Source: Mariniphaga anaerophila (GTDB taxonomy: Bacteria; Bacteroidota; Bacteroidia; Bacteroidales; Prolixibacteraceae). Taken from it: a stretch of DNA of 64,000 nucleotides. Numbering within the stretch: the stretch's first letter is position 1; every line of letters begins with the position of its first letter. Both the position numbers and the translations under genes were made by a program. A model generated the notes under the pieces. The model saw only the letters and a list, made by a program, of their open reading frames with translations, was not told where the DNA came from and made no database searches. The stretch lies in the NCBI RefSeq assembly GCF_900129025.1, contig NZ_FQUM01000006.1:124001-188000 (forward strand). Direction: 5' to 3'. This document shows positions 1 through 64,000 of the stretch, one piece after another.

Positions 1-784
1 TCGGTTGTCCGGGGTCATCATTATTATAACCCACCAACCGGGTTTTTTCGATGCCCGTTTTCTTTAAATCGTTCAGGCCTAAATCAGCATAAACTCCTGC
101 ATAAATCCGCTGGTTTTCCCCAAACATCTGTTTAATGCCCAATTCGAATTGCAATCCGTAACTGTGCTTTAATTCCAAATCTTCTTTCTCTCCTGACAAC
201 TCATTCCAGTTTCCAAATCCGGCAAAAAGCGGACTTTCCAGAACGGCATCCCATTCCGGATAATACCCGGATGTTTCGAGATTGGTAGCTCGCGACTGAA
301 AGCGAGAGGACAAAGGCACACCCCACTGAAAGCCGGCAGCACCAAAAAACCTGGTTTTTTCACCCAAAGTTTCATACTGAATACGAACCGGAATATTCAA
401 CATATAAACCCATTGATCTTCATTGAGCGTTTCCATTGTTATCATATATTCAAAAGGATCTCCCTCTGTGTCGGTTGTTGCGTAAGAAACATCCAAGTCG
501 GAAAATCCGTTTTTGGAATGATACTGTTGCAGTCCTGCGCCAATTGACACACTCCACGAACTGTCCAGATAAACAGCGTACTGGATGCCACCGCCAATAC
601 CAAAACCCATTTCCCGCTCTCCACCCATTTCCGAAGAGTAGTTCAGAAAGCTGCTTCCTCCCTGCACATAAACCGACAGCTCGTTTTTCGCCACCGAAGA
701 CTGGGCCGCAGCGTTTTCAACCAAACAGAAAAAACACAAGGCAGCCAAACAAATGGTGATGTAATATATACTTTTGTTATTCAT
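1..784 (-). CDS. Outer-membrane beta-barrel protein, 3' end cut by window edge
   Basis: The reading frame is open from an ATG at 784 to the window edge (261 codons, no stop), so the C-terminus is missing. The N-terminus MNNKSIYYITICLAALCFF plus a small-residue stretch ending in AAAQ is a signal peptide. The mature part alternates hydrophobic and polar residues with many aromatics and Gly (for example VQGGSSFLNY, GFGIGGGIQYAV, AGVYADLGL), as in porin-like beta-barrels of the outer_membrane_beta-barrel superfamily. It starts 12 bp after the giant adhesin stop, so the two are probably one transcript. The role is unknown; it may anchor or help display the adhesin, or be an unrelated OMP. No Bacteroidota marker such as an OmpA-like domain is visible in the part present. 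Confidence 0.75.
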   Translation of the reverse strand, partial: MNNKSIYYITICLAALCFFCLVENAAAQSSVAKNELSVYVQGGSSFLNYSSEMGGEREMGFGIGGGIQYAVYLDSSWSVSIGAGLQQYHSKNGFSDLDVSYATTDTEGDPFEYMITMETLNEDQWVYMLNIPVRIQYETLGEKTRFFGAAGFQWGVPLSSRFQSRATNLETSGYYPEWDAVLESPLFAGFGNWNELSGEKEDLELKHSYGLQFELGIKQMFGENQRIYAGVYADLGLNDLKKTGIEKTRLVGYNNDDPGQP

Positions 785-796
785 GGTTTTATCTTT

Positions 797-3700
797 TTAT
801 TGAACGACAATTTTTGTACTCAGATTAACTCCGCCGGCTGTTGTAGTAACAATATAAGTGCCCGGTGCAAGATTACCCGGCAAAACCAGCGGACTGTAAT
901 TCTCCGGAGAACTCTTCTGATAAACAATATTCCCATAAATAGTTCTGATTTCGACAGTACGGCCAGAAAGCATCTCTGCGGTGAAGTTAGTTTCCACAAA
1001 TACTGTAGAACCTGAACGAACCGGATTGGGAGTAACTTTCAGAGCAAATGGGGAGTTGTGTTCTATGCTGAATTCGCAGGTACTGATAACGTCGCCCTCA
1101 TCGGTGGTCAGATTAACTTTGTAGCGTGCATCAGTATCCAACAGGTCGTTTTTATTATCACCGGCCGAAAACGACTGGCCGGTTCCAATGGGCTGACCGT
1201 CTTTATACCATTCAAAACTCACAAAATGATATCCACCGTTTGTTTCCGGATTATTATTAACCAGCAAAACATTATTGAATTTCTGAACAACAATATCATC
1301 GAACCGAAATGGCTTTTCAACAGTAATATGGTAGGTCATTGTTTCCACCTTATCCTGAGAAATTACCACCACATCTTTTTTGTAAATGCCCGGCACCGGA
1401 GCCTGCACTTCAAAAGCACTTTCTGTAGAAGTTGTGGCATTGGCCTCTGTGGTTATTCCAACCTGAACAGACTGCGATTCGTCATCACAATCCATCAAAT
1501 AATAAATTTCTTCCTCCGGATTTGTTATCACCATTCCCCCGATAGCCAGCTGATGAATAGTTGCATCGTTGCTTTCGATTACCAGAGTTGCAGTTAGAGT
1601 TATCTCCGGGCAATTTGTTCCCTCCAGCACAACAACTGCCTGCGCTTCATAAACTCCGGGCTCAGCATGTTCATTGTTTAAATAACTTACCACGGCACCT
1701 TCTGGCAGGTTGCTTACAGACAAGCTGTGCACTTCGCCGTTGGAACTTACCGTATCGCCGGCCATAGTTACTGCTTGCAAAGGCGACGGCTCTACAATTA
1801 CGGTTTGTTGCTGCGTAATGGAATTGCCGGCTGCATCTTCAAATATCCAGGTAATTATTGATTCTCCCGGTTCCGACAACGGGAAAGGAGTAACCGTAGT
1901 CCCCTGAATTTGTCCGTCAATATCGTCGGTAGCAGTAGGTACCAGCATGTCAGATTCCCGAATTTCACAATACGCAGTAACATTTTCAAGCAGTTCAACA
2001 TCAGGCACTGGCGCCAGGCCGTCAATAATTTCAAAGTCGTTCGAAACAAAGCGAAGACGATAATTATTGCTAATATTCAAAGTACCTTGTGTTATCGCGT
2101 AAAAACCCACCATCTCTCCGGCAGAGCGGTTCAATGTTCCGGAAAAAGCATCTCCGGCCACAAGAGGCGGCTCCACAGAGTAGGTATATACAGGATCTGA
2201 CTCACCATAGATTTTTGACTGCCCCTCATCAACAGTAACCACAACCTCCCTTGGAACTACAACCAGCGTACGCCGTACATTGGCAGCAGCCAGAATCTCA
2301 TCGTCGCCCGGCTGGCTGGCGGTAATAATTGTTGTGCCCACCTTTAAAGGAGTTGCAACATTACCTTCGATAAAAACAACTTCGGAATCGGCTGCGGTGT
2401 AAGAAACAGTCAGCCCCTGATCGGTTAACGCATCGCCCAGCTCAAAACTCTCGTCTCCATAAGTTTTCACGCTAATTTCTTCAAAAGTGATGTTCTGCCC
2501 GTAGCTGCCAATAGTTGTAAAACTCCAGACAGCCGAGCTTTCAAAAGAATTACCGTCACTGTCTTTTACAATATCCGGGCTGCTTACAACCTCAATCAGG
2601 CTTCCGGGAGGAAGACTTTCTTTTAAATAGAGCGTAATGGTTTTTCGATCTTCCGAGAAACTAAAAGCCTCCAAATCACCGGAATTTGATAAATCGTAAC
2701 GCATTAAATCCACGCCTCCACTTTGCAGCGTAATAAACCCGGCGTGCGACAGGTAAACGGCTTCATCGAAAGTAACCTGCAAAAACGTCCGCAATCCGGC
2801 GTCGGTAGATCCATCTTCCGGATATGTACTTACAACATTGGGAACTGCATTTTCCTCAGTTTCAATCCTAAACATATTTGAAATGAACGTAACAATATAG
2901 TTTTCACCGGCAGATAACGTTCCCTGGACAATGGCATAAGCGCCGGGAGCTTCGCCCGGGGTGCGCTCCAGTATGCCGGTCATCTCATCTCCTTCAACCA
3001 TTTCCGGAGCAACAGAATATGTTAGTTCAGGATCCTCTTCGCCTACCAGCTTTGTTAACCCGGCTGTAGATGTTACGGTTATAGGTTTCGGCAAAACAAC
3101 CAGCGTCTGACGAACCGAAATTGCAGGTTCTATATTTTCATCCCCTGCCTGAGTTGCAGTAATAACAGTTGTCCCCGTTTTGTGAATCATCGCTTGATTC
3201 CCGATGATTGTCACAATATCAGCATCATCCGCCTGGTATGTAACAAGAAGACCCTGATCTGTCGTTGCATCTCCCAACACAAACATCTCGTCGCCATAAG
3301 TTTTTTCTTCAATCTCGGGGAAATTTATCACCTGTTCGTTAGTTGACGTAGTTGTAAAAATCCACGACCTAAATCCGGTAAAAGCATCTCCCAAAGGATC
3401 CTTCACCAGTGCATTGCTTAACGAAACAGTTATTAAGCTTGAAACGGGGAGAACAACCGACGGATAAATGTACAACGTTCTTTTATCGTCTGACAGCGCC
3501 AAAGCATTCCGGTCTGCCGATTTACTGATGTCGAAGAAAGCCAGTAAATCATTCCCCGCCCAAATCATGATCGTTCCCTGCGTTCCTAAATTAACAGGCC
3601 TGTCGAAAGTAACTGCCAGGGTTGGCTGCAAAGCAACATTATATGCTCCGATTTCAGGGGACAGCTTCACAATTTGAGGACTGTTGCTCTCGGACTTGAT

Positions 3701-6700
3701 TTCAAATTCATCCGGAACAAAGGTGAGTACATAATTAATCCCGGCAGAAAGATCGCCTTGCATAATGTGATAACGTCCAATTGCCTCTCCCGATTCACGA
3801 ACCAACGCACCACTAAACTCATCTCCGCTTTCGAGCGACGGTTCAACAGTGTACATCAACACCGGATCATCAGCACCAACAACTTTCCATTGCAGACTCG
3901 CAGCCGTTACCGTAATCTGTTTCGGCAAAACAGTTATTGTACGCATTACCGGCGTAGCAGCCGGAATTTCTCCATTTCCAGGCTGGCTTGCAGTAATAAC
4001 GGTATTCCCAACCTGCAAAACCGTTGCAATATTCCCAACGATACGGACAACACTGGGGTCTTCCGCTTCATATTTAATGGTTAACCCCTGATCGGTAAAT
4101 ACATCGCCAAGAACAAAAGAATCGTCGCCATACGTTTTCTCTGTAATTTCCGGGAAATTAATTGTTTGCGCCGCGTTATCTGTTGTTGTAAAACTCCATG
4201 CATCAATCGCATCCGAAGGATTTCCTTCAACATCTGTTACAAAACCTTCGGTAACCGATACATTAATTATACTTGCTAACGGCAGATTGTCCGTTAGAGC
4301 AACCGTAATGGTCCTACCGTCAGGAGAGATCGAAAACTGATTTCGATCTCCGGATACATTCAGATAATACGTTTTCAGAATATGCCCTTCGCTTTCTATG
4401 GACAATACTCCCGATGCTCCCAACCGAACCGGTTCATCAAAAGTGATCGAGAGTGTGGGCACCAAAGCAACTTCAGTTGCTTCATCAGCCGGAGAAAAAG
4501 CTGTTACCTGCGGATTGCTGGTCGCTTTAATGGTAAAATATTCTGAAGCAAAATCAATCTGATAATTATTCCCGGCAGTTAAAATTCCTAAAACGAACGG
4601 ATAGGTGCCGATCTGTTCCCCGGAAATACGCCCCAGCTCCCCGGAAAAGGAATCTCCACTAAGCAATGCAGGAGCGGCAGAAAAAGCAAAAACAGGGTCG
4701 GTTTCACCAACCGTTTTAGACTGCCCGGGCTCCGGAGTTACCACAACCCACCTCGGTGCAATGGTAAATGCTGCCTGTACATATTTAATATTATAATTTT
4801 CATTAATGGACAAATCATTTTGTTCGATTACGTAAGAGCCGGCATTCTCGCCGATTTCTCTTTTCAGGCTCCCGGAAAGCTCGTCTCCTTCAACCAACTC
4901 GGTGCTGAGCGAAAAAGTCAGTTGAGGATCAGACTCTCCATAAACTTTTGTTTTTGGGTCGGCGGTTATAGTGATTGGTTTTTGAATAATTGTCAATTCA
5001 GCAGACACATAATCAATTGTATAGTTATCCCCGGCCGACAGTGAATTCTGATTTATCAAATAGGTACCAATCGTTTCCCCATCTACCCTGTTAAGCTCTC
5101 CCGAAAAAACATCCTCACCAACCAATGCCGGTACGACCTGGTAGCTTAACTCAGGGTCGGACTCTCCGTAAACTTTATTTTGAGCATCGGCTGTAACTGT
5201 AATTGGTTTCGAAGTAATCCACAACGAATCCTGTTCATATGTGATGGTATAATTACTTCCCGCATCCAAATCATTCTGACTGATGATGTAATAACCAATA
5301 TCTTCGCCCGACTCACGTAAAAGGCCACCGGAAAAAACATCCTCACCAACCAGTGCCGGATTTACCTGGTAGCTTAACTCAGGGTCGGACTCTCCGTAAA
5401 CTTTACTTTGAGCATCGGCGGTTACTGTAATTGGTTTCGAAGTAATCCACAACGAATCCTGTTCATATGTGATGGTGTAATTACTTCCCGCATCCAAATC
5501 ATTCTGACTGATGATGTAATAACCAATATCTTCGCCCGACTCACGTAAAAGGCCGCCGGAAAAAACATCCTCACCAACCAATGCCGGAACGACCTGGTAG
5601 CTTAACTCAGGGTCGGACTCTCCGTAAACTTTGCTTTGAGCATCGGCGGTGACTGTAATTGGTTTCGAAGTGATCCACAACGAATCCTGTTCATATGTGA
5701 TGGTGTAGTTACTTCCTGCATCCAAATCATTCTGACTGATGATATAATAACCAATATCTTCGCCCGACTCACGAACAAGGCCACCGGAAAAAACATCCTC
5801 ACCAACCAGTGCCGGAACGACCTGGAAGCTTAACTCAGGGTCGGACTCTCCATAAACTTTACTTTGAGCATCGGCGGTGACTGTAATTGGTTTCGAAGTA
5901 ATCCACAACGAATCCTGCTCATAAGTGATGGTGTAATTACTTCCCGCATCTAAATCATTCTGACTGATGATGTAATAACCAATATCTTCGCCCGACTCAC
6001 GAACAAGGCCGCCGGAAAAAACATCCTCACCAACCAATGCCGGTAAGACCTGGTAGCTTAACACAGGGTCGGACTCTCCGTAAACTTTACTTTGAGCATC
6101 GGCTGTAACTGTAATTGGTTTCGAAGTAATCCACAACGAATCCTGTTCAAATGTGATGGTGTAATTACTTCCAGCATCCAAATCATTTTGACTGATGATG
6201 TAATAACCAATATCTTCGCCCGACTCACGAACAAGGCCACCGGAAAAAACATCCTCACCAACCAATGCCGGTACGACCTGGAAGCTTAACTCAGGGTCGG
6301 ACTCTCCATAAACTTTACTTTGAGCATCTGCGGTGACTGTAATTGGTTTCGAAGTGATCCACAACGAATCCTGTTCATATGTGATGGTGTAGTTACTTCC
6401 TGCATCCAAATCATTCTGACTGATGATATAATAACCAACATCTTCGCCCGACTCACGAACAAGGCCACCGGAAAAAACATCCTCTCCAACCAATGCAGGA
6501 ACAACCTGGTAGCTTAACTCAGGGTCAGACTCTCCGTAAACTTTACTTTGAGCATCGGCGGTGACTGTAATTGGTTTCGAAGTAATCCACAACGAATCCT
6601 GCTCATAAGTGATGGTATAATTACTTCCCGCATCCAAATCATTCTGACTGATGATGTAATAACCAACATCTTCGCCCGGCTCACGAACAAGGCCTCCAGT

Positions 6701-9043
6701 AAAAACATCCTCACCAACCAGTGCCGGATTTACCTGGTAGCTTAACTCAGGGTCAGACTCTCCGTAAACTTTATTTTGAGCATCCGCGGTTACAGCAATT
6801 GGCTTCTTATTAACCAACAACTCCTGCGTAACTTCAGTAGCCGCAAACAATGTATCGTTACCAGCCTGATTGGCGCGTATGGTTGTTGTTCCCACTTTTA
6901 AAACAGTCGCCGTATTTCCACTGATGGTTACCACAGTAGGATCATCAGCAGTATAAGTAATAACCAGTCCTTTATCGGTAGTGGCATCGCCCAGAGTAAA
7001 ACTTTCGTCGCCGTATGTTTTGGGAGCAATTGCATTAAATGTTATGCTCTGAGTATCTTTTATTGTGGTAAAAGACCAACTAAAAGCTTCAACAGCGTTG
7101 GGAACTGCGGCCTTATCTTTTACTAGTCCATCCGGCACACTTACTGTTATTGTTGCTTTTGCACTCAGTCGATCCGGAATTTGCAGATTAAGCGTAGAAT
7201 CACCATTCGAAAGAGAATAGTAAGCTGATTCGGTTGTCAGGTCGTAGCTCCAGGTGTTCCCGTTTCCATCAGACAACGCAATTGCACCTACGCCTAAATC
7301 GATTGGCTCATCGAAAGTAATAGAAATTACCGGGCTCAAATCCACGTCTGTTTCTTCGTCGTCCGGCGAGAGAACAACAGCAACCGGAGATGACCTGTCC
7401 TCAACATTTATAGTCACAGTTCCGGTATCCGGCACCGAAAAACCATCAGTAATGCGGTAGGTAAAAGTAATTGTTCCAACATAGTCTTCCGGAGCCAGAA
7501 AATCGAATTCGCCTGTAGAAGTATTAAATGAAGTAAAAGAACCTTGCGCCGGTGTTGGCTGGGCAATAACAGACAAATTATCTCCGTCGGCATCCGAATC
7601 ATTATCCAGAAGATTCTCCGAAAGTGTTTGCCCCGCACCAATTGTATAGGAGTCGTCTACTGCAACGGGCGGCTGACTAACCAGCAGCTGAAATGTCTTT
7701 TCAAACTCATTTCCAAGGTTATCCGTTGACATAACACGAATATTCACCGTATTTAAGCCCAGAGCGTAAAGGTCACCATTCACCTTTAGCGAATTTCCAT
7801 CAATTGTAAAATAGCTGTTATGGTCGCTTCCGGTGCCGCTAACCAGACTGTAGACATGAGTGTCTGTTTCATCGGCATCAACAGAAGATAAAGTTCCCAC
7901 CTGCGCTCCTACTGTACGATTATTTACAGTATCGTTGGATAATTCAATATCTGAAGGGGCTTCTCCGTAGTCAATAACAGCCGTTGCCGGAGTACGGGTT
8001 GAGCTTTGCAATCCAAACTCGCTAACTGACGAAACATAATAAGTGGTATTTTCAGTAATTACAGGAGTAGTATACTGGGAGCCGGTTGCGCCGGCAATGG
8101 GATTTTCTGTGGTATTGTCAACAAACCACATGTAACTGCCGCCTGCAGGAGCACCCGCTGCCTGCAAAACGACCTGCCCCGGCCCATAATTATACCCGTC
8201 GGTGGTAGTAGGAGCACCAGGAGGAGTAGCAGATACATAACTGGTTGTTGCCGGGTTTAATCCGCCTGCATCGTATTCTGTGGAAAAGTAAAACGACCGA
8301 ACCATATGTTTTGAATATGATCCGCCAGTTGCCGCGGTAAATCCAACAAAAACGTTGGGGTCGGCAAAAATACTAGTCAAATCAATATTCTCTGATAAAT
8401 TAGCATTAGCCGGGCGGATATTACTGGTACTCACACGTACTTCTAAAGTTGTTGTTGATCCGTTATATTCTACCCAGGCGTAGAAAATAGTTCCTCCATC
8501 CATCGTAAAAGGAGGGTTAAACTGAGCTATACTACCAATATTTCCATCGACATTAATCCCGACATGATTGGCACTAAGATCATAAAAAGACCCGGAAGTT
8601 CCATTGTTATAAGTATCAAACTCAACCGCCAGGCTGGGAGATATTCCCTGATATCCAAGTCCACCGCCCGAACTTCCGGCAGAATTAGACTCGGTTTGAA
8701 TCAGGAAAGCCATTCCGTCTGCTCCGGCGTTACCTCCCGGGGTTGTCATCTGAAAACAAAACTGAGCCATAAAAGGACGCTGATTGTCCAAAACCACCCT
8801 TTTTGTTACAAATGCACTCCCCCGCTGTCCACCGGTGGCATCAGTTAAAACAAGGATAGAATTTCCTGAATCGTGATAAGCGTTATTGTTTATACTCCAG
8901 GTTCCGATATTTCCTGAAGTGAATGAATCGTAGGCAAACATTATTTCTGTTTGCGCTGTGGTCGAGAGATTAGAGAGAAAAGCAAAAGAGTACGTTATCC
9001 AAAAGAACAAAACTGTTCTGCCTAAAGCGTAATTCTTTTTCAT
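797..9043 (-). CDS. Giant L-type lectin / MBG-repeat surface adhesin with T9SS sorting domain
   Basis: A 2748-residue secreted protein. Order seen: signal peptide (1-30, ends TTAQ); bacterial L-type lectin-like domain (about 36-260, with AGADGMAFLIQ, AVEFDTYNN and HVGINVDG); an Ig-like segment (270-355); a cadherin-like domain (360-455); a VCBS/cadherin_5-like domain with DNDSDADGDN (456-548); a Big_5/SbsA Ig-like domain (TFDEPIDLG, 553-660); seven near-identical 76-residue MBG units plus three divergent ones (747-1510). Then Big_5 / KTYGD / MBG trios repeat three times, followed by a HYR-like domain and a C-terminal T9SS type-A domain (PNPVRSGSTV...LAPGTYIV). The T9SS domain implies export across the outer membrane and surface attachment. 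The lectin suggests glycan binding; the repeats make a long stalk. The function as adhesin is inferred. Confidence 0.9.
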   Translation of the reverse strand: MKKNYALGRTVLFFWITYSFAFLSNLSTTAQTEIMFAYDSFTSGNIGTWSINNNAYHDSGNSILVLTDATGGQRGSAFVTKRVVLDNQRPFMAQFCFQMTTPGGNAGADGMAFLIQTESNSAGSSGGGLGYQGISPSLAVEFDTYNNGTSGSFYDLSANHVGINVDGNIGSIAQFNPPFTMDGGTIFYAWVEYNGSTTTLEVRVSTSNIRPANANLSENIDLTSIFADPNVFVGFTAATGGSYSKHMVRSFYFSTEYDAGGLNPATTSYVSATPPGAPTTTDGYNYGPGQVVLQAAGAPAGGSYMWFVDNTTENPIAGATGSQYTTPVITENTTYYVSSVSEFGLQSSTRTPATAVIDYGEAPSDIELSNDTVNNRTVGAQVGTLSSVDADETDTHVYSLVSGTGSDHNSYFTIDGNSLKVNGDLYALGLNTVNIRVMSTDNLGNEFEKTFQLLVSQPPVAVDDSYTIGAGQTLSENLLDNDSDADGDNLSVIAQPTPAQGSFTSFNTSTGEFDFLAPEDYVGTITFTYRITDGFSVPDTGTVTINVEDRSSPVAVVLSPDDEETDVDLSPVISITFDEPIDLGVGAIALSDGNGNTWSYDLTTESAYYSLSNGDSTLNLQIPDRLSAKATITVSVPDGLVKDKAAVPNAVEAFSWSFTTIKDTQSITFNAIAPKTYGDESFTLGDATTDKGLVITYTADDPTVVTISGNTATVLKVGTTTIRANQAGNDTLFAATEVTQELLVNKKPIAVTADAQNKVYGESDPELSYQVNPALVGEDVFTGGLVREPGEDVGYYIISQNDLDAGSNYTITYEQDSLWITSKPITVTADAQSKVYGESDPELSYQVVPALVGEDVFSGGLVRESGEDVGYYIISQNDLDAGSNYTITYEQDSLWITSKPITVTADAQSKVYGESDPELSFQVVPALVGEDVFSGGLVRESGEDIGYYIISQNDLDAGSNYTITFEQDSLWITSKPITVTADAQSKVYGESDPVLSYQVLPALVGEDVFSGGLVRESGEDIGYYIISQNDLDAGSNYTITYEQDSLWITSKPITVTADAQSKVYGESDPELSFQVVPALVGEDVFSGGLVRESGEDIGYYIISQNDLDAGSNYTITYEQDSLWITSKPITVTADAQSKVYGESDPELSYQVVPALVGEDVFSGGLLRESGEDIGYYIISQNDLDAGSNYTITYEQDSLWITSKPITVTADAQSKVYGESDPELSYQVNPALVGEDVFSGGLLRESGEDIGYYIISQNDLDAGSNYTITYEQDSLWITSKPITVTADAQNKVYGESDPELSYQVVPALVGEDVFSGELNRVDGETIGTYLINQNSLSAGDNYTIDYVSAELTIIQKPITITADPKTKVYGESDPQLTFSLSTELVEGDELSGSLKREIGENAGSYVIEQNDLSINENYNIKYVQAAFTIAPRWVVVTPEPGQSKTVGETDPVFAFSAAPALLSGDSFSGELGRISGEQIGTYPFVLGILTAGNNYQIDFASEYFTIKATSNPQVTAFSPADEATEVALVPTLSITFDEPVRLGASGVLSIESEGHILKTYYLNVSGDRNQFSISPDGRTITVALTDNLPLASIINVSVTEGFVTDVEGNPSDAIDAWSFTTTDNAAQTINFPEITEKTYGDDSFVLGDVFTDQGLTIKYEAEDPSVVRIVGNIATVLQVGNTVITASQPGNGEIPAATPVMRTITVLPKQITVTAASLQWKVVGADDPVLMYTVEPSLESGDEFSGALVRESGEAIGRYHIMQGDLSAGINYVLTFVPDEFEIKSESNSPQIVKLSPEIGAYNVALQPTLAVTFDRPVNLGTQGTIMIWAGNDLLAFFDISKSADRNALALSDDKRTLYIYPSVVLPVSSLITVSLSNALVKDPLGDAFTGFRSWIFTTTSTNEQVINFPEIEEKTYGDEMFVLGDATTDQGLLVTYQADDADIVTIIGNQAMIHKTGTTVITATQAGDENIEPAISVRQTLVVLPKPITVTSTAGLTKLVGEEDPELTYSVAPEMVEGDEMTGILERTPGEAPGAYAIVQGTLSAGENYIVTFISNMFRIETEENAVPNVVSTYPEDGSTDAGLRTFLQVTFDEAVYLSHAGFITLQSGGVDLMRYDLSNSGDLEAFSFSEDRKTITLYLKESLPPGSLIEVVSSPDIVKDSDGNSFESSAVWSFTTIGSYGQNITFEEISVKTYGDESFELGDALTDQGLTVSYTAADSEVVFIEGNVATPLKVGTTIITASQPGDDEILAAANVRRTLVVVPREVVVTVDEGQSKIYGESDPVYTYSVEPPLVAGDAFSGTLNRSAGEMVGFYAITQGTLNISNNYRLRFVSNDFEIIDGLAPVPDVELLENVTAYCEIRESDMLVPTATDDIDGQIQGTTVTPFPLSEPGESIITWIFEDAAGNSITQQQTVIVEPSPLQAVTMAGDTVSSNGEVHSLSVSNLPEGAVVSYLNNEHAEPGVYEAQAVVVLEGTNCPEITLTATLVIESNDATIHQLAIGGMVITNPEEEIYYLMDCDDESQSVQVGITTEANATTSTESAFEVQAPVPGIYKKDVVVISQDKVETMTYHITVEKPFRFDDIVVQKFNNVLLVNNNPETNGGYHFVSFEWYKDGQPIGTGQSFSAGDNKNDLLDTDARYKVNLTTDEGDVISTCEFSIEHNSPFALKVTPNPVRSGSTVFVETNFTAEMLSGRTVEIRTIYGNIVYQKSSPENYSPLVLPGNLAPGTYIVTTTAGGVNLSTKIVVQ
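5210..6805 (-). repeat. Seven tandem 228-bp repeats (MBG units) inside the adhesin gene
   Basis: Seven consecutive units of exactly 228 bp (76 codons) encode KPITVTADAQSKVYGESDP...SLWITS with only a few substitutions each. Variable spots are the residue after QV (V, N or L), SYQV/SFQV, GGLV/GGLL and GEDV/GEDI. The string gaaaaaacatcctc recurs at 5331, 5559, 5787, 6015 and so on, with period 228. An eighth unit just below 5210 matches only in its first half. This high DNA identity allows unit gain or loss by recombination and makes the array prone to assembly collapse. Confidence 0.95.
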
Positions 9044-9782
9044 AAAATTTGTTTTTACAATTCAACAAAAGCCGTAATCGTTTCATAAACAAAATCATAC
9101 ATAATTTAGTTTAAGAAAAATTAACAATTTCTTATTTTATATTTAACAAAGTCCAAATCAAAAAAGACGGGAACCCCAGTTTTTACAGGGGATCTACCTG
9201 ATTGAAACAAGGATAATATCACGACAAAAAGACAGATATTTCTCACAAGAAAGAGCAAAAAGAAATAACACTATTGACTCAAATTTTCAGAGAAACAACA
9301 AAAGTTCAGTTCGTGTACTGTTCAGTTCCGAACACGAAAAGACAAGAATTATCTGCATTCACCTCGCCTTTTTTCTGTAAGACAGAACAATTGCGTTTTA
9401 AAACACTACAAAAAGGATACAGGCAGCACTGCATTATTGCAATGCAGGAGAATTCAAAACACCATAATAAATCCCTTTTCGCGATTGTCCACATCAACAA
9501 AAACAGTGTCAGTTTGACCACAACAAAATCAGACTCAGGCCATTTTGACGTTCATCTGCCATTGGTTCATTTTTTGGATTGTATTTCGCATCTCGTTCTC
9601 AAGTGATTTTGAAATAAATTAAAGTTTGTGGTTTATGTTGAAAACGATTTTTACATCAACCGTACGCTTTATTTGTTACGCGCTTATAGATCCAACATTC
9701 CATAAACACTTAACCGGATTTTCTTGAGATGTATTTTCAGAAATGGAAATATTGAAATAATAATTAAGGTCAATTAATTGAT
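9044..9782. other. Intergenic region between divergent adhesin and cbpA-like genes
   Basis: 739 bp without a convincing gene. It must hold the promoters for the minus-strand adhesin and the plus-strand DnaJ gene. An inverted repeat CTGCATT-N5-AATGCAG lies at 9429-9447 and a short CCCC/GGGG hairpin near 9173-9192. A plus-strand frame at 9274-9606 is open, but its composition does not look like protein. I could not place a clear TAnnTTTG promoter close to either gene. Confidence 0.6.
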
Positions 9783-10736
9783 ATGGAATACAAAGACTAC
9801 TATAAAGTTTTGGGAGTTCCCAAATCAGCCGGCCAGGCCGAAATAAAAAAAGCCTACCGAAAGCTGGCTGTAAAATACCACCCCGATAAAAATGCCGGAA
9901 ACAAAGCGGCTGAAGAAAAATTCAAAGAAATAGGGGAAGCTTACGAAGTTTTAAAAGACCCGGAGAAAAGAAAAAAATATGACCAACTGGGCGCCAACTG
10001 GAATCAATACCAGAATGCAGGGTCGGGCGCAGGAGGATTTAACTACTCCAATTTCGGAAATGCGAACCCCGGAGGCGGAAAAACATTCTATTACGAAGGA
10101 GATTTAGGAGATATTTTCGGCCATTCGGGCGAAGGATTTTCTGACTTTTTCAAAAATTACTTTGGCGGCGGCAGCAGAAAAAGAAGCGCCGGGTTCAGGC
10201 AAAACCAACGTGTTTTTAATGGAAACGATTTGCGTGCCGAAATGGACATTTCGTTGGCGGAAGCATTTTCCGGAACAACCCGTATTCTGAATGTCGACGG
10301 CGAAAAACTGCGGGTAAAAACAAAACCGGGCGCCTATTCAGGACTCGAACTTCGAATTAAGGGCAAAGGAGGCGCCGGCGCAAATGGCGGCAGCAGAGGC
10401 GATCTTTACATCAGAATAAGAGTTCTTTCCGATGGAAGGCACACGCTCGACGGCAACGACCTGGCGCTAAAAGCAGATGTTGATTTGTACACTGCTGTTT
10501 TAGGAGGAAAACTGGAAATTAATACGCTCTCGGGGAAACTGAATGTGCCGGTTCGCGCCGGTTCGCAAAACGGGAGTAAACTGCGGTTACGCGGAAAAGG
10601 AATGCCGGTTTATGGAAAAGCCGGTATTTACGGAGATTTGTACATTCAACTGAATGTACTCATCCCGAAAAACCTCAGTCAGGAAGAACTGAACTTGTTT
10701 AAACAGCTGAGAGAATTAAGAAAAGCAAATGTATAA
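9783..10736 (+). CDS. cbpA: CbpA-type DnaJ-class co-chaperone
   Basis: A 317-residue type-B Hsp40. The J-domain fills residues 1-70 with the HPD motif at 33-35, which stimulates DnaK ATPase. A Gly/Phe/Asn-rich linker follows (about 75-125). There is no CxxCxGxG zinc finger, so this is CbpA/DnaJ-B rather than DnaJ itself. Two C-terminal substrate-binding domains follow (about 140-310; [21 protein letters not shown] is CTD I and [21 protein letters not shown] is CTD II). It acts in the cytosol. It heads a plus-strand run whose other members are an orphan protein and carbohydrate enzymes, which suggests a stress-linked role. The next gene overlaps its last 8 bp. E. coli CbpA also binds curved DNA; whether this one does is unknown. 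Confidence 0.92.
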
Positions 10737-11109
10737 CCGTAATAAATTTTCGAAAATGCTTGCAAAATATTATCAATACAACCATACAGAACCAGCTATC
10801 GAACTTCTCATAAGCAGAATGGACGAAATGATTTCCAGTCATTTCGCAAGCAATTTGCTCAACCAACTGGTAAACGCTGAAAGTTTTAACATGGAAAACT
10901 CGGTGAAAAAAGCAATTACCATCCTTCGCTTAATCGGAGTTCCTGTGCATGAGCATATTTCGGGAATTTACCGCTCCGATTTCAACGGCATGAGAAAAGA
11001 CTGGCAATTTTCTGAATTAGCCTGCAGCCTGATTATTCTGACATCGGGCACAACATCTGACCAGGCAGAACAAATTCAAACCGAACTACTTGAATTTTAC
11101 GGGCTGTAA
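10729..11109 (+). CDS. Orphan protein translationally coupled to CbpA-like chaperone
   Basis: 126 residues that I do not recognise. The ATG lies inside the last codons of the DnaJ gene (8-bp overlap in another frame), which points to translational coupling. The protein looks soluble and helical, with no signal peptide or membrane segment. The middle ([30 protein letters not shown]) resembles a helix-turn-beta segment and the C-terminus ends in [13 protein letters not shown]. By position it could modulate the co-chaperone, as CbpM does for CbpA in enterobacteria, but I see no CbpM-like MerR helix-turn-helix. The function is open. Confidence 0.75.
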
Positions 11110-11210
11110 ATAACGCAGCCTTTTTTTAAAATCTGATTTTCGGGGCACTCGCTTAAACGAGCATCCTGACAATCAGCACTGTTATACAAACAATTATAAA
11201 CATCAAAAAA

Positions 11211-13499
11211 ATGAAAATAGCTTTTATAGGAACCTATCCGCCACGTCAATGTGGTATTGGCACCTTTACAAATAATCTTGTAAAAGCAGTTGTTGCCAAT
11301 ACCGACAGTAAAAAAATTTCGAAGCATGCAATGATAGTTGCCATTAACGAGGACGGGCAGCACTACAATTACCCCGACGAAGTAAAACATGTTATTCGGC
11401 AAAACCACCAGCGCGACTATATTGATGCCGCGAAGTTCATCAATTACAGCGATGCAAAAGTTTGTGTTCTGGAACACGAATTTGGCATATTCGGCGGCGA
11501 TGACGGCGTGTTTATCCTTCCGCTGCTTCATCGGCTTGAAGTTCCACTCATTGTAACTTTTCACACGGTACTCCGCACCCCGTCTTACACACAGCGTTCT
11601 ATTGTTGAAGAAATCGGGAAGAAAGCAGCCCGCATTGTTGTGATGAGCAAAAGGGCAGTCGACTTTCTGGCAGATATTTACAAAATTCCGAGAGAAAAAA
11701 TTGCGCTGATAGAACACGGCGTTCCGGAGTTTGAAAAAATATCGCACAAACAGGCCAAACAAAAACACGGATTAACCGGTCGAAAAATACTGCTCACTTT
11801 CGGATTACTAAGCAGAAACAAAGGCATAGAAACTGCAATTAATGCCTTACCCCGGGTTGTTGAAAAACACCCCGATTTATTGTACATCGTTTTGGGAGCC
11901 ACTCATCCCAATGTATTAAAACAAACAGGAGATGAATACCGCGACTATTTGAAAAGGCTGGTTAAGAAACTGGGACTCGAAAAGAATGTCCATTTCAACA
12001 ACGAATTTGTTTCCGAAACCAAACTTTTTGAATACCTGAATGCCAGCGACATTTACCTGACTCCCTATCTCAGCGAAGCTCAAATAACAAGTGGCACGCT
12101 GTCTTACGCTGTTGGTGCCGGTTGCGCTGTTGTTTCAACACCTTACTGGCACGCCCAGGAATTACTTGCCGACGACCGCGGACGGCTATTTGATTTTAAA
12201 AACTCTGAACAACTGGCGCAAATACTTAACCACTTACTTGACGATGAAGACCAGCTTGCCCTGCTTCGAAAAAATGCATTTACCTACGGCAAAAAAATAA
12301 GGTGGCCCAAAATCGGCAAACAATACCTCAACCTGGCCAATTACGTTTCCGACAACTGGGAAAAACGACAGGAAGATGATGCAAACGGGCAACCGATTGA
12401 TATTAGTTTGCTGCCGGCTTACAACCTCGAACATGTTAAGCGCTTAACCGACGATACCGGAATTGTACAACACGCCAAATATGGTATTCCAAACTTAAAA
12501 GAAGGCTATTGTGTAGACGATAACTCAAGGGCACTACTCATGGCGCTTATGGCTTATCGCCAGAACAAAGACAAAGATGCACTTCGTCTTATGCCGGTTT
12601 ACCTCAGCTTTATTCACTACATGCAGCGCGAGAATGGCGATTTCAGAAACTTTCTGAGCTTTAGCCGCCAGTTTCTCGACGAATACGGCTCCGAAGATTC
12701 TTTTGGGAGAACAATCTGGGCACTGGGATATTTGCTCCACTTTGCCCCCAACGATTCATTCCGGCAAATCGGAAGAGACATTTTTTTCCACTCGACACAA
12801 CACTTCAAAGAAATTAAATCGATCCGGGGCGCGGCCAATACCATTATCGGAATAAGTTACTATTTAAAAGAAGTTCAGAACGACGAAGGAATGGTTCAGG
12901 AGATGAACAGGCTGGTAGGAATTATTACTTCAAATTACGAACAAAACAAAACCGACGACTGGAAATGGTTTGAAAAACAAATGAGCTACGACAATGCCAT
13001 TATTCCCCTCGCTTTGTTCTCTGCTTACGAAATAACCGGCAACGAAAAAGTATTTGCCATAGCTATGGAAGCTGCAGAATTTCTGGAATCACAAACAATG
13101 AAAAAAGACTATTTCAGGCCTATCGGAAATAAAGGATGGCTGAAAAAAGGAGAAAAACCGGCTGACTTCGACCAGCAATCCATTGATGTAATGGCCATGA
13201 TTCTGCTTTACAACCAGATGTTTCTGGTGAGCAAAAAACGCAGTTACATCGAAAAAATGTTTCTGTGCTACCTGTGGTTTTTGGGTGAAAATTCACTGCG
13301 TCTTCCGCTTTTCGACCACGAAACGCAGGGGTGTTGCGACGGGCTGGAAACCAACGGAGTAAACCGCAACCAGGGCGCAGAAAGCACTCTGGCATACTGG
13401 ATATCTCACGTAACTATTTTGTCGGCACAGGAAAAAGAGCACATCTACATGAGCGAACAACCTGCTGCCGCTTCAGAGAACAATCTAAAAATCAGTTAA
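11211..13499 (+). CDS. GT4 glycosyltransferase fused to an alpha-helical (toroid-like) C-terminal domain
   Basis: 762 residues, about twice a normal GT4. Residues 1-385 are a GT-B fold: MKIAFIGTYPPRQCGIGTF is the acceptor-side opening seen in GT4 enzymes. HEFGIFGGDDG, HTVLRTPSYTQR, LLTFGLLSRNKGIETAI and TPYLSEAQITSGTLSYAVGAG cover the sugar-nucleotide side. Residues 400-745 are all helical with aromatic, acid-rich motifs (YCVDDNSRALL, FGRTIWALGYLL, MSYDNAIIPLALF, FDQQSIDVMAMI), as in six-hairpin (alpha/alpha)6 glycosidase-like proteins. It ends 3 bp before a GH130 gene. I infer one protein that builds, and perhaps binds or trims, an intracellular glycan. Donor and acceptor are unknown. No signal peptide, so cytosolic. 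Confidence 0.85.
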   Translation: MKIAFIGTYPPRQCGIGTFTNNLVKAVVANTDSKKISKHAMIVAINEDGQHYNYPDEVKHVIRQNHQRDYIDAAKFINYSDAKVCVLEHEFGIFGGDDGVFILPLLHRLEVPLIVTFHTVLRTPSYTQRSIVEEIGKKAARIVVMSKRAVDFLADIYKIPREKIALIEHGVPEFEKISHKQAKQKHGLTGRKILLTFGLLSRNKGIETAINALPRVVEKHPDLLYIVLGATHPNVLKQTGDEYRDYLKRLVKKLGLEKNVHFNNEFVSETKLFEYLNASDIYLTPYLSEAQITSGTLSYAVGAGCAVVSTPYWHAQELLADDRGRLFDFKNSEQLAQILNHLLDDEDQLALLRKNAFTYGKKIRWPKIGKQYLNLANYVSDNWEKRQEDDANGQPIDISLLPAYNLEHVKRLTDDTGIVQHAKYGIPNLKEGYCVDDNSRALLMALMAYRQNKDKDALRLMPVYLSFIHYMQRENGDFRNFLSFSRQFLDEYGSEDSFGRTIWALGYLLHFAPNDSFRQIGRDIFFHSTQHFKEIKSIRGAANTIIGISYYLKEVQNDEGMVQEMNRLVGIITSNYEQNKTDDWKWFEKQMSYDNAIIPLALFSAYEITGNEKVFAIAMEAAEFLESQTMKKDYFRPIGNKGWLKKGEKPADFDQQSIDVMAMILLYNQMFLVSKKRSYIEKMFLCYLWFLGENSLRLPLFDHETQGCCDGLETNGVNRNQGAESTLAYWISHVTILSAQEKEHIYMSEQPAAASENNLKIS

Positions 13500-13502
13500 A
13501 TT

Positions 13503-14432
13503 ATGCCTTTAGTAAAACGATATGCCAACAATCCCATATTAACAAAAAACGATGTTCCGTATGAAGTAGCAACCGTGCACAATGCCGGCGTTACAAAATA
13601 CAATAACCAATACATTATGCTTTTCCGCTCGCATAAACTTAACGGGCGGAGCATTCTAGGGCTGGCTCGCAGTACCGACGGGTATCATTTTAAAGTTGAA
13701 GAAAAACCATTTCTGGAACCTGCCACCCGCGGAGAATTTGCAGAGTACGAAGCCTTTGGGGTGGAAGACCCGCGAATAACATTTATTGAAGGCGAATATT
13801 TAATAACCTACTCGGCCTACTCAAAACATGGCGTACGAATAGGCCTCGCAAAAACCAAAGACTGGCAAACAGTTGAAAGAGTATCGCTGATTACCGAAGC
13901 CGATTACCGTAATGTGGTTATTTTCCCGGAAAAATTCAATGGATTGTACGCCCGGTTAGACAGGCCGCATTCCGAAATCAGCCCCTGGTCGATGTGGATT
14001 AGTTACTCTCCCGACCTGAAATACTGGGGAAAATCAAAACTGATTATGAAACCGGAAACCTACCACTGGGACGAAATGAAAATCGGGCCGGGAGCGCCTC
14101 CCATTAAAACAGAAAAAGGCTGGCTGAACATTTACCACGGAGTATTTCCTACGATGGATGGCAGTGTTTATCGGCTGGGCGTAGCTTTGCACGATTTGAA
14201 TGACCCGTCCAAAATTCTGGGGGTTGGCGACAACTGGATTCTGCAACCGGAAGAGCCGTACGAAATTACAGGCTATGTTCACAATGTGGTTTTTACGTGT
14301 GGCGCCGTAGCAGAAAACAACGGTACTTTAAAACTGTATTGGGGAGGAGCCGACTCGGTAATGTGCGCAGGAACCGCCAACATCAGCGATTTGATCGATT
14401 TATGTTTAAACAATTCAAGAAAACCACTATAA
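13503..14432 (+). CDS. GH130 beta-mannoside phosphorylase (short type)
   Basis: 309 residues, the usual size for the compact five-bladed GH130 fold. The segment EAFGVEDPRI contains the expected general-acid aspartate (D89). GPGAPPIKTEKGWLNIYHGV and GYVHNVVFTCGAV are typical blade motifs. Known GH130 enzymes phosphorolyse beta-1,4- or beta-1,2-mannosides to mannose-1-phosphate, and some hydrolyse beta-1,2-mannosides. Linkage cannot be read here. It has no signal peptide and sits between two GT4 genes (3 bp after one, 2 bp before the next), so substrate and product are probably cytosolic and shared with those transferases. Phosphorolysis is reversible, so it could degrade or extend the glycan. 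Confidence 0.88.
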   Translation: MPLVKRYANNPILTKNDVPYEVATVHNAGVTKYNNQYIMLFRSHKLNGRSILGLARSTDGYHFKVEEKPFLEPATRGEFAEYEAFGVEDPRITFIEGEYLITYSAYSKHGVRIGLAKTKDWQTVERVSLITEADYRNVVIFPEKFNGLYARLDRPHSEISPWSMWISYSPDLKYWGKSKLIMKPETYHWDEMKIGPGAPPIKTEKGWLNIYHGVFPTMDGSVYRLGVALHDLNDPSKILGVGDNWILQPEEPYEITGYVHNVVFTCGAVAENNGTLKLYWGGADSVMCAGTANISDLIDLCLNNSRKPL

Positions 14433-14434
14433 CA

Positions 14435-15448
14435 ATGAAAGTTGCAGTATTATCTCCCGTTGCCTGGCGTACCCCGCCAAGGCATTACGGACCATGGGAA
14501 CAGGTAGCATCAAATATTACAGAAGGGTTAGTCGAAAAAGGACTTGACGTTACCCTTTTTGCCACAAAAGATTCATTAACATCCGGCAAGCTCGAAGCGG
14601 TGATTGACCAAGGATACGAAGAAGACAAATCAGTAGAACCCAAAGCTGTGGAATGTTTACACATCGCTCATTTAATGGAACATGCCTCTGAGTTCGACAT
14701 CATTCACAACAATTTCGATTTTCTGCCGCTAAGCTATTCGCGTCTGATTAAAACGCCGATGATAACTACCATTCACGGATTTTCATCGCCGAAAATAATT
14801 CCTGTTTTTCAGGAATACAACGCAAACAACCACTACGTATCAATAAGTAATGCAGACCGGAGTGAAAAGCTGAAATATACAGCTACAGTTTACAACGGGA
14901 TTAACAAAAACCTGTTTACCCTCAACAAAAAAAAGGGCGACTACCTGCTGTTTTTTGGAAGAATTCATCACGACAAAGGAACCTGGGAAGCCATTCAGAT
15001 TGCCAAAAAAGCCAAAATGAAACTGATCATTTCAGGCATCATACAAGACGAGTCCTACTTTGACGAAAAGGTTTCGCCCTATTTGAATAACGACGACATT
15101 ATTTACGTTGGAAGCTCGGGCCCGGAAAAAAGAGATGAATTGCTGCAAAACGCCTTTGCACTGTTGCACCCCATCAATTTTAAAGAACCCTTCGGACTAA
15201 GCGTTGCAGAAGCCATGTTTTGCGGCACTCCTGTAATTGCATTCGAAAAAGGTTCGATGAGAGAATTGATTGTTAACGGGAAAACCGGCTATTTGGTGCA
15301 TTCTATCGACGAGGCAGTTGAACGCATAAAAGACATCCCACAAATTAATCGTGAATATTGCCGCACCTGGGCAGAGCAAAACTTCAGCAAGGAAAAAATG
15401 ACCGAAGATTATATTAAAGTGTACCAGAAAATATTGGGCAATAGTTAA
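14435..15448 (+). CDS. GT4 family glycosyltransferase
   Basis: 337 residues. I chose the ATG at 14435, giving MKVAVLSPVAWRTPPRHYGPWE, a standard GT4 N-terminus 2 bp after the GH130 stop. A longer open frame reaches upstream but only overlaps GH130. The GT-B C-lobe is clear: YLLFFGRIHHDKGTWEAI (nucleotide-sugar loop) and LHPINFKEPFGLSVAEAM, which holds the E-x7-E motif, followed by CGTPVIAFEKGSMREL. It resembles GDP-mannose or UDP-sugar dependent GT4 enzymes; the donor is not resolvable. It is the last gene of the plus-strand run, followed by a bidirectional terminator. With the GT4 fusion and GH130 it probably makes a cytosolic mannoside. Confidence 0.88.
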   Translation: MKVAVLSPVAWRTPPRHYGPWEQVASNITEGLVEKGLDVTLFATKDSLTSGKLEAVIDQGYEEDKSVEPKAVECLHIAHLMEHASEFDIIHNNFDFLPLSYSRLIKTPMITTIHGFSSPKIIPVFQEYNANNHYVSISNADRSEKLKYTATVYNGINKNLFTLNKKKGDYLLFFGRIHHDKGTWEAIQIAKKAKMKLIISGIIQDESYFDEKVSPYLNNDDIIYVGSSGPEKRDELLQNAFALLHPINFKEPFGLSVAEAMFCGTPVIAFEKGSMRELIVNGKTGYLVHSIDEAVERIKDIPQINREYCRTWAEQNFSKEKMTEDYIKVYQKILGNS

Positions 15449-15506
15449 ACAGAATAAGCATCGGGAGCCTCCAAACATACCACATTCAGAACATTTTTAC
15501 CGGCAA

Positions 15507-15554
15507 AAAAAAGAGAATGGGCAGAATAATTCGTTTCTGTCCATTCTCTTTTTT
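15507..15554. terminator. Bidirectional intrinsic terminator between GT4 and thioredoxin genes
   Basis: Left arm AAAAAAGAGAATGGGCAGAA (15507-15526) and right arm TTCTGTCCATTCTCTTTTTT (15535-15554) pair over 20 positions with a single G-T wobble and an 8-nt loop. The arms start with A-runs and end with T-runs, so the hairpin terminates both the plus-strand GT4 operon and the minus-strand thioredoxin operon. Confidence 0.9.
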
Positions 15555-15614
15555 AGTTACATCATTGTCCGGTTTCCAAACAGGGCAATAATCAAAACCA
15601 AAAAGGCAACGCGC

Positions 15615-15914
15615 CTACAGATAGCCCGCCAAAATACGCATCAGATTTGCTTTGTCTGCTACCCCCGATTGTCGCCACAGTATTTGCCCGTTTTTAAACA
15701 AAGCCAGCGTTGGCACACTTCGAATGCCAAACCGGCCGGCCACTTCGGCATTCTTATCAACATCAATTTTTATGACTTTCAGTTTTCCGGTTAATTCGCG
15801 GGCAACTTCTGCCAAAATGGGCGACTGAGCTTTGCATGGGCCACACCATTCTGCAAAAAAATCGACCAACACCGGCATCCCGGACTGAACTATTGAATTG
15901 AAATTTCCTTTCAT
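15615..15914 (-). CDS. trxA: Thioredoxin
   Basis: 99 residues, a stand-alone thioredoxin fold. Active site WCGPCK has Cys24 and Cys27, and the cis-proline is in RSVPTLALF (Pro68). There is no signal peptide, so it is a cytosolic disulfide reductase. It lies 56 bp downstream of the long GH130 gene and before a strong terminator, so it is likely the last gene of an hsp20/GH130/trx minus-strand group. The pairing with Hsp20 suggests oxidative or heat stress. It may be an accessory thioredoxin rather than the main housekeeping copy. Confidence 0.93.
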   Translation of the reverse strand: MKGNFNSIVQSGMPVLVDFFAEWCGPCKAQSPILAEVARELTGKLKVIKIDVDKNAEVAGRFGIRSVPTLALFKNGQILWRQSGVADKANLMRILAGYL

Positions 15915-15970
15915 CTGTATAAGTTTTAATTTTCCGATAAATTAAAAATTCAAATCTGACATTTATCTGT

Positions 15971-17440
15971 TTACAATTTATTTTTCTCCAGCTCAGCAAG
16001 TAAATCGTTGAGTTTGATACTTGCAAAAGATGATGCGTAGTCGCTCATGGCGTATGGAATTATCAGCTCGTCGTTGTGCACAATAGCGCCGCAAGTGTAC
16101 ACTACATTCGGCACATATCCGGAGCGTTCATTTTCGTCGGGCAGCAAAAGCGGTTCGTTCAACCTTCCAATAATTTTGGTCGGGTCATTCAAATCGAGCA
16201 AGCAAGCCCCCAGGCAATATTTCCGCACCGGGCCCACTCCGTGGGTAATCAGCAGCCAGCCTTTTTCTGTTTCAATGGGAGAGCCGCCGTTTCCCATTTG
16301 CACAAACTCCCACGGATGCGTTGGCTTTGATAAAATCTGCGCGTCGTTCCACCGATACAGATTATCGGAAAACATGATGTAATTGTTTATGCCGTCAATC
16401 CGGCTAATCATGGCATATTTCCCGTTTATTTTTTTTGGGAAGAGCGCCAGATTTTTGTCAATGGCGTATTTCCCGTTCAGCGGAAAAATTTTAAACGACA
16501 GAAAATCCCGGGTTTCAATCAGCTTCGGCAAAATGGAATAACCGTCGTAGGCAGTATAAGTGGCATAGTAAGTTGCTTTCCCGTTATCGTCTACGAACCG
16601 GGCAAACCGTGCATCTTCAACTCCATTTTTTTCGAATTTGGAAATAGGGAAAATAACACGTTCCGACAGGTCTGTGTCCAAAGAAAACCGAATTTCGGTG
16701 TGAGAATCTGCCAGCCAAAGAATTTCGTTAATTACTTTTTTCTGTTCAAAAGTGTAATCCTCGTTTTGTTTCTTTAATTCATCAACACAATCCCGAACCT
16801 GATCGTAGGTAAATTTCTCGGGAAAATGTGACAGAATCTTTTCAGAAAAATCAGCATCGATTCCCATATGCCGCAACGCTTTTAAAAACGACTCTTTATG
16901 ATAATTGTGGTTTTTTATGAGTTCGGCTTCTCCAATCTGATCGCCCGACTCAAGCATTGTTATTTGGTTGTTCTCATCTATAACGGCACGCCGGAAAACC
17001 AACGAAGAGATGTGTCCTTCGCCGGTTGCCCTGAAACTGATAATTACTCGTTTTTCTCCGCGGTGCAACCCACTCTGGTCGAAATCCTCCACAACAGAAG
17101 GATTAAAAAGCGCGGCAGATTCCAATGCATATTCCATGGTAAAATACGATCCAATCAGCAGCTTTCTCCATTCCGTAATGTGCTTTCCTTTTCCGACTTC
17201 TGTAACGATATGGGCAACATGCCTGAAATTCCGCTTAAAAATTCCAGTGATGCTCCGGTGTCTTTTCGAAAACTCCCGCAGTGTTTGGTGTACCAGCATC
17301 TCAACTGTGCTTTCAGGAAGTTCCAGAAGGTTCTCAATCAGTTTTTTTGCCCGCTCGTCGCCATTGTAAAAAAAACGAGCGATTACACGCCTGTTATCCG
17401 GAGCAATTATTGTGTTTTTACGTTCAACCGGTAATCTCAT
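15971..17440 (-). CDS. GH130 glycoside phosphorylase/hydrolase with long N-terminal region
   Basis: 489 residues from the ATG at 17440 (MRLPVERKNTIIAPDNRRV), which follows an A-rich leader. An in-frame start at 17500 would add 20 basic residues. The C-terminal 280 residues carry GH130 motifs: EKNGVEDARFARF (acid Asp in the VED position), MGNGGSPIETEKGWLLITHGVG and GYVPNVVYTCGAI. The first 200 residues (RVIARFFYNGDERAKKLIENLL...) form a helical region absent from the short GH130, and the catalytic motif reads EDAR rather than EDPR. It belongs to a different GH130 subgroup from the 13503 gene and may act on another linkage or as a hydrolase. No signal peptide. It lies between hsp20 and trx genes on the same strand. 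Confidence 0.85.
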   Translation of the reverse strand: MRLPVERKNTIIAPDNRRVIARFFYNGDERAKKLIENLLELPESTVEMLVHQTLREFSKRHRSITGIFKRNFRHVAHIVTEVGKGKHITEWRKLLIGSYFTMEYALESAALFNPSVVEDFDQSGLHRGEKRVIISFRATGEGHISSLVFRRAVIDENNQITMLESGDQIGEAELIKNHNYHKESFLKALRHMGIDADFSEKILSHFPEKFTYDQVRDCVDELKKQNEDYTFEQKKVINEILWLADSHTEIRFSLDTDLSERVIFPISKFEKNGVEDARFARFVDDNGKATYYATYTAYDGYSILPKLIETRDFLSFKIFPLNGKYAIDKNLALFPKKINGKYAMISRIDGINNYIMFSDNLYRWNDAQILSKPTHPWEFVQMGNGGSPIETEKGWLLITHGVGPVRKYCLGACLLDLNDPTKIIGRLNEPLLLPDENERSGYVPNVVYTCGAIVHNDELIIPYAMSDYASSFASIKLNDLLAELEKNKL

Positions 17441-17764
17441 ACTATTATATTTTTTGGGGAGGTTGTTGCGCCTCATTCGTTCTTTCTTGCTACACTTCAA
17501 TCAGAAAATTCACCACTCCTTTTTTATTGAATAGATGGATATTCTTCTTTGCAAACCGAATTTCCGATTCTATGTTAATTTCATCATCCCAAGCATTCGG
17601 GTCGCCAAATTACTGTTCGTTTTTTCTGCAAACAAGCGTGTGGTATCCGGATTTACCAGACAAGGACATGCATTTTACAAAAGAGCGGAAATTTAATTGG
17701 TGCTTTCATCACCCTGAATCTCAGAAAAAAATAAAGGGGCAAGCCAATTCCTGCCCCTTTACAT
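17441..17764 (-). promoter_or_regulatory. Upstream region of long GH130 with blocks shared with hsp20 leader
   Basis: 324 bp between GH130 and hsp20. Read on the minus strand it contains TTTTGTAAAATGCA (17669-17682) followed at once by TTGTCTGG (17656-17663). The same two blocks occur upstream of hsp20 (18338-18351 and 18280-18287) in the same order and orientation. I infer a common regulatory signal. The distal part of the gap holds the hsp20 terminator. Confidence 0.4.
17724..17760 (-). terminator. Intrinsic terminator of hsp20
   Basis: On the minus strand AAAGGGGCA (17752-17760) pairs with TGCCCCTTT (17733-17741), 9 bp with a 10-nt loop, followed by a T-rich tail. It lies directly after the hsp20 stop, so the downstream long GH130 gene probably has its own promoter. 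Confidence 0.85.
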
Positions 17765-18214
17765 TTATGATATTTTAATTTCTTTTGGCGGTTTGGGTTT
17801 TAACTCTTCTCTTTTAGGAAGTTTTACATGAAGTATTCCGTCGTTGTATTTTGCTTCAATTTTATCGGCGTCTATTGCCTTTTCGGGCACGTAGAAAGAA
17901 CGCTGAAATGACTGATAACAAAATTCTCTGCGATTTACTTTACCATCCTTTTCTTCGTGTTTAGCTTCTTTTTCAGAAGAAATAGTTAATCTGCCATTGT
18001 TGTAATTAATTTTGAAATCGTCTTTTTTCAAACCTGGGGCAGCAACCTCGAGTTGAAAATCATTTTCGGTTTCTTTGACATTAACAGCAGGTAATGTTGA
18101 ATTTTCTCCTGCAAAATTTGAATTGTTCCAGTCTGCCAAATTTCCTTCAAAAAAATTGTCAAGCCATGAAGGAAATGCAGGTAACCAACTGTTTGATAAT
18201 CTAGCCAGTGTCAT
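17765..18214 (-). CDS. Hsp20/alpha-crystallin small heat-shock protein
   Basis: 149 residues, typical for Hsp20. The alpha-crystallin domain spans about 42-140 (NDFQLEVAAPGLKKDDFKI, RREFCYQSFQRSFYVPEKA, AKYNDGILHVKLPKRE). The C-terminal tail ends KPPKEIKIS, with the I-x-I anchor (IKI) used for oligomer assembly. ATP-independent holdase in the cytosol. A strong Shine-Dalgarno GGAGGG lies 7 nt before the ATG (18222-18227), which is uncommon in Bacteroidota. No CIRCE element is seen. It forms a group with the long GH130 and thioredoxin. Confidence 0.95.
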   Translation of the reverse strand: MTLARLSNSWLPAFPSWLDNFFEGNLADWNNSNFAGENSTLPAVNVKETENDFQLEVAAPGLKKDDFKINYNNGRLTISSEKEAKHEEKDGKVNRREFCYQSFQRSFYVPEKAIDADKIEAKYNDGILHVKLPKREELKPKPPKEIKIS

Positions 18215-18465
18215 AATTTAACCCTCCATCTTTTAATTAGACATTTTTGATTTTCACTGCTTTATTTTCAAACCGTATGCCAGACAAAGGAGGGGCGGGA
18301 ATGCATATTCTATAAAATATTGATTATCTGAAACAAGTGCATTTTACAAAAAAATGGCATTTCGGCACACGAACGAACAAGTGATATATTGGCACACAAA
18401 CAAAAGATTGTAAGACATTTCGACAGACCAAAAAGACACCCTGCCGCTGCAACTCGGTGCATTCT
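18215..18465 (-). promoter_or_regulatory. hsp20 leader with repeated sequence blocks
   Basis: 251 bp upstream of hsp20. Contains TTTTGTAAAATGCA (18338-18351, minus), a related ATGCAT/TATAAAA block (18300-18317) and TTGTCTGG (18280-18287), echoing the long GH130 upstream region. SD GGAGGG is at 18222-18227. No CIRCE inverted repeat found. Confidence 0.4.
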
Positions 18466-20724
18466 TTAATAGGTAAACCCAAGCACCAACGAAGCTTTCA
18501 GCTTTTGCGCATGGTTATCTTTTGCAACCGCCAGCGAAATTGGCCCCAGAGGCGATTTAAAGCCAATTCTACCCGAAATGCTGTACCTGTCGTTCCACAA
18601 GCCCAGTTGTGCGCTTTCTGCATTGGGGTAAATCCAGCTAATCGGGAATTTGGTAGAAAGGTAATTTACATGCAACTGCAAAAACAAATTACGCATGGGT
18701 TCGTACTGAGCCCCCATCCGCCCGTAAAAATAATTGGCCAGCACAAATTCTTTTATCCCGGAACCCGGATACTCTGTGGCATTTACCAAATCAGGAGTAA
18801 ATCCTCCCACAAAATCGTATTCATTCAGGTTTAACGTATTGGCAGGAACGTTCGAAAGCATGAGTTTTGCCTTGGTTAACAACACTACCTTCGGACTAAC
18901 CGGAATAATTGGTTCTATCTGAGCCCTCAAAGCTTTAATAGTATTGGTTTCTATCAATCCGTCAAAATCTTTTATATCGTAATCAACATCCGAAATTCTA
19001 ATCTGCCCGTTTGTACTTGCGGTTGCAGAAAACTGAACACTGCCGGTCAACCCTTTTTTCGGGAAATAGTGATCATCCCAGCTGTTGTACTCATAAAACA
19101 GGCTGAAACGCGTACTGTTGTAACTTACTTTAGATATTTCGCGCAGGCTTTCGTTGGCTACCTTCGAATGCAGATTCATTAACGACCAGTTAAATTTCAA
19201 CCCGTACGTACTGTTTCTCAGAGCGGTCGACTGTATTTTAAATGCCGCATCGGAATAATTACTTCCAAAAATGCTGTTAACAACACCGGTCTCTTCGTAC
19301 AACGGCAAATCCGAATTTACAAAGGTTCCGCTTACTCCCAATGCTACATTTTGCCTTTTCCCCACATACTTAAAATAGTCGAGCAACACCACCGGGTATG
19401 CAGAAAAGTCACCTTCAACCATCAACCGGCTGCTCTTCAAAAAAAGGTTTCTAAAAGTTGTGTTTATCAGAATTCCGCCTTTGTTTTCCGAATCGTATAA
19501 ATAGGAGAAGCGAAAATGAGTTCGGGGCCTTTCAACCACTATAACTTTTAACGTATAATCTCCCTCATCTCCAAGTATTTCGTATTGTATCTTTTCAAAA
19601 TACTGCGTACCAAACATTAAATTGATATGGTTCCTTATTTCATCTACAGAAACCAACTGCCCCGGCTCAAAATCCATTTTCCCGATAATAAAATCATCAG
19701 TAACAAATTTATTCCCATCTATTTCAATATTTTGGAACACGTAATTTGTTTTAATCTCCGGCTTTTTTACTTCATGCAGTGGTCCTATCTTTTTCAATGA
19801 ATCAGCCAGGTGGCGAAACACATCAACATATTGCTCTCCGGCTTCCATACCTCTTTCCAAAATTCCTTCGGCCGAATTAAAACTACCGGTAGAAAAGCCC
19901 TCCAGATTGGGCTTAACAAGCACATTGCACTTTTTCACCTGTTCCTTTGAGTCGATAACGCTGCCTATTAACGCCGACTGTGCCAAAATGGAGACAAACG
20001 AATTTAATTCAGGTTTTGAATCAAGGTCGCTGCTCACAAAAACACCGATAATAATATCTGCGCCCATATCAATCACTTCAGAAACAGGCATGTTACGAAC
20101 CAACCCACCATCAACCAACAGGTTGCCGTCAATTGTTATTGGGGTAAAAACAGTAGGAATAGCCATACTCGCCCGCATGGCAGTTGCCAGCGATCCCTTG
20201 TTTAAAACCACAGCCTCGCCGGTGGCAATGTTAGTGGCAACACAAGCAAACGGTATCGGGAAATTACTGAAGCTATTAATGTTATGCACGGGACGGGTCA
20301 AATCAGAAAAAATGTCCATAAGCGTCTGCCCTTCAATCACGCCCGAAGGATACCTGATTTCCTTGTTTTCCAGATAAAAATCCAGCAGATACCGCCCGTA
20401 GTAAGGCTTCTCTTCAAAAGTTATTTTATCCAGTGGTATTTTATTGGTTAAAACCTGATCCCAGTTTATAGTGGTAACCAACTCGCTCAGCTCGTCGGCC
20501 GAATAACCGATAGAATACAAGCCCCCGATAATGCTCCCCATGCTGGTTCCGGTAATATAATCGGGTGTAAGCCCGGCTTCTTCCATCGCTTTTAAAACTC
20601 CAATATGTGCAATTCCTTTTGCTCCTCCTCCGCTCAAAACCAAACCCACTTTCGGACGTTTATTTTGTGCTCCGGCGGAAAAAAACAATGCAGTAATTAC
20701 GAATAGCAGAAAAAACTTTCTCAT
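18466..20724 (-). CDS. Patatin-like phospholipase with POTRA and outer-membrane barrel (PlpD-like)
   Basis: 752 residues from the ATG at 20724 (MRKFFLLFVITALFFSAGAQ, a clean signal peptide); an in-frame start at 20757 would spoil it. The patatin domain (25-220) has the oxyanion loop GGGAKG, nucleophile GTSMG (Ser61) and DGG (Asp205), so the Ser-Asp dyad is intact. A POTRA-like segment (about 325-400; VFQNIEIDGNKFVTDDFI, FEKIQYEILGDEGDYTLKVIV) leads into a 16-strand Omp85/BamA-type barrel to the C-terminal VLGFTY. This is the type Vd autotransporter architecture of Pseudomonas PlpD. It probably carries a lipase at the cell surface or periplasmic face. No obvious partner neighbours. Confidence 0.9.
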   Translation of the reverse strand: MRKFFLLFVITALFFSAGAQNKRPKVGLVLSGGGAKGIAHIGVLKAMEEAGLTPDYITGTSMGSIIGGLYSIGYSADELSELVTTINWDQVLTNKIPLDKITFEEKPYYGRYLLDFYLENKEIRYPSGVIEGQTLMDIFSDLTRPVHNINSFSNFPIPFACVATNIATGEAVVLNKGSLATAMRASMAIPTVFTPITIDGNLLVDGGLVRNMPVSEVIDMGADIIIGVFVSSDLDSKPELNSFVSILAQSALIGSVIDSKEQVKKCNVLVKPNLEGFSTGSFNSAEGILERGMEAGEQYVDVFRHLADSLKKIGPLHEVKKPEIKTNYVFQNIEIDGNKFVTDDFIIGKMDFEPGQLVSVDEIRNHINLMFGTQYFEKIQYEILGDEGDYTLKVIVVERPRTHFRFSYLYDSENKGGILINTTFRNLFLKSSRLMVEGDFSAYPVVLLDYFKYVGKRQNVALGVSGTFVNSDLPLYEETGVVNSIFGSNYSDAAFKIQSTALRNSTYGLKFNWSLMNLHSKVANESLREISKVSYNSTRFSLFYEYNSWDDHYFPKKGLTGSVQFSATASTNGQIRISDVDYDIKDFDGLIETNTIKALRAQIEPIIPVSPKVVLLTKAKLMLSNVPANTLNLNEYDFVGGFTPDLVNATEYPGSGIKEFVLANYFYGRMGAQYEPMRNLFLQLHVNYLSTKFPISWIYPNAESAQLGLWNDRYSISGRIGFKSPLGPISLAVAKDNHAQKLKASLVLGFTY

Positions 20725-21089
20725 GTTGTTGAGTCTATAGGTGAACAATATATTCAAACTTACGAATTACTTCGCATTTTTGGTACATCTATCCACAGTT
20801 TATAACCCATTGAAAATAAAAAATTAACCCACCAATCCACAGAAAAAAAGTTACGATAGAAAGAATTATTCCGTCGTCAAAAATTCGTTCGTTCGCTGTA
20901 AAAATGGCTATATTTGAAACCAAAAGAGAGGCGAGGGAAGCTCATTTTACAACAAACTTTCTTGTTCATTTTTCCTTGTTTCAAAATTCAGCAGACTCCT
21001 CCGAAAATGCAAAACGAACACCCCTGAAGCACAAGCTGACAGGAAGATGAAAATTACGTACATCAAAAACCAAAATAAAAACTGACACG
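20725..21089. other. Divergent intergenic region, patatin and sulfatase operon promoters
   Basis: 365 bp between divergently transcribed genes. A TATATTTG element (20909-20916) on the plus strand fits the Bacteroidota -7 box and would give a leader of about 170 nt for the sulfatase operon. No gene, strong hairpin or regulator-binding palindrome was recognised. Confidence 0.5.
20909..20916 (+). promoter_or_regulatory. Putative -7 box (TAnnTTTG) of sulfatase operon
   Basis: TATATTTG matches the Bacteroidota primary sigma -7 consensus. It lies about 175 bp before the frameshifted sulfatase ATG. No convincing -33 TTTG at the expected distance, so the call is tentative. Confidence 0.4.
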
Positions 21090-22624
21090 ATGATTAAAAA
21101 AACCTTTTTACTACCTTTTCTTGCACTATTTGCCTGGCCTGCCAAAATCAACCCAAACAGGCAGAACAGAAAAGACCCAACATCATTTACATTTTAGCCG
21201 ATGATTTAGGATACGCCGAACTTGGATGTTACGGGCAAAACAAAATAGAAACTCCGAACATAGACGCACTGGCAACCCGTGGTATTAAATTCACACAACA
21301 CTACACCAGTTCTCCGGTGTGCGCTCCTGCGCGCTGCATGTTGCTTACCGGAATGCACTCGGGGCATGCACAAATCAGAGGTAACGACGAGTGGGCCGAC
21401 CGTGGCGATGTGTGGAATTTTGAAGCCATGAACAACGACCCTAACCTTGAAGGACAACGCCCGTTGAAACCCGGCACACAAACCATCGGAACACTGCTGC
21501 AGCAGGCAGGGTACAAAACGGCGGTTGTGGGAAAGTGGGGACTTGGAGGCCCGCTTACCGAAGGGATTCCCAACAAACAGGGATTCGATTTTTTCTACGG
21601 GTACAACTGCCAGCGCCAGGCTCACACCTATTTTCCGCAACACCTGTGGAAAAACACCGAAAAAGTACAGCTCAACAACAAAATGGTTGCTCCGCACACA
21701 AAACTTTCACAAGGTGCCGACCCGCAAAATCCGGATTCCTACAGCGATTTCTGGCTGACAGATTACGCGCCTGACCTCATGCAAAAAGAAGTTATCCAAT
21801 TCATTAAAGAAAATAAAGCCCACCCTTTCTTCATGTATTATGCCACTCCAATTCCGCATGTGCCTTTGCAGGCGCCAAAAAACTGGGTGGATTATTACGT
21901 TAAAAAATTTGGCGACGAAAAACCGTACACCGGAGATCAGGGGTACTTTCCACAACGCTACCCGCGGGCATGTTACGCCGCAATGGTTTCTTATTTCGAT
22001 GAACAGGTTGGAGAAATTGTTTCCGCATTAAAAGAGCTTGGGCTGTACGAAAATACCATCATCATGTTTTCTTCCGACAACGGACCAACATTCAACGGCG
22101 GAACAGACTCTCCGTGGTTCGACAGTGCCCGTCCGTTTAAAAGCGAACGCGGCTGGGGCAAGGCCAATCTGCGGGAAGGCGGCATACGAATTCCGATGAT
22201 TGTGCAATGGCCGGGAAAAATAGAACCGGGACAAACAACGGAATTAATCTCCTCCCACTACGATGTGTTACCTACCATTGCAGAAATTCTGAATATTACG
22301 CCGCAAGGCAGCATAGACGGTATTTCTTTTGCGCCCACGCTGTTGGGTAAAAAAAATCAGAAAAAACACGAGTTTCTGTATTGGGAGTTTCCCTCATCAA
22401 GCGGCCAACAGGCTGTACGTTTCGGCGACTGGAAAGGACTCAGAAGCAACATTTTAAAAGACAGCATGCAAATTCATCTGTATAATCTGAAGGACGACAT
22501 CAGGGAACAAAACGATGTTGCCGCTCTTCACCCCGAAACAGTTCAAAAAATAGAGGCCATTTTTAATCAGCAACACACACCCGCAGAAAATCAACGTTTT
22601 AAAATAAAACAATTGGGAGATTAA
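21090..22624 (+). pseudogene. Sulfatase lipoprotein with frameshift in its signal peptide
   Basis: The ATG at 21090 opens MIKKTFLLPFLALFA, a good lipoprotein signal. That frame runs on as WPAKINPNR and stops at 21195-21197. The sulfatase body is in the frame one base back: CQNQPKQAEQKRPNIIYIL from 21140 to 22624, closed upstream by TAA at 21095. Restoring one C near 21133-21137 (GCCTGG to GCCCTGG) would give LALFALACQNQ, a proper lipobox. The body is otherwise complete: metal site ADDLGYAELG, formylglycine motif CAPAR (Cys codon 21320) followed by CMLLTG, GKWGLGG, and SSDNGPTFNGG. Family S1 formylglycine arylsulfatase. It could be a true null, phase variation or a sequence error. First gene of a four-gene operon. 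Confidence 0.8.
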
Positions 22625-22675
22625 AATAATGACACTACTTTTGACGGTCAATTCATTTATAAACAATTAAAAATC

Positions 22676-24214
22676 ATGTACAAAATAACTTTTATTCTTG
22701 CCGCTTTTCTCATGCTTTTTTCAGCATGCGGAAATCAACAAAAACAAGAGGAACCCCAAAAACCCAACATCGTTGTCATTTATCTGGATGACCTTGGTTA
22801 TGGCGATGTGAGTGCCTACGGAGCAACAGAAATAAAAACCCCAAATTTCGATAAACTTGCAGAGGGAGGAGTACGGTTTACAACAGGCTATGCATCTTCT
22901 GCAACCTGCACTCCCAGCCGGTATGCGCTACTTACTGGGGAATATCCGTGGCGCAACCAAAATGCGAAAATTCTACCCGGATCCGCTCCGCTTATCATCG
23001 ATACGGCAAAAATAACAATCCCAAAAATGCTGAAAGAGCAGGGCTACCACACCGGAATTGTTGGCAAGTGGCACCTGGGACTTGGTTCCGGAAATGTAAA
23101 CTGGAACGAAAGAGTTGCACCCGGCCCCAACGAAGTCGGATTCGATTACTCTTTTATTATGGCAGCAACACAAGACCGCACTCCTACTGTTTTTCTCGAA
23201 AACGGATACGTCGTTGGGCTCAGCCCCGATGACCCGTTGTATGTTAATTACCAAAAAAACTTCGAAGGTGAACCGACAGGACTTGACAACCCTGGACTCA
23301 TGAAAATGAGGTGGTTCAACGGGCACAACAACTCCATCCACAACGGAATTCCACGCATTGGGTTTCAAAAAGGCGGAAAATCTGCCATGTGGGTTGATGA
23401 AGATATGGCCGACGATTTCCTCACAAAAGCTAAAAACTACGTGAAGGAACACAAAAACGAACCTTTTTTCCTCTACTACGCTCTACAGCAGCCACACGTA
23501 CCAAGAACACCGAATGCTCGTTTTGTCGGTACTTCGGGAATGGGGCCGCGTGGCGATGTAATTATCGAAGCCGACTGGTGCGTTGGTGAATTCATAAAAA
23601 CACTCGAGGAGGAAGGGTTACTTGATAATACACTGGTTATTTTTTCAAGCGATAACGGCCCGGTTGTTAACGACGGATATTACGACGACTCTGTTGAAAA
23701 ACTGGGAAAACACACTCCCTGGGGTCCGCTGCGTGGTGGTAAATACAGCCTTTTTGAAGCAGGAACAAGGGTTCCGTTTATTACCTACTGGAAAGGCAAA
23801 ATTCAGCCTGCCGTTTCGGATGCAATGGTTTCACAGCTAGACCTTTTTTCTTCTTTTGCAAAATTGGTCGACAGCGATAAAAGAGGTCCGGACAGCGAAG
23901 ATCTGCTGGATGTATTTTTAGGAAAAAGCCAGGAAGGCAGAGACGAAATAGTACTGGAAGCAACCTCGCGAACCGCATTAAGAAAAGGGAACTGGGCAAT
24001 GATTCCTCCATACAATGGCCCGGCTGTCAACAAAATGGTCAACATCGAACTTGGCAATTCTTCCGAATTCCAACTGTATAATCTGAATGATGATTTAGGC
24101 CAGCAAAAAAACGTGGCTGCAGAAAATCCTGAAAAACTCAAAGAAATGGTAGATCTCTTTGAAAAACTCCGCGGCGACGGCTATAAAAAAATAGAACAAC
24201 TGGAACTGAAATAA
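22676..24214 (+). CDS. Sulfatase lipoprotein (S1 arylsulfatase type)
   Basis: 512 residues. Signal peptide with lipobox FSAC (lipid Cys18). Metal-binding start IVVIYLDDLGYGD, then the formylglycine motif CTPSR (Cys78) followed by LLTG; GKWHLGLG, HVPRTPN and FSSDNGPVV complete the alkaline-phosphatase-like active site. It hydrolyses sulfate esters, most likely on sulfated polysaccharide fragments, in the periplasm or at the membrane. Activity needs a formylglycine-generating enzyme (anSME or FGE), and none is in this window. It lies 51 bp after the frameshifted sulfatase and 9 bp before the PhoD-like gene. Exact substrate not determinable. Confidence 0.92.
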   Translation: MYKITFILAAFLMLFSACGNQQKQEEPQKPNIVVIYLDDLGYGDVSAYGATEIKTPNFDKLAEGGVRFTTGYASSATCTPSRYALLTGEYPWRNQNAKILPGSAPLIIDTAKITIPKMLKEQGYHTGIVGKWHLGLGSGNVNWNERVAPGPNEVGFDYSFIMAATQDRTPTVFLENGYVVGLSPDDPLYVNYQKNFEGEPTGLDNPGLMKMRWFNGHNNSIHNGIPRIGFQKGGKSAMWVDEDMADDFLTKAKNYVKEHKNEPFFLYYALQQPHVPRTPNARFVGTSGMGPRGDVIIEADWCVGEFIKTLEEEGLLDNTLVIFSSDNGPVVNDGYYDDSVEKLGKHTPWGPLRGGKYSLFEAGTRVPFITYWKGKIQPAVSDAMVSQLDLFSSFAKLVDSDKRGPDSEDLLDVFLGKSQEGRDEIVLEATSRTALRKGNWAMIPPYNGPAVNKMVNIELGNSSEFQLYNLNDDLGQQKNVAAENPEKLKEMVDLFEKLRGDGYKKIEQLELK

Positions 24215-24223
24215 AACCACACC

Positions 24224-26707
24224 ATGAAGGCTTCAACTCTGGCGATTTCGTTTTTTTTGCTCGCATTCATTTCCTGCACAAAACACCCCGGGTTTCTGGC
24301 TGACTTCGACAATACCAACGACCGCGTCTGGGTGGGGAAAAACTTTTGGTCTGTTCCGCTGGAAGACTGGAAAGTAGAAAACGGCAAGCTGCATTGCACA
24401 GGCAGCGTTCCCCGCTCAAGGGTAAACCTGCTCACGCAAGTACTGCAACCCGGCGACGGAAATTTTAAGGCTTCGGTAAAAATAAGCCTTACCCAAAAAG
24501 GCGATGTGCCCGGTTCGGCCGGACTGCTTCTTGGGTTGTACGATGAGGAAGACCCCGACGTAAGGGCGGCCTGTTATTTTGGAAAAGGAATCAACGCCGG
24601 AGTGAGCCTGCAGGGGTTTGCCTTCTTAAAAGATGAAAGAGCAGAGTTGCCTGAAAATTTCGATTTCTCGGAAGTAACACTAACCGTTTTCGGAAACAAC
24701 CACCAGCTAAAAATGAAGGTGGCCGACAAAAACGGAATCGGCCCCGAAGAGCTTTCCTGCAATGTGGAAGGCATCCGGGGATTGATTGCCGTTGCCAACA
24801 ACATGGTTCTGGGGGACAACAAAAAACCGGGCAATTCTCATTTTAGTTTCGACAACCTGGCGCTTTCCGGTTCGAAAGTGGCCAAACAGCCGGAAAACGC
24901 ATTTGGCCCGGTGCTCTGGGCCATGCACACCCTCAGCAAAAACACCGTAAAACTGATGGCGTTGCTACCGCCCGTTGGTGAACAGGATAACCAGGAAGTA
25001 AGCCTTCAGCTAAACAAAAACGGGAAATGGGAAACCGTGGCAACCGAACAAATTGAGCCACAATCGCGCACAGCAGTTTTTAAGCTGAACAACTGGGACT
25101 CCACAGCAGACGCAAATTACAGGGTTGAATACATTGAAAAAGGAAAAGACGGAACAGCAACCCCGGACTATTTTGAAGGGACAATAAAGAAGGATCCGGT
25201 TGACCGCCCCTTAAAACTTGGCGGCCTGACCTGCCAGTTTCATTTCGGGTTTCCATACACTCCGCTGGTTCAGAATTTAACCAAACTCGCTCCTGATATT
25301 CTTTACTTCTCGGGCGACCAGATTTACGAAGGCAACGGAGGATATCCCATCAAGAGGAGCCCGGTTGATGCTTCAATTTTGAGCTACCTCGGAAAATACT
25401 ACATGTTTGGCTGGGCTTTCGGCGATTTGATGCGCAACGTTCCTACCATTTGCACCCCCGACGACCACGATGTTTTTCACGGGAATTTATGGGGCGAAAG
25501 CGGGATTCCCAAGCCGGGAGGAGCCGGGAGTTCAGACACGCGGGGATTCATTCAGTCTGTTGAAATGGTGAATGTTGTAAACCGTACTCAGTGCGGGCAG
25601 CTTCCCGATCCTTACGACCCAACGCCCATTGAGCAGGAAATGAGCGTGTGGTACACCGATGTAAATTACGGACGAATTAGTTTTGCAATCATTAGCGACC
25701 GCGTGTACAAAACAGGCCCGGAGGCTGTTTCAGACTGGGAAGGCAGGCACGACCACATGAAAGAACCACGCAAGGATTTATCGTTTTTAGACAAACCGGG
25801 CGTGGAAATGATTGGAGAACGGCAAACCAAATTTCTGAACGACTGGATAACCGACTGGAAAAACACCGACATGAAGGTTCTGCTTTCGCAAACGGTTTTT
25901 GCCAATGTGGCAACACATCACGGAGCGCTGGAAGGTTATTTGTACGGCGACCTCGATTCGGGCGGCTGGCCCAAAGCTGGCCGCGACAAGCTCATCCGTT
26001 TAATGCGGAAAGGTGCGGTTCTCAACATTAACGGCGATCAGCACCTGCCTTCGCTGGTTCAATACGGATTGGAAAATTACCGCGACGGAGGATGGAGTTT
26101 TTGCACTCCGGCCATTGCAACCATGTACCTGCGCTGGTTTTTACCCGACGAGCTGGGAACTCCGGTGGTTGAACGCCCGGAGCACGGCTATCCCAACACC
26201 GGAATGTATCAGGACGCTTTTGGCAATAAAAATTTTGTTTATGCCATTGGCAACCCGGGCAAAAACACAGTAGATCGCGAAAGCCGTTATAACCATGCAC
26301 AAATCCGTTCTTCCGGTTTTGGAATGATAACATTCGACCAGACTGAACGAACTATTCTGATGGATGCCTGGCGGTTTAAAGCCGATGTAGAAAACCCCAA
26401 CCCGGTGCGCGACCAGTTTCCGGGATGGCCGCTCAAAATCTCTCAGTTTGACAACCTCGGCTTTGGTGCCAACAATATGTTGCCCGAAATAACGATTAAT
26501 AAACCCAACCAACTGATTCAAATCCGAGATGAAAAGACAGGTAAGCTGGAGCAAATCTATCGCATAAAAGGAAACTCAGTGCAACCAAAACTGTACGATG
26601 CAGGCATTTTTAAAATTACCATCGGAGAAAACGGCAACCAAAAAGAAATTTCAGGGGTAAAGTCGCGCGAAGAAAAAAATTCGAAAAAAATTTCAGTGGA
26701 ATTTTAG
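24224..26707 (+). CDS. PhoD-like metallophosphoesterase lipoprotein
   Basis: 827 residues. Lipoprotein signal LLAFISC. The N-terminal 210 residues look like a concanavalin/LamG-type beta-sandwich (FLADFDNTNDRVWVGKNFW, FSFDNLALSG). A short beta domain follows, then a PhoD-type phosphatase core (about 335-700) with FSGDQIYEG, CTPDDHDVFHGN, SDRVYKTGPE, LLSQTVFANVATHHG and NGDQHLPSL; these Asp/Asn/His residues bind the metals. PhoD enzymes cleave phosphodiesters and monoesters. Located between sulfatase genes with 9 and 13 bp gaps, it is co-transcribed with them, which suggests joint attack on a substrate bearing both sulfate and phosphate, or P and S scavenging. Substrate inferred only. Confidence 0.85.
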   Translation: MKASTLAISFFLLAFISCTKHPGFLADFDNTNDRVWVGKNFWSVPLEDWKVENGKLHCTGSVPRSRVNLLTQVLQPGDGNFKASVKISLTQKGDVPGSAGLLLGLYDEEDPDVRAACYFGKGINAGVSLQGFAFLKDERAELPENFDFSEVTLTVFGNNHQLKMKVADKNGIGPEELSCNVEGIRGLIAVANNMVLGDNKKPGNSHFSFDNLALSGSKVAKQPENAFGPVLWAMHTLSKNTVKLMALLPPVGEQDNQEVSLQLNKNGKWETVATEQIEPQSRTAVFKLNNWDSTADANYRVEYIEKGKDGTATPDYFEGTIKKDPVDRPLKLGGLTCQFHFGFPYTPLVQNLTKLAPDILYFSGDQIYEGNGGYPIKRSPVDASILSYLGKYYMFGWAFGDLMRNVPTICTPDDHDVFHGNLWGESGIPKPGGAGSSDTRGFIQSVEMVNVVNRTQCGQLPDPYDPTPIEQEMSVWYTDVNYGRISFAIISDRVYKTGPEAVSDWEGRHDHMKEPRKDLSFLDKPGVEMIGERQTKFLNDWITDWKNTDMKVLLSQTVFANVATHHGALEGYLYGDLDSGGWPKAGRDKLIRLMRKGAVLNINGDQHLPSLVQYGLENYRDGGWSFCTPAIATMYLRWFLPDELGTPVVERPEHGYPNTGMYQDAFGNKNFVYAIGNPGKNTVDRESRYNHAQIRSSGFGMITFDQTERTILMDAWRFKADVENPNPVRDQFPGWPLKISQFDNLGFGANNMLPEITINKPNQLIQIRDEKTGKLEQIYRIKGNSVQPKLYDAGIFKITIGENGNQKEISGVKSREEKNSKKISVEF

Positions 26708-26720
26708 CCATGCTCATTTC

Positions 26721-28643
26721 ATGAAAGCAAAAAAAATCATCTTAAGCCTGTTTGCTATCCCTCTGCTGTTTATTCAGTGCGGGCAGCCTCATCAAAAAAA
26801 TGAGCTTTCGCAACCAAACATCCTCTGGATAACCATCGAAGATACTTCGCCTCAATTTATCGGGTGTTACGGAAATAAAACGGCACAAACTCCGGCTATC
26901 GACAAACTGGCAGAAGAAGGCGTGCGGTTTACCAACGCTTTTTCCACCGGAACAGTTTGCTCGCCAAGCCGCACTGCAATTATTACCGGGGTTAAAACAT
27001 ATAAAACCGGCACCGGCAATCATCGCAGCAAATACCCGATTCCCGGGTTCATTAAAGGATTTCCTTACTATCTACAACAACAGGGATATTACACTTCCAA
27101 TAATGTAAAAACCGATTACAACGTAGCTCAGGAAAAGGCATTCATTGCCGAAGCGTGGGACGAAAGTTCCAATAAAGCAGGCTGGTGGAACCGGAATCCT
27201 GGACAGCCGTTCTTCGCGGTGTTTAACTACGTGGACTCCCACCAGTCGCGAACCATGACAGAAACCTACGACTGGTACAAAAAAAACGTGCTGGAACAAC
27301 TTGCCCCGGAAGAGCGGATTGGGGAAAATGAGTTCGAAATGCCGCCTTTTTACCTCGACAGCCCGGAAATGCGAAAACAGTTTGCAAGGGTTTACAACTC
27401 CATAAAACTTACCGACAACAAAATTGGGGAATTACTTGCCCGCCTGGAAGCCGACAACCTGAAAGACAGCACCATCATATTTTTTTATGCCGACCACGGC
27501 GAGGGCATGCCGCGCGGAAAAACAAACGGAATAAACTACGGCTACCGGGTGCCGTTTATTGTCTGGTTCCCCGAAATGTACAAACACTTATCGCCCTGGG
27601 GAACTGCAGGTGTAGCAACAGACGAACTGATTGATTTTACCGACCTCGCTCCCACCCTCATCAGCATTGCCGGAGGAGAAATACCGGAGCATCTGGAAGG
27701 CAGGCCTTTTCTGGGAGAAAAGCGGGAAAAGCCGGTTTCTCACCTGAATCTTTCCTCCGACCGTTCAGACAACGGTATTGATATGGTACGCACTGTTACC
27801 GACGGCCGGTTTGTATATTCCCGGAATTTCATGCCGTACATCAACGAGGCGCGCTACATTCGTTACATGGAGATTGGCGAAATCAAACAGCAAATGCGAA
27901 AAGATTTAGCAGAGAATAAGCTGAACCCGCTGCAAAAAAGCCTGTTTGAACCACGTCCGGCAGAATTCCTTTTCGACATTGAAAACGACCTGTGGGAAAC
28001 CCAAAACCTGGCAAATAATCCGGAATTTAAACCGGTGCTCGAAAAAATGAGAGAACTTCTAAAAAAAGAGGTAATTGCATCGCGCGATGTAATGTTTCTC
28101 CCAGAATACGAGGTGAACCTGCTTTCGGACACTACTACTGCGTACGAGTTTAGAATGAATGAAAAAAATTACCCGGTAGAAAAAATTTACGAAGCTGCTT
28201 CGCTGGCCGGTTTCAGGGGAACAGAAATTGCAAAAAAACAGGTTGATTTGCTCACCAACCCGAATCCGGTAATCCGCTACTGGAGCGTGCTGGGATTGCG
28301 AAGCCAGAGCGCAGAAACATTGATGCCATTTTCCGCCAACATTTTAAGTGCAATGGACGATAACTACCTGCCGGTTGCAGTAATTGCTTCGGCAATAGCG
28401 CATGAAATGTTTGGCAACAAAAAAGCAGAAATTAATCTCAAAAAATTCTGTGCGAGCAAAAATCCGGATGTTTCACTCATGGCAGTTTACGCTTTGCTCT
28501 ACATTCAAAACAAAGAGCCGTTTGTTGAAACCATTTGGAAAGTTCGCGAAATGGACGACAGGAATTACAACATCAGAGCGGCGTGCATGGATTTTCTGGG
28601 AAGTTTGGAAATTGTTCCAAACAACCCGGATTACAGGGAATAA
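26721..28643 (+). CDS. Sulfatase lipoprotein with helical C-terminal extension
   Basis: 640 residues. Signal with lipobox FIQC (Cys20). Active-site parts: ILWITIEDTSPQFIGCYG (metal ligands, with Glu-Asp in place of Asp-Asp), CSPSR formylglycine motif (Cys80) with TAIITG, and FYADHGEGMPRGK. This variant resembles N-sulfoglucosamine sulfohydrolase (heparan sulfamidase)-like S1 members. After the catalytic part, residues 480-635 are HEAT-like helices (NPNPVIRYWSVLGLRSQSAETL, DDNYLPVAVIASAIAHEM), unusual for a plain sulfatase. Last gene of the operon; it ends 2 bp from the convergent yceI-like gene. Confidence 0.9.
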   Translation: MKAKKIILSLFAIPLLFIQCGQPHQKNELSQPNILWITIEDTSPQFIGCYGNKTAQTPAIDKLAEEGVRFTNAFSTGTVCSPSRTAIITGVKTYKTGTGNHRSKYPIPGFIKGFPYYLQQQGYYTSNNVKTDYNVAQEKAFIAEAWDESSNKAGWWNRNPGQPFFAVFNYVDSHQSRTMTETYDWYKKNVLEQLAPEERIGENEFEMPPFYLDSPEMRKQFARVYNSIKLTDNKIGELLARLEADNLKDSTIIFFYADHGEGMPRGKTNGINYGYRVPFIVWFPEMYKHLSPWGTAGVATDELIDFTDLAPTLISIAGGEIPEHLEGRPFLGEKREKPVSHLNLSSDRSDNGIDMVRTVTDGRFVYSRNFMPYINEARYIRYMEIGEIKQQMRKDLAENKLNPLQKSLFEPRPAEFLFDIENDLWETQNLANNPEFKPVLEKMRELLKKEVIASRDVMFLPEYEVNLLSDTTTAYEFRMNEKNYPVEKIYEAASLAGFRGTEIAKKQVDLLTNPNPVIRYWSVLGLRSQSAETLMPFSANILSAMDDNYLPVAVIASAIAHEMFGNKKAEINLKKFCASKNPDVSLMAVYALLYIQNKEPFVETIWKVREMDDRNYNIRAACMDFLGSLEIVPNNPDYRE

Positions 28644-28645
28644 AT

Positions 28646-29188
28646 TCAGGCCTGCTGCGTAAATTGTACTTCGGCACTGATTTTTACCTCGTCGCCAACC
28701 AGCACGCCACCGGCCTCCAGCGCAGCGTTCCAGTTCAGATTCCAGTCTTTGCGGCTAATTTTTCCTTCCAATGAAAACCCGGCCTTTTTGTTGCCCCACG
28801 GATCTTTGTTAATTCCGCCAAACTCAACATCGAGGGTAACTTTTTTGGCAATTCCTCTGATGGTAAGCAGCCCGGTAAGTTCGAATTCACCGTCGTCAAC
28901 CCTGTTCAGGGCAAGCGATTTGAATGTGATTGTTTTGTTATTCTCCACATCAAAAAAATCAGCACTGCGCAAATGGGCATCGCGGTCGTCGTTATTGGTA
29001 AAAACCGACAATGCATCAATGGTAACATTTACATCAGCTGAGCTAAAGTCAGTACCATCGGCAAAGGCTTCAGCACTAAACGTTCTGAATTCTCCTTTTA
29101 CATTGGTAATCATCAAATGCTTTACCTTGAAAAGAATCTCGCTGTGCGCAGGGTCAAGTACCCATTTTGTTTTTTCTTGTGTTTCCAT
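28646..29188 (-). CDS. YceI-family protein
   Basis: 180 residues from the ATG at 29188 (METQEKTKWVLDPAHSEILFKVKHL), the typical YceI opening after the signal; a longer frame upstream lacks sense. The YceI lipocalin-like beta-barrel is complete (VNVTIDALSVFTNNDDRDAHLRSADFFDVENN, ISRKDWNLNWNAALEAGGVLVGDEVKI). The family binds polyisoprenoid or amphiphilic ligands and is often stress-induced. This copy has no signal peptide, so it is probably cytosolic. Convergent with the sulfatase operon and monocistronic. Confidence 0.92.
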   Translation of the reverse strand: METQEKTKWVLDPAHSEILFKVKHLMITNVKGEFRTFSAEAFADGTDFSSADVNVTIDALSVFTNNDDRDAHLRSADFFDVENNKTITFKSLALNRVDDGEFELTGLLTIRGIAKKVTLDVEFGGINKDPWGNKKAGFSLEGKISRKDWNLNWNAALEAGGVLVGDEVKISAEVQFTQQA

Positions 29189-29566
29189 TATTCCATTGTT
29201 TTGTTGTAAAATATTAAACAGTACTGCCCAAACATGGTTCAACAACATCAGCAAGCTTTTTCAACTAACACTCAGATTGTTCTGCCGATTTTGTAAATTG
29301 CGAAAAACAAAACCGAATCCAATAAAGAGGGAAAGAAAACCTTAAAAAACCCGGGCAGAGAATGATTAATCAACCTGATTACGACTTCCGCAAAAAACGT
29401 CATTGCACCAATAATTATCTTTTTCGTTTTAACAACAAAATCCGGTTGACACCAAAAATTCGCAGCAAAAAGGTTGAATAACAAAAAATCCTCTGCAATT
29501 GGACTTTCATTATCCTCAGATTAGATATATTTACAGACTTAAACCAATTGATAAAACCTTTCACAG
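29189..29566. other. Intergenic region between yceI-like and DUF5916 genes
   Basis: 378 bp between divergent genes. Holds both promoters. A minus-strand 70-codon frame (29272-29484) is hydrophobic but has no recognisable features. A TATATTTA element near 29525 could serve the plus-strand gene. No RNA gene seen. Confidence 0.5.
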
Positions 29567-31741
29567 ATGAAGCTTACTTTCCTGTTGCTGTTAGCTGCCT
29601 TCATTGGAACAAACGCGGTAGCTCTCCCGTTTCAAAAATTAAAAAACGACACCATTTCAGCCCCCTTCAACAAAGACTTTGTTTACCACGTAAAAAAAAT
29701 GCACGCCGAAATTACCATCGACGGGCAGATTGATGAACCCGACTGGCTGGCAGCAGAAAAAGCAGACAACTTTTACAAAGTATTGCCCGTTGACACGGGA
29801 TTCGCAACTCAACCTTCCGAAATTCTCATCACTTATGATGACAAAGCGCTTTACATGGCGCAGATATTTTACGATACCATTCCCGGGAAAAGAGTGATGG
29901 AATCGTACCGCCGCGACTTTTCGTTTGGCAACAACGACAACCTGCTGGTGTTTTTTGACACGTTTCTCGATCAAACCAACGGGTTTTCGTTTGGCGTTTC
30001 TGCATCGGGCGCAAAATGGGACGGAACCATGAGCGACGGCTCTGCGGTTAACCTCGACTGGGATTGTAAGTGGGAATCGAAAACCAAACATTACGACGAC
30101 CGCTGGGTAACCGAAATGCGGATTCCATTTAAGTCCATCAGATACCCGTCGGGCAGCCGAAAATGGTACACCAATTTTAGCCGGCTGGATTTAAAAGCCA
30201 ACGAAAAATCGAGCTGGGCTCCGGTTCCGAGGCAGTTCCCAACTGCTTCGCTCGCATACACCGGAGTAATGAATTTTGAAGAACCGCTTCCCAAATCAAA
30301 AATGATGTTTTCGCTCATCCCATACGTTTTTGGAGGTTACTCAAACGATTTTGAACACGGAACCGGCAACGTATGGAAAAAAGATTTCGGCTTCGACGCC
30401 AAAGTTGGTTTCTCTTCTTCCATGAACCTGGACTTAACCTACAATCCGGATTTTGCACAGGTTGAGGTCGACCAGCAGGTAACCAACATCGACAGGTTTG
30501 AACTGTTCTTCCCGGAAAAACGCCAGTTCTTTCTCGAAAACAGCGATCTCTTTTCAGGTTTTGGAGACAACAACATCAACCCGTTCTTTTCGCGGAGGAT
30601 TGGTTTGGATGCACCGGTACTGGCCGGTGCCCGACTAAGCGGAAAAGTAGGCAACAACTGGAGAGTAGGGTTTATGAACATGGCCACCAAAGAAACCAAC
30701 GATTTTCTGGCCCGAAATTTTACCGTTGCCTCCATTCAGAAAAAAGTATTTGCCCGCTCCAACTTCGGGTTCATTCTGGTAAATAAAGAATACATTGATC
30801 AGCCTTCGGATACAACGATGTACAACCGAGTAGCCGGATTCGATTACAACCTGGCCAGTAAAGACAACATCTGGAACGGCAAATTTTTCTACCACCAGTC
30901 GTTTCAACCCGGAAACCCCGACAAACAATTTGCCCAGGGATTTGGACTGACATACAATACCAAAAACCTGCAACTGGAAATTATGCAACGCTCGGTGGGC
31001 GAAAACTACAGAGCAGAGGCCGGATACGTGCCGCGCACCGGTTACAACTACATTAGCCCGGAGGTAACTTACCTGTTTGTTCCCAACAAAAAGGTGGTGA
31101 GCCACGGTATTGTAGTGGATTTTAGGTACTATTTCGATCCTGATTTTCATAAGATAGACCACGAAAATAACATCAGCTACCAGTTCGAGTTTCAAAACAG
31201 ATCCAGTCTGGTATTTGGGTATCAGGATCATTTTGTTGAATTGCAACAGGATTTCGACCCGACACACAAAAGCGAAAGCTTTTTGCCGGCAGGGTCAAAG
31301 TACAACTTCGGAGGTGCATTTATCAATTACACATCAACACGCAAAACCCTGTTTAACTGGAATGCAGAAATTGCAAAAGGCACATTCTACACCGGAAATA
31401 TTCAATACATAACCGGCGAACTGGGGTACCGGTACCAACCCTATGTTAATCTGTCAGTAAATTTCAACTATACAGATATGAAATTGGGACAGCCCTTTGA
31501 ACACACTAAAATGTGGTTGGTTGGTCCTAAAATGGACGTAACATTTACCGACAAACTGTTCTGGACAACGTTTGTGCAATACAACGAGCAAATCGACAAC
31601 ATGAACATTAACATGCGGTTACAATGGAGATACGCGCCGGTTTCCGACTTTTTCGTTGTGTACACCGACAATTACCTCCCCGGAAGCTGGAATTCCAGAA
31701 ACAGGGCGCTGGTTCTGAAACTCACCTACTGGCTAAACTAA
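29567..31741 (+). CDS. DUF5916 outer-membrane protein with N-terminal CBM9-like domain
   Basis: 724 residues. Signal peptide MKLTFLLLLAAFIGTNAVA. Residues 40-235 are a family-9 carbohydrate-binding-like beta-sandwich (ITIDGQIDEPDWLAAEKADNF, ALYMAQIFYDT, WVTEMRIPFKSIRYP). The rest is the DUF5916 region, with the characteristic NPDFAQVEVDQQVTNIDRFELFFPEKRQFFLENSDLF block, then a 16-plus-strand barrel ending VLKLTYWLN. The family is common in Bacteroidota and probably sits in the outer membrane; its function is unknown. No SusC/SusD partners here. Monocistronic. Confidence 0.88.
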   Translation: MKLTFLLLLAAFIGTNAVALPFQKLKNDTISAPFNKDFVYHVKKMHAEITIDGQIDEPDWLAAEKADNFYKVLPVDTGFATQPSEILITYDDKALYMAQIFYDTIPGKRVMESYRRDFSFGNNDNLLVFFDTFLDQTNGFSFGVSASGAKWDGTMSDGSAVNLDWDCKWESKTKHYDDRWVTEMRIPFKSIRYPSGSRKWYTNFSRLDLKANEKSSWAPVPRQFPTASLAYTGVMNFEEPLPKSKMMFSLIPYVFGGYSNDFEHGTGNVWKKDFGFDAKVGFSSSMNLDLTYNPDFAQVEVDQQVTNIDRFELFFPEKRQFFLENSDLFSGFGDNNINPFFSRRIGLDAPVLAGARLSGKVGNNWRVGFMNMATKETNDFLARNFTVASIQKKVFARSNFGFILVNKEYIDQPSDTTMYNRVAGFDYNLASKDNIWNGKFFYHQSFQPGNPDKQFAQGFGLTYNTKNLQLEIMQRSVGENYRAEAGYVPRTGYNYISPEVTYLFVPNKKVVSHGIVVDFRYYFDPDFHKIDHENNISYQFEFQNRSSLVFGYQDHFVELQQDFDPTHKSESFLPAGSKYNFGGAFINYTSTRKTLFNWNAEIAKGTFYTGNIQYITGELGYRYQPYVNLSVNFNYTDMKLGQPFEHTKMWLVGPKMDVTFTDKLFWTTFVQYNEQIDNMNINMRLQWRYAPVSDFFVVYTDNYLPGSWNSRNRALVLKLTYWLN

Positions 31742-31942
31742 TTTTACAAAAAAGTATCTGCCCCAAAAAGAAGAAAAAAACGCTGCACTTTTTTTCTGTT
31801 TTTCGGGAAATAAACCGATAGATTTTTTATGTGAAATTCTGGCACTTCCAACTCCATGTTAACCAGAGCTAAAAGCATTTTTATCAAAACGTTAAACCAT
31901 TTACAAGACCGGGTTTAAATTTTCAACATCAATTATTTCAGC

Positions 31943-31950
31943 TATATTTG
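31943..31950 (+). promoter_or_regulatory. Putative -7 box of mdh
   Basis: TATATTTG 53 bp before the mdh ATG, matching the TAnnTTTG Bacteroidota -7 consensus and followed by an A/T-rich leader, as for other strongly expressed genes of the phylum. Confidence 0.55.
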
Positions 31951-32003
31951 CACCACTCAAAACAATTCGTATTTATTATAAACGTAATAAACTCATATTC
32001 AAA

Positions 32004-32939
32004 ATGAAAGTTACTGTAGTTGGAGCTGGCAATGTTGGAGCAACCTGCGCACAGATTGTTGCCCAGAAAAACATTGTAAAAGAAGTGGTACTTCTTGATA
32101 TTAAAGAAGGAATTTCTGAAGGAAAAGCACTGGATTTATGGCAAACTGCCCCGGTAAATTATTACGACACACGTTTGGTTGGCTCAACCAACGATTATTC
32201 AAAAACTGCTGATTCCGAAGTTGTGGTAATTACTTCGGGTGTGCCACGTAAACCCGGAATGAGCCGCGACGACCTCATTTCTATTAATGCCGGAATTGTA
32301 AAAAACGTTACCGAAAATGTGGTAAAATATTCCCCAAAAGCAAAAATTATTATTGTTTCCAATCCGCTTGACGTAATGACTTACGCTGCTTACGTTACAG
32401 CCAAGAAACCGAAAAACGAAGTAATGGGAATGGCCGGAATTCTGGACACTGCCCGCTACCGCGCTTTTCTGGCAGAAGCCCTCGATGTTTCCCCGCGCGA
32501 CATTCAGGCATTGCTGATGGGTGGACACGGTGACAGTATGGTTCCGCTACCACGTTATACAACTGTTTCCGGAATTCCGGTTACTGAACTTATTGACGAA
32601 GAAAAACTGAACGCCATTGTAGAACGCACAAAAAAAGGCGGTGGCGAATTGGTTAATCTGATGGGAACTTCTGCATGGTATGCTCCGGGTTCAGCTGCTG
32701 CTCAAATGGTTGAAGCAATTGTTATGGACCAGAAACGTATTTTCCCATGTTGTGTAAAACTGGAAGGCGAATTCGGACTGAACGATATGTTCGTTGGTTC
32801 TCCGGTAAAACTCGGAAAAAACGGTGTTGAACAAGTTATTGAAGTAGCACTGAATGATGACGAGAAAAAACTGTTGCACGAATCGGCAAACGCTGTTAAA
32901 AGTGTAATGGGCGTACTTGACGGAATGAACATTTTGTAA
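32004..32939 (+). CDS. mdh: Malate dehydrogenase
   Basis: 311 residues, LDH-like MDH type. NAD-binding GAGNVGA at 7-13 with acidic VVLLDI ending strand 2 (NAD specificity). The substrate-specificity loop RKPGMSRDDL, Arg in MAGILDTARYRAFL and catalytic His in LMGGHGDSMV are all present. Interconverts malate and oxaloacetate in the cytosol, in the TCA cycle or reductive branch. Monocistronic: own promoter element upstream and an intrinsic terminator downstream. Confidence 0.97.
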   Translation: MKVTVVGAGNVGATCAQIVAQKNIVKEVVLLDIKEGISEGKALDLWQTAPVNYYDTRLVGSTNDYSKTADSEVVVITSGVPRKPGMSRDDLISINAGIVKNVTENVVKYSPKAKIIIVSNPLDVMTYAAYVTAKKPKNEVMGMAGILDTARYRAFLAEALDVSPRDIQALLMGGHGDSMVPLPRYTTVSGIPVTELIDEEKLNAIVERTKKGGGELVNLMGTSAWYAPGSAAAQMVEAIVMDQKRIFPCCVKLEGEFGLNDMFVGSPVKLGKNGVEQVIEVALNDDEKKLLHESANAVKSVMGVLDGMNIL

Positions 32940-32984
32940 CATTCTGAAGTAAGGAAAAGACCAAAATATTATTATAGTTAAAAG

Positions 32985-33011
32985 AGCTGGTTCTACGGAA
33001 TCAGCTTTTTT
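32985..33011 (+). terminator. Intrinsic terminator of mdh
   Basis: AGCTGGTTC (32985-32993) pairs with GAATCAGCT (32998-33006) over 9 positions with one G-T pair and a 4-nt loop, followed by TTTTTT. It immediately precedes the promoter of the next gene. Confidence 0.85.
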
Positions 33012-33015
33012 GTTT

Positions 33016-33022
33016 TACTTTG
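33016..33022 (+). promoter_or_regulatory. Putative -7 box abutting the retropepsin-like start codon
   Basis: TACTTTG ends 4 nt before the ATG at 33027. If transcription starts at the usual distance, the mRNA would begin at or next to the start codon (leaderless). Confidence 0.4.
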
Positions 33023-33026
33023 GCAC

Positions 33027-33461
33027 ATGAAGATAAAAGTTCCACTACAGGTTGTTGAACTGGAAGACGACAACTTTCATTTGGTAGTAAATTCGTTTTT
33101 TGCCGATGGCACCAGCGGGTTCTGGGTGGTAGATACCGGCGCGTCGAAAACTGTATTCGACAAAAACCTCCACAGCTTTTACGAATCGGAAGAAAGTGGT
33201 TCGGATCAATTGCACACCGCCGGAATAGGCGACAAACCCATTGAAACTACCATCGCTTATTTGCTCCCGTTTTCACTCGGCAAACTAAAAGTGAAACACT
33301 TAAAAGCAGCCCTCCTCGACCTGAGCCACATCAACAAACTCTATTCAAAAGTTACAAGCCTGAAAATTTGCGGCTTGCTGGGTGGCGACTTTCTGATGCA
33401 CCACAAAGCCGTTATCGATTACAAAAAAAAGATTATGGTACTACAAACTCCAAACGCTTGA
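33027..33461 (+). CDS. Retropepsin-like aspartic protease domain protein
   Basis: 144 residues. The aspartic-protease signature WVVDTGASKTVFD holds D36-T37-G38; GLLGGDFLMHHKAVIDY near the C-terminus is the second hydrophobic-Gly pair of the clan AA fold. It is a single-lobe enzyme that would work as a dimer, like viral retropepsins. No signal peptide or membrane segment, so cytosolic. The substrate is unknown. It sits alone between the mdh terminator and a small orphan gene. Confidence 0.82.
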   Translation: MKIKVPLQVVELEDDNFHLVVNSFFADGTSGFWVVDTGASKTVFDKNLHSFYESEESGSDQLHTAGIGDKPIETTIAYLLPFSLGKLKVKHLKAALLDLSHINKLYSKVTSLKICGLLGGDFLMHHKAVIDYKKKIMVLQTPNA

Positions 33462-33501
33462 TTTTACCGAATCCGTGCTTTGCAATCCTGAACTATTTCG
33501 G

Positions 33502-33509
33502 TATATTTG
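33502..33509 (+). promoter_or_regulatory. Putative -7 box for orphan gene/secDF
   Basis: TATATTTG 22 bp before the GTG start at 33531. Fits TAnnTTTG. It would drive the orphan protein and perhaps SecDF. Confidence 0.5.
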
Positions 33510-33530
33510 CCCCGCAAAAATTGTAACTAG

Positions 33531-33938
33531 GTGAAGTTCAAACTGAAAATATCGAAAAAAAGGCTTTTGCAGTTTCTGCTTTTTATAGCATTAACAGGCG
33601 TGGCATTTATTTTTGATAAATATTTTGAAGAACACCCCGATGCACTAAAAGAACTGAAATCTGAAAACGAAAGCAAAACCACAGACCACGGTACAATTTG
33701 CTTGTTTTCACAATCGGTTAACCTCAACGCAAAATCACCCGTTCAGAAAATAAACGAGAGGAAGATATACGAACAACACCACAACAAATTTCTTCAGAAA
33801 TGCCATCAATTGCGTGATTGCCAGATTCTAAAATCGGAACCCGACGCTTTAAAAAAGCCGTTATTCCTTTCTTACCATCACCTAATTTTCAGGCATTACT
33901 ACTTCTCCCATCCCGACGAAGTCCCGGCAATTTCCTAA
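33531..33938 (+). CDS. Membrane-anchored hypothetical protein
   Basis: 135 residues from a GTG start placed shortly after a good promoter element. Not recognised. One transmembrane helix (about 11-28, LLQFLLFIALTGVAFIF) follows a basic N-terminus (KFKLKISKKR), so the short polar remainder probably faces the periplasm. It contains NLNAKSPVQKINERKIYEQHHNKFLQKCHQL with two Cys (CHQLRDC) and a His-rich stretch (YHHLIFRHYYF). It lies 130 bp upstream of secDF; a functional link is only suggested by position. Confidence 0.6.
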   Translation: MKFKLKISKKRLLQFLLFIALTGVAFIFDKYFEEHPDALKELKSENESKTTDHGTICLFSQSVNLNAKSPVQKINERKIYEQHHNKFLQKCHQLRDCQILKSEPDALKKPLFLSYHHLIFRHYYFSHPDEVPAIS

Positions 33939-34068
33939 TTTTTCTGTTTAACAAATCGTTTGACAGAATTGCTCTGAATGGCTCTATTCCATTCAGAAAG
34001 AGACAACTCGGAAGAAATTCCACAAGAATTTATTGAACAAAACATAACAATTTAAAAATTAAAATCAG

Positions 34069-37000
34069 ATGCAAAACAAAGGTGCAATTTTAACATTTGC
34101 TATCCTGCTTGCTGCAGTCTGTCTGTACCAGCTTTCTTTTACATTTAAAGCCAAACAGATAGAAAAAGACGCCGTGGAATATGCCCAGGGCGACGCAGTC
34201 AGGGAGTTTAACTACCTCGATTCTATTTCAGGAGAGGTTGTTTACAACTTTTTAGGCTTGAAAAAATTCACTTACAAAGAAGTGAAAGAACTGGAAATAA
34301 ACCTTGGTCTTGACCTTAAAGGCGGTATGAACGTAACTCTCGAGGTTGCCGTTGACGACCTTATCAGGGCGTTATCAAATTACAACAACGACCCAACCTT
34401 TAATTCAGCACTGCTGCGTGCAAAAGAAATGCAGCGCGGAAGCCAGGAAGATTTTGTAACGTTATTCGGACAGGCATTTCAGGAAATTGACCCGAATGCT
34501 CGTTTAGCTTCGATTTTTCTGACGTTGGAATTGCGCGACAAAATCAACATCAACACTACCAATGCAGAAGTGCTCAACGTCATCAGAAAAGAAACTGATG
34601 CTGCTATTGACAACGCATTTAACATCATTCGTACTCGTATTGACCGCTTTGGTGTTGCCCAGCCAAACATTCAGCAGTTGCAAACCAAAGGCCGTATTTT
34701 AGTTGAACTTCCGGGCGTGAAGGACCAAAACAGGGTACGTAACCTGTTGCAGGGAACTGCCATGCTCGAGTTCTGGGAAACATACGAAAACCAGGAAGTT
34801 TATCCGTACCTGTTGCAGGCCAACGAAAGACTGAAAGAGATGCAGTCTGCCAACGCCGCAACAACTGAAACAGCAGCTCCGGAAACTGAAACACAAGATG
34901 CTGAAGCTACTACAGAAAAAGACACCACAGAAGAAAGTTCACTGCTTTCTGAGCTGGAAGCAGGAAGTGACTCTACAGGAACCGGGCTCGACAACCTGGA
35001 AAACTTCCGCAAAGAATTTCCGCTTTTTGCAGTACTTAATCCAAGCACCGACCAACAAGGACAGTTGTTTCCCGGACCGGTGGTAGGTGTTGCACAATCA
35101 AGAGACACATCAAAAGTAAATGAGTTCCTTAACAGGGAACAGATAAAAAGCATTTTCCCGCGTGACATGATGTTCCGCTGGACTGCCAACTCAGTAGATA
35201 AAGCCGGAAACTTTTACCGGTTAATTGCATTAAAAGCAAACACCCGCGACGGACGCGCACCGCTTGACGGAGACGTAATTACTGATGCACGTCAGGATTT
35301 CGACCAACTAGGTTCCAATCCTGAAGTTTCAATGACAATGAACAGCGAAGGTTCAAAAACCTGGCAGCGTCTTACCAAAGAAAACATCGGGAAATCTATT
35401 GCCATTGTGCTCGATGGTTATGTACGTTCGTTCCCAACCGTTCAGAACGAAATTTCCGGAGGCCGTTCCAGTATTACTGGCCTGGAAAGCATTGAAGAAG
35501 CAAAAGACCTTGCAAACATTCTGAAATCAGGAAAGATGCCTGCTCCTGCACGCATTATCCAGGAAGAAATTGTAGGGCCTTCTCTTGGTAAAGAAGCCAT
35601 CAACAGCGGTATGTATTCATTCCTGATTGCATTTGCGCTGGTTCTTATTTACATGCTTTTCTTCTACAGCAAAAACGCAGGGCTTTCTGCCAACGTTGCG
35701 CTTATTGCCAACATGTTCTTTATTATTGGCATTCTGGCATCTTTGGGTGCAACATTAACCCTTCCCGGTATCGCAGGTATTGTGCTTACCATAGGTATGT
35801 CGGTTGATGCCAACGTGCTTATTTACGAAAGGGTGCAGGAGGAACTGCGTGCAGGAAAAGGATTGAAACTTGCTGTTTCTGACGGTTATAAAAACGCATA
35901 TTCAGCAATTATTGACGGACAGGTTACCACACTGCTTACCGGCATTGTACTTTACGCATTTGGTTCTGGCCCGATTAAAGGTTTTGCGACAACATTAATT
36001 ATTGGTATTGCAACCTCACTGTTCAGCGCCATATTTATTACCCGCCTTATTTTTGAATGGAAACTGAAACACAGTAAAAACATCCTGTTCTCTTCAAAAC
36101 TTACAGAAGGCTGGCTGCGTCACACCTCTATCAAATTCCTGGAAAAAAGGAAAATTGCTTACATTATTTCCGGAACTTTAATTGTTTTGTCCATTGGCTC
36201 GCTTGCCATCCGCGGATTGAACTACGGCATCGACTTCAGAGGCGGCCGTACTTATGTTGTTCGTTTGGACAAAGACGTAGAGGTTGGTGATGTTCAGCAG
36301 GCGCTGGAAGCACCATTTGGCTCGGCTCCTGAGGTAAAAACATTTGGTGACAACAACCAGGTTCGTATTACTACCACTTACAAAATTGAAGACGACAGCG
36401 AAAACGTGGACAACGAAGTGGAAGCACTGCTGATGCAGGGTCTTAAAGACGCTAACCTGTTGGACAAAGATGTTTCTCTCGAAGAGTTCACTTCGGACTA
36501 CCAGCTAAGTTCTCAAAAAGTAGGGCCGACTATTTCAGACGACATTCGTAAAGACTCTGTAATTGCAATCAGTTTTGCATTGATTATTATTTTCCTTTAC
36601 ATATTGGTTCGTTTTACAAACTGGCAATTCGGGCTGGGTGCCATTGCTGCTTTGGCGCACGACTCGTTAATTGTACTTGGAATTTTCTCACTGCTCTACA
36701 ATGTCCTTCCATTCTCTTTGGAGATTGACCAGGCATTTATTGCAGCAATCCTTACCGTGTTGGGATATTCCATTAACGATACCGTGGTTGTATTCGATAG
36801 AATCAGGGAATACCTGAAACTTTACCCGAAAAGGAAACGCGAACAAAACGTGGACGAAGCAATCAACGGAACGCTGCGTCGTACTTTCAGTACTTCACTC
36901 TCTACGTTTGTTGTATTGCTCGCTATCTTCCTGTTTGGCGGAGCCACTATCCAGGGCTTTACATTTGCTCTGTTAGTAGGGGTTGTAGTAGGTACTTATT

Positions 37001-37074
37001 CATCTATTTTTGTAGCTACTCCTATTGCTTACGAGTTCCAGAAAAATCTGACAAAAAAAATCGCAAAAAAATAG
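34069..37074 (+). CDS. secDF: Fused protein translocase subunit SecDF
   Basis: 1001 residues. SecD half: one N-terminal TM, the periplasmic P1 domain with LGLDLKGGMNVTLEV and FGVAQPNIQQLQTKGRILVELPGV, then a TM bundle with GMSVDANVLIYERVQEEL. SecF half from about 690: NYGIDFRGGRTY, then TMs with GYSINDTVVVFDRIRE. It uses proton motive force to finish Sec-dependent export. SecDF fusion is normal in Bacteroidota. An acidic, Thr/Glu-rich low-complexity insert (about 263-305) interrupts P1. Own terminator downstream. Confidence 0.97.
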   Translation: MQNKGAILTFAILLAAVCLYQLSFTFKAKQIEKDAVEYAQGDAVREFNYLDSISGEVVYNFLGLKKFTYKEVKELEINLGLDLKGGMNVTLEVAVDDLIRALSNYNNDPTFNSALLRAKEMQRGSQEDFVTLFGQAFQEIDPNARLASIFLTLELRDKININTTNAEVLNVIRKETDAAIDNAFNIIRTRIDRFGVAQPNIQQLQTKGRILVELPGVKDQNRVRNLLQGTAMLEFWETYENQEVYPYLLQANERLKEMQSANAATTETAAPETETQDAEATTEKDTTEESSLLSELEAGSDSTGTGLDNLENFRKEFPLFAVLNPSTDQQGQLFPGPVVGVAQSRDTSKVNEFLNREQIKSIFPRDMMFRWTANSVDKAGNFYRLIALKANTRDGRAPLDGDVITDARQDFDQLGSNPEVSMTMNSEGSKTWQRLTKENIGKSIAIVLDGYVRSFPTVQNEISGGRSSITGLESIEEAKDLANILKSGKMPAPARIIQEEIVGPSLGKEAINSGMYSFLIAFALVLIYMLFFYSKNAGLSANVALIANMFFIIGILASLGATLTLPGIAGIVLTIGMSVDANVLIYERVQEELRAGKGLKLAVSDGYKNAYSAIIDGQVTTLLTGIVLYAFGSGPIKGFATTLIIGIATSLFSAIFITRLIFEWKLKHSKNILFSSKLTEGWLRHTSIKFLEKRKIAYIISGTLIVLSIGSLAIRGLNYGIDFRGGRTYVVRLDKDVEVGDVQQALEAPFGSAPEVKTFGDNNQVRITTTYKIEDDSENVDNEVEALLMQGLKDANLLDKDVSLEEFTSDYQLSSQKVGPTISDDIRKDSVIAISFALIIIFLYILVRFTNWQFGLGAIAALAHDSLIVLGIFSLLYNVLPFSLEIDQAFIAAILTVLGYSINDTVVVFDRIREYLKLYPKRKREQNVDEAINGTLRRTFSTSLSTFVVLLAIFLFGGATIQGFTFALLVGVVVGTYSSIFVATPIAYEFQKNLTKKIAKK

Positions 37075-37093
37075 GGCAACCGAAATAAAAAGT

Positions 37094-37131
37094 AAATCCT
37101 GACAGGTTTCAAAATCTGTCAGGATTTTTTT
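37094..37131 (+). terminator. Intrinsic terminator of secDF
   Basis: AAATCCTGACAG (37094-37105) pairs perfectly with CTGTCAGGATTT (37116-37127), 10-nt loop, followed by a T-tract. It lies 20 bp after the secDF stop. Confidence 0.92.
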
Positions 37132-37289
37132 ATTCCATTAGATTTCCAACTCAGTTGCCTCCGTCCGGAAAAGCAGCAGCAAAACACAAATCATATCGTT
37201 TTAAAATGCAGGATAGTCAACCGCATTGCAAGTTGCAGCGCTATTGCTTTTTTATTGAAATATACTGTTTATTTGATGGTGCCAATTTG

Positions 37290-37297
37290 TATATTTG
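37290..37297 (+). promoter_or_regulatory. Putative -7 box of tatA
   Basis: TATATTTG lies 19 bp before the tatA ATG, matching TAnnTTTG. The short leader agrees with other promoters in the window. Confidence 0.5.
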
Positions 37298-37316
37298 TGG
37301 CTAAAATTATTCAAGA

Positions 37317-37688
37317 ATGAATTACATACTATTCATAAGCGGAGGAGAACTGGTTTTGGTTATGTTGCTGGCATTGCTCTTTTTTGGAGCAAAAGCCATC
37401 CCCGACATTGCAAAAACCCTGGGAAAAGGCATGCGTGAATTCAGAAAAGCGACCAACGAAATAAAACGTGAGTTTGACGAACAGACTTCCGATATAAAAA
37501 GAGATATAAGCGAAGTAAAATCGGCTGTCAACCGGGAAACAGATAATATTAAACACAGTCTGGACGACGTTTCTTCTACGGTTGACCGCGAAACTGAAAA
37601 GATAAAAAGAGACTTCGACGATGCTACAAATCCTGCTGACGAAAGCGAGGAAACAAAAAAAGTAATCGAAGATCATCCAGAAGATTAG
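37317..37688 (+). CDS. tatA: Twin-arginine translocase TatA-like subunit with long charged tail
   Basis: 123 residues. N-terminal TM helix (LFISGGELVLVMLLALLFFGAKAIPDIAKTLGKGMREF) has the TatA/E hinge FGAKAIPD and amphipathic helix. TatA normally ends near 70-90 residues. Here a heptad-like charged tail follows (IKREFDEQTSDIKRDI, VNRETDNIKHSLDDV, VDRETEKIKRDFDDA), three related repeats that look like coiled coil. Makes the Tat pore for folded proteins. No tatC nearby. A Tat substrate is at 52030. It is followed by an ABC ATPase gene after 15 bp. Confidence 0.85.
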   Translation: MNYILFISGGELVLVMLLALLFFGAKAIPDIAKTLGKGMREFRKATNEIKREFDEQTSDIKRDISEVKSAVNRETDNIKHSLDDVSSTVDRETEKIKRDFDDATNPADESEETKKVIEDHPED

Positions 37689-37703
37689 CAAAGCCCAAAC
37701 AGT

Positions 37704-38366
37704 TTGATTAAAGCCGAGAACATAAAAAAATCGTTCGGATCCCTTCAGGTATTAAAAGGCATCCATCTCGAAATTCCGTTCGGGAAAATTTATTCCATTG
37801 TAGGAGCCAGTGGAGCAGGCAAAACCACTCTTCTCCAGATTATCGGAACGCTGAGCAAACCCGACAGCGGCACAATTTTCTACAACGACAAAAATATTTC
37901 TTCACTTTCGGAAAAAGATTTGGCAGCTTTCCGCAACAGCGAAATCGGATTTGTTTTTCAGTTTCACCATCTTTTGCCTGAATTTACGGCGCTGGAAAAT
38001 GTTTGTATTCCGGCATTTATTGCACGGCGCCAGAAAAATGAAGCAGAAAAAGAAGCGCTTCGGCTGCTCGATTACCTGGGATTAAAAGGCAGAGTAAACC
38101 ATAAACCATCGGAGCTTTCAGGAGGAGAAAAACAACGTGTTGCCGTGGCCAGAGCATTAATCAATAAGCCGTCGGTAGTACTGGCCGATGAACCGTCAGG
38201 GAACCTCGACTCGGCAAACCGCGACGACCTTCACGACCTGCTTTTTCAGCTTCGCGACGACTTCGGACAAACGTTTGTAATTGTAACCCACGACGATCAT
38301 TTTGCAGAACGTTCTGACAAAATCATTGGCATAAAAGACGGCCTGATTGACGAAGCAATGGGCTAA
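37704..38366 (+). CDS. lolD: LolD-like ABC transporter ATPase
   Basis: 220 residues from a TTG start (37704). Walker [10 protein letters not shown] (34-42), Q-loop [18 protein letters not shown], signature LSGGEKQR, Walker [14 protein letters not shown] and H-loop VTHD are intact. The FHHLLPEF region is characteristic of LolD, the ATPase that releases lipoproteins from the inner membrane to LolA; related MacB/FtsE-type ATPases are alternatives because the permease (LolC/E) is not adjacent. It starts 15 bp after tatA, so both envelope genes are likely co-transcribed. Confidence 0.85.
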
Positions 38367-38409
38367 ACAAAAATCCCAATGAATTTCAAATTTCCGGAGT
38401 AGAGAAGTT

Positions 38410-39177
38410 ATGAAAGAAACTGATCTTAAATCGTTTTTAGACGAGAAGGTAGAAAAATATAACCGCCCGGCTTTTATCGAAACCGATCCCGTTCAAATTC
38501 CCAAACAATTCAGCCAAAAAGAAAACATAGAAATTGCAGCTTTTTTAGCCGCTACCATTTCGTGGGGAAGCAGGCCGGCAATCATAAAAAATGCCATGCG
38601 TTTAATGCAACTGCTGGACAACCGCCCTTACGAATTCATCACCCAGGCCTCAGCGAATGAACTCAAGACACATCTGGAACCGTTTGTTCATCGCACATTT
38701 AACGGGCAGGATTTAATCTATTTTGTACGTTCTTTAAAAAACATTTACGAAAACCACGGGGGGCTTCAGCAGGTGTTTGAAACAGGTTTTCAAATAGAGA
38801 GTTCGGTAAAGTCAGCATTGCAGTACTTTTTCCGGGTATTTTTCGAAATTCCGGGCGAACGCACACGAAAACACGTTGCCAACGTAGAACGCGGCGCTTC
38901 TGCCAAACGGCTTAACATGTTTTTAAGATGGCTTGTCCGTAACGATAACCGCGGAGTGGATTTCGGGCTGTGGAACGGCATTCCGGCATCGGCCCTTATG
39001 CTGCCGCTTGATGTGCACACCGGAAATGTTGCACGAAAACTAAATATATTATCCCGGAAACAAAACGACTGGAAAGCGGTGGAAGAAGTTACTTCAACAC
39101 TTCGTAAATTTGATGCTGCAGACCCGGTGAAATACGATTTTGCACTTTTCGGACTGGGAATTTTCGAGAAATTTTAA
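38410..39177 (+). CDS. TIGR02757 (DUF2400) family protein
   Basis: 255 residues, full length for the family. It shows the conserved ATISWGSRPAIIKNAMRLM, HRTFNGQDL, KRLNMFLRWLVRNDNRGVDFGLWNGI and LMLPLDVHTGNVARKL blocks. The helical layout and the last motif resemble HhH-GPD DNA-glycosylase-like folds, but no activity is established. Followed after 1 bp by the methyltransferase gene, so translation is probably coupled. Confidence 0.88.
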   Translation: MKETDLKSFLDEKVEKYNRPAFIETDPVQIPKQFSQKENIEIAAFLAATISWGSRPAIIKNAMRLMQLLDNRPYEFITQASANELKTHLEPFVHRTFNGQDLIYFVRSLKNIYENHGGLQQVFETGFQIESSVKSALQYFFRVFFEIPGERTRKHVANVERGASAKRLNMFLRWLVRNDNRGVDFGLWNGIPASALMLPLDVHTGNVARKLNILSRKQNDWKAVEEVTSTLRKFDAADPVKYDFALFGLGIFEKF

Positions 39178-39178
39178 C

Positions 39179-39895
39179 ATGGGACGAAACAACTATTTTC
39201 AGTTTAAGCAGTTCAGAATAACCCAGGAGCATTCTGCCATGAAAGTAGGAACCGACGGCGTTTTGCTGGGGGCCTGGGTAAACGTTTCGAAGGCAAGTTC
39301 TATTTTAGATATTGGTGCCGGCACCGGCGTTATTTCAATTATGGCAGCGCAACGCTCGTGCGCCACGGTTATCGGGATAGAAATTGAAGAAAATGCAGCA
39401 AACGAAGCTGCTGAGAATGCCGGAAACTCGCCTTGGAACAATCGCATTTCCATCCTGCATACAACTTTTCAGGCTTTTTCGGAAACATGCACCGAACAAT
39501 TCGACCTGATTGTTTCCAACCCGCCCTTTTTTACCAACAGCCAAAAATCGAAAAGTAAACTGCTCGCCATTGCCAAGCACAACCACCTCCTGCCTCTTTC
39601 CGATCTTGTGGAAGGCGCAGAAAAGTTGTTATCACGCACTGGAACATTCGCAGTTATCCTTCCTGTTGTTCAGGCAAAAGAACTTATTAAAAAATGCAAG
39701 GCCGAAGGACTGAGTTTGTGCCGATTGACCAAAGTGCGCCCCAACAATCTGAAACCCACCAACCGGTATCTGATGGAATTTATTCGGGAGGAATGCACCA
39801 CAGCAGTAACCACCCTCAACATTCACACTGATAAGAGCAACGGTTTTACAGAAGAATACAAAACGCTGACCCGCGATTTTTATCTGAATTTCTAA
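39179..39895 (+). CDS. trmN6: tRNA1(Val) (adenine-N6)-methyltransferase-like protein (TrmN6/YfiC)
   Basis: 238 residues from the ATG at 39179 (MGRNNYFQFKQFRITQEHSAMKVGTDGVLLGAW), 1 bp after the previous stop; the longer frame only overlaps that gene. SAM-binding loop DIGAGTG (44-50) and catalytic NPPF (SNPPFFTNS) mark an N6-adenine methyltransferase. The QEHSAMKVGTDGVLLGAW opening is diagnostic of YfiC/TrmN6, which modifies A37 of tRNA1(Val). Its last 4 bp overlap the convergent flavodoxin gene. Confidence 0.9.
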   Translation: MGRNNYFQFKQFRITQEHSAMKVGTDGVLLGAWVNVSKASSILDIGAGTGVISIMAAQRSCATVIGIEIEENAANEAAENAGNSPWNNRISILHTTFQAFSETCTEQFDLIVSNPPFFTNSQKSKSKLLAIAKHNHLLPLSDLVEGAEKLLSRTGTFAVILPVVQAKELIKKCKAEGLSLCRLTKVRPNNLKPTNRYLMEFIREECTTAVTTLNIHTDKSNGFTEEYKTLTRDFYLNF

Positions 39896-40395
39896 ACCAG
39901 AAAAAGGAAAGGATTAAAAACACGATCCATCCGTTTCGAAAATTTTCGAACCTCCTCCGAATCGACTTTTGACGTGCTCTGCCTTACCTGAGCAACTTTT
40001 TTCACAACCATTTTTTCCAAAAAATTCATTCTGTCAAAGTCAAATGCTCCACCAAAAAATGCAGAAGCTTTTGCATTTTCCAGCAGCTCTTCCGGGTAGG
40101 CATTTTCCAACTGTTTTTGCGCAACTTCTCCCTCTTCCATACAACAAATAAACAACCCGAGTTCTTTTTGCAGTAGAAGAGCAGAATTGGCACGGCAGAA
40201 CTCTTTCACTTTTTTCTGAACCTGCCCTGCATGAATAGAACCTCCCACAATTACGCGGCTGTACAACTCTGGAGAAGGCACAGATTCCTTTTTCAAATTT
40301 TTCAGTGTAACATCTCCTCCGAGATAATCTTTCATCTGTTCCGCTATTTTTTCGGTACAGCCATGATTCGTAGCATAAACGATTAATGTTTTCAT
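39892..40395 (-). CDS. Flavodoxin-domain protein, HemG-like
   Basis: 167 residues. FMN-binding N-terminus KTLIVYATNHGCTEKIAEQMKDYL, followed by RVIVGGSIHAGQVQKKVKEFC and LGLFICCMEEGE, as in HemG-type protoporphyrinogen oxidase and related flavodoxins. It has no N-terminal signal; the C-terminus is amphipathic. HemG-type oxidation of protoporphyrinogen is possible, but the HemG-specific long loop is not clear, so a general flavodoxin role remains. Overlaps the trmN6 stop by 4 bp. Confidence 0.82.
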   Translation of the reverse strand: MKTLIVYATNHGCTEKIAEQMKDYLGGDVTLKNLKKESVPSPELYSRVIVGGSIHAGQVQKKVKEFCRANSALLLQKELGLFICCMEEGEVAQKQLENAYPEELLENAKASAFFGGAFDFDRMNFLEKMVVKKVAQVRQSTSKVDSEEVRKFSKRMDRVFNPFLFLV

Positions 40396-40553
40396 GTTTT
40401 ATTGTTTTTTTCTGGCTTTAAAAAATTTTGTTTCCCTGGAATTTGTTTGAAAATTATCCAATTCCTTTCGAACAATTGTGTTAATAATCGGTTAATTCTC
40501 TAAATTAATCGGTGAAATAAAATACCAAAAAGTCTTTTATTTATTTTTGATAC

Positions 40554-40561
40554 TATTTTTG
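40554..40561 (+). promoter_or_regulatory. Putative -7 box of ferredoxin reductase-like gene
   Basis: TATTTTTG 26 bp before the ATG fits TAnnTTTG. Weak -33. Confidence 0.4.
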
Positions 40562-40587
40562 CAATTCCTTATAATTTTAGATTAGCA

Positions 40588-41268
40588 ATGACAATAGAAA
40601 TGAAACCAGAAGTTCAACTTAATACGAATTACTACAAAGTACAAAACATTAAAAATTTAACAGAGAGTACTTTTGTTTTACAACTCCCGAAAAGCAGGTT
40701 CAAGTTTGAATCAGGACAACATATTTCGCTCTCCATTTCGGGCGATTATCAAAGTCGGGAATACTCAATTTACAGTGCTGAAGATGACGAGCACCTTGAA
40801 GTGTTGGTAAAAGAAGTGGATGGGGGGTATTTTTCGCCTAAACTGAAACACCTTAAAGAAGGTGATATGGTTGAAGTGCACGGGCCTTTCGGCCGCTTTT
40901 CACTCGACGCGCAAAAACGCGATTCACACAAACACATTTTCATAGCCAGCGGAACAGGAATTGCGCCTTTCCACAGTATGGTAAAAAGCAATCCCGGCCT
41001 CGACTACCAGGTTATTCACGGCGTAAGACACACCAACGAAGCCTATGAGCGGGAGGAATATGAAAACGGCAAATACTTTTTATGCACGTCTCGCGACACC
41101 GACAGCGATTTCCACGGAAGATTAACCGCCTATTTAAAAGAAGCTGAATTCGATAAAAATTCGTGTTTCTATTTATGTGGCAACAGCGACATGATTTTTG
41201 ACGCCATGGAAATCCTGAAGGAAAAAGGGTTCAGCCGCGATGATGTAAACGTCGAAGTGTATTTCTGA
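40588..41268 (+). CDS. Ferredoxin-NADP+ reductase-like flavoprotein
   Basis: 226 residues. FAD-binding domain with the RxYS motif (R57-E-Y-S60), GPFGRFSLD turn, then the NAD(P)-binding domain with IASGTGIAPFHSMV and the C-terminal CGNSDMIFDAMEILKEKGFSRDDVNVEVYF. Transfers electrons between NAD(P)H and ferredoxin/flavodoxin; the divergent flavodoxin-domain gene 190 bp away could be a partner, though this is inference. There is no 2Fe-2S domain, and the aromatic C-terminal residue is Phe. Monocistronic. Confidence 0.88.
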   Translation: MTIEMKPEVQLNTNYYKVQNIKNLTESTFVLQLPKSRFKFESGQHISLSISGDYQSREYSIYSAEDDEHLEVLVKEVDGGYFSPKLKHLKEGDMVEVHGPFGRFSLDAQKRDSHKHIFIASGTGIAPFHSMVKSNPGLDYQVIHGVRHTNEAYEREEYENGKYFLCTSRDTDSDFHGRLTAYLKEAEFDKNSCFYLCGNSDMIFDAMEILKEKGFSRDDVNVEVYF

Positions 41269-41337
41269 TAAACAATCCGCAGAAAATTACCGAAAAATGG
41301 CAGAACTTTTTGTTCTAGGTCAAGCAGGTAATTTTCT

Positions 41338-42000
41338 CTATTTTGAATCAATTTTTTCTCCGTAAGCAAGGTCTCCGGCATCTCCAAGTCCGGGAACGAT
41401 GTACGATTTCGGCGTCATTTCCGGATCAATTGCGCCAAGCCAAAGCGTTACATTTTCGGCCTTAATGGTTTCGGTAATGTAATCAACCCCCTGCTGGCTG
41501 GCAATAATTGAAACCAAATGCACATGTTTCGGAGTTCCTTTGCTGAAGAGTGCATGGTAACCAATTTCCATGGAACGGCCAGATGCAAGCATCGGGTCTG
41601 AAAGAATTACCACTTTATCATCCAGCGAGGGCGACGCCATGTATTCAAACTCAATCTCAAAATCACCACTTTCGTTGTATTTCCTGAATGCAGAGATAAA
41701 ACAGTTTTCTGCCCTGTCCAATATTTTCAGCAAGCCATTGTGCATGGCAAGCCCGGCTCTCAAAATAGTTGCAAGCACCGGTTGCTTTTCCAACAATGGT
41801 ACTTTGGCAATTCCCAACGGAGTGGTTACATCGGTTACTTCGTACTTCAGGTTTTTGCTGATTTCGTATGCGAACAATTCGCCAAGACGATAAAGATTTT
41901 CACGAAACCGCAATGGGTCTTTTTGAATGGACACGTCTCTAATTTCCGCCAGGTACTGGTCGAACACAGAATGGTTGTTGCCCAAAACTCTTATTTCCAT
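41338..42000 (-). CDS. upp: Uracil phosphoribosyltransferase
   Basis: 220 residues. PRPP-binding loop VVILSDPMLASGRSMEIGYHAL and uracil-binding C-terminal block AIDPEMTPKSYIVPGLGDAGDLAYGE are both clear, as is the ILRAGLAMHNGLL loop. Converts uracil and PRPP to UMP (pyrimidine salvage, cytosol). Monocistronic; no clear promoter box seen in the 150 bp upstream. Confidence 0.95.
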   Translation of the reverse strand: MEIRVLGNNHSVFDQYLAEIRDVSIQKDPLRFRENLYRLGELFAYEISKNLKYEVTDVTTPLGIAKVPLLEKQPVLATILRAGLAMHNGLLKILDRAENCFISAFRKYNESGDFEIEFEYMASPSLDDKVVILSDPMLASGRSMEIGYHALFSKGTPKHVHLVSIIASQQGVDYITETIKAENVTLWLGAIDPEMTPKSYIVPGLGDAGDLAYGEKIDSK

Positions 42001-42192
42001 TTTCTTAATAAATTAAATATACGCTGAACAGCCAACGAAAGGATGAAAAGAAATTTTACATCTCAACGGCTTTTTAAGAAAGCCAATTAGCTTCAAATTT
42101 TTCCGAGCGCAAAAATGCGAAAAATCACGAAAAAAGCCGTCAATTTTTAAGAGTTATTTGGAAGAACCCGCCTTCAAACCACTTCTGCATGC

Positions 42193-42230
42193 AAAAAAAG
42201 CGGCCCTGCCAAATCTGACAGAGCCGCTTT
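42193..42230 (-). terminator. Intrinsic terminator downstream of small membrane-protein gene
   Basis: AAAGCGGC (42197-42204) pairs with GCCGCTTT (42223-42230); read on the minus strand the stem is followed by TTTTTTT. It lies 32 bp after the 55-codon gene stop. Confidence 0.85.
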
Positions 42231-42261
42231 ATATCGTCTTAATAATAGATTCTACCTTACA

Positions 42262-42429
42262 TCAAAGGCTGAAAAGCATATCGGCACCCCAAAAAATACC
42301 GAAAATAATTGCAACTCCCGCAATTGCTCCTGCTGCCAGGGTCAAGATAAGATTCACCGGCAGTTTTTGTTTCACATCACCAGATCCTGTTGTAATAACT
42401 ATCTGATTTTGATTCACTTTTGTTTCCAT
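42262..42429 (-). CDS. Small single-span membrane protein (55 aa)
   Basis: METKVNQNQIVITTGSGDV followed by KQKLPVNLILTLAAGAIAGV and AIIFGIFWGADMLFSL, then TGA. One strongly hydrophobic helix (about 26-53) after a polar N-terminus. Too short for standard gene finding, but supported by a clean ATG, sense composition, and a strong intrinsic terminator 32 bp downstream. I do not recognise the family. It is transcribed on the minus strand between upp and a secreted-protein gene. Confidence 0.65.
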   Translation of the reverse strand: METKVNQNQIVITTGSGDVKQKLPVNLILTLAAGAIAGVAIIFGIFWGADMLFSL

Positions 42430-42614
42430 AGTTTTCAATTTTCATTAAAAAAAAGACTAACATGTCTGCTGCAAAAGTATGAATTATTTTTCAAACATGT
42501 TTTACAGCATAAATTTTAACATTTACATTAAGCCTCTGTTAACTCCTGAACCACAAACAAAAACGCAACATACATCGAAAAAGTATGCTGCGTACAAAGC
42601 CATTTGGCATAAAG

Positions 42615-42642
42615 CAAAAAAAAGGCCCTGCTAAGCAGGACC
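42615..42642 (-). terminator. Intrinsic terminator of secreted-protein gene
   Basis: Minus strand GGGTCCTGC (42635-42643) pairs with GCAGGGCC (42624-42631) with one mismatch and a TTA loop, followed by a T-tract at 42615-42623. Confidence 0.75.
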
Positions 42643-42668
42643 CTCTCCCTTTTCATCCATTAACCAAT

Positions 42669-43253
42669 CTATTTCACCAAATTGTAAGTAAATTCTTCGT
42701 CGTTTGAAGCCAAAACCACACGGTAAGATCCTTTGTCAAGTTTAGACAAATCGTATCCGGTAGTAATGTTAAACTCGCGTCCCAACCTTGTTTGGTAAAC
42801 CAACCCTTCGTTGTTGTAGAAATACAATTTCAAGTTTTCTTTGTCGAAGTTCAGGTAAGAAAGCTTCAACTCACCATTTTCATAATCGAAGTAAGGAGCG
42901 AAACGCACTTTTGATTCGCCAACTTCAATTCCGTTGCCTGAAACTTCAAAGTCGTTAATCAACTTTGTGTCATTAACTTTCATGTTTAATACGTAATTCC
43001 CGGCGGCCAAGTCTTTAAAATCATACACCTGTTTAAAATCGGTAACAGCTTCATTGGTTTGTTTGTAGTATACCAATTCGCCGTTTTCTGTTTCAATGCT
43101 TACCTCAAAAATTGCCGGATTCTCGTTTGTTACAGCAACGATTGCCCTTTCTGAATTAAGGGGTATTACATTCATTTTTGGCTTCTCAACTGCATTTGTT
43201 ATTGTCGCAAATGCCAACGCTGCTACAGTAAGTGCTAATTTAATTGTTTTCAT
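42669..43253 (-). CDS. Secreted beta-sandwich protein, unknown function
   Basis: 194 residues from the ATG at 43253. Signal peptide MKTIKLALTVAALAFATITNA. The mature protein is two tandem beta-rich halves (VSIETENGELVYYKQTNEAV, VLNMKVNDTKLINDFEV, LKLYFYNNEGLVYQTRLG, YRVVLASNDEEFTYNLVK), resembling T9SS/DUF3244-type Ig-like folds, but it does not show the PNP motif of a sorting domain. Likely periplasmic. The start region is duplicated 33 bp upstream as an in-frame TTG copy. Followed by a strong terminator, so monocistronic. Confidence 0.75.
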   Translation of the reverse strand: MKTIKLALTVAALAFATITNAVEKPKMNVIPLNSERAIVAVTNENPAIFEVSIETENGELVYYKQTNEAVTDFKQVYDFKDLAAGNYVLNMKVNDTKLINDFEVSGNGIEVGESKVRFAPYFDYENGELKLSYLNFDKENLKLYFYNNEGLVYQTRLGREFNITTGYDLSKLDKGSYRVVLASNDEEFTYNLVK

Positions 43254-43293
43254 GTCTTTCAATTTTAATTGTTTAATTGTTTTCAAGTCTTTT
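43239..43293. repeat. 33-bp-spaced direct repeat at the secreted-protein start
   Basis: TTTAATTGTTTTCATGTCTTT (43239-43259) recurs as TTTAATTGTTTTCAAGTCTTT (43272-43292). On the minus strand this is KD-M-KTIK preceded by KD-L-KTIK 11 codons upstream: the ATG of the gene versus a TTG in the same frame. Confidence 0.8.
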
Positions 43294-43590
43294 CTATGTC
43301 CAGCCACTTTCGGCTGCTTTTTAATTCTTTCGACTTTCTCATTCCTTTTACCAAGAATGACGATGCAAACATAGGACGTTTTTGAATATTATGCTGTAAA
43401 ACATGCGTTAAAAGTTTGTCAAATAAATGTAAACTTAATAAAGTCTGCGTTAACTAAATGTAATATTGAATTTATCTTGCTAATTATAAGATTTTTACAA
43501 AAATCAAACGTTTGCATTACAATTATCATGCCTATTTTTAAAATGATATGTTAAGTTATTTTTACTTATTTTCGCAAAAAGAACAAAAAA
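43254..43590. other. Divergent intergenic region before comB-like gene
   Basis: 337 bp, very A/T-rich. It holds the duplicated start region described at 43239-43293 and, on the plus strand, a TATTTTCG element near 43567 that could be the -7 box of the comB-like gene. No other gene seen. Confidence 0.5.
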
Positions 43591-44298
43591 ATGAACATTC
43601 AGATACTACAATTGCTCGAAGGAGCAAGAGCAGCTACAGGCCTCACTGTAGTAATTGACGTATTCAGAGCATTTTCTACCGCCTGCTACGTTACAGAAAA
43701 AGGAGCTGAAAAAATTATTCCGGTAGGAGACATCGAAAAAGCCTACTCTTTAAAAGAGAAACACCCCGATTTTATATTGATGGGCGAAAGGAATGAAAAG
43801 AAACCACCACGGTTCGACTACGGCAACTCACCCACACAATTGCAAAATACTGACTTAAAAGGAAAAACAATTGTTCACACAACCAGCTCTGGCACACAGG
43901 GCATCGCTGGTGCCAAAGGCGCTTCCGAAATTATTACCGGAAGTTTTGTAAACGCAGGCGCTATTATTAATTATATAAAATCCAAAAACCCGAAAAACGT
44001 ATCGCTGGTTTGCATGGGTTATGCCTGCGAATTTCCGACCGACGAAGACACCCTTTGCGCAGAATACATAAGAAACGCTTTACTCGGGCAGCCCAACAAT
44101 TTCGATAACATGAAAAAAACCATATGGGAAGGATCCGGAAAACGTTTTTTCGAACCTGAAAAACAAGAATGGGCTCCTAAAGAAGATTTCAACCTTTGCC
44201 TTGAGCTAAACAAATTTAACTTTGTACTCAAAGTCGAACACGAAAACAACTACAGTTACCTTAATAAAATAACAGTTTTGCCGCAAACAAACCACTAA
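43591..44298 (+). CDS. 2-phosphosulfolactate phosphatase-like protein (ComB family)
   Basis: 235 residues. ComB family motifs: VVIDVFRAFSTACYVTEKGAEKIIPV, ILMGERNEKKPPRFDYGNSPTQL, IVHTTSSGTQGI, and CMGYACEFPTDEDTLCAEY. The family dephosphorylates 2-phosphosulfolactate (coenzyme M pathway in archaea); many bacterial members have no known physiological role, although sulfolactate production is possible. It is 16 bp upstream of a PLP lyase gene of the PatB type, which also touches sulfur chemistry, so the pair may act together in sulfur metabolism. Confidence 0.88.
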   Translation: MNIQILQLLEGARAATGLTVVIDVFRAFSTACYVTEKGAEKIIPVGDIEKAYSLKEKHPDFILMGERNEKKPPRFDYGNSPTQLQNTDLKGKTIVHTTSSGTQGIAGAKGASEIITGSFVNAGAIINYIKSKNPKNVSLVCMGYACEFPTDEDTLCAEYIRNALLGQPNNFDNMKKTIWEGSGKRFFEPEKQEWAPKEDFNLCLELNKFNFVLKVEHENNYSYLNKITVLPQTNH

Positions 44299-44314
44299 AG
44301 CAACAAACAACAAA

Positions 44315-45490
44315 ATGACAAAAAAATATAACTTCGACGAAATAGTTCCCAGAGAAGGAACCAACTGTATTAAATACGATGGCCGGGAATGGATTTTTAA
44401 AACCAACGACGTGCTGCCTCTTTGGGTGGCCGACACCGATTTCAGAACTCCCGATTTTATTACCGAAGCCATAAGAAAAAGGGCTGAACACGAAATTTTC
44501 GGCTACACTTTTAAACCCGAATCTTATTTCGAAGCTGTTATTGGCTGGATGAAACGCCGCCACAACTGGGAAATAAAAAAGGAATGGATCTCTTTTAGTC
44601 CGGGCGTTGTTGCCGGCCTCACCCTGGCCATAGAAACATTCTCCAAACCCGGAGACGGGGTTGTTGTTCAGCCTCCTGTTTACTTCCCTTTCTTCGACAG
44701 CGTAAAAGGCACAAAACGCAAAATGATTGAAAATCCGTTGAAACTTCAAAACGGACGTTATACATTCGATTTCGATGATTTGAAATCCAAAATCGACAAA
44801 AACACAAAACTGCTATTGCTTTGCAACCCGCAAAACCCCGGAGGAATGGTGTGGACCAGAGAAGAGCTGGAGGAACTGGCAAGCATTTGTTTTGAAAACG
44901 ATATAATGGTAATCTCAGATGAAATTCACTCCGATTTGACCTACCATCAAAATCACCACATTCCTTTTGCTTCCCTTTCTGAACAAGCGGCAAATAATTC
45001 AATTGTTTGCATGGCTCCCAGTAAAACATTTAATGTTGCAGGACTTGCGTCTTCTCTCATTATTATTCCCAGCAAAATAAAAATGGCGCGTTACGAACGA
45101 GCATTAAGCGTCGGACACCTGGGCATGGGAAATATTTTTGGCTCGGTTGCTTTGGAGGCCGCATACAGCAACGGCGACAACTGGCTCGACCAACTGCTGG
45201 ATTACCTTTGGAACAATTACATTTTCCTCGAAAACTTTATAAAGAAACACCTGCCGAAAGTAAAAGTTATGAAACCGGAAGCCACCTATTTGGTTTGGCT
45301 GGACTTCAGGAAATTTGGAATGAACGACGAAGAACTAATGAAATTTACTATAGAAAAAGCTAGAGTAGGACTGAATAACGGCGGACGTTTTGGAACCGGC
45401 GGCGATGGTTGGCTGCGACTAAATATCGGATGCCCGCAAAGCGTTCTAAAAGAAGGGTTGGAGCGACTGGCAAAGGCTTTTAACAATTAA
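44315..45490 (+). CDS. PLP-dependent C-S lyase/aminotransferase (PatB/MalY type)
   Basis: 391 residues, fold-type I. PLP-binding motifs LLLCNPQNPGGMVWTREEL, VISDEIHSDLTYH and catalytic Lys in MAPSKTFNVAGL; C-terminal RLNIGCPQ holds the substrate-binding Arg. MalY/PatB enzymes cleave cystathionine or cysteine conjugates and can act as aminotransferases. It follows the ComB-like gene by 16 bp, so a sulfur-metabolism operon is plausible. Cytosolic. Confidence 0.9.
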   Translation: MTKKYNFDEIVPREGTNCIKYDGREWIFKTNDVLPLWVADTDFRTPDFITEAIRKRAEHEIFGYTFKPESYFEAVIGWMKRRHNWEIKKEWISFSPGVVAGLTLAIETFSKPGDGVVVQPPVYFPFFDSVKGTKRKMIENPLKLQNGRYTFDFDDLKSKIDKNTKLLLLCNPQNPGGMVWTREELEELASICFENDIMVISDEIHSDLTYHQNHHIPFASLSEQAANNSIVCMAPSKTFNVAGLASSLIIIPSKIKMARYERALSVGHLGMGNIFGSVALEAAYSNGDNWLDQLLDYLWNNYIFLENFIKKHLPKVKVMKPEATYLVWLDFRKFGMNDEELMKFTIEKARVGLNNGGRFGTGGDGWLRLNIGCPQSVLKEGLERLAKAFNN

Positions 45491-45545
45491 CCGCTATTTG
45501 TTTCGCCCCCTACACACTCGAAACGACATAAAAGCAGGAAAAAAT

Positions 45546-46535
45546 TTAATCACCAAAATTCTTCTCAATCCAGGCTATTGCCTTTGCTGCATCTTGTTCT
45601 TTCATGCACCGAAAATGTTTTCGGGGACATTTGCGGTACCCCAGCTTCGAACAGGGACGACATTTCACTCCACTTACCTCAAGCATTTCTGATGCCGGGT
45701 CTGCCTGGTAAGGATACATTCCAAATGCAGGGACAGTATTTCCCCAGAACGAAAGGATTTTCTTTTTAAAAGCAGCAGCAATATGCATCAACCCAGTATC
45801 GTTGGCCAACACCACCCGAGCACCAGGCAACAAACTGGCCGACTGATGAAGACTTATTTTTCCGGTCAGGTTGAAAACATTATTGCCGGTCTCCCTCACA
45901 ATGACTTCAGCTTCCCCCGTTTCGTCAGGACCACCCAATAGAACAACCGGGAACGAAATTCCATTGCAAATTTCAATCACCTTTTCAACAGGTAGTTTTT
46001 TGGTTGCCCAGGTTCCTCCAATCACAAAAGCAACGTAACCTTTCTGATGCTTCTCCGGAAGCTCGGCAACATTAAACTTTTCATTTTCAGGAATAAAAAA
46101 GTCCAACCCATCCTCATCATTCTTCACATCAAAAGCAGAAAGAGTTTCCAGATTTCTGTCAACGATATGATTTTCAGGAAGCAAATTGATTTTTAAACCA
46201 ACCAGCAAAAATTTCTGAATATTAAGTTTCTGAAATGAAAACGAAGGAACGCCCAGGCTGCTTTTTATCCGGTTGCTCCTTAAATTTTGATGCAGATCAA
46301 TTATATAATCGAATTTTTCTTGCCGCAGTTGATGAATTAACCCGGATAAACTATCTGAAAAAGTGTGAACTCTATCGATGTATGGATTTGGCGAGACCAG
46401 GGATTCGTACTTTTTCTTGGTCACAAAATGCACCTCTGCGCCTTCAACCTGCTTTTTTAAACAACGCACCACAGGCGATGTAAGCACAATATCTCCGATG
46501 GAGCTTAGTCGTATGACCAGGAATTTGATTTTCAA
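45546..46535 (-). CDS. Glycosyltransferase family 9 (heptosyltransferase-like)
   Basis: 329 residues. N-terminus IKFLVIRLSSIGDIVLTSPVVRCLK is the GT9 acceptor motif; C-lobe GGTWATKKLPVEKVIEIC, LLGGPDE, LANDTGLMHIAAAFKKKILSFWGNT are the ADP-heptose-type nucleotide site. Likely adds a sugar to the LPS core in the cytosol-facing membrane. A cysteine-rich C-terminus (CRPCSKLGYRKCPRKHFRC) is often seen in Bacteroidota GT9. Its start overlaps the atpC stop by 4 bp, so it is at the end of the atpD-atpC transcript. Confidence 0.9.
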   Translation of the reverse strand: MKIKFLVIRLSSIGDIVLTSPVVRCLKKQVEGAEVHFVTKKKYESLVSPNPYIDRVHTFSDSLSGLIHQLRQEKFDYIIDLHQNLRSNRIKSSLGVPSFSFQKLNIQKFLLVGLKINLLPENHIVDRNLETLSAFDVKNDEDGLDFFIPENEKFNVAELPEKHQKGYVAFVIGGTWATKKLPVEKVIEICNGISFPVVLLGGPDETGEAEVIVRETGNNVFNLTGKISLHQSASLLPGARVVLANDTGLMHIAAAFKKKILSFWGNTVPAFGMYPYQADPASEMLEVSGVKCRPCSKLGYRKCPRKHFRCMKEQDAAKAIAWIEKNFGD

Positions 46536-46774
46536 ACTGATTCCAGTAAAACAATTATTTTGTTGTCTTTATTCTCCACAATTCCCCCTTCAATTTCCCA
46601 GGTAAGCTTTTGGTCATCGTTATCGATAACCCTGACTTCACCTCTACCCAGAGTAGAAATAATAGGCGCGTGGCTATTCAAAATTTCGAATAACCCTTTG
46701 CTTCCGGGCAGCCTGACTCGCTTTACTTCTCCCTGGAATATTTTTTTGTCGGGTGTGATGATTTCAAGAAACAT
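46532..46774 (-). CDS. atpC: ATP synthase F1 subunit epsilon (short)
   Basis: 80 residues: the N-terminal beta-sandwich of epsilon (MFLEIITPDKKIFQGEVKRVRLPG, GLFEILNSHAPIISTLGRGEVRV, GGIVENKDNKIIVLLESV) with no C-terminal helices, as usual in Bacteroidota. It couples the rotor to F1. 14 bp after atpD and overlapping the next gene by 4 bp. The other F1Fo genes are elsewhere. Confidence 0.93.
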   Translation of the reverse strand: MFLEIITPDKKIFQGEVKRVRLPGSKGLFEILNSHAPIISTLGRGEVRVIDNDDQKLTWEIEGGIVENKDNKIIVLLESV

Positions 46775-46788
46775 GCTCTGATTTTTAA

Positions 46789-48300
<1,512 letters not shown>

Positions 48301-48406
48301 TTATTCATTTGAATAGCGATAAAAGGTACCGCTTCTTTTTTAGCGCCACAAAGTTACAAAAGGTTTAAGTTCATTCAACAAAAAAATACTTTTAAAGCTT
48401 TATTTG

Positions 48407-49399
48407 TCACGACCTACGCCCCAACATACTCTCCATCAATTCGATAAGAAACTTTTTATTAAGTTCATTTACGGGCAAGTGGGCAAGTATTTTTTCTGCC
48501 TCAGAAAAATAAGATTCGATTTTTGATTCAACCAATTCTTTAATTCCCAACTGATTATAAATACCAGTAACAGAAGCAACCTTCTCCACCGCATCAAAAT
48601 CAGTGGAGTTCAGCCAATTATCCAATATTTTTTTATTCTCTTCGGATGCTTTTTCAAGAGCAGTTATAAGCAGGTATGTTTTTTTGTTGGTTACAATATC
48701 GCCACCAATTTTTTTCCCAAACTTCTTTTGATCGCCAAAAGTATCAAGCCAGTCGTCCTGAAGCTGGAAGGCCATTCCAAGATTAATCCCAAAATCGTAC
48801 AATTGCTGTGCGGTTTCGTCTTCGGCATTTGCCAACAATGCTCCCGCCTGCAAACTGCAGCCAAGCAGCACGGCCGTTTTCAGCTTAATCATCTCCAGAT
48901 ACTCTGCTTCAGTTACATCCAGCCTGTGTTCGAAATCCATGTCGTACTGCTGTCCTTCGCAAACTTCGAGCGCCGTTTTGGTAAAAAGACTCGCTACTTC
49001 GAACATCCTCCCCGAACGGCATTCCAATAAATACTGGTAGGACAGAAATGCCATGGCATCTCCGGAAAGTATTGCGCTGTTTTCGCTGAACTGCAAATGA
49101 ACAGTAGGCATATTCCTCCGCACTTCGGCTTTGTCCATAATATCGTCGTGCAACAACGTAAAATTATGAAACACCTCAATCGCCAATGCAGCGGGCAGTG
49201 CTTTTTCAATTTCTTCAGAAAACAGATTATAGGCCATCAACAGCAAAACCGGACGCAAGCGTTTTCCGCCAACGTCGAGGGAGTAATCAATCGGAGCGTA
49301 AAGTTCTCCCGGTTTCCGGGCTCGTAACCCGGCCGACCTGCGAACAATTTCGTCGTTAATTCTGTTTTGCAACTCTTCTTTCGAATACATTTTATCCAT
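48407..49399 (-). CDS. Polyprenyl diphosphate synthase (E-type)
   Basis: 330 residues. First Asp-rich motif LLHDDIMDKAEVRRNMPTVH and second QLQDDWLDTFGD, plus GGKRLRPVLLL (IPP/allylic binding). Condenses IPP to an all-trans prenyl diphosphate; chain length cannot be fixed from sequence, geranylgeranyl/farnesyl most likely. Its start overlaps the RND exporter stop by 8 bp, so the pair is translationally coupled. Confidence 0.9.
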   Translation of the reverse strand: MDKMYSKEELQNRINDEIVRRSAGLRARKPGELYAPIDYSLDVGGKRLRPVLLLMAYNLFSEEIEKALPAALAIEVFHNFTLLHDDIMDKAEVRRNMPTVHLQFSENSAILSGDAMAFLSYQYLLECRSGRMFEVASLFTKTALEVCEGQQYDMDFEHRLDVTEAEYLEMIKLKTAVLLGCSLQAGALLANAEDETAQQLYDFGINLGMAFQLQDDWLDTFGDQKKFGKKIGGDIVTNKKTYLLITALEKASEENKKILDNWLNSTDFDAVEKVASVTGIYNQLGIKELVESKIESYFSEAEKILAHLPVNELNKKFLIELMESMLGRRS

Positions 49400-51788
49400 T
49401 GTGGTTGTGATTATCTTTAATTTTCAGCTCTTCCAGTTCAATGTCCTCTTCTTCATCGTAGATATTCAGAAGCGGCTCTCTAAACGAACGGGTAGTTAAC
49501 AAGCGGTCGAGGCTTGTGAGCAACGATGGCAGCAAAATAAGGTTGGAAGTTACTGCCACAAGCAATGTCAGAGAAACAAGAACTCCCATTGCAACCGTTC
49601 CGCCAAATCCGGAAAGGGAAAAAATCCCGAACCCGAAAAACAGCACTACCGAAGTGTAAAGCATGCTCACCCCGGTTTCTTTCAGAGCTAAAACCACTGA
49701 GCGCCTGATGTCCCATCCGGTAGCAATTAGCTCCTGCCTGTATTTGGCCAAAAAGTGAATGGTGTTATCGACCGAAATACCAAAAGCGATACTAAAAACC
49801 AAAATGGTAGACGCTTTTATGGGAATACCAGAGAATCCCATAATAGCAGCAGTAAATATTAACGGAATAACATTGGGGGTAAGCGACATGATGACCATCC
49901 GCCACGAAGAGAACATGATGGCCATAAAAATCGAAATTAGAAGAATAGCCAGCCCGAGACTGGTAAATAAATTTTTGAGCAAATATTGGGTTCCTTTAAA
50001 AGAAGTCACGCTCGAACCAGTAACGGTAACATCGTAATTATCAGCGGGAAAAATAGAATCAACATCGGCAATAAAATCAGCATACAGTTCTTCCATCCGC
50101 TTTGTTCCCACGTCTTTCATTCTGATGCTAATCCGTGTAACCTGCTTTGCGCTGTCAATAAAGGAATGCAGCATTCCGGCATCGTTGCCACCAAGCCGGG
50201 CATATTGTAATATAAAATTTTGTTCGCGGTTATTCGGAAGGCTGTAATAATCTTCCCGTCCATTGTAAAATGCCTGTTTCGAAAATTTTAAAAGATTCAG
50301 TAAAGAAATCGGAGGCGAAAGCTCGGGATACTCGGCCAGTTTTTTCTCCAACTGATCAATCTTTTTAAAAGTAGCCAGATTCATTACGCCTCCGGGACGT
50401 TTGGTATCTACCATAATTTCCAGAGGCATGAGCCCGTCAAAATTCGACTCAAAAAACTTCAGATCTTTGTAAACCGGGTCGTGTTCCGGAATATCGTCTA
50501 CCATGTATCCGGAGCTTTTCATGAGGGTAATGCCGTAAAACCCAACTCCCAGAATTGCCAGAGCAACAGCATAAACCAGTTTACGCCGCTTTTCGGAAAT
50601 AAAAATCAATTTGTCAATAATATCCGAAACAAATTTATTGTTAAGATGCTTTAAATGACGTGTTGACGGCGGTTCAATAAAACTAAATATAATAGGGATA
50701 AGTAATAACGACAAAACAAACAAGCCCATAATATTCAGCGAAGCCACAATCCCAAACTGCCTGAGGATGTCACTTTTTACAATAATAAAAGTGGCAAACC
50801 CCGATGCTGTTGTAAGATTGGTGAGGAAAGTTGCGTTTCCTATTTTTATGATTACACGCTGCAGCGCTTTTATTTTATTGCCGTGCCTTACATATTCGTG
50901 ATGAAATTTATTCAGCATATAAATACTGTTGGGAATTCCAATCACAATTAAAAGCGGAGGAATCATTCCCGACAAAATGGTAATTTTATACCCGAACAAC
51001 GACAACATTCCCATTGCCCAAACCACACCGGTAAGAACAATGATAACCGGGAAAATTACCGCTTTAAACGACCTGAAAAATAAAAACAGCACCACAATAC
51101 AAATAACCAGTGCCAAAACACTGAACATGTATAACTCTCTTTTTATTTTTATGGAATTAACCACCCTGATGTACGGGAGTCCGGAGTAATGCAAAACCAC
51201 CTGTTCTTTCTCCTCAAAATTGTGAGAAATCTTCTGAATGGATTTTATCATTTTCTCCCGGGCCTTGGTGTGCATTTTGTCTTTGTTTACCGTTATGGCA
51301 AGCAAGTATGTATGGGTTTCCGGATTGTAAACCAACTCCCGGTAAAACGGTAAACTTCTGAATATGTCTGCCTGCTCATCAATTTCTGCCTGCGTAGATA
51401 TGGAGTCCGGGAAAATAGGAACAACCTCGAATTTACGTTTTTCAACGTTTTTCACCAGGTCGTACGTATTGGAAACCGACAACAAATCTTCAACTCCTTC
51501 CACCTTCGAAAGGTCGTCACAAAACTGCTTCCAGGCATCGAAGCGCTCAATCTGAAAAAAGTTAGAATCCTGAATCCCTATAATGATAAGATTTCCCTCT
51601 TCTCCGAATACCTTTACAAAGTTCTGGTAATCTTTATACGCCTGATCTTTCTTCGGAATTAAAGATGCGTATTCATAAGACATTTCAACTTTTCGTGCAT
51701 GGTAACCCAGAAATAATGTAATTGCCACCAAAATACTAAGCAGGAGTATTTTATTTCTGAGGATAATGCTTGAAACCTTCAGCCACAT
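49392..51788 (-). CDS. RND/MMPL-family exporter
   Basis: 798 residues. Two repeats of one TM helix, a large periplasmic domain and five TM helices, as in MMPL/HpnN-like exporters (VSMAIMF-type stretches; GIPNSIYMLNKFHHEYVRHGNKIKALQRV; AFGISVDNTIHFLAKYRQELIATGWDI). Conserved acidic residues in the TM4 loops support proton coupling. It moves lipids or hydrophobic molecules out of the inner membrane. Coupling to a polyprenyl synthase suggests an isoprenoid or hopanoid-like cargo, which is inference only. Confidence 0.9.
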   Translation of the reverse strand: MWLKVSSIILRNKILLLSILVAITLFLGYHARKVEMSYEYASLIPKKDQAYKDYQNFVKVFGEEGNLIIIGIQDSNFFQIERFDAWKQFCDDLSKVEGVEDLLSVSNTYDLVKNVEKRKFEVVPIFPDSISTQAEIDEQADIFRSLPFYRELVYNPETHTYLLAITVNKDKMHTKAREKMIKSIQKISHNFEEKEQVVLHYSGLPYIRVVNSIKIKRELYMFSVLALVICIVVLFLFFRSFKAVIFPVIIVLTGVVWAMGMLSLFGYKITILSGMIPPLLIVIGIPNSIYMLNKFHHEYVRHGNKIKALQRVIIKIGNATFLTNLTTASGFATFIIVKSDILRQFGIVASLNIMGLFVLSLLLIPIIFSFIEPPSTRHLKHLNNKFVSDIIDKLIFISEKRRKLVYAVALAILGVGFYGITLMKSSGYMVDDIPEHDPVYKDLKFFESNFDGLMPLEIMVDTKRPGGVMNLATFKKIDQLEKKLAEYPELSPPISLLNLLKFSKQAFYNGREDYYSLPNNREQNFILQYARLGGNDAGMLHSFIDSAKQVTRISIRMKDVGTKRMEELYADFIADVDSIFPADNYDVTVTGSSVTSFKGTQYLLKNLFTSLGLAILLISIFMAIMFSSWRMVIMSLTPNVIPLIFTAAIMGFSGIPIKASTILVFSIAFGISVDNTIHFLAKYRQELIATGWDIRRSVVLALKETGVSMLYTSVVLFFGFGIFSLSGFGGTVAMGVLVSLTLLVAVTSNLILLPSLLTSLDRLLTTRSFREPLLNIYDEEEDIELEELKIKDNHNHNG

Positions 51789-52029
51789 ATAATCTATTTG
51801 ATATAAAGAAATTGCGAAAATAACAGAAATATTCGGAAAATGAAGGGAATTGCATCACGGGCTTCAACCGTAGATTTTAATATTAACATGAAGGTTGCGA
51901 CACCCAACAGAAGAACGTTGTAAGCTGCTTTCAACCATATTTTTCCTTCCTTTCCTAAAAGAAAAGCACTTTGGAAAGAGCATTCCGATTAAGTTTAATA
52001 TTTTGTAACTTTATGGAAAACTTAAAACT

Positions 52030-53517
52030 ATGGCAACAAACAACAAGCACAACGTTTCCCGACGGGATTTCATTAAAGTAACCGCAGCAACTACTGCAGC
52101 CGTATCTGCACTCCCGCTTGGCGGCTGCAACACCGAAAAAGTTCCTGCTCCAATGAAACGCAGGTTTGGAAAGCACAATTTTATGGTTACCACGTTGGGG
52201 TTGGGAGGGCAGGCTTCGTTGCAGTGGACTCCGGAAGATGTAGACCCGGTTCCGATTATCCTGAAAGCATTTAAACTTGGTATAAATTATTTCGATACAT
52301 CCAATCTTTACGCAGGAAGTCAGCTAAACTTCAACAAAGCATTTAAAAAGCTGAACCTGATTCCCGGAGAAGATAATTATGACGAAAAGCTGCGAAAATC
52401 GATCTGGCTGACAAGCAAAACTGCCATGCGCTGGGGGAAACCGGGATGGCCGGAAAAAGACGGCGTAATTAACTGGTCGAACGGCGAGAATGTAAAATGT
52501 GCAGTGGACGATGTAAAACGCTCACTCACCCAGCTTTTCGGAGACGGCCAGGGGAACTATCCCGCAGGAGCTTATCTCGACATGGTGCTCATACACACGC
52601 TCCACAACACCAGCGAAATAGATGTTTTATACGAAGGATTGGAAACTCCACTCGACCCTAACGGAAATTTTGGAGCACTGGTTGCCCTGCGTGACCTGCG
52701 CGATGGCACCAACCTGACAGGGATGAATCCGAAAAACGAAACATTAATTAAGCACATTGGTTTTTCAGGGCACAATAACCCGCCGGCAATGATTGACATG
52801 ATTCAGCGGGACGAATGGGGAATTTTGGAAGGAATGCTTGTTGCCATCAATGCCAACGACAGGCTGATGTTCAACATGCAAAACAATGTAATACCGGTTG
52901 CCGAAGCCAAAGGGCTGGGAATTATTGGCATGAAAACCTTTGCCGATGCAGCCATGTATCACAAAGAGCCCACATGGTCGAACAAACCCGAACACGTTTT
53001 TCGCAATGTGGGAGAACCCGGGTTGCCAAGCCGCCCGTTAATTGAATACTCACTAACTACGCCGGGTGTTCACACACTAATTGTCGGCATCGGACACATC
53101 GACGAAAACCCGCTAAAATGCCAGCTGGTACAAAATTTTTATGCGGCGCAGATCGAACCTGACGGATTGAATGCTACCGAACGTTCAAGAATTGAAAAAA
53201 TGGCTTCAGCTGTAAAAAACGGAAAGACCAACTATTTTCAAATGGGAAAAGAGGAATTTATTGCCGGACCGCGCATGCTGAAAGAAGAAAAGAAAGAAGG
53301 CGGAACAATTCTTACGTGGCAAACAGCATATGCCGGAGACGCGCCACTCGCCTATTACGAAGTAACAATTGACGGGAAAGTAGCCGGAAAGGTAGAACAC
53401 AAACCTCAAACATTAAAAAGCAAGCCATTTGTTTTCGAAACGGACAAAACCGGCTCCGAGATACTTGTTGCGGCTATTGACAAGGCCGGCAACCACATGG
53501 AAACAAAACTGACATAA
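52030..53517 (+). CDS. Tat-exported aldo/keto reductase
   Basis: 495 residues. N-terminus carries a twin-arginine signal VSRRDFIKVTAATTAAVSALPLGGC, with a Cys suited to lipoprotein processing. The body is an AKR TIM-barrel (RRFGKHNFMVTTLGLGG, KLGINYFDTSNLYAGSQ, VLIHTLHNTSEI, HIGFSGHNNPPAMI, IIGMKTFADAAMY). A C-terminal 75-residue fibronectin-III-like extension (LTWQTAYAGDAPLAYYEVTIDGK) is unusual for AKRs. Periplasmic oxidoreductase; substrate unknown. TatA at 37317 is the nearest Tat component in the window. Confidence 0.88.
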   Translation: MATNNKHNVSRRDFIKVTAATTAAVSALPLGGCNTEKVPAPMKRRFGKHNFMVTTLGLGGQASLQWTPEDVDPVPIILKAFKLGINYFDTSNLYAGSQLNFNKAFKKLNLIPGEDNYDEKLRKSIWLTSKTAMRWGKPGWPEKDGVINWSNGENVKCAVDDVKRSLTQLFGDGQGNYPAGAYLDMVLIHTLHNTSEIDVLYEGLETPLDPNGNFGALVALRDLRDGTNLTGMNPKNETLIKHIGFSGHNNPPAMIDMIQRDEWGILEGMLVAINANDRLMFNMQNNVIPVAEAKGLGIIGMKTFADAAMYHKEPTWSNKPEHVFRNVGEPGLPSRPLIEYSLTTPGVHTLIVGIGHIDENPLKCQLVQNFYAAQIEPDGLNATERSRIEKMASAVKNGKTNYFQMGKEEFIAGPRMLKEEKKEGGTILTWQTAYAGDAPLAYYEVTIDGKVAGKVEHKPQTLKSKPFVFETDKTGSEILVAAIDKAGNHMETKLT

Positions 53518-53601
53518 CATAAATTAACTGCAAGAAAAACCTGTATTGTTTGAACCAAATGCTCTTTTAAAGGTTGATCTACCAATACAAAAAAATTAAA
53601 A

Positions 53602-54267
53602 ATGGCAGACAGACTATCTGATCCAATCGGCCGCTTAATGGGACTTCGTTATAAATCACATCCATGGCACGGAGTTTTCATCGGGAAAGAGGCCCCCAAA
53701 GAACTAACCGCTTTTATTGAAGTGGTTTCCACAGACACTGTAAAGTACGAAATAGACAAAGACAGCGGATACCTTCGTATCGACCGGCCACAAAAATTCT
53801 CCAACGTAGTTCCTGCGCTGTATGGATTTATTCCGCAGACGTTTTGCGGTGAAAAAACCGGGCAGTTTTGCAGTGAAAAAACCGGAAAAAAAGGAATCAT
53901 CGGTGATGGAGACCCCATCGATATTTGTGTACTAACCGAAAAAGTAATTTCACACGGCGACCTGCTGGTAAATGCCATTCCCATTGGCGGATTCCGAATG
54001 ATTGACGGCAACGAAGCCGACGACAAAATTATTGCAGTTCTGCGCAACGACACTGTGTACGGGCATTTCAGAGATATTTCAGAAGTTCCGGAGATTGTCA
54101 TCCAACGACTGGAACACTATTTCCTGACCTACAAAGATATGCCGGGCGAAGAGAAAGACACTGAAATTGCAGGAATCTACGATGTAAAAGAAGCGTACGA
54201 GGTAATTACCCGGGCGATGGAAGACTACAACCTTAAATTCGATAATTTGGGCAAGTTGTTGTCGTAA
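53602..54267 (+). CDS. ppa: Inorganic pyrophosphatase (family I)
   Basis: 221 residues. Metal-binding GDGDPIDICVLTE and EVVSTDTVKYEIDKDSGYLRIDRPQKFSNVVPALYGFIPQTF mark a family I soluble PPase. Hydrolyses PPi in the cytosol. Slightly longer than the E. coli enzyme, and it carries a short repeat-like CGEKTGQFCSEKTGKKG loop that separates the active-site halves. Convergent with the antiporter gene. Confidence 0.95.
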   Translation: MADRLSDPIGRLMGLRYKSHPWHGVFIGKEAPKELTAFIEVVSTDTVKYEIDKDSGYLRIDRPQKFSNVVPALYGFIPQTFCGEKTGQFCSEKTGKKGIIGDGDPIDICVLTEKVISHGDLLVNAIPIGGFRMIDGNEADDKIIAVLRNDTVYGHFRDISEVPEIVIQRLEHYFLTYKDMPGEEKDTEIAGIYDVKEAYEVITRAMEDYNLKFDNLGKLLS

Positions 54268-54303
54268 CCCTGAAAAATAAGAAGAAGCACATTCTTTGAA
54301 TAA

Positions 54304-55548
54304 TCATCCGGCGGCAATTTCCTCAGGAGTTTCGGAATTGGTTTCCCCTGCTTTTTTAAGAGCCCGCACGGCGGCAATTGGCCCAATCACTTCGTGAAAA
54401 ACGGCGCTCCCCATTACAACGGCAAGCAGCGTATCAGAAATATCTGAGAAATATGGATTTTTAGAAATCAGCAATGCCAGTCCGATTACAATGCCTCCCT
54501 GCGGAATAAGGCCTCCGGCAGTGTATTTCCGCACCTTTTTGGTTGCTCCGCCCCAGGCCGCCCCCACCCGCGAACCCAAATATTTCCCGGAAACGCGAAA
54601 CACCACAAAAACAGCAATCAGGAACGCAGCTCCGGGTATTGCAGTAACATCAAGATGAAGACCGGACAGGATGAAAAAGAAAAGGAAAATCAGATCTTCG
54701 GTGTAGCGCTCAACAATTTTAAAAAACTGATTGCTCTGCTTGTTAAAGTTGGTAATAAACACGCCCAATGCCATGGCTGCCAGCAATTCATCAAAGTTCA
54801 ACAGTGTTGAAATACCAAAAGAAAGAGCAATAAAGGCAACCAATATTACAATGCACTGCCCCTCCTTTTCAATCTTAAAAAACCGGGAAATAACCCCGGT
54901 CATCCACCCTAGGAAACAGCCAACGGCAACGGCCCCAAATATTGTGTACGCTGAATTTAAAAGCGATTGCCCTACGTTTGCCCCGTGGCTCCCGGCCAAA
55001 ATTGCCGCAACAGTTACCGAAACGCTGTAAAGCAAAACCCCCACAGCATCGTCGAGCGCGGCAGTTCCCATTATTGTATCTGAAACTTGCCCCCGTGCTT
55101 TATATTGATGCATTACCGCTATGGTAGCAGAAGGATCGGTAGGACTGGCCAGCGGAGCAAGCAGCAAAGCAAGGATGAGTATCCAGTGGCTGGATATTGA
55201 AAAAAGCCCGGGAAAGAAAAATCCCAAAATAATTAATGCCACAAGAACAAAGAAAAACGGCAAAAGGCTTTCCAACAAAAGGATTCGCAGCAGAACAGTG
55301 CCGTAATTTTTCAGTTTCTCCCATTTTAGAGAGCCCCCCACTTCGAAGGCAATGAATGCAAGGCTGACATCAATTAACGGCTCGGTTTGCGAAAGCATGC
55401 TTTCTTTAAGAAAACCAAAGGTATGCGGACTAAAAAAAATCCCGGTGGCAATGTATCCAACAATTTTCGGCAATCCGGCCTTCTCAGCCAGAAACCCCAA
55501 TGAGTAACCGACTAAAAGTAAAAGGCCTATTCCGAAAAGGATATTCAT
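54304..55548 (-). CDS. Cation:proton antiporter
   Basis: 414 residues, about 12 TM helices of the Na+/H+ exchanger fold. Ion-site region LASPTDPSATIAVMHQY and ALDDAVGVLLYSVSVTVAAIL carry Asp pairs. N-terminus GLLLLVGYSLGFLAEKAGLPKIVGYIATGIF is typical of CPA-type transporters. No C-terminal TrkA-N/RCK domain. Its start overlaps the folA stop by 4 bp, so it belongs to a thyA-folA operon; role in pH or Na+ homeostasis. Confidence 0.92.
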   Translation of the reverse strand: MNILFGIGLLLLVGYSLGFLAEKAGLPKIVGYIATGIFFSPHTFGFLKESMLSQTEPLIDVSLAFIAFEVGGSLKWEKLKNYGTVLLRILLLESLLPFFFVLVALIILGFFFPGLFSISSHWILILALLLAPLASPTDPSATIAVMHQYKARGQVSDTIMGTAALDDAVGVLLYSVSVTVAAILAGSHGANVGQSLLNSAYTIFGAVAVGCFLGWMTGVISRFFKIEKEGQCIVILVAFIALSFGISTLLNFDELLAAMALGVFITNFNKQSNQFFKIVERYTEDLIFLFFFILSGLHLDVTAIPGAAFLIAVFVVFRVSGKYLGSRVGAAWGGATKKVRKYTAGGLIPQGGIVIGLALLISKNPYFSDISDTLLAVVMGSAVFHEVIGPIAAVRALKKAGETNSETPEEIAAG

Positions 55549-56048
55549 TTTTTAGTTTTTCGCTTTAAATCTAAATAAGAATAGTGAAACTCGTTTTTCT
55601 CATCGAAAAAATCTTCCCGGGAAACTTCATCCCACAGGGAGTAATCTATTTCAGGAAAAAAAACATCCGCTTCAAAAGGTTTGTGCACTATAGTTAAATA
55701 AAGCCTGCCGGCAAGCGGATAGAACTGCCGATAAACCATTCCGCCTCCAATTACAAATGCTTCCGCCTCATTTTTTACTTTTTCAACAGCCTCATCAATG
55801 GAAAAAACCACCTCGCACCCGGGAAAGCTGTCGTCGGGCTTGTCGGTAATTACAATGTGTCTGCGGTTAGGCAAAGGCCATTTAGGCAACGACAACAACG
55901 TATTCCGCCCCATAATAAGGGAATGCCCGGTTGTAATTTCTTTAAACCTTTTCAGATCGTTGGGCAAATGAAAAAGCAAATCGTTATTTTTTCCGATGGC
56001 AAAATTCTCGGCAATCGCTACTATTATGGAAATATTCTTGTAAGTCAT
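55545..56048 (-). CDS. folA: Dihydrofolate reductase
   Basis: 167 residues. ISIIVAIAENFAIGKNNDLLFHLPNDLKRFKEIT holds the catalytic acidic residue (LPNDLKRFKE) and the Met20-type loop; HSLIMGRNTLLSLPKWPLPNRRHIVI and AFVIGGGMVYRQFYPLAGRLYLT bind NADPH. Reduces dihydrofolate made by ThyA. Downstream of thyA by 29 bp and followed by a 4-bp overlapping antiporter gene. Confidence 0.96.
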   Translation of the reverse strand: MTYKNISIIVAIAENFAIGKNNDLLFHLPNDLKRFKEITTGHSLIMGRNTLLSLPKWPLPNRRHIVITDKPDDSFPGCEVVFSIDEAVEKVKNEAEAFVIGGGMVYRQFYPLAGRLYLTIVHKPFEADVFFPEIDYSLWDEVSREDFFDEKNEFHYSYLDLKRKTKK

Positions 56049-56077
56049 TTAACTCCTCTAAATTAAAAAAATGAATG

Positions 56078-56872
56078 TTAGACTGCTACTTTCCCCTTAA
56101 TACTCGGGTGCGACTGGTAGCCAACCAACTCAAAATCATCATATTTAAAATCGAAAATATTTTTCACTTCCGGGTTAATTTTCATAGTCGGAAGCGAATA
56201 AGGCTCGCGCGTGAGTTGCAGTTTCACCTGTTCAATATGATTTAAATAAATATGCACATCGCCGAGCGTATGCACAAAATCGCCGGGTTCCAGTCCGGTT
56301 ACCTGCGCCATCATCAGGGTAAGCAATGCGTATGATGCAATATTAAAAGGTACACCCAAAAAAACATCGGCGCTACGCTGATAAAGCTGGCACGACAGTT
56401 TTCCGTCGGCTACATAAAACTGAAAAAGAATGTGGCAAGGAGGCAGGTTCATCTGATCCAGTTCGCCAACGTTCCAGGCACTCACCAGGTGACGACGTGA
56501 ATCGGGATTGTTTTTAATCGACTCAACTACATTGATAATCTGGTCGATATGTTTTCCGTTGGGAGTTGGCCAACTGCGCCACTGGTAGCCATAAATATGC
56601 CCTAAATCCCCGTTCTCGTCGGCCCACTCATTCCAAATGCGCACTCCGTTGTCCTGCAAATATTTTATGTTGGTATCTCCTGCCAAAAACCAAAGCAGTT
56701 CATGAACAATCGATTTCAGATGTAGCTTTTTGGTGGTCACCATTGGAAATCCTTCGCTCAGCGGAAACCGCATTTGATGCCCGAAAACACTAATGGTTCC
56801 CGTTCCGGTACGATCTTCCTTTCTTACTCCATTCTCCAAAATGGTTTCCAGCAAATTCAAATATTGTCTCAT
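56078..56872 (-). CDS. thyA: Thymidylate synthase
   Basis: 264 residues, equal to E. coli ThyA. Nucleophilic Cys in [13 protein letters not shown], Arg-rich [23 protein letters not shown] and [12 protein letters not shown] are intact. Converts dUMP to dTMP using methylene-THF. First gene of thyA-folA-antiporter. Confidence 0.98.
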
Positions 56873-57188
56873 TCTTCTATAATTGTTTATTTTAATGGCG
56901 ACTCATGTACCCCACGCAACAGCCATGCTCCTTTGTGCGAAAGAATTACAATGTTCGTTTCATCGATTCAACATTTTGTACAACCACAAAAATAAGCATT
57001 CAGTCTGCTTTGCATCCTTATCAGCAAATTTAAATATCCACAATGTATCTGCCAAGGTTCGGCTTCAGCCTGCATCCACAAGTCCTCATCGCCTGTTCAA
57101 ACAATTTTTAATACCTTATTTGCCAACCTTCAGAACACAAATTTCCCCGGGGAAAATCACTAATCTGTTTTTTACGGCACGGCAACTT
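56873..57188. other. Intergenic region upstream of thyA, downstream of serA
   Basis: 316 bp. No gene. It must contain the thyA promoter (minus strand). A 14-bp perfect palindrome TTTCCCCGGGGAAA lies at 57142-57155, 34 bp after the serA stop, and could end serA transcription or bind a regulator. Confidence 0.5.
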
Positions 57189-58421
57189 TCAGTACAGCAT
57201 CCTCGCCCTGATTGTGTGCGGAATCGCTTTCAGCTCATTTAAAATTTTGTTGCAATTATTGCATTCAGCATCAATAATTACGTAACCAATTTCAGCATCG
57301 GTTTGCAGGTATTGCGCCGCAATGTTAATTCCCTTATTGGTAAAAACGAAGTTAATATCTTTCAGTAACCCGGGCGTATTTTTATGAATATGCAAAAAGC
57401 GCTGTTTGTGGTAATTCGGCTGAATGGACACTTGCGGAAAATTAACGGCTCCAACGGTGGAACCATTATCGCTGTAGCGAATAAGTTTATCAGCAACTTC
57501 CAGCCCAATGTTCTCCTGCGCCTCCTGAGTACTTCCGCCAATATGCGGCGTCAACAAAACATTGTCGAAGTCCTGCAACGGGGAGCGGAACTTTTGAGTA
57601 TTGGAAGCCGGTTCTGTTGGAAAAACATCGACTGCAGCACCTGCCACATGACCTTTTTTCAGCGCTTCGGCCAACGCTTCGTAATCCACCACCGACCCGC
57701 GGGAAGCATTAATCAGCAAAGCTCCTCTCTTCATCTGCGCCAATTGGTTGCGGGAAATCATATTGCGCGTATCCGAAGTTTCGGGCACGTGCAATGTTAC
57801 AGCGTCAGATTTTTGCAGCAGTTCGTTAAGCGAATCGCACACAAAGGCTTTTCCCAGGCTGAGCTTTGTTTCGATGTCGTAATAAAACACATTCATGCCC
57901 ATTGCTTCGGCCAGCACAGAAACCTGCGAGCCAATGTGTCCGTACCCAACAATTCCCAAATTCTTCCCCCTCACTTCATATGCGTTTCCCACAGACTTCA
58001 GCCAATCGCCGCGGTGGGCAGCTGCATTTTTTGCCGGAATTTCGCGCATCAGCATAATTATTTCAGCAATAACCAGCTCAGCAACCGAGCGCGTATTGGA
58101 AAACGGCGCATTAAAAACCGGAATGCCGTGCTGCCTGGCTGCCTCCAGCTCTACCTGGTTCGTACCAATACTGAAGCATCCAACGGCAAAAAGTTTTTGG
58201 GCTTTTTCTAATACCTGCCCGGTGAGCTGCGTTCGCGAACGTATTCCAAGAATATGGGTTTCTTGCAGCTTTTGCTCAAGTTCCTCTCCGTCGAGCGCAG
58301 TTTTCAGCCGTTCTACATTGGTGTAACCCGCGGCTTTAAAACTTTCCACCGAAGAAGGATGAATACCCTCCAGCAGCAAAACTTTTATGTATTTCTTGTC
58401 GAGCGAAAATCTTTTGGGCAT
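57189..58421 (-). CDS. serA: D-3-phosphoglycerate dehydrogenase
   Basis: 410 residues, the E. coli SerA length and layout. NAD-binding LGIVGYGHIGSQVSVLAEAMG with DIE; catalytic His in LLTPHIGGSTQEAQENIG; Arg in LINASRGSVVDYEAL. A C-terminal ACT domain (330-410; HKNTPGLLKDINFVFTNKGINIAAQYLQTDAE) gives serine feedback. First step of serine synthesis. serC and serB are not adjacent. Confidence 0.95.
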   Translation of the reverse strand: MPKRFSLDKKYIKVLLLEGIHPSSVESFKAAGYTNVERLKTALDGEELEQKLQETHILGIRSRTQLTGQVLEKAQKLFAVGCFSIGTNQVELEAARQHGIPVFNAPFSNTRSVAELVIAEIIMLMREIPAKNAAAHRGDWLKSVGNAYEVRGKNLGIVGYGHIGSQVSVLAEAMGMNVFYYDIETKLSLGKAFVCDSLNELLQKSDAVTLHVPETSDTRNMISRNQLAQMKRGALLINASRGSVVDYEALAEALKKGHVAGAAVDVFPTEPASNTQKFRSPLQDFDNVLLTPHIGGSTQEAQENIGLEVADKLIRYSDNGSTVGAVNFPQVSIQPNYHKQRFLHIHKNTPGLLKDINFVFTNKGINIAAQYLQTDAEIGYVIIDAECNNCNKILNELKAIPHTIRARMLY

Positions 58422-58460
58422 AGTATCAGGTTTTCCACAAAATTAAGATTTTATGCTGAC

Positions 58461-61049
58461 TTAAAATGCATCATCGAGCGTACGAACAGTTAATGCTTCG
58501 CTCAATTTTTCTTCTGACATTTCGGTTTCCAGGCTTACGGTAAGCTTTTCGCCGGGCAACATATCGAAGTAATTATCGGAGAAAAAACCTTTCTCGTCTG
58601 CAATTTGAAGGTATACGTTTTTGGCCAGCTTGTCAGTTTTCAACTCAATATCAAATCCCGAATCTGTTTTTGTTATGCTGTAATCCACCTGCGGATGGGG
58701 AATATCCAACTCTTTAAATGGCCTGAAAAAGTATATGTTCCGGGAAATGGTTTTCCCGTTTTCAATAAGTTCTGCTGACAGGAGCAGGTTCCGTGTATCT
58801 TTTCGATAAAGAAATTCGTGTTTGTTCTCATTAAAATAATCTCGGCTCGAGTTAGCCGGAATCTCGGCCAGTGATGCCGTTTCCCAGATCACCTGCCCGT
58901 CGAAGTCCATCATTTTTAAAATAAGCTGGGCGTTTACCTGCTCCAGCCGGTCGTTTACAATGCCTACTTTAAGTTTCAATTCGTCTTCGTAAGGACTTAC
59001 CAACACCGGACTGAAACCTTTTTTTACATAATACTGAAGGGCTTTCCACTTCTGGTAATAATCGGTAGAACTCCAGGAAGCAACGGGCCAAACATCGTTT
59101 AACTGCCAGTACAGACTTCCCATGGTATATGGCATAGCCCGGCGGTGACCTTCCAGCCCGAACTTGATTCCTTCGGCCTGCAGCACGTGGTTCACATATA
59201 AAAACGACTCAAAATCTTTGGGACGACGATATTCCTTTAACATGTAATATTCAATGGTACCGTTGCCAATGGAAGATCGCTGGTGCGATTTCATCACGTC
59301 AGAATAAATATCATAATCTTCGGGGGCTGCGTATTTTTTTACGGTAGAAATCTCGGGGAACGACTGAAAACCGTACTCGCTCATAAATCTGGCGAGGTGA
59401 GTTGCATAGGTATTAAACGGTTCTTTCCCCCACCAAACACCCCAGTAGTGTTCATCGCCATTTACCAGGTCAGCCTGTACTCCCATTCCCGACGACGGGC
59501 TCGAACCCCAATAACTGCGTTGCGGGTCATACTCACTCACAACTTCGGGTAATGTTTTATGAAAAATGTCGACATATGCCTGCCACACTTTTTCAGGAAC
59601 ATCCGCTCCCTGTTTTTCGGCCTGCCCTTTCCATCCCCAGGTGTTCCATGCGGTAAGGATTTCATTATTCCCGCACCACAATGCAATGCTCGGGTGGTTG
59701 CGCAGCCTTTTCACATTGTCGACAGCTTCTTTTCTGATGTTTTCAAGGAACGACTTATCGTTAGGAAACATGGCGCATGCGAACATAAAATCCTGCCAGA
59801 CCAAAATGCCGTTTTCATCGCATAAATCGTAAAACAAATCATCTTCGTAAACTCCGCCGCCCCAAACGCGCAACATGTTCATGTTCGATTTTCGGGCGGT
59901 TTCAATCATTTTACGGTAATTCTCATCCGTAACACGCGGCAAGAAAATGTCGTTTGGAATGGTGTTGGCACCTTTCATAAAAACTGGGTGCCCGTTCAGT
60001 TTAAAATAGAATGAAGTTCCGTGGTCATCTTTTTCGCGCACCAGTTCCAGCGTGCGAATCCCAATGCGGGTGTTTTCGGTAATTGTGCGTTTACCCAAAG
60101 CCAGTTCGCCGGTTATATCGTACAGATGCGCTTCGCCCAATCCGTTGGTCCACCAAAGTTTCGGGTTCTGAATTTCGAAATCAACCTTATACGTTTTAAC
60201 ACCGTGTTGCAAATGAATATTGGCGGTAGCCAGAACCGCCCCGTCGTTTTTCACTGAAAGTGTTGCTTTGCCTTTTTTCTCGGCTTCAACCTCAAAAACT
60301 GCTGTAAGTGTGGCTCTCTCGTCAGAAACCTCGTGTTGAATAATTTGCAGGTTTTCGATGCGGGCATTGTCCCATGCCTGAATGGTGACCGGACGCCAGA
60401 TTCCGCTGGTGACCAAACGCGGGCCCCAGTCCCAGCCATAATGATAGCCGGCTTTTCGTGTGTAAATACTCACGCGCTTGTTCCCTTCCACCTGCCCTCT
60501 TTCAGCCTGATCGTTTTCAGCCCCGGGGTAAACAAATCCGTTGGCATCATATTGTTTCAGGCCCTCAACAATGGGAGAATGAAACAAAATCCGCAATTCA
60601 TTTTCGCCTTCATTCAGCAGATCTTTCACGTCAGCCTGCCACCGGCGAAACATATTATCAGCATTAAAAATCAACTCCCCGTTTACAAAAATATCGGCAT
60701 AAGTGTCGAGCCCTTTAAAATCGAGCTGCACACGGTCGCGCTCCAAAATATTTTCATCGACTAAAAAAGTGGTTTGGTATTCCCAGTCCACTTTGTCGAC
60801 CCACTGCACATCGAGTTCGTTCAGCCGATAATACGGATCTTCGATAATTCCGTTTTTCATCAAATCGGTATGCACAGTTCCCGGAACAGTAGCCGGCAAC
60901 CACTCTCCTTCATTCAGCTGCCGGAAAGTCCAGCCTTCGTTTATTTCTTTTTGAATCATTAGGTTAGCATCTTTATTTTTTGGCTGACATCCCCACGAAA
61001 AGAGCAGGGCAAATGTCAAGACAGATAGCAAATTTACTTTATGCCACAT
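58461..61049 (-). CDS. GH2 beta-mannosidase lipoprotein
   Basis: 862 residues. Lipoprotein signal with LFSWGC. Domains: sugar-binding beta-sandwich (40-205), Ig-like, GH2 TIM barrel (about 330-640) with acid/base Glu in LWCGNNEILTAW and nucleophile in FMSEYGFQSFPE, then C-terminal beta domains. WNTWGW and the MPYTMGSLYWQLNDVWPVASWSS stretch are typical of GH2 beta-mannosidases. Cleaves beta-mannosyl residues from the non-reducing end, in the periplasm or at the outer membrane. Monocistronic. Possible physiological link with the cytosolic GH130 cluster, not shown by position. Confidence 0.9.
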   Translation of the reverse strand: MWHKVNLLSVLTFALLFSWGCQPKNKDANLMIQKEINEGWTFRQLNEGEWLPATVPGTVHTDLMKNGIIEDPYYRLNELDVQWVDKVDWEYQTTFLVDENILERDRVQLDFKGLDTYADIFVNGELIFNADNMFRRWQADVKDLLNEGENELRILFHSPIVEGLKQYDANGFVYPGAENDQAERGQVEGNKRVSIYTRKAGYHYGWDWGPRLVTSGIWRPVTIQAWDNARIENLQIIQHEVSDERATLTAVFEVEAEKKGKATLSVKNDGAVLATANIHLQHGVKTYKVDFEIQNPKLWWTNGLGEAHLYDITGELALGKRTITENTRIGIRTLELVREKDDHGTSFYFKLNGHPVFMKGANTIPNDIFLPRVTDENYRKMIETARKSNMNMLRVWGGGVYEDDLFYDLCDENGILVWQDFMFACAMFPNDKSFLENIRKEAVDNVKRLRNHPSIALWCGNNEILTAWNTWGWKGQAEKQGADVPEKVWQAYVDIFHKTLPEVVSEYDPQRSYWGSSPSSGMGVQADLVNGDEHYWGVWWGKEPFNTYATHLARFMSEYGFQSFPEISTVKKYAAPEDYDIYSDVMKSHQRSSIGNGTIEYYMLKEYRRPKDFESFLYVNHVLQAEGIKFGLEGHRRAMPYTMGSLYWQLNDVWPVASWSSTDYYQKWKALQYYVKKGFSPVLVSPYEDELKLKVGIVNDRLEQVNAQLILKMMDFDGQVIWETASLAEIPANSSRDYFNENKHEFLYRKDTRNLLLSAELIENGKTISRNIYFFRPFKELDIPHPQVDYSITKTDSGFDIELKTDKLAKNVYLQIADEKGFFSDNYFDMLPGEKLTVSLETEMSEEKLSEALTVRTLDDAF

Positions 61050-61265
61050 GGTTTTTTTTATTTTGTCGTTGTGAAAATACGAAAATCTAAACTATCCTCA
61101 ATAAACTCGTATTACGAGAATAATATTGTAATAAGAAAGAGCAATGTCAACATCCAAAAGTAAAATTTCTTTTAAGCCGGCATTCCGTTTATTTTTTGGC
61201 AGCATTCAATTTCTATTTTGCGCGCTGTTTCTTTTGGCTGGTAATTCATTTCACCTATTTTCCTC

Positions 61266-61273
61266 TATCTTTG
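61266..61273 (+). promoter_or_regulatory. Putative -7 box of rlmN
   Basis: TATCTTTG 16 bp before the ATG fits TAnnTTTG. A TTTTGG element lies about 30 bp further upstream, a little far for a -33 box. Confidence 0.5.
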
Positions 61274-61289
61274 TGCCAAATTATTTACC

Positions 61290-62309
61290 ATGAAGGAGAA
61301 GCTTTTTGGAAAGACGCTGACGGAGCTGCAACAAATTACCGAAGATCTGGGGATGCCGAAATTTACAGCCAAACAAATGGCTGACTGGCTCTACAAAAAA
61401 GAAATTTTTTCGGTGGAAGAGATGACAAATCTTTCTAAAAAAAGCCGCGATATACTGTCCGATAAATTCGAAGTTGGTATGGTAGCGCCTACCCGCGTAC
61501 AAAAAAGCACCGATGGCACCAAAAAGTATCTTTTCCCCACATCCGGCCAAAAATATGTTGAAACGGCAATGATTCCTGAACACGAGCGAATAACCGTTTG
61601 TGTAAGCTCTCAGGTTGGTTGTAAAATGGGCTGTCTGTTTTGTTTTACCGCCAAACAGGGTTTTCAGGGGCAGTTAACCGCAGGAGAAATTGTGAACCAG
61701 GTAAAAAGTATTGCAGAAGCCGGAAAGGTTACCAATATTGTTTATATGGGAATGGGCGAACCTTTTGATAATTTGAATGAAGTGCTAAAAAGCCTTGAGA
61801 TACTCACTTCTGAATGGGGGTTTGCCATGAGTCCGCGCCGCATCACCGTTTCAACCATCGGAATAATCCCGGGGATGCTCACCTTCCTGGAAAAAAGCGA
61901 AGCTCATCTGGCGGTGAGCCTGCACAATCCGTTTAACGAAGAACGCCAAAAACTAATGCCGGTGCAGGTTGCATACCCTATCAACGAGGTAGTGAACGAA
62001 ATAAAAAGCTGGGATTTTGGCCGTCAGCGGCGGGTATCTTTCGAGTACATTTTGTTTGAGGGGCTGAACGATTCGCCACAGCATGTGAAAGAGCTGGCGC
62101 GTTTACTGAAAGGACTGAAATGCCGCATCAACCTTATTCGTTTTCATCCGGTGCCCGGAACGCCGCTGAAAAGTCCCGCAGAAGAAACCATTCAGCGTTT
62201 TAAAGACGAACTCAATCAAAAGGGAATTCTGACCACAGTGAGAGCTTCCCGCGGCCAGGATATTTATGCTGCGTGCGGATTGCTTTCTACCAAGGAAATG
62301 ACTAGCTAA
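61290..62309 (+). CDS. rlmN: 23S rRNA (adenine2503-C2)-methyltransferase / tRNA methyltransferase
   Basis: 339 residues. Radical SAM cluster motif CKMGCLFC (CxxxCxxC). GYCTerminal RASRGQDIYAACGLLSTKE carries the catalytic Cys, and GMGEPFDNLNEVLKSLE and RRITVSTIGIIPGM are typical RlmN blocks. N-terminal helix-bundle FTAKQMADWLYKKEIFS. Methylates A2503 of 23S rRNA and A37 of some tRNAs. Monocistronic. Confidence 0.96.
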   Translation: MKEKLFGKTLTELQQITEDLGMPKFTAKQMADWLYKKEIFSVEEMTNLSKKSRDILSDKFEVGMVAPTRVQKSTDGTKKYLFPTSGQKYVETAMIPEHERITVCVSSQVGCKMGCLFCFTAKQGFQGQLTAGEIVNQVKSIAEAGKVTNIVYMGMGEPFDNLNEVLKSLEILTSEWGFAMSPRRITVSTIGIIPGMLTFLEKSEAHLAVSLHNPFNEERQKLMPVQVAYPINEVVNEIKSWDFGRQRRVSFEYILFEGLNDSPQHVKELARLLKGLKCRINLIRFHPVPGTPLKSPAEETIQRFKDELNQKGILTTVRASRGQDIYAACGLLSTKEMTS

Positions 62310-62405
62310 AATATTTCCATTTCGGAAAAGACACACTTCAACCAGAAAAGTGCCCTTCTGAAAACGCCAGAGAAAACTTGATTACTTTTTGCGCTGCGCC
62401 TGCTC

Positions 62406-62663
62406 TTACCTGAAATGCGGCATTGCAGAAACAATAAGAACAATTACAAGCACAACAAATAACACAAATACTGCATCGTTCTGGATTTTTCGCAGAAAAT
62501 AGATAATTGTTGGGGTGAATATTCCCAGAAAAACGGCTTCCCTTAATTCTCGCATGGTAATGCTAAAACTTCCGGTGGCAATCCAGTTGGATATTTCGGG
62601 AAGCAACAAAAACAGGCCAATTGCAATTATAATTACTTCAATAAACTGAATAAACTGCTTCAT
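62406..62663 (-). CDS. Small membrane protein, unknown
   Basis: 85 residues with two or three TM helices: FIEVIIIAIGLFLLLPEIS, EAVFLGIFTPTIIYFLR, DAVFVLFVVLVIVLIVSAMP. No recognised family. It follows ruvC by 21 bp on the same strand, so it is probably the third gene of an eamA-ruvC operon. Confidence 0.7.
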   Translation of the reverse strand: MKQFIQFIEVIIIAIGLFLLLPEISNWIATGSFSITMRELREAVFLGIFTPTIIYFLRKIQNDAVFVLFVVLVIVLIVSAMPHFR

Positions 62664-62684
62664 AATTATTAAACAAAATCAATA

Positions 62685-63239
62685 TTATTTTACTCTTCCG
62701 GGATTCTTCTTAATAAAATCTCCCCAGTTTTTATACTCCTTGTTTTTTTGCGGTTTTCCCTGTTGTATAAAGTGGCAAATAGCTACGGCTACAGCATCTG
62801 TGGCATCCAGAGCCTGGTCGAGGTCGGTCAGATTATAAACTTTCTGCAAAAAATATTTTACCTGTTCTTTTGAGGCTCTTCCCATGCCGGTAATGGCTTG
62901 TTTTACCAACAGCGGTGCATATTCGTGGATGGGCACCGAAAAGTGGAGTGCTGCTGCCATAAGCACGCCTTGGCCGCGCCCCAGCTTTAACATCGACTGC
63001 ACATTTTTCCCGTAAAACGGCGCTTCAATAGCCATTACATCCGGACGGTATTCGTCTACCAAATGCAACGCCCGCTCGTGCAGATACTGCAACCGCTGGT
63101 AGTGGTCGGAATATTTACCAGGCACCAGGGTTCCCATGTTTATTATAACCGGTTTGTTGTTCCTCACTTCTACCAGTCCGTAGCCGGTTACGGTTGTCCC
63201 GGGGTCAATACCTAATATTTTGAGTGGCTTCCCGTTCAT
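62685..63239 (-). CDS. ruvC: Crossover junction endodeoxyribonuclease RuvC
   Basis: 184 residues. Catalytic acidic residues lie in GIDPGTTVTGYG, AIEAPFYGKNVQSMLKLGRGQG and LDATDAVAVAICHF, as in E. coli RuvC (D7, E66, D138, D141). Cuts Holliday junctions after RuvAB migration. Its ATG overlaps the stop of the EamA gene by 4 bp, so it is co-translated with a transporter. Confidence 0.96.
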   Translation of the reverse strand: MNGKPLKILGIDPGTTVTGYGLVEVRNNKPVIINMGTLVPGKYSDHYQRLQYLHERALHLVDEYRPDVMAIEAPFYGKNVQSMLKLGRGQGVLMAAALHFSVPIHEYAPLLVKQAITGMGRASKEQVKYFLQKVYNLTDLDQALDATDAVAVAICHFIQQGKPQKNKEYKNWGDFIKKNPGRVK

Positions 63240-64000
63240 GTATTTATTTGATTCTTCTTGTCAAACCTTTGAACTAAAATTCCGGCAATAATACATGCCA
63301 GTCCGGCAAAAGTAGTGATGAACAGGGTCTCCTTCAAAATAAACCGGATAAAAATGAGCGACAGGAAAGGCGTCAGAAATATCAGGTTCCCGATTTTTGC
63401 GTTGTTGGTACTCAATTGCATTGCTTTCATCCAGAAAACATAGGTTACGCCAACTTCAAAAATGCCAATGTAAATTGCAGCATACAACCCGGTTCCGGGT
63501 TCAATTCTGAATTCAGTAAAAAAGAAGACGGTTACCGCCAGAAAAATCAGGCCGAAAAAGAAATTTAAAAAAAGTTTTACAATGCCGTCTCTTTTGTCGC
63601 GAACATTCAAAACCCAGTACAGCGCCCAGAGCACTGAACTACCAAGCGCGAGCAAAACGCCGTTCAAACTGGTATTTTGAAAACCGCTAAGCCCTCCCTG
63701 CGACGAAATTAAAACCACACCGGCAAAACTGATAACAAGTCCGGCGATGCTCCATTTCCCAATTTTTTGCCCTAAAAGCGGGACAGAGAGCAGAGTTAGC
63801 ACAATGGGCCACACCATGTTGAGCGGCTGTGCCAGTTGCGCTGGCAAAAGCGAATAAGCTTTAAACAGAACCAGGTAATACAAAAGCGGATTGAGCGCCC
63901 CCAACACCATCGAATTGATCAGCTGGCCTACGGTTTGCTGCATCAAAAGCTTTGTCTTTTTTTGAATAACCAGTATAAAAAATAAAATAATTACCGAAGT
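63236..64000 (-). CDS. EamA/DMT-family transporter, N-terminus cut by window edge
   Basis: The frame is open to the window end (255 codons), reading TSVIILFFILVIQKKTKLL then MQQTVGQLINSMVLGALNPLL. The internal TTG/ATG at 63946/63943 would truncate the first TM helices, so the true start lies outside the window. About 8-9 TM helices remain, with the duplicated EamA domain (PLNMVWPIVLTLLSVPLLGQKIGKWSIAGLVISFAGVVLISSQGG; NLIFLTPFLSLIFIRFILKETL). Probable metabolite or amino-acid exporter. Its stop overlaps ruvC by 4 bp. Confidence 0.88.
   Translation of the reverse strand, partial: TSVIILFFILVIQKKTKLLMQQTVGQLINSMVLGALNPLLYYLVLFKAYSLLPAQLAQPLNMVWPIVLTLLSVPLLGQKIGKWSIAGLVISFAGVVLISSQGGLSGFQNTSLNGVLLALGSSVLWALYWVLNVRDKRDGIVKLFLNFFFGLIFLAVTVFFFTEFRIEPGTGLYAAIYIGIFEVGVTYVFWMKAMQLSTNNAKIGNLIFLTPFLSLIFIRFILKETLFITTFAGLACIIAGILVQRFDKKNQINT

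Follow-up and report, generated by a model that had tools for sequence, protein, structure and literature searches.

The window, by which we mean the whole 64,000-nucleotide stretch analyzed, comes from Mariniphaga anaerophila (GCF_900129025.1, NZ_FQUM01000006.1, positions 124,001-188,000), and the region studied spans its positions 9783-18214. Eight genes lie there (Table 1), encoding a protein with DnaJ and DnaJ_C domains, an orphan, a GT4 with a C-terminal extension (GT4hel), a short GH130 (GH130S), a single-domain GT4, a thioredoxin, a long GH130 (GH130L), and an Hsp20. ORF positions and Pfam and NCBIfam matches bear out a first-pass annotation of this DNA for all eight genes, their strands, and their families. 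Only 3 bp separate GT4hel from GH130S and 2 bp GH130S from the GT4, whose ATG at 14435 stands right behind the end of GH130S at 14432; with gaps this small, the three genes likely form one operon. The 8-bp overlap of dnaJ and the orphan points to another likely operon. For GH130L, the most likely start judging by its homologs, which begin there, is ATG 17440 and not TTG 17500. A Pfam scan of 17 window proteins detects neither a SusC/D pair nor a sugar transporter, which agrees with the earlier statement that this is not a polysaccharide utilization locus.

Table 1. Features of the studied region, in window coordinates
Feature	Position	Strand	Basis or remark
DnaJ/CbpA-type co-chaperone	9783..10736	+	Pfam/NCBIfam; judged a neighbor outside the module
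Orphan, 126 aa, overlaps dnaJ	10729..11109	+	DnaJ partner, not a partner of the sugar genes
Hairpin and U-tract at end of DnaJ-orphan pair	11101..11121	+	Pattern scan and folding
GT4hel, GT4-helical fusion	11211..13499	+	Pfam, AF2, Foldseek
GH130S, short GH130, 309 aa	13503..14432	+	PF04041, residue counts
GT4, single-domain, 337 aa, TeGSS-like	14435..15448	+	PDB 8x3q/7fg9 matches
Bidirectional hairpin between convergent transcription units	15507..15554	.	Folding energies
Thioredoxin, between GT4 and GH130L	15615..15914	-	TIGR01068 above cut-off
GH130L, long GH130, 489 aa	15971..17440	-	PF04041, residue counts, AF2/Foldseek
Strong hairpin and U-tract, hsp20/GH130L gap	17731..17762	-	Pattern scan and folding
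Hsp20 small heat-shock protein, neighbor	17765..18214	-	PF00011 88.1 bits

Folding recovers the shared terminator of the first-pass annotation as a bidirectional hairpin at the point of convergence (+ strand, −28.6 kcal/mol, z −8.1; − strand, −22.7 kcal/mol, z −5.7). Two further hairpins had been missed, one at the end of the DnaJ-orphan pair (−9.9 kcal/mol, z −3.2) and one past hsp20, ahead of the GH130L start (−20.8 kcal/mol, z −4.3). These sites are singled out by their folding z-scores and not by the pattern scan as a whole, which yields 15 terminator-like sites against 11.0 by chance (sd 3.1), slightly above chance. Because the hairpins fence off the DnaJ-orphan pair and hsp20, the chaperone genes look like transcription units apart from the sugar genes. 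The window contains no CIRCE element. Matches to a promoter pattern of Bacteroidota type number 5 in it versus 4.6 expected, with none in the region.

Recurrence of the sugar genes and their neighbors

Linkage was counted between gene midpoints after 95% clustering; merging near-duplicates reduced 111 loci to 107, and L066, whose GH130L is interrupted by stops, was dropped. Among the 78 loci with both flanks, GT4hel is found no more than 5 kb from GH130L in 42 (convergent in 35) and not in that range in 36; the same distance holds for the GT4 in 31 (convergent in 27) and for GH130S in nine. Over all 107 loci there are 35 with a convergent GT4, and in 24 of these a gap of −26 to +67 bp separates it from GH130L. 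The complete four-gene set is present in nine of 34 loci compared. GH130S is 73-80% identical to its counterparts in nine loci of relatives and is missing from most cassettes outside Bacteroidales. Across 296 genomes of the phylum, GT4hel is present in 33 of the 40 with GH130L versus 22 of the 256 others, and the two genes are less than 10 kb apart in 23 of the 33 co-occurring genomes. Some of the seven GH130L genomes with no GT4hel match, and of the 22 with GT4hel and no GH130L match, may be misses, since no more than a few first-look candidates were scored in each genome. GT4hel, GH130S, GT4, and GH130L thus form a real unit that recurs across the phylum. By title and abstract start, we found no paper describing this gene set in the open-licence literature, nor published biochemistry there for any GH130L or GT4hel.

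The neighborhood comparison proposed with the first-pass annotation therefore gives a split answer: the GT4 and GH130 genes are conserved, whereas the chaperone neighbors are not. The DnaJ-orphan pair, earlier linked to the mannoside genes, is beside GH130L in 0/107 loci. The orphan stands next to DnaJ in all three places seen, namely the window and loci L190 and L191 (a same-genus genome and another genome of the family), and in the latter two no cassette gene occurs in the surrounding 20 kb. In the same-genus genome G188 the pair and GT4hel are on different contigs. This pairing would suit a CbpA-CbpM pair, but the orphan matches no Pfam or NCBIfam model.

The proposed link to thioredoxin fares no better. 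Counted as one family cluster, thioredoxin is near in 8/107 loci, all of them upstream and all Sphingobacteriaceae-like; the one of these that was checked (L109) is a dnaE-trx neighborhood, and a further, weaker thioredoxin-like ORF in L112 falls outside the count. In two of the closest cassettes (L036 and L073) the GT4 and GH130L are direct neighbors, with no intervening thioredoxin gene.

For Hsp20, the link proposed earlier finds no general support in relatives sampled irrespective of Hsp20, where it is found within 10 kb in only 1/29 and 0/39. After removal of near-duplicates, Hsp20 is near GH130L in 5/107 loci, that is, Anaerophaga (L071/L072), L077, L101, and the similar L045 and L131, against about one expected by our own estimate, made from ∼1.5 Hsp20 genes per genome. 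All of these except L045 appear as exceptions among the closest 80 of 590 loci, a set that is biased for this reason; related genomes are, moreover, not independent samples. The Anaerophaga locus carries hsp20, an HtrA-type protease, and GH130L, and because of such few exceptions a local Hsp20-GH130L link in close kin is possible. In general, the DnaJ-orphan pair, thioredoxin, and Hsp20 look like neighbors and not parts of the module, adjacent mostly by accident.

Folds and active sites of the enzymes

Both transferases carry the Glycos_transf_1 domain of GT4 enzymes (PF00534, 71.6 and 87.5 bits). In GT4hel the GT4 part covers residues ∼1-385, with Pfam GT4 matches at residues 99-356. The AF2 model (pLDDT 88.8) predicts the C-terminal extension of ∼340 residues (∼405-743) as mostly helical and (α/α)-barrel-like, as the earlier label of a GT4-helical fusion implied. 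Foldseek matches the model to GT-B GT4 structures and to 7tem, and its GT-B half resembles PimA/PimB', MshA, and other GT4s in fold. Stand-alone homologs of the C-terminal part, free of the GT4 part, occur in four loci (L063, L064, L065, and L067), and in import-type loci, homologs of the helical domain stand next to GH130L as well as other GH130s.

Among solved structures, the single-domain GT4 is closest to the glucosylsucrose synthase TeGSS, the product of tll1591 (PDB 8x3q/7fg9; E 1e-71, 245 bits), with 8x3q aligning along the full length. Among 45 sequences, Y18 and R176, the latter equivalent to TeGSS Arg179 by alignment, are each conserved in 95% or more.

GH130S scores 191.9 bits against PF04041 (cut-off 26) and belongs to GH130. 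Of 14 aligned sequences, 13 have Asp at the position of its catalytic Asp89 and one has Ala, and the Glu beside it is present in all 14. R154, K193, and H212, the three predicted phosphate binders, were located by aligning GH130S with GH130 chains of solved structure and are kept in 14/14. Binding of phosphate by three basic residues is how the available portion of PMC4599007 describes GH130 phosphorylases, and GH130S is predicted to be one. At the BT3780 Lys199 position, set through the Teth514 and Lin0857 chains and not BT3780 itself, all 14 sequences have Arg where β-1,2 enzymes carry Lys. The NCBIfam β-1,2 models give 266 and 206 bits, under their cut-offs of 550 and 450, and the best solved match is TM1225, listed as β-1,4.

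GH130L (PF04041, 110.8 bits) likewise belongs to GH130, having the five-bladed propeller and the catalytic Asp, and carries an extra N-terminal helical part. Its AF2 model (pLDDT 89.8) is best matched by Teth514_1788, with a TM-score of 0.77 on the target. The E-D motif, the Lys of β-1,2 type, and the Arg are present in 123/123 sequences and the His in 122/123. The third phosphate-ligand position is Gln in 121/123 and Lys in 2/123. GH130L therefore lacks the full set of three basic ligands of the phosphorylases, and it also departs from the β-1,2-mannosidases, which have lost the basic ligands and use carboxylates instead. Judged by its residues, GH130L is a distinct GH130 variant with a nearly invariant active-site change.

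Possible pathways and known systems

As a family, GT4 enzymes are retaining and give an α product from an α-NDP-sugar, and GH130 enzymes act on β-mannosides. The cytosolic mannoside cycle of the first-pass annotation is thus stereochemically problematic where it has the GT4s make the β-mannoside, whereas its other part, a GT4 and GH130 module with no SusC/D or transporter among the scanned proteins, stands. From gene order, conservation, co-occurrence, predicted fold, and residue conservation, we tentatively favor a chromosomal cytosolic module, GT4hel-GH130S-GT4 converging on GH130L, that could assemble and turn over an α-linked oligosaccharide bearing β-mannosyl, perhaps β-1,2-mannosyl, residues. 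The two GT4s, retaining as their family suggests, would build the α-linked part from NDP-sugars, and GH130S, by its residues, would add or remove a β-mannosyl unit via α-mannose-1-phosphate. GH130L, whose +1 site is of β-1,2 type and whose phosphate pocket is altered, might catalyze hydrolysis, phosphorolysis, or transfer at β-1,2-mannosyl bonds. The helical domain of GT4hel may trim the α-linked part, a role suggested by its stand-alone homologs in import-type loci. Nor is the module a stand-in for absent glycogen synthesis, since a GlgA-type (glycogen-synthase) domain occurs in 148/149 genomes of the order, this one included.

A less probable reading, though one to be taken seriously, is that the GH130s only phosphorolyze imported or endogenous β-mannosides to α-Man-1-P, which leads to GDP-mannose that the GT4s spend elsewhere. 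Such salvage is proposed in the available text of PMC4264767 for Thermoanaerobacter, whose cluster combines two GH130s, a GT4, and a mannose-1-P guanylyltransferase. Because GH130L sits among importer-type genes in the same four loci that hold the stand-alone helical homologs, a catabolic role for the module is also possible. L063, checked most fully, has GH130L with SusD, a solute-binding protein, a permease, and a MalK-like ATPase, and permeases are near it in L065 and L067 as well. GH130L may even be a general catabolic enzyme, given that it is found in import-type loci, often with no GT4hel nearby. Against salvage alone, the 17 scanned window proteins include no sugar importer or SusC/D, and the commonest conserved partners of GH130L are the two GT4s rather than transporters.

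It is unlikely that the GT4s and GH130s act, by building or trimming, on a mannosylated glycan of lipids or proteins instead of a free oligosaccharide. The fold matches of GT4hel to PimA/PimB' and MshA would suit such a product, but the GH130 phosphorylases described in the accessible part of PMC8950772 act on oligosaccharides. Furthermore, no flippase or ligase occurs in the twelve non-cassette neighbor families checked by Pfam, drawn from the 40 most widespread families; the membrane proteins in these twelve comprise an AI-2E-type transporter, present in 9 loci, and two families of ABC permeases, each present in 5 loci.

We also consider it improbable that the bacterial GH130L corresponds to GT108 of Leishmania, turning GDP-mannose or Man-1-P into a cytosolic β-1,2-mannan on an α-linked primer made by the GT4s, with GH130S returning Man-1-P. 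The altered phosphate pocket and the N-terminal part would then enable the reaction, and a mannogen-like pool would exist across Bacteroidota beside glycogen.

A stress regulon that couples production and recycling of a mannoside protectant to Hsp20, the CbpA-type DnaJ, and thioredoxin is very improbable and is rejected as a general explanation by the neighborhood counts, the DnaJ-orphan pair found elsewhere (off the GT4hel contig in G188), the separating hairpins, the lack of CIRCE in the window, and the promoter pattern, even though the genes are physically close in this genome, Hsp20 exceeds its expected count, and products of TeGSS type build up under salt stress in cyanobacteria (PMC9909042, in part).

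Chaperone proximity in one genome was no evidence of a stress pathway. The favored α/β-mannosyl module matters for another reason: the usual interpretation of GH130s is catabolic, and a phylum-wide cassette with a GH130 variant offers a handle on whether bacteria make their own cytosolic β-mannosides. If it is true that GH130L makes these and does not break them, the GH130/GT108 relation would extend into bacteria.

Among known systems, Thermoanaerobacter sp. X-514 likewise has two cytosolic GH130s with the E-D motif (Teth514_1788/1789) near a GT4, Teth514_1786 (portions of PMC4264767), and GH130L both matches Teth514_1788 best and keeps the Lys assigned to β-1,2 specificity. That cluster, as far as the same source portions go, adds an ABC importer, a GH5, and the guanylyltransferase, and its two GH130s are short enzymes, 303 and 313 aa long in their solved chains; here the scanned proteins include no importer, there are two GT4s, and the long GH130 has Gln at one phosphate position. 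The β-1,2-mannosidases BT3780 and BACOVA_03624 share the E-D motif and the same Lys with GH130L, but they are described in part of PMC4599007 as devoid of basic phosphate ligands and using glutamates, whereas GH130L keeps Arg and His with Gln at the third site. The likeness to mannogen turnover in Leishmania by GT108, GH130-like transferase-phosphorylases, is a proposed one, a cytosolic β-1,2-mannoside with five-bladed propeller enzymes both making and breaking it (PMC8950772 and PMC8476585, each in part); the bacterial cassette adds GT4s and a helical domain. GT108 membership of GH130L itself finds no support, with no GT108 chain among the sequence matches listed or the best 50 Foldseek matches of the model. 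Finally, TeGSS, which makes α-1,2-glucosyl bonds and is a retaining GT4 by the available account in PMC9909042, resembles the cassette GT4 over its full length and in the kept Tyr18 and Arg179 equivalents; tll1591 is close to the gene of sucrose-phosphate synthase in that account, whereas the partners of the cassette GT4 are the GH130s and GT4hel.

Gene layout and conservation of the sugar cassette

All eight genes named by the first-pass annotation are present on the claimed strands. Their layout itself, in spacing and hairpins, separates the sugar genes from the chaperone genes: a long hairpin lies between the two convergent units, a hairpin with a U-tract ends the DnaJ-orphan pair, and another ends hsp20.

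Coordinates of genes in the window and in fetched loci (L numbers; L068 and L069 are from the window genome). GT4hel, GT4 with a C-terminal helical half; GH130S and GH130L, short and long GH130.
Location	Feature	Coordinates	Strand	Remark
Window	dnaJ	9783-10736	+	8 bp overlap with orphan
Window	orphan	10729-11109	+	overlaps dnaJ 3' end by 8 bp
Window	GT4hel	11211-13499	+	3 bp before GH130S
Window	GH130S	13503-14432	+	2 bp before GT4
Window	GT4	14435-15448	+	last of three + strand sugar genes
Window	thioredoxin	15615-15914	-	located in window
Window	GH130L	15971-17440	-	start corrected after homologues
Window	hsp20	17765-18214	-	located in window
Window	2748-aa protein	797-9043	-	many near-identical repeats; putative C-terminal sorting-type end
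Window	three sulfatases, PhoD-like phosphatase	21317-28643		in a row
L068	GH130	9699-10715		
L069	GH130	9129-10307		
L073	GH130S, C-terminal fragment only	12489-12761		flanked by intact GT4hel and GT4
L174	second recurring set (example)	13555-15338		
L181	second recurring set (example)	7165-8343		
L186	186-aa AraC-type HTH gene	15986-16546		recurs in 17 mapped loci

The locus sample comprised 32 GH130L loci from the same order and the 80 best of 590 in named genomes. GH130L appears in the ORF maps of 111 of these 112 loci (L066, in which it is interrupted, was dropped), and 107 remain after collapse at 95% identity; the 78 with flanks of 5 kb or more to either side are the basis for 5-kb linkage counts. 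GT4hel lies within 5 kb of GH130L in 42/78 loci, the single-domain GT4 in 31/78 and GH130S in 9/78. Convergence as in the window is the common arrangement (GT4hel 35/42, GT4 27/31), and the GT4 and GH130L stop codons are a few tens of bases apart in 24 of 35 convergent cases. The GT4hel and GH130L combination ranges over Bacteroidales, Sphingobacteriaceae, Flavobacteriaceae, Cyclobacteriaceae, Chitinophagaceae and others. Together the sugar genes make up a conserved unit, with GH130S as an optional fourth member, found in 9/34 loci of one mapped set plus L187 and L188. A close GH130S relative occurs in only three of the 80 named-genome loci (best 80 of 590), namely L084, L120 and, as a fragment, L073.

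The association of GT4hel with GH130L is strong across a second sample of 296 genomes from the phylum. GH130L is found in 40/296 and GT4hel in 55/296, one of the latter (G319) having a match confined to the GT4 half. GT4hel is present in 33/40 GH130L genomes versus 22/256 others (Fisher p = 2e-22, kinship ignored), and 7/40 GH130L genomes have no GT4hel match. The two genes are within 10 kb of each other in 23 of the 33 genomes with both, and apart in ten.

A quick, midpoint-rooted GT4hel tree puts the window copy with L036 (from another family), L173 and L073, in the opposite half from the copies of three same-genus genomes. By this placement the window cassette and those of its genus-mates are of separate lineages, through either transfer or an old duplication with loss. 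In five loci (L046, L052, L053, L058, L060), identity to the window copy is 76-80% for GH130S, against 46-52% for GH130L and 55-58% for GT4hel; the high GH130S value may reflect slow evolution or separate transfer. A second recurring set, in loci that carry GT4hel or GH130L, consists of a PIG-L deacetylase, a GT4 (380 aa) and a GH100/GDE_C-like gene, found in 8 loci each.

Chaperone and thioredoxin neighbours

The first-pass annotation read the region as stress chaperones co-induced with a cytosolic β-mannoside cycle, an interpretation that is half right: the GT4hel/GT4/GH130 cassette is conserved, but the chaperone link is not. In the neighbourhood comparison, GT4hel is within 5 kb of GH130L in 42/78 loci, and DnaJ and orphan are near GH130L in 0/107. 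An Hsp20 gene no more than 10 kb from GH130L was seen in only one of 29 relatives from the order (G038, at about 9 kb; some of the contigs do not reach 10 kb) and in 0/39 genomes of the phylum sample. By these counts the chaperone genes are judged to lie outside the cassette. No cassette gene is beside the orphan-DnaJ pair in the 20 kb fetched from G188 (same genus) and G156 (same family), and in G188 GT4hel is on a different contig from the pair. The orphan itself occurs in 3/100 genomes of the family, the window genome included.

Hsp20 is near GH130L in 5/107 loci versus about 1 expected by chance (our estimate), so there may be a weak tie in some lineages. The Hsp20-GH130L distance is 401 bp in L077, 992 bp in L101 and 8.3-8.6 kb in L131 and L045 (the G038 locus). 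In the Anaerophaga loci L071 and L072, hsp20, an HtrA-type protease gene (identified by Pfam in L072) and GH130L follow one another on the same strand, without the GT4 cassette beside GH130L. Thioredoxin is upstream of GH130L in 8/107 loci, all of one group, with dnaE the next gene in L109; the window is the only mapped locus with thioredoxin between GT4 and GH130L. What deserves to be retained is the conserved cassette together with the GH130L variant, rather than the chaperone link; no description of this gene set was found in the literature searched.

The helical half of GT4hel

The AF2 model of GT4hel (pLDDT 88.8, pTM 0.70) features a GT-B half and a mostly helical half. 7tem heads its Foldseek list, and sequence search places the 7tem match at residues 652-733. 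Taken alone, the helical half matches the GH127 and GH88 models weakly, with scores under the cut-offs. Stand-alone homologues of this half occur in L063, L064, L065 and L067, all beside GH130L, which suggests that the helical domain and GH130L act on one kind of substrate. Two further GH130-like genes are present at three of the four loci; L064, whose genes were read by size only, stops at a contig edge. Pfam identifies SusD, a solute-binding protein, a permease and a MalK-like ATPase in L063, and permeases in L065 and L067; a 1044-aa gene beside the L063 SusD is called SusC-like from its size and position alone. These import-type genes suggest that the pair can serve catabolism.

Proposed product and GH130 active sites

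GT4 enzymes are retaining, and hence unable to form the β-mannosides on which GH130s act, so the proposal of a mannoside made by the two GT4s and recycled by the GH130s does not fit the stereochemistry as drawn. All substrate assignments are inferred: with retaining GT4s and β-acting GH130s, the likeliest product would combine an alpha-linked portion built by the GT4s with a β-mannosyl portion on which the GH130s act. Among solved structures, the single GT4 is closest to the glucosylsucrose synthase TeGSS; the alignment covers the full length, both residues tested in TeGSS are conserved, and TeGSS is retaining according to PMC9909042.

The genome's two other GH130s are in ordinary sugar-use neighbourhoods by ORF reading; that in L069 is close to the 4-O-β-mannosyl-glucose phosphorylase 3was (627 bits), and that in L068 to Teth514_1788 (207 bits). 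Longer GH130L proteins of 617-674 aa are found in L039, L042, L043, L049, L074, L078, L090 and L144. Pfam assigns the extra C-terminal part in L042 to the response-regulator receiver domain; L039 has the same kind of tail by alignment, and the others are grouped by length only.

Phosphate-ligand positions were assigned by alignment to solved GH130 chains, and the residues at these positions are the putative phosphate-binding ones in both proteins. GH130S has the Glu beside the catalytic residue in 14/14 sequences and the Asp in 13/14; the three ligand positions carry Arg, Lys and His, each in 14/14. Arg also occupies the BT3780 Lys199 position in 14/14, as placed via the Teth514 and Lin0857 chains rather than BT3780 itself. 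The GH130L model (pLDDT 89.8) has Teth514_1788 as its best Foldseek match. Glu, Asp, the β-1,2-type Lys and the first Arg are conserved in 123/123 GH130L sequences and His in 122/123; the third ligand position carries Gln in 121/123 and Lys in 2/123. With Arg and His kept and Gln at that position, GH130L fits neither the standard phosphorylase nor the standard hydrolase class, by the criteria for telling the two apart in PMC4599007.
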